Shown here: positions 1 through 21,680 of the stretch, in pieces
How the letters are laid out: each line of letters starts with the position of its first letter
How positions within the stretch are numbered: position 1 is the first letter of the stretch
Origin: a virus
Length of the DNA stretch: 21,680 nt
IMG/VR virus record: IMGVR_UViG_3300030419_002466
Span: 1 to 21,680 of that record
Reading direction: 5' to 3' (one strand)
The notes under the pieces: model-generated
Told to the model about the DNA's origin: nothing
The model's database searches: none
What the model saw: only the letters and a program-made list of their open reading frames with translations
Translations under genes and position numbers: made by a program

Positions 1-1100
1 CTGTAAAAACAGATAGCTTGGGCAGAAAGTGGATAAGTTGGATCAATACACCACAAACGACATTACAAGAAATGGATGTTGCAGGTAAGTTTGTTTTTGT
101 AGGTGTAACTGCTAATGGTGTAATGCCACAAATAGCTACACCTGTTGGTTTATTAGAACCACATAAGATTCAAACTGCACTTGCTGAATCAATATTAATA
201 CAAGATAGTCCTTATATACCTGATTGGGCAATAAGTATTGAGCTGTTAATACTTATAATTACAGTTATTTTAATATGGTTTATATTAATTTATTTAGGTA
301 TTACTTGGGGAATAACATTAGGATTTCTAGTTATGTTTATAACAGGATTTACTGGATATTATTTAATACAAAAAGGTTTATTAGTTGATGTTACTTGGAC
401 TTTAATATCTCAATTTATTACAGGTTCTATAGCATTTTATTTAAGATTTAGAGAACAATATAAATTAAGACAACAAATTAAAAAACAATTTGAACATTAT
501 CTTGACCCAAGACAAGTAAAACAATTACAAGATAATCCTGAACTTTTAAAATTGGGTGGAGAAAGAAAGTATTGTACTTTTCTTTTTACAGATGTTAGAG
601 GTTTTACAAATTTATCAGAACGATTAGAGCCAGAAGAAGTAACAGAAATTATGAATAAGGCTTTAACTATACAAGCAAATGCAGTTAAAAAGTATGGTGG
701 TATGGTAGATAAATATATTGGTGATGCCATGATGGCTATATTTAATGCACCGATTGATTTATCAAATCACGAAACTTTAGCTGTATTATGTGCCATAGAA
801 ATAAAAGAACAAATGCAACAGGCTAATCTTGGTATTGATATAGGTATAGGAGTTAATACTGGTGATGCTGTTATAGGCAATATGGGAAGTGAAAGTAGGT
901 TTGATTATACTGCTATAGGTGATGCAGTTAATTTAGCAGCTAGACTAGAAAGTTCTACAAAGGAAGTAGGTGAAGATATTGTTATTGGATATAATACTAT
1001 TCATGTAGAAAATTTTAGTTCTGATATATCATTAAAGGAATTAAAAAGTATTTATGTTAAAGGTAAGGAAAAACCAATAAACATATATACTGTATATTAA
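1..1100 (+). CDS. CHASE2-domain membrane adenylate cyclase, class III (5' end outside window)
   Basis: This protein should convert ATP to cyclic AMP at the inner membrane. The frame is open to the left edge (codons readable from base 3), so the gene is 5'-truncated; a TTG at 18 is only an internal codon. In order: the end of a CHASE2 sensor domain (GKFVFVGVTANG, about 91-126, then a Pro/Leu-rich stretch), three membrane spans (about 228-445), a linker, and a class III cyclase domain (about 570-1000). All canonical residues are visible: metal-binding Asp in FTDVRGFT (591-593) and in IGDAMMA (723-725), adenine-selecting Lys in VDKYIGD (711-713) and Asp in FDYTAIGD (903-905), and transition-state Asn and Arg in VNLAAR (930-932, 942-944). 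The Lys/Asp pair predicts ATP rather than GTP. It ends 12 bases before the lysis genes on the same strand. The domain call is firm; the role in a phage is unknown. A host gene at a phage boundary is possible but less likely given the tight spacing. Confidence 0.9.
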   Translation, partial: VKTDSLGRKWISWINTPQTTLQEMDVAGKFVFVGVTANGVMPQIATPVGLLEPHKIQTALAESILIQDSPYIPDWAISIELLILIITVILIWFILIYLGITWGITLGFLVMFITGFTGYYLIQKGLLVDVTWTLISQFITGSIAFYLRFREQYKLRQQIKKQFEHYLDPRQVKQLQDNPELLKLGGERKYCTFLFTDVRGFTNLSERLEPEEVTEIMNKALTIQANAVKKYGGMVDKYIGDAMMAIFNAPIDLSNHETLAVLCAIEIKEQMQQANLGIDIGIGVNTGDAVIGNMGSESRFDYTAIGDAVNLAARLESSTKEVGEDIVIGYNTIHVENFSSDISLKELKSIYVKGKEKPINIYTVY

Positions 1101-1112
1101 AAAGGAAATTTT

Positions 1113-1325
1113 ATGGAAAGAATGTTGACTGTAAGAGATGTAGCAGAAGATTTAGCTGTATCAAAAAAAGAAAATGCAGAAAGATGGAAGACTGCTTTTA
1201 ATGAATTTGCTGATATAAAACAAGAAATAACTTCTATAAATACTACTATACGCATGGCTACTTTTGGTGTATTTGGTTTTATAGGTGCATTAATAATAGC
1301 AGTAGCAAGTGCAGGAATTTTATGA
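1113..1325 (+). CDS. XhlA-like small membrane protein, lysis-associated
   Basis: This 70-residue protein has a charged, helical, coiled-coil-like N-terminal part (about residues 5-45) and one C-terminal membrane span (about 47-68, FGVFGFIGALIIAVA). That layout resembles XhlA/haemolysin-type proteins that accompany phage holins; no signature residue proves membership. An AAGGA-type ribosome site lies just upstream of the ATG at 1113; a second Met at codon 4 is possible. Its stop overlaps the next gene by 4 bases (ATGA), so the two are probably translationally coupled. The position before a holin and an endolysin supports a part in lysis, perhaps as a holin partner or regulator. It could instead be a one-span spanin-like component, but no lipobox is visible. 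Confidence 0.6.
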   Translation: MERMLTVRDVAEDLAVSKKENAERWKTAFNEFADIKQEITSINTTIRMATFGVFGFIGALIIAVASAGIL

Positions 1326-1801
1326 AAGGTATTTTAAAAAATATAGTAGGAGCTGTTGCACCAACACTAGGTACAGCATTAGGTGGACCAATGGGTAATA
1401 TGGCTATGGGTAAAATAGCTGAAGTTTTAGGCGTATCTAATAATCAAAAATCCATACAACAAGCTATGCAAAATGCAACACCAGAGCAAATGCTAGAGTT
1501 AAAAAAAGCAGAGCAAGAGTTTGAAGTTCAAATGAAAGAGCTTGAAGTTGATGTTTTCAAATTAGAAACGCAAGATAAACAAAATGCTAGAGGTATGTTT
1601 AGTAAAGATTGGACTGCTAGAATTATTGGTTTAGTAACTATAGGTGGATTTCTTGGTTATATATTTTTAGTAACACTTCAACCACCAGAACAAAACAGCG
1701 AAGCATTAATTAATTTAGTGCTTGGTTATCTTGGAGGATTAGCAAGTGCGATTATTTCGTTCTATTTTGGAGCATCTCACTCCAACGATAAAGGAGAGTA
1801 A
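1322..1801 (+). CDS. 3-TM phage holin (GTA_holin_3TM-like)
   Basis: This 159-residue protein probably forms the membrane lesion that releases or triggers the endolysin. It has a Gly/Ala-rich hydrophobic N-terminus (about residues 8-36), a charged helical middle (about 55-98, ending NARGMFSKDWTARI) and two strong C-terminal membrane spans (about 100-121 and 128-150). A hydrophobic segment, an acidic helix, an 'A R ... D W T A R' turn and two terminal spans are the layout I associate with the 3-TM holin family also seen in gene transfer agents. It overlaps the preceding gene by 4 bases and ends one base before the endolysin ATG. Its own 3' end contains the endolysin ribosome site. The family call is from pattern recognition. 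Confidence 0.72.
   Translation: MKGILKNIVGAVAPTLGTALGGPMGNMAMGKIAEVLGVSNNQKSIQQAMQNATPEQMLELKKAEQEFEVQMKELEVDVFKLETQDKQNARGMFSKDWTARIIGLVTIGGFLGYIFLVTLQPPEQNSEALINLVLGYLGGLASAIISFYFGASHSNDKGE
1790..1796 (+). promoter_or_regulatory. Ribosome binding site for the endolysin
   Basis: AAAGGAG lies 6 bases before the ATG at 1803 and inside the last codons of the holin. It fixes the endolysin start at 1803 rather than at an in-frame ATG at 1746, which would add 19 residues translated from holin coding sequence and lacks a comparable site. Confidence 0.8.
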
Positions 1802-1802
1802 T

Positions 1803-2252
1803 ATGGAAATATCAAAAGAAGGTATATCTTTAATTAAAAAGTTTGAAGGATGTGAACTTAAAGCATATCGCTGTGCTGCAGGAGTGCCTACAATCGGGTA
1901 TGGCTCAACTCATGGTGTAACTATGGATATGGAAATATCACAAGAAAGAGCTGATATGTTATTGCTAGAAGATATAGAAAAGTTTGAACAAGCTGTAAAT
2001 GATTTAGTAAAAGCTCCTTTAAAACAAAATGAATTTGATGCTTTAGTATCTTGGACTTTTAATCTTGGACCAACTAATTTAAAAAATTCAACTTTATTAA
2101 AAGTATTAAATAGCTCTCATCCAGATTGGAATGATATACCAGCACAAATAAAAAGATGGAATAAAGCTGGTGGAAAAGTTTTACAGGGCTTGGTAAGAAG
2201 AAGAGAAGCAGAAGCCTTATTATTTGAAGGCAAGGAATGGCATGAGGTTTAG
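1803..2252 (+). CDS. Endolysin: GH24 lysozyme (T4/P21-type muramidase)
   Basis: This 149-residue enzyme should cleave the MurNAc-GlcNAc bond of peptidoglycan at the end of infection. The phage lysozyme catalytic pattern Glu-8aa-(Asp/Cys)-5aa-Thr is present as E15 (KKFEG), C24 (AYRCAAG) and T30 (PTIGYGST), so this is the Cys variant. Further hallmarks are the NEFDALVSWTFNLG helix and the C-terminal GLVRRREAEALLFEG motif, both typical of GH24. There is no signal peptide or N-terminal anchor, so export should depend on the adjacent holin. Start chosen at 1803 because of the AAAGGAG site just upstream. Length is normal for the family. Confidence 0.93.
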   Translation: MEISKEGISLIKKFEGCELKAYRCAAGVPTIGYGSTHGVTMDMEISQERADMLLLEDIEKFEQAVNDLVKAPLKQNEFDALVSWTFNLGPTNLKNSTLLKVLNSSHPDWNDIPAQIKRWNKAGGKVLQGLVRRREAEALLFEGKEWHEV

Positions 2253-2254
2253 TT

Positions 2255-4123
2255 ATGGCATTTGCAAAGTTTGTATTTAAACCGGGAATAAATAAAGAAG
2301 GAACTAATTTTTCTAATGAAAATGGCTGGTTTGATTCAGATAAAATTAGATTTAGAAAAGGCAGACCAGAAAAAATAGGTGGTTGGCAAAAACATTCTGT
2401 TAATACTTTTCAAGGAACTTGTAGAAAAATTCATATATATAAAGATATAGAACAAAGTCAATATAAGATATTAGGTACACATAAAAAACTTTATGGATTA
2501 CAAGGAAATGTATATAACGATATAACTCCTATAAGAAGTACTACATCAGCAGGAGATGTAACATTTGCAGCAACAAATGGAAGCTCAACTATTACAGCAA
2601 CTGATACTTCGCATGGTGCAGTAAAAGGAGATTTTGTTACATTTAGTGGTGCTGCTACTTTAGGTGGTTTGATAACTGCTAATGTACTTAATCAAGAATA
2701 TGAAATAGCTTCAGTGCCTTCTGATAATACATTTACTTTTACAGCAAAAGATACAGACGGAGAAGAAGTTACAGCTAATAGTAGTGATAGTGGTAATGGT
2801 GGTTCTTCAGTTGTAGGAACTTATCAAATAAATGTTGGACTAGATGTATATGTAGCATCAACAGGTTGGGGTGTAAGTGCTTGGGGTTCAGGTGGATTTG
2901 GCTCAACAAAATCTTTATCTTTAACTAATCAATTAAGATTATGGACTATAGATAATTTTGGAGATGATGTTATAGCAGCACCTAGAGGTGGTCCTTTATA
3001 TTACTGGGATGAATCTAGTGGCTTATCAACAAGGGCAGTATTAGCAAGTTCAAGAAGTGGTGCAAGTGATTGTCCTGTTGCTTTATCACAGTTATTAATG
3101 TCTGATATTGACCGCCATGTTATAGCATTAGGTTGTAATACTATAGGCTCATCTACTATTGACCCATTATTAGTTAGATGGTCAGATTCTGAAAATGCAG
3201 TTGATTGGACACCTACAGCAACAAATTCTGCTGGTGGTGTAAGATTATCTACAGGTAGTTTAATAATAGGTGCTTTGCAAACTAGACAAGAAATACTTAT
3301 ATGGACAGATGTTGGTTTAGTTTCAATGCGTTTTGTAGGACAACCTTTTATATTTAGCTTTAATGAAATAGCAACAGGTATGTCTTTAGTATCTCCAAAT
3401 GGTGCAGCTACTGCAGGTGGAGTAGTTTACTTTATGGACGATGGAGCTTTTTATCAATACGCAGGTTCAGTACAAAAATTACCATGCACTGTATTAGATT
3501 ATATATTTAGTGATTTTAATAAAGGACAAGCATTTAAAGTTTTTGCTGCTGCCAATCCAAAGTTTAATGAAATAATTTGGTTTTATCCAAGTTCTGATTC
3601 TGAAGAAATAAACAGATATGTTACTTATAACTATTTAGAAAATAATTGGAGCATTGGAACAACAAATGATGGATTTGTAAGAACAGCTTGGAATCCAGCT
3701 TATAGTTTAGATTATCCTGTAGCTGCTAGTAAAAACGATTCAAGTGATACAAATTATTTATACGACCAAGAGTTTGGATGTTTAGCAGATGGAAGTGGAT
3801 TTACAGCTTATATAGAATCATCTGATTTTGATTTAGACCCAGCAGGAGAAAAGTTTATGTTTATGTCTAAACTAATACCAGATTTAGAATTTAGAAAATC
3901 ATCTGATACAGGTAATACAGTTGACTTTATAATTAAAGGTAGGGATTATCCTTTACAAGATTTATCTACATTATCTACAACCTCTGTAACACCTAGTTCT
4001 ACATTTGCAAATATTAGAGGTAGAAGCAGACAAAGTGCTATAAGAGTTAGCAATTCTTCTGGTAATTTTGGTTGGAGATTAGGAGATATAAGATTGGAAT
4101 TAAGACAAGATGGTAAAAGATAA
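2255..4123 (+). CDS. Tail structural protein, nozzle/hub candidate (P22 gp10-like)
   Basis: This 622-residue protein is probably a virion protein closing or extending the portal/tail tube. The N-terminus (KFVFKPGINKEGTNF, then DKIRFRKGRPEKIGGWQK) is a pattern I associate with DNA-stabilisation/tail-nozzle proteins of podoviruses. Residues about 95-190 form a Thr/Ser/Gly-rich module (SHGAVKGDFVTFSGA ... SDNTFTFTA) seen as an insert in many phage structural proteins. The rest is beta-rich with repeated aromatic and Gly turns, consistent with a propeller-like fold. It starts 2 bases after the endolysin stop and ends in a TAATG overlap with the next gene. The structural role is likely; the exact tail position is inferred. 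Confidence 0.6.
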   Translation: MAFAKFVFKPGINKEGTNFSNENGWFDSDKIRFRKGRPEKIGGWQKHSVNTFQGTCRKIHIYKDIEQSQYKILGTHKKLYGLQGNVYNDITPIRSTTSAGDVTFAATNGSSTITATDTSHGAVKGDFVTFSGAATLGGLITANVLNQEYEIASVPSDNTFTFTAKDTDGEEVTANSSDSGNGGSSVVGTYQINVGLDVYVASTGWGVSAWGSGGFGSTKSLSLTNQLRLWTIDNFGDDVIAAPRGGPLYYWDESSGLSTRAVLASSRSGASDCPVALSQLLMSDIDRHVIALGCNTIGSSTIDPLLVRWSDSENAVDWTPTATNSAGGVRLSTGSLIIGALQTRQEILIWTDVGLVSMRFVGQPFIFSFNEIATGMSLVSPNGAATAGGVVYFMDDGAFYQYAGSVQKLPCTVLDYIFSDFNKGQAFKVFAAANPKFNEIIWFYPSSDSEEINRYVTYNYLENNWSIGTTNDGFVRTAWNPAYSLDYPVAASKNDSSDTNYLYDQEFGCLADGSGFTAYIESSDFDLDPAGEKFMFMSKLIPDLEFRKSSDTGNTVDFIIKGRDYPLQDLSTLSTTSVTPSSTFANIRGRSRQSAIRVSNSSGNFGWRLGDIRLELRQDGKR

Positions 4124-4326
4124 TGGCAGATAAAAGTTCAATGCCATTACCTTTAGCTAGACCTGAATATGATGAGTTAAATGAATCTATTGCTAGAAGA
4201 ACAATAGAGCAAACTTTTCAAGATATAAATTCAGATATAGGAAATTCAAAAAGAAAACAAGATAGTGTAAGTAGCAAAGCTATAAGAAGACATCAATTTT
4301 TATTAATGGGAGTTACAGGTGGCTGA
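4123..4326 (+). CDS. Small conserved phage protein, virion-operon associated
   Basis: This 67-residue protein starts with the A shared by the TAATG junction of the upstream tail gene and overlaps the next gene by 8 bases. It has a Pro-containing N-terminus (SMPLPLARPEYDELNESIARRTIEQTF) followed by a charged helical region and ends in a short hydrophobic tail (FLLMGVTGG). I recognise the general 'PLPLARPEYDELNE..ARRTIEQ' style from marine podovirus structural operons but know no function for it. A small connector, chaperone or assembly factor would fit the position. It has no membrane span or metal motif. Confidence 0.6.
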   Translation: MADKSSMPLPLARPEYDELNESIARRTIEQTFQDINSDIGNSKRKQDSVSSKAIRRHQFLLMGVTGG

Positions 4327-4657
4327 TAGTTTAAAAGTATTAGGACAAGTTGACCCAGCAGCTACTACTACTACAGTACTTTATACTGTACCAGATAAGA
4401 CTCAAACAACAGTAAGTTCAATAGTAGCTGCAAATAGAACAGGCTCTGCAATAACATTTAGATTAAGTGTTCATGTTGGTGGAGCAACTGCAGATGATAA
4501 ACAATATCTTTATTATGATAAATCTGTAGCAGCAAACGATTCATTAACCATTGTAATAGGTATAACTTTAAATCAAACAGATGTATTAAAGGTTTATACC
4601 AGTGCAGTAGATATGAGTTTTAATATATTTGGTTGTGAAACAACCGAGGAAAGATAG
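4319..4657 (+). CDS. Small beta-rich virion protein
   Basis: This 112-residue protein uses a GTG start (GTG GCT GAT) overlapping the previous stop; GGGAG lies just upstream. The sequence has the pattern LGQVDPAATTTTVLYTVPDK ... VSSIVAANRTGSAITFRLSV, which recurs in small tail or capsid-decorating proteins of marine phages: a beta-sandwich with a conserved 'NR.G....FR' strand. The C-terminal half (LKVYTSAVDMSFNIFGCE) is also beta-rich. It lies between the tail candidate and the large Pro-rich virion protein, and the downstream ATG begins immediately after its stop. A structural role is likely, its location in the particle unknown. Confidence 0.65.
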   Translation: MADSLKVLGQVDPAATTTTVLYTVPDKTQTTVSSIVAANRTGSAITFRLSVHVGGATADDKQYLYYDKSVAANDSLTIVIGITLNQTDVLKVYTSAVDMSFNIFGCETTEER

Positions 4658-7198
4658 ATGGATATAAAACAACAAACTAGAAATGTAGCAGCACAAGGTC
4701 GTTATGGCGATAATATGTTACTTCATGTTAATCCTGTAGAAATGCAAGGGTTAGCATCTGTAATGCCATTAACAAAAAATCCACAAACAGGACAGCCTGA
4801 AGCTTTCTTACCTTTTCTAGCACCACTATTAGGTAGTATGGCGGGTACTGCTTTATTTACAGGTTTAAGCCCAGCTGTAGCTGGTGCTTTAGGTTCTGGT
4901 ATAGCTAGTACAATTCAATCAGGAGATTTAAAACAAGGCATTATATCTGGTGTAACAGGGTTTGGTTTAGGTAAAGCATTTGGTGCTGCAGGTATAGGAG
5001 AAGCTGGAAGAACAGCAGGAGAAGCTGCTACAACTGCAGCAGAAACAGTTGCTAATGTTTCACCTGAAGCTTTAACAGAAACACTAACAAGACAAGCTGC
5101 AGCAACAACACCTATGTTAGGAAATACTCCTATAGATTTATCAAGTGCTGCAAGTGGCACTACTGAAGCTGTAGCCAAAGGCGGATTAGATGCTTTTGCA
5201 TCACAACTAGCTAAACCTAGTTCTTATTTACCAGTTGCTATGGGAGAAGGAACTATAGGTACTATGCAGGCACAAGAAGATTTTGAAAGAGCCATGAAAG
5301 AATATGAGCTTAATAAAGAAAAAAGAGAAGAAGAATTATATGCTATGTATCCAGAACAAATACCAATGAGCAGTCCATATTACTATGGTAAGCAAGGTGG
5401 AGTTATTGGTATGCAAGAAGGTGGAGAAGTTTCTGATGAAGAAAAAAGCGTAAGTTTTCTACCCGGAAAAGGAAGATTAAGAAGACCACCTGTAGATAGA
5501 TTACAGCCACCACCACCACCACCACCTGTCGGTAGTTTTGAAGCTGCTATGTCTGGTGGTCTTGATGCTTATTACACACCGCCTGTTCAATTATCTGCAC
5601 CAGTAACAGCAGAAGCTGTGCCTGTAATAGACCCAATGACAGGTATGCCTATGTTAGATGCAGAAGGAAATCCTATACCATCAGGACAATTTAAACCATC
5701 TGCTAATTACAGACCCGGTATTGACCCAGAGTTTAATTACTTACCCGGTGGTAATAGAAGTGCTTCATCTTTAACAGGTTTAGGTAATTATCTTGGACAA
5801 ATGGGCACTAATTTAGGTGGAACAAACCCTTATAGTCCTTATATAGCAGCTGAAATATTAGATAGTCCTATAGGCGAAAGATTTATGAGTAGGATGGAGC
5901 CTAATAGATTTAATTTTGATGAAAGAGAATTTGGTCCTAGTATGTTTGATAATATTGATTTATCTTTAAATCAAGATGCAATAAATAATTATTCTGTAAG
6001 AAATAATACTATGCGAGAGCCTATAACAAATCTTATTGAAAGACCTTATATGCCACCTATTCGTGATGATTTTATGTCTATAGATAGAATTGGTAATTTT
6101 GATGAACCTATGCTTATGGATAGAACTGATATTGCTGATAAGAAAAGTATTCGTGAAGCATTAGCTGAATCTATGGAAAGTCCTACAAAAACTCCAGTAA
6201 TGCCCCTAGAAATGCCACTAGAAATGCCACCAATGAGAGAAGTTCCACAAGAAGACTTTGGTTTTGGTCCGGGTATAAGGCGTTCAGAAGATTTCTTTAG
6301 ACCAGAAGAATTAATGATGCCACCAATGGCACCACCAGTACCACCAATGGCACCACCAGTACCACCCCTAGAAGATATTGGATTTGGTCCCGGCATAAGG
6401 CGTTCAGAAGATTTTTTTAGACCAGAAGAAATGATGCCACCAGTACCACCTATGATTCCAAAGTCCCTGTTCAATCAGCATAGAACACAACCTGTAATGC
6501 AAGCACCACAAGCTCCTAGAACAGGCGGCATACCAGTAACAGGCGGTGGACCATTAGGTAGTGGTATTTTACCCATAGCTAATTTACCGACAGGACCAGT
6601 AGCACCACCAACAAATATAGGTATGCAAATACCAAATACTTCTATAGGTGGCATAAATGCCATACCACAACCAATACCAGAGTTATCTAATCCATTTTTA
6701 GAATTACCTCCATTAGATATGCGTGATGATTTTATGTCTATAGATAGATTAAATAATTCTCCTTTTAGAATGGAAGCTGGAGGTATGACACCTAGCCCAG
6801 ATGAAATACAAAAAGTACAAATGGCTATACTAGGACAAATAGAGAATAACGAACAAGTTATTGATATGTTTGTAGAAAAATATGGCAACGAAATGTTTAT
6901 GATGATAAGAGAACAAATATTAAATCCAGAAGGAAATGCACAGACACAAGGAATGATAGAAGGTATGGGTAGTGGAATGGATGACCAAGTGTTAGGAATG
7001 ATTGGTAGTCAACAACCTGTAGCTGTATCTCCCGGTGAGTATATTGTACCAGCAGATGTTGTATCAGGATTAGGAGATGGTTCTTCTGATGCAGGTGCAA
7101 AAGAACTTGATGGTTTATTAGATAGAGTTAGACAAGAAAGAACTAATACTACTAAACAACCAAAGGAATTAAATAAAGGCAAGGTGTTACCTAAATGA
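4658..7198 (+). CDS. Large Pro/Gly/Met-rich virion protein with internal repeats
   Basis: This 846-residue protein is probably a minor or internal virion protein. Residues about 45-115 are hydrophobic and Gly/Ala-rich (FLAPLLGSMAGTALF, SGVTGFGLGKAFGAAG), suggesting membrane interaction. A charged helix (FERAMKEYELNKEKREEEL) follows, then a poly-Pro run (about 5507-5528). The long middle is low-complexity and Pro/Met-rich with duplicated modules (GPGIRRSEDFFRPEE twice, DDFMSIDR twice). The C-terminus (about 705-820) carries QPVAVSPGEYIVPADVVSGL followed by a GDGSSDAGAKELDGLLDRVR-like helix, a module I recognise from structural proteins of marine podoviruses. It starts right after the preceding stop and overlaps the GNAT-like gene by 4 bases (ATGA). 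It is not an enzyme by any visible motif. Confidence 0.65.
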   Translation: MDIKQQTRNVAAQGRYGDNMLLHVNPVEMQGLASVMPLTKNPQTGQPEAFLPFLAPLLGSMAGTALFTGLSPAVAGALGSGIASTIQSGDLKQGIISGVTGFGLGKAFGAAGIGEAGRTAGEAATTAAETVANVSPEALTETLTRQAAATTPMLGNTPIDLSSAASGTTEAVAKGGLDAFASQLAKPSSYLPVAMGEGTIGTMQAQEDFERAMKEYELNKEKREEELYAMYPEQIPMSSPYYYGKQGGVIGMQEGGEVSDEEKSVSFLPGKGRLRRPPVDRLQPPPPPPPVGSFEAAMSGGLDAYYTPPVQLSAPVTAEAVPVIDPMTGMPMLDAEGNPIPSGQFKPSANYRPGIDPEFNYLPGGNRSASSLTGLGNYLGQMGTNLGGTNPYSPYIAAEILDSPIGERFMSRMEPNRFNFDEREFGPSMFDNIDLSLNQDAINNYSVRNNTMREPITNLIERPYMPPIRDDFMSIDRIGNFDEPMLMDRTDIADKKSIREALAESMESPTKTPVMPLEMPLEMPPMREVPQEDFGFGPGIRRSEDFFRPEELMMPPMAPPVPPMAPPVPPLEDIGFGPGIRRSEDFFRPEEMMPPVPPMIPKSLFNQHRTQPVMQAPQAPRTGGIPVTGGGPLGSGILPIANLPTGPVAPPTNIGMQIPNTSIGGINAIPQPIPELSNPFLELPPLDMRDDFMSIDRLNNSPFRMEAGGMTPSPDEIQKVQMAILGQIENNEQVIDMFVEKYGNEMFMMIREQILNPEGNAQTQGMIEGMGSGMDDQVLGMIGSQQPVAVSPGEYIVPADVVSGLGDGSSDAGAKELDGLLDRVRQERTNTTKQPKELNKGKVLPK
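6062..6088 (+). repeat. 27-bp direct repeat, copy A (inside virion gene)
   Basis: A 27-base word encoding RDDFMSIDR recurs without change at 6722-6748, exactly 660 bases away, so the reading frame is kept. Synonymous sites are identical too, which suggests recent duplication or conversion. Confidence 0.85.
6251..6430 (+). repeat. Paired 60-bp direct repeat flanking a Pro-rich spacer
   Basis: Bases 6251-6310 and 6371-6430 encode nearly the same peptide (FGPGIRRSEDFFRPEE) and differ at few positions. They are exactly 120 bases apart, in frame. The spacer is Pro/Met-rich. The arrangement looks like an in-frame expansion of a structural linker. Confidence 0.8.
6320..6361 (+). repeat. Perfect 21-bp tandem repeat, two copies (PPMAPPV)
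   Basis: The 21-base unit at 6320-6340 is repeated exactly at 6341-6361, encoding two copies of the seven-residue PPMAPPV. Being a multiple of three it can expand or contract without a frameshift. A third partial unit follows. Confidence 0.85.
6722..6748 (+). repeat. 27-bp direct repeat, copy B (inside virion gene)
   Basis: This is the second copy of the repeat at 6062-6088. The flanks differ (FDEPM after copy A, LNNSPF after copy B), so the identity is limited to the motif. Confidence 0.85.
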
Positions 7199-7683
7199 AT
7201 AATGTAGTTAAAATAGAAAAAAAACATAATAAAGTAAATTATGAAATTAATAAAAATCATATTGTTACATTAGTACCACATCATTACATAGGCACAATTT
7301 GGAATGATGTAGAAAAGTATTTACAAAAAGCAGTAGATAGGTCTAATGGAAGATGGAGTATTGAATCTTTAAAAGCTGCATTAGAACAAGGACAACAAGA
7401 ACTTTGGGTAATTTTTACAGAAGAAGATAATAATATAATAGGAACAGCTACTACTGAATTTATATACTATCCTGATAGTAAAAGAGTTGCAGTGCAATAT
7501 TTAGGTGGAGAAGATTTGCCTAACTGGGCATGGAATTATTTAAAAAAAGTAGAAGCTTGGGCTAAAGATAATAACTGTGATGGTATAGAGTGCACAGCTA
7601 GATACGGAGTTTGGAAATGGCTAGGTAAATCTGGCTGGGAAAAAACTTATACAATATTTGAAAAGAGGTTTAACAATGGGTAA
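7195..7683 (+). CDS. GNAT-like acyltransferase within the virion operon
   Basis: This 162-residue protein resembles the GNAT (GCN5-type) N-acyltransferases carried by many phages, which would transfer an acyl group from acyl-CoA to an unknown substrate. The core reads ELWVIFTEEDNNIIGTATTEF (beta strands before the CoA loop), then RVAVQYLGGED, a helix WNYLKKVEAWAKDNNCDGIECTARYG, and a terminal KWLGKSGWEKTYTIFEKRF, which matches the strand-helix order and 'LGKSGWEK' ending of the fold. The classic Q/RxxGxG/A loop is not obvious, so enzymatic activity is uncertain. The start overlaps the previous stop by 4 bases (ATGA), and its 3' end overlaps the next gene by 8. It may modify a virion or host protein. 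Confidence 0.6.
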   Translation: MNNVVKIEKKHNKVNYEINKNHIVTLVPHHYIGTIWNDVEKYLQKAVDRSNGRWSIESLKAALEQGQQELWVIFTEEDNNIIGTATTEFIYYPDSKRVAVQYLGGEDLPNWAWNYLKKVEAWAKDNNCDGIECTARYGVWKWLGKSGWEKTYTIFEKRFNNG

Positions 7684-8590
7684 AGGAAGAAGTAGTGGAA
7701 GCAGTGCTCCACAACAAACAGAAGTAACACAAACAACTACTAATTTACCAGAATATGCACAGCCATATTTTACTAGGTTATTAGGTAGAACTGAATATGA
7801 GTCTTTAAATCCATATAGAACTTATACTGGTCAAAGACTTGCAGAAAGAAGTCCACAGGCACAACAAGTAGCAGCAAGACAGACAGCTTTAGGATTAGCA
7901 GGTGCCCCTAGAGAAATGGCAGAAGCATCAGAACTAGCTAGAACAAGTGTAGTAAATCCACAAAGATTTGATACTGGAATAGCTAGTATGTATATGAATC
8001 CGTTTCAAAGTTTAGTTTCTGATATAGAACAAAGAGAAGCAAGAAGGGCATCTGATATTACAGGAGAGCAAATAGAATCAAGGGCTGCACAATCAGGTGG
8101 TTTAGGTGGTTATCGTGAAGCTATATTGCAATCTGAACGACAAAGAAATTTAGGTCAACAGCTAGGTGATATAGAAGCTAGAGGACAAAGAGATGCTTTT
8201 GCACAAGCACAACAACAGTTTGAAAGAGATAGAGCTAATCAATTAAATGCTGCAAGACAACAATTAGCATCTGCAGAATTTTTAGGAAGACAAGCTCCAA
8301 TGCAACAGAAGTTAGCTTTTGATAGATTATCACAAGCACAACAAGCACAAGAAGTAGGAAGAAACTTTAGACAAGCTGGATTAGATATGGCTTATAAAGA
8401 TTTCTTAAACCAAATAGCTTACCCAAGACAACAGCTAGGATTCTATGGACAGATATTACAAGGCTTACCTGTAACACCGGGAACACAAATTTCACAATAT
8501 GCACCTACTCCATCAGGCACACAACAGTTGTTAGGTCTTGGCTTGGGTGGATTAGGTTTATACAAAGCTTTACAAGGTGGATTAGGATAA
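7676..8590 (+). CDS. Coiled-coil internal virion protein candidate
   Basis: This 304-residue protein is predicted to be a structural or ejection protein. After a flexible Ser/Gly N-terminus (MGKGRSSGSS) comes TNLPEYAQPYFTRLLGRTEYES, then long Gln/Arg/Ala-rich helices (about residues 110-245, for example SERQRNLGQQLGDIEARGQR), and a Gly-rich hydrophobic C-terminus (GLGLGGLGLYKALQGG). This composition is common among internal virion proteins next to giant ejection proteins. ATG 7676 is preferred over the TTG at 7658 because AGAGG sits upstream of it. It overlaps the GNAT-like gene by 8 bases. No catalytic motif is visible. Confidence 0.6.
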   Translation: MGKGRSSGSSAPQQTEVTQTTTNLPEYAQPYFTRLLGRTEYESLNPYRTYTGQRLAERSPQAQQVAARQTALGLAGAPREMAEASELARTSVVNPQRFDTGIASMYMNPFQSLVSDIEQREARRASDITGEQIESRAAQSGGLGGYREAILQSERQRNLGQQLGDIEARGQRDAFAQAQQQFERDRANQLNAARQQLASAEFLGRQAPMQQKLAFDRLSQAQQAQEVGRNFRQAGLDMAYKDFLNQIAYPRQQLGFYGQILQGLPVTPGTQISQYAPTPSGTQQLLGLGLGGLGLYKALQGGLG

Positions 8591-8611
8591 TAAATATTAA
8601 AGGGTTAATAC

Positions 8612-9814
8612 ATGAATATAATACAACAAGAAGATAAATTAAAATCATTACCAGATAGTAACCTAGAAAATGAAATGGTTAATCCTACGGGTATGTTCCC
8701 ACAGTATTTAGTTATGTCTGAAATACAACGCAGACAAGAAATGCGTAAAGACTATGAAGGTCGTATAGCAGCTAATGAAAAGACTCCACCACTTCCATCA
8801 ATGCGTGAGCAAATGATGGCAGGTATAACTCAACAACCCCCAATGATGCAGGACAGCGGAATAGCAGGATTACTACCAGCTCAACCACAAAGGGCACCAA
8901 TACCACCAGCTATGCCCGCTGGTCCTGATGCAATACCTATGTATGGTGGTGGAGTTGTGCGTATGCAAAATCTTGGAGAAGTGCCTAATCCTTATGATGT
9001 GCTTTTAAAACAATTAAGAGAAAAAACAGAAGAAGAAAAAGAATTTGATAATCTTTATGAAGAACTAATGGCAGAACAACCTGAAAAATTAAGAGAAGAA
9101 AAAGAATTTTCAGATGGTTTAAATCTTATGAAAGCAGGATTAACACTAGGAACAGCTGGTACATTTAAAGAGTTAAGTTCAGGATTAGAAAAAACTATAA
9201 ACAGTATAGATGCAAGTAATAAAGCTATATCTGAAAAGAAAGATAAAATGAAAAAGCTACAATTAGAAAAAGCTAAACTTGATATTGACCGAGAAGCAAA
9301 AATAAAAGATAGAGAGCTTGATATAATTAAATCTAAAGATACAGCTGAAAGTATGAAAGATATGTATTTATCTACTGCAGTAAAAACTTCAAAATATTTA
9401 CAAAGCCCAGAAGGTCAAGCATTAAAAGTAAGTAATCCTACTTTATATGAAACTGTTAAGGATAGTATAGATAAATCTTCTGCTGGAAGTGATTGGTTTA
9501 CAGAATTAAAAACAAAAAGAGGAGCAGAAATATTAGCTAGTTATGATGCAAGTCTAGGAGGTACAATAACGCTAGATAATGAAATAAAAAACTTGTATAA
9601 CGATGAAAATTTAGTAATAACAAATGACATGAGAGATAAATATATAAGCGATAGAGTATCAGCTCAATTAAAAAGAGATATAAGTATATTAACTGGAGCA
9701 ATTCCAGAGTTAATAGCTTTAGAAGCTAAAGTTCCAGAACAACAATATTCTGGTGGAGTAGTTGGCAAATCAGTTCAAGATTTTAATGATGTAGTTAAAA
9801 TAATAAATGGCTAG
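8612..9814 (+). CDS. Helical internal/ejection virion protein candidate
   Basis: This 400-residue protein is helical and charged. The N-terminal segment DSNLENEMVNPTGMFPQYLVMSEIQRRQEMR is a recurring pattern in virion proteins of marine podoviruses. A Pro/Met-rich stretch (about residues 55-115) follows, then a long Lys/Glu coiled coil (about 130-250). The remainder is helical with no recognised catalytic site. An AAAGGG site precedes the ATG at 8612. It overlaps the giant gene by 8 bases (ATGGCTAG), so the two are probably coupled, and both may be carried inside the capsid. The function is inferred from position and composition. Confidence 0.6.
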   Translation: MNIIQQEDKLKSLPDSNLENEMVNPTGMFPQYLVMSEIQRRQEMRKDYEGRIAANEKTPPLPSMREQMMAGITQQPPMMQDSGIAGLLPAQPQRAPIPPAMPAGPDAIPMYGGGVVRMQNLGEVPNPYDVLLKQLREKTEEEKEFDNLYEELMAEQPEKLREEKEFSDGLNLMKAGLTLGTAGTFKELSSGLEKTINSIDASNKAISEKKDKMKKLQLEKAKLDIDREAKIKDRELDIIKSKDTAESMKDMYLSTAVKTSKYLQSPEGQALKVSNPTLYETVKDSIDKSSAGSDWFTELKTKRGAEILASYDASLGGTITLDNEIKNLYNDENLVITNDMRDKYISDRVSAQLKRDISILTGAIPELIALEAKVPEQQYSGGVVGKSVQDFNDVVKIING

Positions 9815-12800
9815 GCTAGTTACCACAAGTACTGGAACAGTATATGAGTTGCCTGATGAAGCAACAGATGAAGATGTTCAAGCATTTTTAGAAAGACATA
9901 ATAAACTTATATCAAATCCCGAAGAGTTCTCTTCACAACCCCAACCCCAAGAAAAAAATTTTTTGGATAATCCTTTTAAAAGTCCAATATCACCAAAAAG
10001 ATTGCAGTATGGAGCTGCAGAACTTGGTGTGGATATAGCAAAATCTTTAGGCAGAACATTTACAGGTCAATCTTTAGCACCTGATTACGAAGGTAGCAGA
10101 GGTTTAATAGCAAGACAAACTGAAGGTGATTTTAAAAGAGATAATATGTCTAATATTATAAAACAAGGTTTAAGTGGATTAAACCAAATAGGTATTCAAA
10201 GACAAAAAAATAGAGATGAAAGTATAGAAAGAGAAATAATTGCAGATTACAACGCATTATCTTCTAAAACAAATAAGACTGATAAAGATAAAGAAACATT
10301 AAATAATTTAACTAAATTAATATTTGGACAAAAGTTATCAGATGAAGAACAAAAAATTGCAGAAGAAGAATATTTAGATAGTAAAAGAGAATATGGAGGT
10401 TTGTTGCCTAGAGGTACCAGAGCATATGATGAAGATAATCCAATTACTACTCCAGATAATTTAATAATAGATGCAAATAGTAGGTATCAAAAACAAGGAT
10501 ACTTTACATATAAAGGTCAAAAAATACCAACCATAGGTTTAAATAAAAAAAGAGAATTAGATAATGAAGCAATAGCTAAATCAATAAAGTTTCAAGGACA
10601 GTTTGATAAAAACAAACCTTTTACAGATATAACAAGTAATCCTGATGCTACAACAGATGAAATATTAGATACTTTTTTTCAAGACCCCATAGGAATAATG
10701 AGTCAAACTGTTGCTTCAAGTTTTGGTCCAATGGCTATTTCATTATCTGCTGGTATAGGAACAACTTTAGCTACTAGAAACCCTATAGCTGGTTCTGCAG
10801 CTACAGGTATTGCTTCTGGTTGGGTAGATACTCTTTATTCTTCTGTAGAATTTATGAGAAAAAATGGTGTAAATGTTAATGATGAAAGAGCTATAGTAGA
10901 TTTTTTAGAAAATGAAAATAATAGAGAAAGACTTAAAAAATATACAAGAACAAGAGCAACATTTATAGGTGGTTTTGATGCAATAGCTTATGGTGTTGCA
11001 AGTAAATTTTTTCCTTCAGAACGATTAGTTTCTAATTTATCTCAAAGACACGCTTTAAACTCTCTTATTCAAATGCCAGCACAAGGAGCTTTAGGTGGAG
11101 GTGGAGAATATTTTGCACAACTATATACTTTGGAGCCGGGAGAAAGAGTAAGAAGAGGAGATGTATTTTTAGAAGTTATTGGTGAGTTAGCTTTTGCACC
11201 TATAGAAGCTTCAATGGCACAAGCTGCTGCATATTCAGGTAGTAAAGGAGATGCTAAAAGAAGAGCTATTGAAGAAGAATTAAGAGGTGCTGAAGAATTA
11301 AGAAATTTAATAAATGATTTACCAGAAGGTAATGCACAAAGACAAAATTTACAAACAGAAATAGAACAGGTATATAAAAGAATATTAGAACAAAATCCTA
11401 ATATGTCTAAAATAGATGCAAAGAAATTTGCAGAAATAGAAGTTTATAAAAATCAAAAAAATACAGAAACTTCTACAGGTTATAAATTAGCTACATTAAA
11501 AGCATATGACATATTAAAAGAAAGTAATTTTGATTTAACAAAAACAAGTTTTGATAATAAAGAAATAGATAATATTTTTGTCAGTAGTGATATTAAAAAT
11601 GGAACTCCAAATCAAGATGGAGATTTTATAATAAATGATTACAACGGAAATGAAGTTGCTAGATTTAAAGATTTACAATATGCATCAGATGTATTAACAC
11701 AACTACAAAGTATAACTCGTAGATATAATAATATAAATAAAGCACAAGAAGGTGCAATTATGGGTAATGTTGATTACACAGACCCATTTGTTCAAAATTT
11801 AGCAGATAGATTTTTTAATATATATAATGATGTTGTAGAGCTATCAGTATTAGAAGACTTAAATATTCCTGAACAAGCTTTAGAAGAGATAAAAACTATT
11901 TATCCAAGTTCTGAAATAATACCTTTTTCTATATTAAAAGATACATTATCTAAATCTCAATTTGATAAAGTTATAAATGCACAACTATATGGAATTAATC
12001 CTAACGCTAAAAAACAAAAGTCTATATCAATAAAACAAATTAATAACTTATTAAATTCTAAAAATATAATTGATGATGTAAATTCAGATAGCTTTAAAAG
12101 ATTTGCTGAAACAATAACTTTAGAAAAAGATATAAATAAAATGAGCATAGCTCAAAAAAGATTGTTATATGGTTTTATAGAATTATTACCAGAAGCAAAT
12201 ACAGAAATAAACTTTCCAGATTTTACACAAAGACCTTACAGCATAAATGAATATTCAGTAGCTTTTGAAAAATTAGAACAGTTAGATATAGGACAAACTG
12301 TTTCAATAGAAATGTTACAAGATGCTACAGGATTAAATAAAAATATTGTAAAAAGATTAAGACAAGAATTTATTAATGCTGGTTACATAAGTCCTGACTT
12401 TAAATACAAAGGAACAGGTGGTAGAAAGTATGCATATGATGGAACTATTTTGCCTGAATATAATATTAATACTTCTGAAAAAATAGATAAGATTAATAAA
12501 TCGTTTGACAAATATGCAAAAAAATTAAATTTAAAAAATACAAAAATTAGATTTAAAAGTTTTTTTGATTCTGTAAGACATAAGGGTAATAAAGATTTTG
12601 AAAATGCAGAAGGAGTATTTGACTCTAGTATTAATAAAATAATTCTTCCGTTAGATGAAGCAGGATTAAATGTATTAAAAGATAATCCTAAACAATTTAG
12701 AAAAAATATAGCTGCAGTTTTAGGACATGAAAGTGCTCATGCTTTACAAGAATTTGATTTATATACACAGCAAGAACAAAATGCAAAAGAAAAATATGTA

Positions 12801-15800
12801 AAAAATACAATAAGAAAAAATAATAAAACATATTATGAAGAAGCTTTAGAACGATATAGACCAAATAATATTCCTAAACCGGGATATGAAAGTGAATCTT
12901 CTATAATAGAAGAAGCTTTTAATAAAGTAATTGAAGACCATATAAATAAAAAACCTATTACTGGAAGACCTGCTTTAATTGCAAATAAAACATTAAATTT
13001 TTTTCAAGCACTAGGTAATGCTTTATTGGATAATGGATTTATTACGGCACAAGATATCATAGAAGATTCATTATCAGGAAGAATAGGTTCAAGACCTGCT
13101 GGACAAATAAGAACTAACTTATTTGCTGAAAGACAATTTGGTATTACAGAGCCAGTGCCTACTGTAACAGATGTTCAAGTAAGTGATGAGCCAGATATTT
13201 TATATAGTATAAATTCTTCAAATGAAAAAATAGCTAATGAATTAAAAAATAAAATAGAAGTAACAAGACAAGGAACAGAATCAAATAAAAGAATTTGGAG
13301 TCCTATTTTAGATACAAATATTAATAATATAATTCAAAATTATTTTATTAAATTAAGAAACAATCTTAATAATTCTGCTCTTAAATTAGATGCTACTTAT
13401 AAAAATTTAATAGATTTAGTTAATAATGAAAATAATGAAATAAGAAAAAATATTCCAACATCTGATAATACATATATAAATGCTATATTTAAAATACAAC
13501 AAAGTAGTCAAAGTTTATTTGCAGTAACACAAGAATATTTGCAAAATGCAAATATAGAAAATAAAAAATTGTTTGAAGATTATTCATTTGGAACAGAAAG
13601 AAGAGGTTATTATCAGGGATATGTTATAGGAGAAACAAACTTAAATAAAAATATAGATAATTTAGTTGTATATAAAGATTTTAGTGATGCTAAAGAAAGA
13701 GCAGAAGCTGTTCAAGCAACCCAAACTGGTTATCAAAAATATGTAGGAAATAATGAAGGACCAAATAATACAACACAGTATGTAACTCCAATTCTTTTTA
13801 AACCACAATCTATATTATTAAATCCATTACTAATTAGTTCTGAATTTATATATTCACAACAACCTGAAAATATTACAGGTGATGGTGTTCCAACCCTTGA
13901 AAATTTAAAAAAAATATTTGTAGATAATCCATATAGAAAAAAATCTTTAATATTAAAAAATAGTAATAATCCTCAAAATTTAATTTTATTTCATAATAAA
14001 AGACAATCAGTTGAAACAGCTGCACCAGTTATAAATCCATCTGAAGATGGTAACAGTTTTGCTAGAGGTTTAAAGTTACAATATTCTTTAAGGGAAACTA
14101 ATGCTAGATTAACTGATGAAACTAAAAAAACATTAGAACGACAGTCAGGTGCACCTTCATTAGAAGAATATTTTGCAGAACTATATGGAGCTAATGAATA
14201 TACTACTACTTCTATTTACACTGAACAGCCTTTATTAAAAGATTTTAAAAAGATACCAAAGAATATAAGAGAGTTTTTAACTGATGGTAGAGGATATGGT
14301 TCAGAATATATAGCACCATTAATGAGCATGGGTCCTGCAGCTTTTGTAGCAAACAGAGTAAAATCTGATTCACCTATTTTTGGTTTTAGTTATCCACAAG
14401 ATTTAACTGTTAAAGAAGCACAACAAATTTATGATGCTGTAAATATTATTACAGAACAATCTATATCATTATTTCCTGATGAAATATTAGTTTATAGAGG
14501 TAGTGCTATAGATGATAGTTACAATTTAATACCTGCAACTACTAATAAATTTATAGCAGAATCATTTGGAAAATCTATAAGAAAAAGAGATAAAAGAATA
14601 GAAGAAGAATATTACAATAAAAAATTATATCAACAAGATATTAGTTTATTAGATTTTCAAGCATCAATAGAAGGTTTGCGTGCTACTCCACAACAGATAG
14701 CCAAGTATGGTTATAATGTTAAAAAATTCCTTTTACCAAAAGAAGCTATAGCAATAAACATGGAAGCTTTATATGCAGGTACAAGCATAATACCTTATAC
14801 AGAAGGTGATGTTATATTTACAACAGGTATAAATAATATTTATAACTATCAAGGAGAACAAGAACTTGTAATTTCTCAACAATTTTTAATAGACCCTGAA
14901 ACAACAAATAATTTAGGTAGAGAAGTAATAACTACACATCTTGCTGATGTTGCTAATGAATTACAAGAAAGAATAGTATTAGAAAAAAGATTTGAAGAAG
15001 CTGTAACAGATAATTTAGGTAGAGAAATAAACTTAACACAAAAGGAATTAATAGAATTAAAGCAAGATTTATTTAAATTAGCAGTTCAACCAAAATTTCA
15101 AAAACAAAATATAGCTGTAGAAGATTTATATGAATTAGTTTTGCACCCAGCTATGTTGGCTACACAAGAAGAAGCTATTTATATTTCTGATGTTTATGAT
15201 AATTTAACTGAAGCACAAAGAACTAAAAGAATAAATAAAATGCGACCTGAATTAATTAGGATAGCTGAAGAATATGCAGGTGGTAATTTAAAATTTGATA
15301 GAAAAGCAGTAATAGTAATTGGACCACCGGGTACAGGTAAGTCAACATTTGCAGAAGATATAGCAGCAAGAAAAGGTTATGCAATAATTGATGCAGATGA
15401 TGTTAAAAAACAAATGAAAGAATATAGAAAAGGTGTTGGTGCTAATGCTACACATAAATTTTCTAAAGTAGTTTCTAGTAGAATTGCAAAAGAGTTTATA
15501 GATGAAGGTGCAAATATAATACTGCCAAAAGTTACTGGTAAATCAGATTATCGTAGGCAACCAGACCAAACAAAACTAAATGATTTAATTTTAACTATAG
15601 AAAATTTACAATCTAAAGGATACAAAGTAGATATTGTTTATCCAGATGCAAATATTAATCAAGCTATTGTTAGAAATGTTACTAGGTTTGCTGAAACAGG
15701 AAGATTCGTACATCTTGGATATTTATTATCAATAGATAATAAAGTAAGAGATACTTATAATGCATTAAAAAAACATTTTAATGCTGATACTACAGATAAT

Positions 15801-18743
15801 GTAGGGTTTACTTACATTAATAATAACTACAAAATAGGAGAACAAATTGTCGAAGAAGATACCGCCCAATTATTTCAAGACGATAGAATCGTTGATAGAA
15901 ATAGAAGTAGAAGCAGAAAAGATAGCAGAGGAAATGCACAAAAAATCACCCAAGAAGAATCCGCCCTTATTGAAATTGCTGAAGAGCAAAAACAAACCTC
16001 AATAGCAGCAGGTGTAACGCCTGTAATAAATACTAATGCTTCCCCTAGTGCTGTAGCAACTGCAGTAAAAACACAACAAGAAATAAAAAATACACCAGCT
16101 GAAAATAATGCAGATGTAGATTCTATTCTTGCTGATATACCAGATGATATTAAATTAAAATATTCATTTAACAAAAGCGATAAACCTTTAAATAAAAATG
16201 CTGAAGATTTAATAGAAAATTTAACAGTAAGAGATGACACTATTGAAAATAAAACTGCCGGTCAACTTATATTAGAAAGCTTTAAACCTATTGATGCTAC
16301 CAAAGAATTTGGTATGAAAGTTAGAGAATCTATTGCAGATAGGTATGGAAGATTAGCACAAACAGATGTTAAAGCAGGAAGAAAAAATAAATATGGAGAT
16401 AAGATGTTACTTGCTAGTATGTCAGCAGGTGCAGCTTTATATTTTTCTGATAGGTCAGGTGATATATTCATGCAATCTTTTATTAGAGGATTTCCTCGTT
16501 ATGATAAAGATAAAGGATATACTTATGTAACTGACATATCACAAATAGATGGTAAACCTGTCATTCCTTTTGCTGACATATTTGCACCAGCTTATAAACA
16601 ACCTAATTTACTTTGGGCATTTCAAGCTGTAATGAGAGTTAAAAGAGAAACAAGATTTAATAAAGAAGGTAGAAAAGTAAAAGTAACAGCAGCCGATAGA
16701 AAAAAAGCTAAACAAGTATTACAAGATTATCCTGAAATACAAACTATGATTGATGAATACAATAGAACTAATGAACATACAGTTCAATTTTTAGTTGACA
16801 CTGGTGTATTAGATTCAAAGACAGCAAAAATATGGTTAGAACATTCAGACTACATACCTTTTTATAGACCACTAGAAGGAATGGAAGGATTTAAAGGACC
16901 AAAAATATTTCAAGGATTATCTGTTACTCCATTTACAAAAGCAAAAGGTAGTGAAACAAAAGATATTGTTGACCCTATTACTGGTATTACAAATAATTTA
17001 AGAGCAGCTATAAATATAGGTATGAAAAATGTAGCAGCTAATAGAGTAATGCGTAATCTTTTAGATATAGGTGTAGCTAAACAAGTTAAAGGTAATGTTA
17101 AAGGACCAGATATAATTACCATAAGAGTTAAAGGAAAAAATACAAACTTTAAAGTAGATGACCCAATGTTATATCATTCAATAAGTGTAATGAGTCAAGA
17201 AGATTTTGCACCAGTTAATATGTTAATGAATATAGCAAGAGGTACTAAAAGATTTGTAAGTGATTTAATAACTAGAAATCCTGCTTTTTGGTTTAGACAA
17301 ATAGTAAGAGATTCTTTATCTGCTTGGACTTTAAGTGGTGCTAGATATGTTCCAATTATATCTTCTATTAAAGAAACTATAAGCATAGCTAAAGGTATGA
17401 TAACCGGCAAACTTCCAGAAGAGTTTGTTAAGTTAAGAAACGCAGGAATAATAACAGGATATGATAAAGGTGTAAGAGAAATAGATAGTACACAAAATCT
17501 TATTGATGGTTATTATAAAAATGCTTTTAAAAGTGAAAGACCATTAGCAGAAAAAGTTTATATGTTTCCTATAGATTTATTAACTACTCTTTGGGATATA
17601 TTAGGACAAGGCACAGCTATAACAGATGCTGCTACTAGAGTAGCTGTATATAAAGATACATTAAAAAGAACAAACAATGAAGCTGAAGCTATATTCCAAG
17701 CATTAGAAGTTTTAAACTTTACAAGGCGTGGTAATAATAAAACTTTTCAAACTTATACACAAATGGTAATGTTTTTAAATCCTAGACTGCAAGGACTAGA
17801 TGTTTTTTATAGAGGAATAACAGGAAGATATGGTATAGGTAAGGGTTTAAGTCCAGCAAAAAGAGCAAAGGCTGTATGGTTAAGAATGGCAACTATAATG
17901 TCTTTAGCACCAGCATATTATTTATTAGTAAGAGATTCAGAAGAATATGAAGAAGCAGATGATGTAATAAAAGATAACTATTTAATTGTTCCGGGAAGTA
18001 AAAAATTAACAGGTGGTTATCCAATAGCTATACCAAAACCTTTTGAAGTAGGACTATTAACTATGACTATTCCCGAAAGACTTACGGCTTACTTTATGGA
18101 TGATATAGCAGGTGAAGATGTAGCTACAAGAATTGGAAAAATGACACAACATACTTTTGCAATTACTCCGCCAACATTTGCTGACCCTCTTATAGAAAAC
18201 TTTGCTAATTATGATTTCTTTACAGGCAGACAAATAGTTCCTGATTATTTAAAAGGTACAGCAGATGTAGGTTATAGACCACAAACAGATACATTATCTA
18301 AAGTAATAGGAGATGAACTAAACATTAGTCCTTTGTATATAGAAAATATAATTAGAGGTTATGCAGGTACATTAGGTAGTTATATGATGATGGCAACAGA
18401 TAGTGTTTTAAAAGAAGGTTTAACAGGTGCAGAGAAACCTAAATTTGGAGCCGATAGACTTCCAGTTATAGGGACTTTCCTTTTAGCAAAAGAGGGTAGT
18501 GGTTTTGAAAATCAATTTTACAGCATGAAAAAAGATGTTGATAATTTAGTTTCAACATTTAGACAAATAGAAACTCAACTTGAAGATAGAGGAGATGAAT
18601 ATATTTTAGGTATGACTGATGAATATAAAATAGAATATATGGATGGTTTAAAAGATTTACAAAAAGATTTAGGGGAAGTAGCAGATGAATTAAAAGAGTT
18701 AAGAAATCTTGAAGCTATTATTATAAATGACAAAAATATGTAG
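9807..18743 (+). CDS. Giant multi-domain polyvalent protein (zincin, ART-like, zeta-toxin-like kinase)
   Basis: This 2978-residue protein is most likely injected with the phage DNA. Visible parts: N-terminal tag (MARLVTTSTGTVYELPDEAT); Gly/Ala hydrophobic region (about 297-342); possible winged helix (about 808-876); zincin with H974-E-S-A-H978, candidate third ligands E1035/E1036 and the following GNALLDNGFITAQDI...SGRIGSR segment typical of phage polyvalent proteins; ADP-ribosyltransferase-like region (about 1510-1700: VYR1564G, ATT 1577-1579, E1666-G-D1668); zeta-toxin-like kinase (GPPGTGKST 1839-1847, IDADD 1861-1865, RFAETGRFV 1960-1968); low-complexity linker (about 2015-2110); and a C-terminal region (about 2130-2960) with TRNPAFWFRQIVRDSLSAW (2489-2507), resembling LPD38-type phage-associated domains. 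Such fusions are known as polyvalent proteins. Kinase and zincin calls are good, ART moderate, winged helix weak. Confidence 0.85.
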   Translation: MARLVTTSTGTVYELPDEATDEDVQAFLERHNKLISNPEEFSSQPQPQEKNFLDNPFKSPISPKRLQYGAAELGVDIAKSLGRTFTGQSLAPDYEGSRGLIARQTEGDFKRDNMSNIIKQGLSGLNQIGIQRQKNRDESIEREIIADYNALSSKTNKTDKDKETLNNLTKLIFGQKLSDEEQKIAEEEYLDSKREYGGLLPRGTRAYDEDNPITTPDNLIIDANSRYQKQGYFTYKGQKIPTIGLNKKRELDNEAIAKSIKFQGQFDKNKPFTDITSNPDATTDEILDTFFQDPIGIMSQTVASSFGPMAISLSAGIGTTLATRNPIAGSAATGIASGWVDTLYSSVEFMRKNGVNVNDERAIVDFLENENNRERLKKYTRTRATFIGGFDAIAYGVASKFFPSERLVSNLSQRHALNSLIQMPAQGALGGGGEYFAQLYTLEPGERVRRGDVFLEVIGELAFAPIEASMAQAAAYSGSKGDAKRRAIEEELRGAEELRNLINDLPEGNAQRQNLQTEIEQVYKRILEQNPNMSKIDAKKFAEIEVYKNQKNTETSTGYKLATLKAYDILKESNFDLTKTSFDNKEIDNIFVSSDIKNGTPNQDGDFIINDYNGNEVARFKDLQYASDVLTQLQSITRRYNNINKAQEGAIMGNVDYTDPFVQNLADRFFNIYNDVVELSVLEDLNIPEQALEEIKTIYPSSEIIPFSILKDTLSKSQFDKVINAQLYGINPNAKKQKSISIKQINNLLNSKNIIDDVNSDSFKRFAETITLEKDINKMSIAQKRLLYGFIELLPEANTEINFPDFTQRPYSINEYSVAFEKLEQLDIGQTVSIEMLQDATGLNKNIVKRLRQEFINAGYISPDFKYKGTGGRKYAYDGTILPEYNINTSEKIDKINKSFDKYAKKLNLKNTKIRFKSFFDSVRHKGNKDFENAEGVFDSSINKIILPLDEAGLNVLKDNPKQFRKNIAAVLGHESAHALQEFDLYTQQEQNAKEKYVKNTIRKNNKTYYEEALERYRPNNIPKPGYESESSIIEEAFNKVIEDHINKKPITGRPALIANKTLNFFQALGNALLDNGFITAQDIIEDSLSGRIGSRPAGQIRTNLFAERQFGITEPVPTVTDVQVSDEPDILYSINSSNEKIANELKNKIEVTRQGTESNKRIWSPILDTNINNIIQNYFIKLRNNLNNSALKLDATYKNLIDLVNNENNEIRKNIPTSDNTYINAIFKIQQSSQSLFAVTQEYLQNANIENKKLFEDYSFGTERRGYYQGYVIGETNLNKNIDNLVVYKDFSDAKERAEAVQATQTGYQKYVGNNEGPNNTTQYVTPILFKPQSILLNPLLISSEFIYSQQPENITGDGVPTLENLKKIFVDNPYRKKSLILKNSNNPQNLILFHNKRQSVETAAPVINPSEDGNSFARGLKLQYSLRETNARLTDETKKTLERQSGAPSLEEYFAELYGANEYTTTSIYTEQPLLKDFKKIPKNIREFLTDGRGYGSEYIAPLMSMGPAAFVANRVKSDSPIFGFSYPQDLTVKEAQQIYDAVNIITEQSISLFPDEILVYRGSAIDDSYNLIPATTNKFIAESFGKSIRKRDKRIEEEYYNKKLYQQDISLLDFQASIEGLRATPQQIAKYGYNVKKFLLPKEAIAINMEALYAGTSIIPYTEGDVIFTTGINNIYNYQGEQELVISQQFLIDPETTNNLGREVITTHLADVANELQERIVLEKRFEEAVTDNLGREINLTQKELIELKQDLFKLAVQPKFQKQNIAVEDLYELVLHPAMLATQEEAIYISDVYDNLTEAQRTKRINKMRPELIRIAEEYAGGNLKFDRKAVIVIGPPGTGKSTFAEDIAARKGYAIIDADDVKKQMKEYRKGVGANATHKFSKVVSSRIAKEFIDEGANIILPKVTGKSDYRRQPDQTKLNDLILTIENLQSKGYKVDIVYPDANINQAIVRNVTRFAETGRFVHLGYLLSIDNKVRDTYNALKKHFNADTTDNVGFTYINNNYKIGEQIVEEDTAQLFQDDRIVDRNRSRSRKDSRGNAQKITQEESALIEIAEEQKQTSIAAGVTPVINTNASPSAVATAVKTQQEIKNTPAENNADVDSILADIPDDIKLKYSFNKSDKPLNKNAEDLIENLTVRDDTIENKTAGQLILESFKPIDATKEFGMKVRESIADRYGRLAQTDVKAGRKNKYGDKMLLASMSAGAALYFSDRSGDIFMQSFIRGFPRYDKDKGYTYVTDISQIDGKPVIPFADIFAPAYKQPNLLWAFQAVMRVKRETRFNKEGRKVKVTAADRKKAKQVLQDYPEIQTMIDEYNRTNEHTVQFLVDTGVLDSKTAKIWLEHSDYIPFYRPLEGMEGFKGPKIFQGLSVTPFTKAKGSETKDIVDPITGITNNLRAAINIGMKNVAANRVMRNLLDIGVAKQVKGNVKGPDIITIRVKGKNTNFKVDDPMLYHSISVMSQEDFAPVNMLMNIARGTKRFVSDLITRNPAFWFRQIVRDSLSAWTLSGARYVPIISSIKETISIAKGMITGKLPEEFVKLRNAGIITGYDKGVREIDSTQNLIDGYYKNAFKSERPLAEKVYMFPIDLLTTLWDILGQGTAITDAATRVAVYKDTLKRTNNEAEAIFQALEVLNFTRRGNNKTFQTYTQMVMFLNPRLQGLDVFYRGITGRYGIGKGLSPAKRAKAVWLRMATIMSLAPAYYLLVRDSEEYEEADDVIKDNYLIVPGSKKLTGGYPIAIPKPFEVGLLTMTIPERLTAYFMDDIAGEDVATRIGKMTQHTFAITPPTFADPLIENFANYDFFTGRQIVPDYLKGTADVGYRPQTDTLSKVIGDELNISPLYIENIIRGYAGTLGSYMMMATDSVLKEGLTGAEKPKFGADRLPVIGTFLLAKEGSGFENQFYSMKKDVDNLVSTFRQIETQLEDRGDEYILGMTDEYKIEYMDGLKDLQKDLGEVADELKELRNLEAIIINDKNM

Positions 18744-18894
18744 AATTAGAAGAAATCAAATCAGAAGCCATACAAAGATAAGTATTAACAAGTTAATATT
18801 TGTTTGAGCTATAAAATCTGCGAAGAATTAAGGATTTTTTTTATCACATAGCTTATAAACCCTATGGATATAGGGTTTTTATTTTACTGTTGTT
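18744..18894. other. Convergent intergenic junction
   Basis: This 151-base stretch separates the rightward and leftward gene blocks. It contains no convincing gene. It holds a strong terminator hairpin near its right end and, just before it, a looser pairing of AGCTAT (about 18808-18813) with ATAGCT (about 18848-18853) around AAAATC/GATTTT and a run of eight or more T. Confidence 0.8.
18857..18886 (+). terminator. Rho-independent terminator of the late (+) operon
   Basis: A perfect 9-bp stem AAACCCTAT / ATAGGGTTT (18857-18865 and 18870-18878) closes a GGAT loop and is followed by TTATTTTA. It lies about 115 bases after the giant gene's stop. Read leftward the T-tract is weaker, so it mainly serves the + strand, with possible two-way action. 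Confidence 0.8.
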
Positions 18895-19293
18895 TTATCT
18901 GTGCTTCGGGGGAAAGCAATATAGCTGTAGGATTAATTCGCATCTAGGATTGTCTTTATCAACTCCACCATATTTGTAAACAACTTGTTTGATTTGTTTA
19001 CTGCTATCATCTTCTAATACTCCTGCTTTAACCAAAGCATCACAAGTAAACTTATCAATAATAGAACAAGGATTGCTGACATCTAATCTTCTTTTACTCT
19101 TTGCGTAATAGGTATAGGTTAATACAACAGGCTCTTTATATTTAGGATAACTAATTCTATCAATTAAATTATCTGCATAAATTTTTTTAGCATTGGATAG
19201 TATTCTGTAATGAGCATTACGATAGTTATTAAGATTAAGAATGAACTTCTTATTCTTTGAGTAGTAAACCTCTAGCGGTAAATCAATTTTCAC
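18895..19293 (-). CDS. RusA-like Holliday junction resolvase
   Basis: This 132-residue protein resembles RusA-family endonucleases, which resolve Holliday junctions and branched replication products. The family pattern of an acidic cluster, a helix and a second Asp pair is present: R69-L-D71 with N74, D80 and D85 in the helix (IIDKFTCDALVKAGV), then E94-D95-D96-S97. The first half is basic and beta-rich, as expected. It starts at GTG 19293, 4 bases after the previous stop. It is the last gene of the leftward block, just before the terminator region. The first acidic pair is spaced somewhat differently from E. coli RusA (D70, D72, D91), so activity is likely but not certain. Confidence 0.8.
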   Translation of the reverse strand: MKIDLPLEVYYSKNKKFILNLNNYRNAHYRILSNAKKIYADNLIDRISYPKYKEPVVLTYTYYAKSKRRLDVSNPCSIIDKFTCDALVKAGVLEDDSSKQIKQVVYKYGGVDKDNPRCELILQLYCFPPKHR

Positions 19294-19297
19294 TATT

Positions 19298-19594
19298 TTA
19301 TTTTTCTTCTTTTAAAGGTCTTATTCTAAAGAAGTGTGCGTGTTGTGGATAGCTATGAATAAAGTATCTTGCATAGTAGCAGATAAAGTCATTGGATATT
19401 TTAAAGCAATCGCCTTTAGTGTTTACATCTGTTTCCCATCTGATGCGTTGCATAACAGCCCAGTGAGAGTAATGTTTCCTACCTGAACGGATAGCTTCAA
19501 AAGTAAACTTCTGAAACAACACCCAAACTTTAGGATTCTTTTTGTGCCAAGCCCACCATCTTTCTTTGTTAGTAGGCTTATCTTCTATAGCCAT
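19298..19594 (-). CDS. Conserved phage protein of unknown function, RusA neighbour
   Basis: This 98-residue protein is rich in Trp, His, Tyr and Phe: ERWWAWHKKNPKVWVLFQKFTF, then RKHYSHWAVMQRIRWETDV, FKISNDFICYYARYFI, and HFFRIRPL at the end. I have a sense of this pattern (NP..W..F, RIRWE, FKI.N....YYAR) as a recurrent phage family beside replication/recombination genes, but no function is known to me. No nuclease or zinc motif is evident. It overlaps the preceding gene by 10 bases and is followed after 4 bases by the RusA-like gene, so a DNA-handling role is plausible from context only. Confidence 0.65.
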   Translation of the reverse strand: MAIEDKPTNKERWWAWHKKNPKVWVLFQKFTFEAIRSGRKHYSHWAVMQRIRWETDVNTKGDCFKISNDFICYYARYFIHSYPQHAHFFRIRPLKEEK

Positions 19595-20037
19595 TCGCTG
19601 AATTGGTCTATGAGTTCACGAAGCTTCTCTCTAGCTTCCTTGTTATCCATTAATTCCTTTCTACTTTCAATCCCAATATAATCTCTTACATACACTGCTG
19701 TTTCTTTTTCGCCAAATTCAGTAGAAACTCCTTGCTGAAATTCGCATCTCTGTGCAACAAAATTCTGAAAGTCAGTATCTTTACACATTAAACCTGCTCT
19801 CGCTATCGCCCTCTCGCCCTCTGTCTTTTCTTTTGGTACTATTGGCTGTTCATCATCATCAAGCTGTACCATAGCAACCTGATACCTAGAGCCAACCCAA
19901 TCCCTAAATAAACTTTCAGGCACATCATCAGGATGCACTGATAGTGTTAATATAAATCCATGCTTATCTTGTCGCATAGTAAGTTTGACAGCTTCAAAGT
20001 TAATTGTTGCTTTCTTCATTTGATTTTCATAATTCAT
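19585..20037 (-). CDS. Conserved phage protein of unknown function
   Basis: This is a 150-residue protein. ATG 20037 is preferred to one at 20094 because AGAGGG lies directly upstream and 20037 follows the previous gene's TAA by one base. The N-terminal half is beta-rich (FEAVKLTMRQDKHGFILTLSVHPDDVPESLF) with a conserved-looking DWVGSRYQVAMVQLDDDEQP. The C-terminal half is helical and acidic (ESRKELMDNKEAREKLRELIDQF). I recognise the 'L.LTLRQDK.GF.LTL.VHP.D.P..L..D..GSRY..A.V.LDDD.QP' style from phage replication/recombination clusters without a known activity. It overlaps the next gene by 10 bases. Confidence 0.65.
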   Translation of the reverse strand: MNYENQMKKATINFEAVKLTMRQDKHGFILTLSVHPDDVPESLFRDWVGSRYQVAMVQLDDDEQPIVPKEKTEGERAIARAGLMCKDTDFQNFVAQRCEFQQGVSTEFGEKETAVYVRDYIGIESRKELMDNKEAREKLRELIDQFSEWL

Positions 20038-20038
20038 A

Positions 20039-20230
20039 TTATCCCTCTCTATGTTTTTCAATCCATTCATCTCTGTATTCTTCAAACAATTCAATAATAA
20101 ATTTTTCTAAACTATTAAAACTAGCTTCAACAGTTTCAGTAGTAGCCCCTCTTTTTATTTCATCAGTTTGTATTTCTTTCTCAATATTAAGAGCATTAAG
20201 TATTTCTTGTTCTAAAACATGAATATTCAT
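20039..20230 (-). CDS. Small acidic helical protein
   Basis: This 63-residue protein is predicted to be helical and acidic (EQEILNALNIEKEIQTDEI ... IIELFEEYRDEWIEKH). AGGAAG precedes the ATG at 20230. Its start overlaps the previous stop (ATGA) and its stop is one base from the next ATG, so it sits firmly in a coupled operon. No family is recognised. Small acidic phage early proteins often bind or inhibit host factors, but nothing here specifies a partner. Confidence 0.6.
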   Translation of the reverse strand: MNIHVLEQEILNALNIEKEIQTDEIKRGATTETVEASFNSLEKFIIELFEEYRDEWIEKHREG

Positions 20231-20409
20231 AGTTCTTCCTTTAACTTTTTTAATACAACAAATAAATCACATTGATGTTGTTGTGCTAATTCTTCATCGT
20301 TGTAGCAATCAATACCAAAGTTAGTTAAAACTTGTTCAAAGTTATCTAACATTTCTTCATGCCCAACATCAGCAGAATTTACTTTTATCCAATTTTCTGG
20401 CTCTTTCAT
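20227..20409 (-). CDS. Small acidic protein of unknown function
   Basis: This is a 60-residue protein. ATG 20409 is preferred over a TTG at 20424 because AAGAGG sits 6 bases upstream. The sequence is acidic (MKEPENWIKVNSADVGHEEMLDNFEQVLTNF) with a helical C-terminus (LFVVLKKLKEEL). It follows the 32-residue membrane peptide by one base and overlaps the next gene by 4. No family recognised. Confidence 0.55.
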   Translation of the reverse strand: MKEPENWIKVNSADVGHEEMLDNFEQVLTNFGIDCYNDEELAQQHQCDLFVVLKKLKEEL

Positions 20410-20410
20410 A

Positions 20411-20509
20411 TTACCTCTTATCAATATTATCTTTAATAATTAAATACATCATTGTTGCCACAATATATATACCACCTAAATACATTAGTCCAATAAAAAT
20501 ATCAATCAT
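20411..20509 (-). CDS. 32-residue single-span membrane peptide
   Basis: This short frame encodes MIDIFIGLMYLGGIYIVATM followed by MYLIIKDNIDKR: one hydrophobic span of about 23 residues with a charged, mostly basic tail. It starts within the last codons of the upstream gene (8-base overlap), and its TAA lies one base before the next ATG, with its own last codons forming that gene's AAGAGG ribosome site. The fit on both sides is the main evidence that it is real. A weak GAG lies upstream of its ATG. It could act as a small early membrane peptide (superinfection exclusion or effector of a membrane enzyme), but this is inference. Confidence 0.5.
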   Translation of the reverse strand: MIDIFIGLMYLGGIYIVATMMYLIIKDNIDKR

Positions 20510-20702
20510 CTTTTATCTCATCTATGTCTGTAATTTCTTCATTATCAAATCCATAATCAAGGTCGCCACCTGTAGAAGCTTCCCTAAAAATAGAGTAATC
20601 TCCATCTAATACTTTTTCCCCAGCTTCTTCTTTAGACTTGGCTTCAACTTCTATTTCAGAATAACCAACCCACCTTGTATATACTCTATAAGTTTTACTC
20701 AT
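20502..20702 (-). CDS. Small conserved phage protein (DpnD/PcfM-like beta-alpha fold?)
   Basis: This is a 66-residue protein. The second Met of a MM pair (ATG 20702) is preferred because GGAG then sits 6 bases upstream. The core SKTYRVYTRWVGYSEIEVEAKSKEEAGEKVLDG is a strand-strand-helix pattern seen in many short phage proteins, where 'VEA.S.EEA' starts the helix; the tail is strongly acidic (NEEITDIDEIKDD). The start overlaps the preceding gene's stop within ATGAGTAA. Function unknown; a small host-interacting or DNA-mimic-like protein is conceivable from the acidic tail alone. Confidence 0.65.
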   Translation of the reverse strand: MSKTYRVYTRWVGYSEIEVEAKSKEEAGEKVLDGDYSIFREASTGGDLDYGFDNEEITDIDEIKDD

Positions 20703-21048
20703 CATCTTCTCCATAATAAAAGTCATATTCCCATTCGTATTTAGGGTTATCGTGGTGTTGCCACATTAATTCATACTCTTGTTCAGCATAATCTCCTAAA
20801 GGCATACCCTCTTCTGTTTGTTCATCTAAAATAGGTTTAACTTCTTCCCAATTATGTATGTAATTAATAGGTAGATAATCGCCTATACACCCAAATATTT
20901 CCCATTCAATACCTTTCTTTGTGCCAATTCCCACATCAATAACTTCTTCTGTTGACCATTCTTCCGTTAGCCAATAGATTATGTCTATATTAAGTATCAT
21001 CTTTTTTTTAATTGGTTTTGTTTTTAATGCTTGTATTTTTTTACTCAT
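20695..21048 (-). CDS. Acidic protein of unknown function
   Basis: This 117-residue protein has a basic N-terminus (MSKKIQALKTKPIKKKMIL) and a very acidic, aromatic-rich remainder (YWLTEEWSTEEV, YELMWQHHDNPKYEWEYDFYYGEDDE). ATG 21048 is chosen because its ATGAGTAA overlaps the previous stop exactly as at the next junction; AGAGGAG lies farther upstream. An ATG at 21084 inside the HNH gene is less likely. The charge split suggests a protein that mimics or binds a nucleic acid-binding surface, but this is inference and no family is recognised. Confidence 0.6.
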   Translation of the reverse strand: MSKKIQALKTKPIKKKMILNIDIIYWLTEEWSTEEVIDVGIGTKKGIEWEIFGCIGDYLPINYIHNWEEVKPILDEQTEEGMPLGDYAEQEYELMWQHHDNPKYEWEYDFYYGEDDE

Positions 21049-21352
21049 CTTCTTTATTCTCCTCTTGACTTGTGTGTTCTCCATATACCATGTAATTCAT
21101 TTCAGCCCATGCGATAGCATCTATACCATGCATAGCCCACCACCTAGCTTCTTTGCCTGTTCTATGACAATCAGTATGATGTTCCCTACATAAAGGCACA
21201 GCCCATTGGTCGCCATTTTTTAATCCCCAACCTCTATGTTGTGCGTGTCGTAAATGATGTGCATCAACTTCTTTTCTGCCACAAACTAAACAACCACTGC
21301 CATTTCTTTTGACATAAGCTAAATACTTTTTATTTCTTATTCTTTCTGTCAT
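21041..21352 (-). CDS. HNH-type zinc protein (DUF968-like)
   Basis: This 103-residue protein looks like a small HNH endonuclease. With ATG 21352 as residue 1 it has C21-x2-C24, D30-A-H32-H33 (the HNH core), then VPLC55-R-E-H58-H59 and H63, followed by KEARWWAMHGIDAIAW. That order (CxxC, DAHH, WAVPLCREHH, H) matches the DUF968/HNH proteins found in phage recombination regions, which are thought to cut DNA or help recombination. ATG starts at 21376 and 21370 are also possible but lack a ribosome site; 21352 has AGGA about 11 bases upstream. It overlaps the upstream mini-gene by 23 bases. Confidence 0.75.
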   Translation of the reverse strand: MTERIRNKKYLAYVKRNGSGCLVCGRKEVDAHHLRHAQHRGWGLKNGDQWAVPLCREHHTDCHRTGKEARWWAMHGIDAIAWAEMNYMVYGEHTSQEENKEDE

Positions 21353-21479
21353 TCTTTGATGTTTCCTCATAGACATTTTTAAGTTTGGTTATGTCTATTT
21401 TTTTTCTACCAAAAATCTTATCAAAGTTTTCATTAAACTTATCTCTGTCTTTAGTTCTATCTTTGCTACCCTTACTCAA
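21330..21479 (-). CDS. 49-residue basic mini-protein (SKGSK family)
   Basis: The frame starts at TTG 21479 (TTG AGT AAG GGT) with AGGA 7 bases upstream at 21487-21490. It gives MSKGSKDRTKDRDKFNENFD, then KIFGRKKIDITKLKNVYEET and a Lys-rich tail. The 'SKGSK.R.......F..N.D.IFG' pattern is one I recognise from short conserved proteins in early regions of podoviruses. Function unknown. The TTG overlaps the previous stop (TTGA), which supports coupling and the non-ATG start. Confidence 0.6.
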   Translation of the reverse strand: MSKGSKDRTKDRDKFNENFDKIFGRKKIDITKLKNVYEETSKNDRKNKK

Positions 21480-21574
21480 TATCTATTCCTGAATATATAC
21501 ATTAATAAAGTAATTGCTTTATCTGATAGATACCTTAAATGTTTAGGGATTTTTCTTCTGTCTATCTTACTCAT
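21476..21574 (-). CDS. 32-residue basic mini-protein
   Basis: ATG 21574 is preceded by AGAGG. It encodes MSKIDRRKIPKHLRYLSDKA followed by ITLLMYIFRNRY, a basic N-terminus with a short hydrophobic C-terminal helix. It overlaps the following SKGSK-type gene by 4 bases. No family is recognised, and the small size keeps confidence moderate. It is the first visible gene of the leftward operon. Confidence 0.45.
   Translation of the reverse strand: MSKIDRRKIPKHLRYLSDKAITLLMYIFRNRY
21487..21490 (-). promoter_or_regulatory. Ribosome binding site deciding a TTG start
   Basis: AGGA on the minus strand lies 7 bases before the TTG at 21479 and supports that start for the 49-residue SKGSK-type protein, for which no suitable ATG exists. 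Confidence 0.6.
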
Positions 21575-21680
21575 AATTATTTACCTCTATCTTAATGCTA
21601 GTTTGATTGGTTTAAAGACAGCTTAAAATACTAGCAAAGTCTGTCTGCAAATTGTGGCTTTGTTGTTTAAAGTCTGTTCA
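21575..21680 (-). promoter_or_regulatory. Upstream leader with repeats of the leftward operon
   Basis: About 106 bases show no gene on either strand. They contain AAAGTCTGT twice (21636-21644, 21669-21677), GTTTAAAG(A/T)C twice (21610-21619, 21665-21674), and on the minus strand a hairpin-like AGACAG ... CTGTCT pair about 19 bases apart. A TTGCAG element lies 17 bases from TTTAAG on the minus strand, a poor -35/-10 match. Probably a promoter/operator region; the exact promoter is not established. Confidence 0.4.

Follow-up and report, generated by a model that had tools for sequence, protein, structure and literature searches.

The window, that is, the whole stretch of DNA analysed here (21,680 bases, 31.6% GC), is one entire IMG/VR virus record. 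It encodes an endolysin, a head stabilization/virion structural protein (phrog_3287; positions 2255..4123, plus strand), which was used as the basis of the family tree, an ejection-protein-like gene, a large polyvalent protein of 2978 amino acids with LPD38 and a Zeta_toxin/AAA P-loop domain (9807..18743, plus strand), and an HNH protein (21041-21376); small genes lie on the opposite strand. Positions 3-1100 represent the 3' part of a CHASE2-adenylate/guanylate cyclase gene. In the 55.7 kb relative G002, for which FecR and the CHASE2-cyclase were annotated, genes for CsgG, FecR and this cyclase follow one another upstream of the lysis genes (contig L082, 5877-10200). CsgG was present in 13 of the 18 family records searched, and a comparable curli CsgG-FecR-cyclase module is found in some HTVC023P-type pelagiphages (PMC9599517). 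The relatives used for comparison (L002-L081) are IMG/VR contigs, and the longer ones (about 50-58 kb) encode TerL, a portal-like protein, a Mu gpT-like capsid protein, a Toprim/DnaB helicase and a Sak annealing protein. Their TerL is 57% identical to those of 023Pt_psg01 and DSL-LC04, 55% to that of HTVC027P and 53% to that of HTVC023P. The record covers only part of a podovirus genome of roughly 57 kb that is related to the HTVC023P-type pelagiphages; the relatives point to a marine origin, and the phage is probably lytic.

The sequence-only reading had claimed that the window contains no CCWGG site, and neither CCAGG nor CCTGG was found in it. Shuffling of synonymous codons, with proteins and codon usage kept fixed, led to an expectation of 11.8 CCWGG and 1.6 CCSGG sites, versus 0 and 12 observed; none of 300 shuffles matched these values, and none yielded a CCWGG count of zero. 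When the dinucleotides at the codon junctions were preserved as well, 11.1 CCWGG sites were expected, and the 8-9 sites estimated earlier were thus slightly too few. These two codon-level null models, together with shuffled-genome controls, rule out chance or base composition as the cause.

The dipeptide Pro-Gly always spells CCNGG, and therefore CCWGG can be lost there only via the codons CCC or CCG. Such forced dipeptides are a simple test for avoidance that is free of composition bias. Each of the 12 CCSGG sites in the window is an in-frame Pro-Gly on the plus strand, exactly at the positions listed before, and they are spread over four genes. One lies in the stabilization protein (CCGGG, 2282..2286, in the peptide FKPGIN), six are in an 846-aa protein (CCCGG at 5462..5466, 5714..5718, 5744..5748, 6389..6393 and 7031..7035, CCGGG at 6269..6273), one is in the ejection-protein-like gene (CCGGG, 8477..8481), and four are in the polyvalent protein (CCGGG at 11136..11140, 12879..12883, 15327..15331 and 17991..17995), the third of which falls into the P-loop GPPGTGKS of the Zeta_toxin/AAA domain. 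Before Gly, the ratio of CCA/CCT to CCC/CCG was 0/12, versus 95/3 before other codons that start with G (Fisher p = 1.3e-13), and a general preference for CCC or CCG, which would have spoken against avoidance, is thus absent (95 of 98 are CCA or CCT). The wobble base flips solely before Gly, and it flips toward the rarer codons, while relatives that tolerate CCWGG use the ordinary CCA or CCT in Pro-Gly. This supports the proposal that selection acts on the word CCWGG itself. Copies elsewhere in the genome did not turn up either, CCWGG being absent also from contigs L002, L003 and L004, which are 99% identical to the window (23 kb in total, about 7.5 kb of which lie upstream of the window). In the window, the wobble bases at Val-Thr, Ala-Ala and Gly-Pro correspond to the codon background and are no evidence on their own.

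At least ten further restriction-type words are equally absent from the window. Under the null that preserves junction dinucleotides, the observed and expected numbers were 0/32.5 for CTNAG and 0/17.8 for ACGT; GGCC (0/9.1), CAATTG (0/7.3) and several degenerate 6-mers are also missing. GCGC was not found versus 5-7 expected copies, and TCGA was found once versus 4-10 expected copies, the ranges reflecting the choice of the null. GATC has a single copy versus 32.4 expected. This copy (41..44) is probably an error at the contig end, because over its first 60 bases the window diverges from the 99%-identical L003 by about a dozen mismatches and two frame-compensating indels. If a Type II recognition word counts as avoided when its observed/expected ratio is below 0.1, CCWGG, CTNAG, GATC and ACGT are avoided. 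The earlier view that both the Dam-type and the Dcm-type word are avoided thus holds for the depletion of GATC and CCWGG, but not for a special link to Dam and Dcm, because CTNAG, ACGT, GGCC, GCGC and several 6-mers have been lost too. We take EcoRII to be the enzyme that corresponds to CCWGG, MboI to GATC, DdeI to CTNAG and HaeIII to GGCC.

The depletion is concentrated on palindromes, the pattern that Type II restriction should leave behind. Considering words with at least five expected copies, and 6-mers that are free of shorter depleted words, 4 of 15 palindromic 4-mers were absent from the window or below 10% of expectation, versus none of 120 non-palindromic ones. The respective values for 6-mers were 3 of 19 palindromes versus 6 of 1032 other words, and in G002 11 of 29 palindromes versus 7 of 1508 others were depleted. 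Shuffled genomes that were subjected to the same word selection yielded 0-1 depleted words. Counting against restriction as the cause, some depleted words are neither palindromic nor obviously restriction sites, e.g., AGGAGG-like words, ACCGT and GAGGC. The word counts are approximate, as the greedy lists overlap in part (in G002, e.g., several of the words contain ACGT) and probable non-restriction words are among them (AGGAGG, and A-tracts in T7).

The sets of missing words differ among the IMG/VR relatives, each of which has its own distinct set of 5-35 words; for the relatives of 55-58 kb the number is 18-35 per genome. For example, the observed/expected values are 0/96 for GATC, 0/32 for GCGC, 0/26 for GGCC and 0/26 for CTCTTC in G002, 0/118 for GATC, 0/50 for CCGC, 0/56 for GAACC and 1/63 for ACTGG in G009, and 0/131 for GATC, 0/60 for ACGT and 0/25 for GGGAC in G010. 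CCWGG is missing from the window, its 99% relatives and several other clades, is nearly gone in L007 (1/10) and L010 (2/8), and is present at expectation in L015 (12/13), L019 (13/14), L049 (10/9) and L066 (11/11). On the tree of 81 homologues of the stabilization protein the CCWGG state changed at least five times, compared to at least 11 times with shuffled labels. The Pro-Gly at 2282 is conserved in every one of the 81 homologues, and what tracks the CCWGG state is its wobble base alone: it is CCC or CCG in 29 of 29 genomes whose remaining Pro-Gly pairs are all CCS, and CCA or CCT in 11 of 12 genomes whose remaining pairs are all CCW. L022 has switched independently at Ala-Ala (0 W, 39 S; p = 1e-26), and so has L062 at Val-Thr (0 W, 25 S; p = 5e-15). 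In some other relatives Val-Thr occurs in both forms, e.g., 24/41 in G009, and therefore the switches are not always complete.

The loss of CTNAG exemplifies that turnover among relatives of 55-99% identity allows gains and losses to be placed on the tree. CTNAG is missing solely in the window and in the relatives that are 99% identical to it, and of the aligned sites of G005, 0 of 15 CTNAG survive in the window versus 54 of 113 AGCT (p = 1.6e-4); about half of the changes at the aligned sites are synonymous. As judged by these alignments, the loss occurred on the window's own branch. G001 (L100, L101; IMGVR_UViG_3300030060_001671) is mosaic. Its first 11-12 kb contain 37 GATC and 11 CCWGG sites, while the window-like 20 kb that follow contain no CCWGG and a single GATC, which lies at the distal end of the contig; the shift is abrupt and falls at about kilobase 11-13. 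Either an avoiding and a non-avoiding phage have recombined in nature, or the assembly of G001 is chimeric.

Modification of the phage's own DNA would make avoidance needless. No match to the C5 methylase, Dam and N6/N4 methylase domains (PF00145, PF05869 and PF01555) was found in 18 records; a divergent methylase could have been missed, and the window record represents only part of a genome. Methylation by these three methyltransferase families thus appears improbable as an alternative. The same 18 records yielded no match to thymidylate synthase (PF00303), and none to AIRS (PF00586), a search in which the purM annotated in HTVC027P went undetected as well.

The best explanation, and very probably the right one, is that Type II restriction enzymes of the hosts exerted purifying selection; one of these enzymes would be specific for CCWGG. 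Ancestors of the phage would repeatedly have encountered hosts with Type II restriction-modification systems, at least one of them cutting CCWGG (EcoRII/BstNI-type). Unmethylated phage DNA with a site would have been cut at entry, genomes with fewer sites would have left more progeny, and the sites would thereby have been purged, mostly through silent changes. At Pro-Gly the phage would have escaped CCWGG via the otherwise rare codons CCC and CCG, in all 12 pairs, and the same purging would have removed GATC, CTNAG, ACGT, GGCC, GCGC and several 6-mers.

Alternatively, the phage itself could be the source of the selection, if it made sequence-specific endonucleases for the degradation of host or rival DNA and lacked their sites for self-protection. 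The family indeed encodes, in addition to the HNH protein, a PD-(D/E)XK nuclease and a RusA-like resolvase. However, the nucleases that were found resemble recombination proteins, the 18-35 words per full-length genome would require about as many enzymes, and the word sets vary among relatives with the same gene order, which makes this origin very improbable. Slightly less probable still is mutational decay, i.e., that Dcm-type methylation by the host followed by deamination turned CCWGG into CTWGG without any restriction. CTAGG is mildly raised in the window (26 observed versus 16.5 expected), but CTTGG is not (29/25.5), and in G009 and G010 CTAGG occurs about as often as expected; deamination of methyl-cytosine was rejected in the absence of a consistent CTWGG excess. 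Decay also predicts a change from Pro to Leu, yet Pro-Gly stays and shifts to CCS, and at the conserved Pro-Gly at 2282 the CCWGG of relatives is aligned to CCSGG, not to CTWGG, in the avoiders. In addition, words to which the logic of C-methylation does not apply (CTNAG, CAATTG) have also gone. As improbable as decay is a putative modification-dependent enzyme (Type IV or IIM) that cuts phage DNA marked by an orphan Dcm or Dam methylase of the host: the same loss of CCWGG and GATC would be expected, but a methylase would be required for each lost word, and the avoidance of Type IV and IIM sites is only weak (Rusinov et al., 2018; PMC6286503). A preference for codon pairs, translation or structure instead of a DNA word, although such biases exist in general, is the least probable of all and is refuted as a general cause by the switching relatives: in some the same Pro-Gly pairs are all CCA or CCT (e.g., 12/0 in L015 and 13/0 in L019), and Ala-Ala (L022, 0/39) and Val-Thr (L062, 0/25) have switched independently.

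Avoidance of restriction sites by phages has been known for decades, and the usual reports concern one or a few words per phage. The elimination of Type II sites is established for non-temperate dsDNA phages (Rusinov et al., 2018; PMC6286503). Host restriction as the selecting force in the window's family would resemble these cases in the near-complete loss of short, mostly palindromic Type II words, which is expected mainly in lytic phages. It would differ from them in that many words have been lost together (10-35 in most family genomes), in sets that differ between close relatives, and in the visible wobble switch at word-forcing dipeptides. A comparison to T7-like phages had been drawn before; in the same pipeline the known avoidances of T7 were recovered (GATC 5/118, CCWGG 2/55). 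The resemblance is real, as GATC and CCWGG are depleted in both, but the window also lacks CTNAG, ACGT and GGCC, and none of its CCWGG sites survives. Kinship with T7 was not borne out: the T7-type (Autographiviridae) virion gene set was not found, and the structural genes match those of HTVC023P-type, Roseobacter CRP-901-type and DSL-LC04 phages.

Among these podoviruses the extent of avoidance varies. HTVC023P, HTVC027P and 023Pt_psg01 have virion genes in common with the window's family (TerL 53-57%), but in contrast to it only 1-3 depleted words. In 023Pt_psg01 (L123) CTNAG (1/91) and CATG (0/56) are depleted, and otherwise no avoidance is seen. That HTVC023P and HTVC027P, whose SAR11 host is known, show almost no avoidance speaks against host restriction as the explanation. 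None or few depleted words were found in HTVC027P, HTVC023P, DSL-LC04 and Ma-LMM01, and many in Planktothrix phage Pag-Yong1 and Pelagibacter phage HTVC008M (first 50 kb each) and in Roseobacter phage CRP-902; therefore, broad avoidance is not unique to the window's family. The first 50 kb of HTVC008M (L129) have 36 depleted words, including TCGA (0/34) and TCWWGA (0/51), although its SAR11 host is regarded as poor in restriction systems. CRP-902 (OQ401624, L122) is a distant relative of the window with 34% identity in one virion protein. Like the window it lacks CCWGG (0/48), all of its 22 Pro-Gly pairs are CCS, and 41 words are depleted; unlike the window it belongs to a different genome group, has a GC content of about 45% and a known host, the CHAB-I-5 strain FZCC0083. 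Restriction is not mentioned in the paper on CRP-902 (PMC10149686).

Alignment of TerL with genome contigs led to one cellular match only, which was 55% identical and lies on a contig assigned, perhaps through an error in binning, to a Planctomycetaceae MAG; no tRNA genes were found in the four longest genomes, and the homologues of the cyclase and CsgG indicated no single host.

Avoidance as a strategy is already known, but the number of words and the differing sets in relatives turn this family into a clean record of it in nature. Two features are unusual, namely how often the state has switched inside a single family and how cleanly the switches can be read at forced dipeptides; a limited search of the openly licensed literature returned no description of the latter. 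More tentatively, and with slightly less than an even chance in our estimation, the family could be a readable record of the restriction repertoire of its hosts, in which each lineage has its own purged set of up to about 35 words, forced dipeptides (Pro-Gly, Val-Thr, Ala-Ala) act as switches, and almost all copies change their wobble base jointly upon the gain or loss of a restriction specificity. If this is true, the lost words predict the restriction systems of uncultured hosts, and the words missing from the window are testable predictions of the restriction enzymes of its putative marine host.
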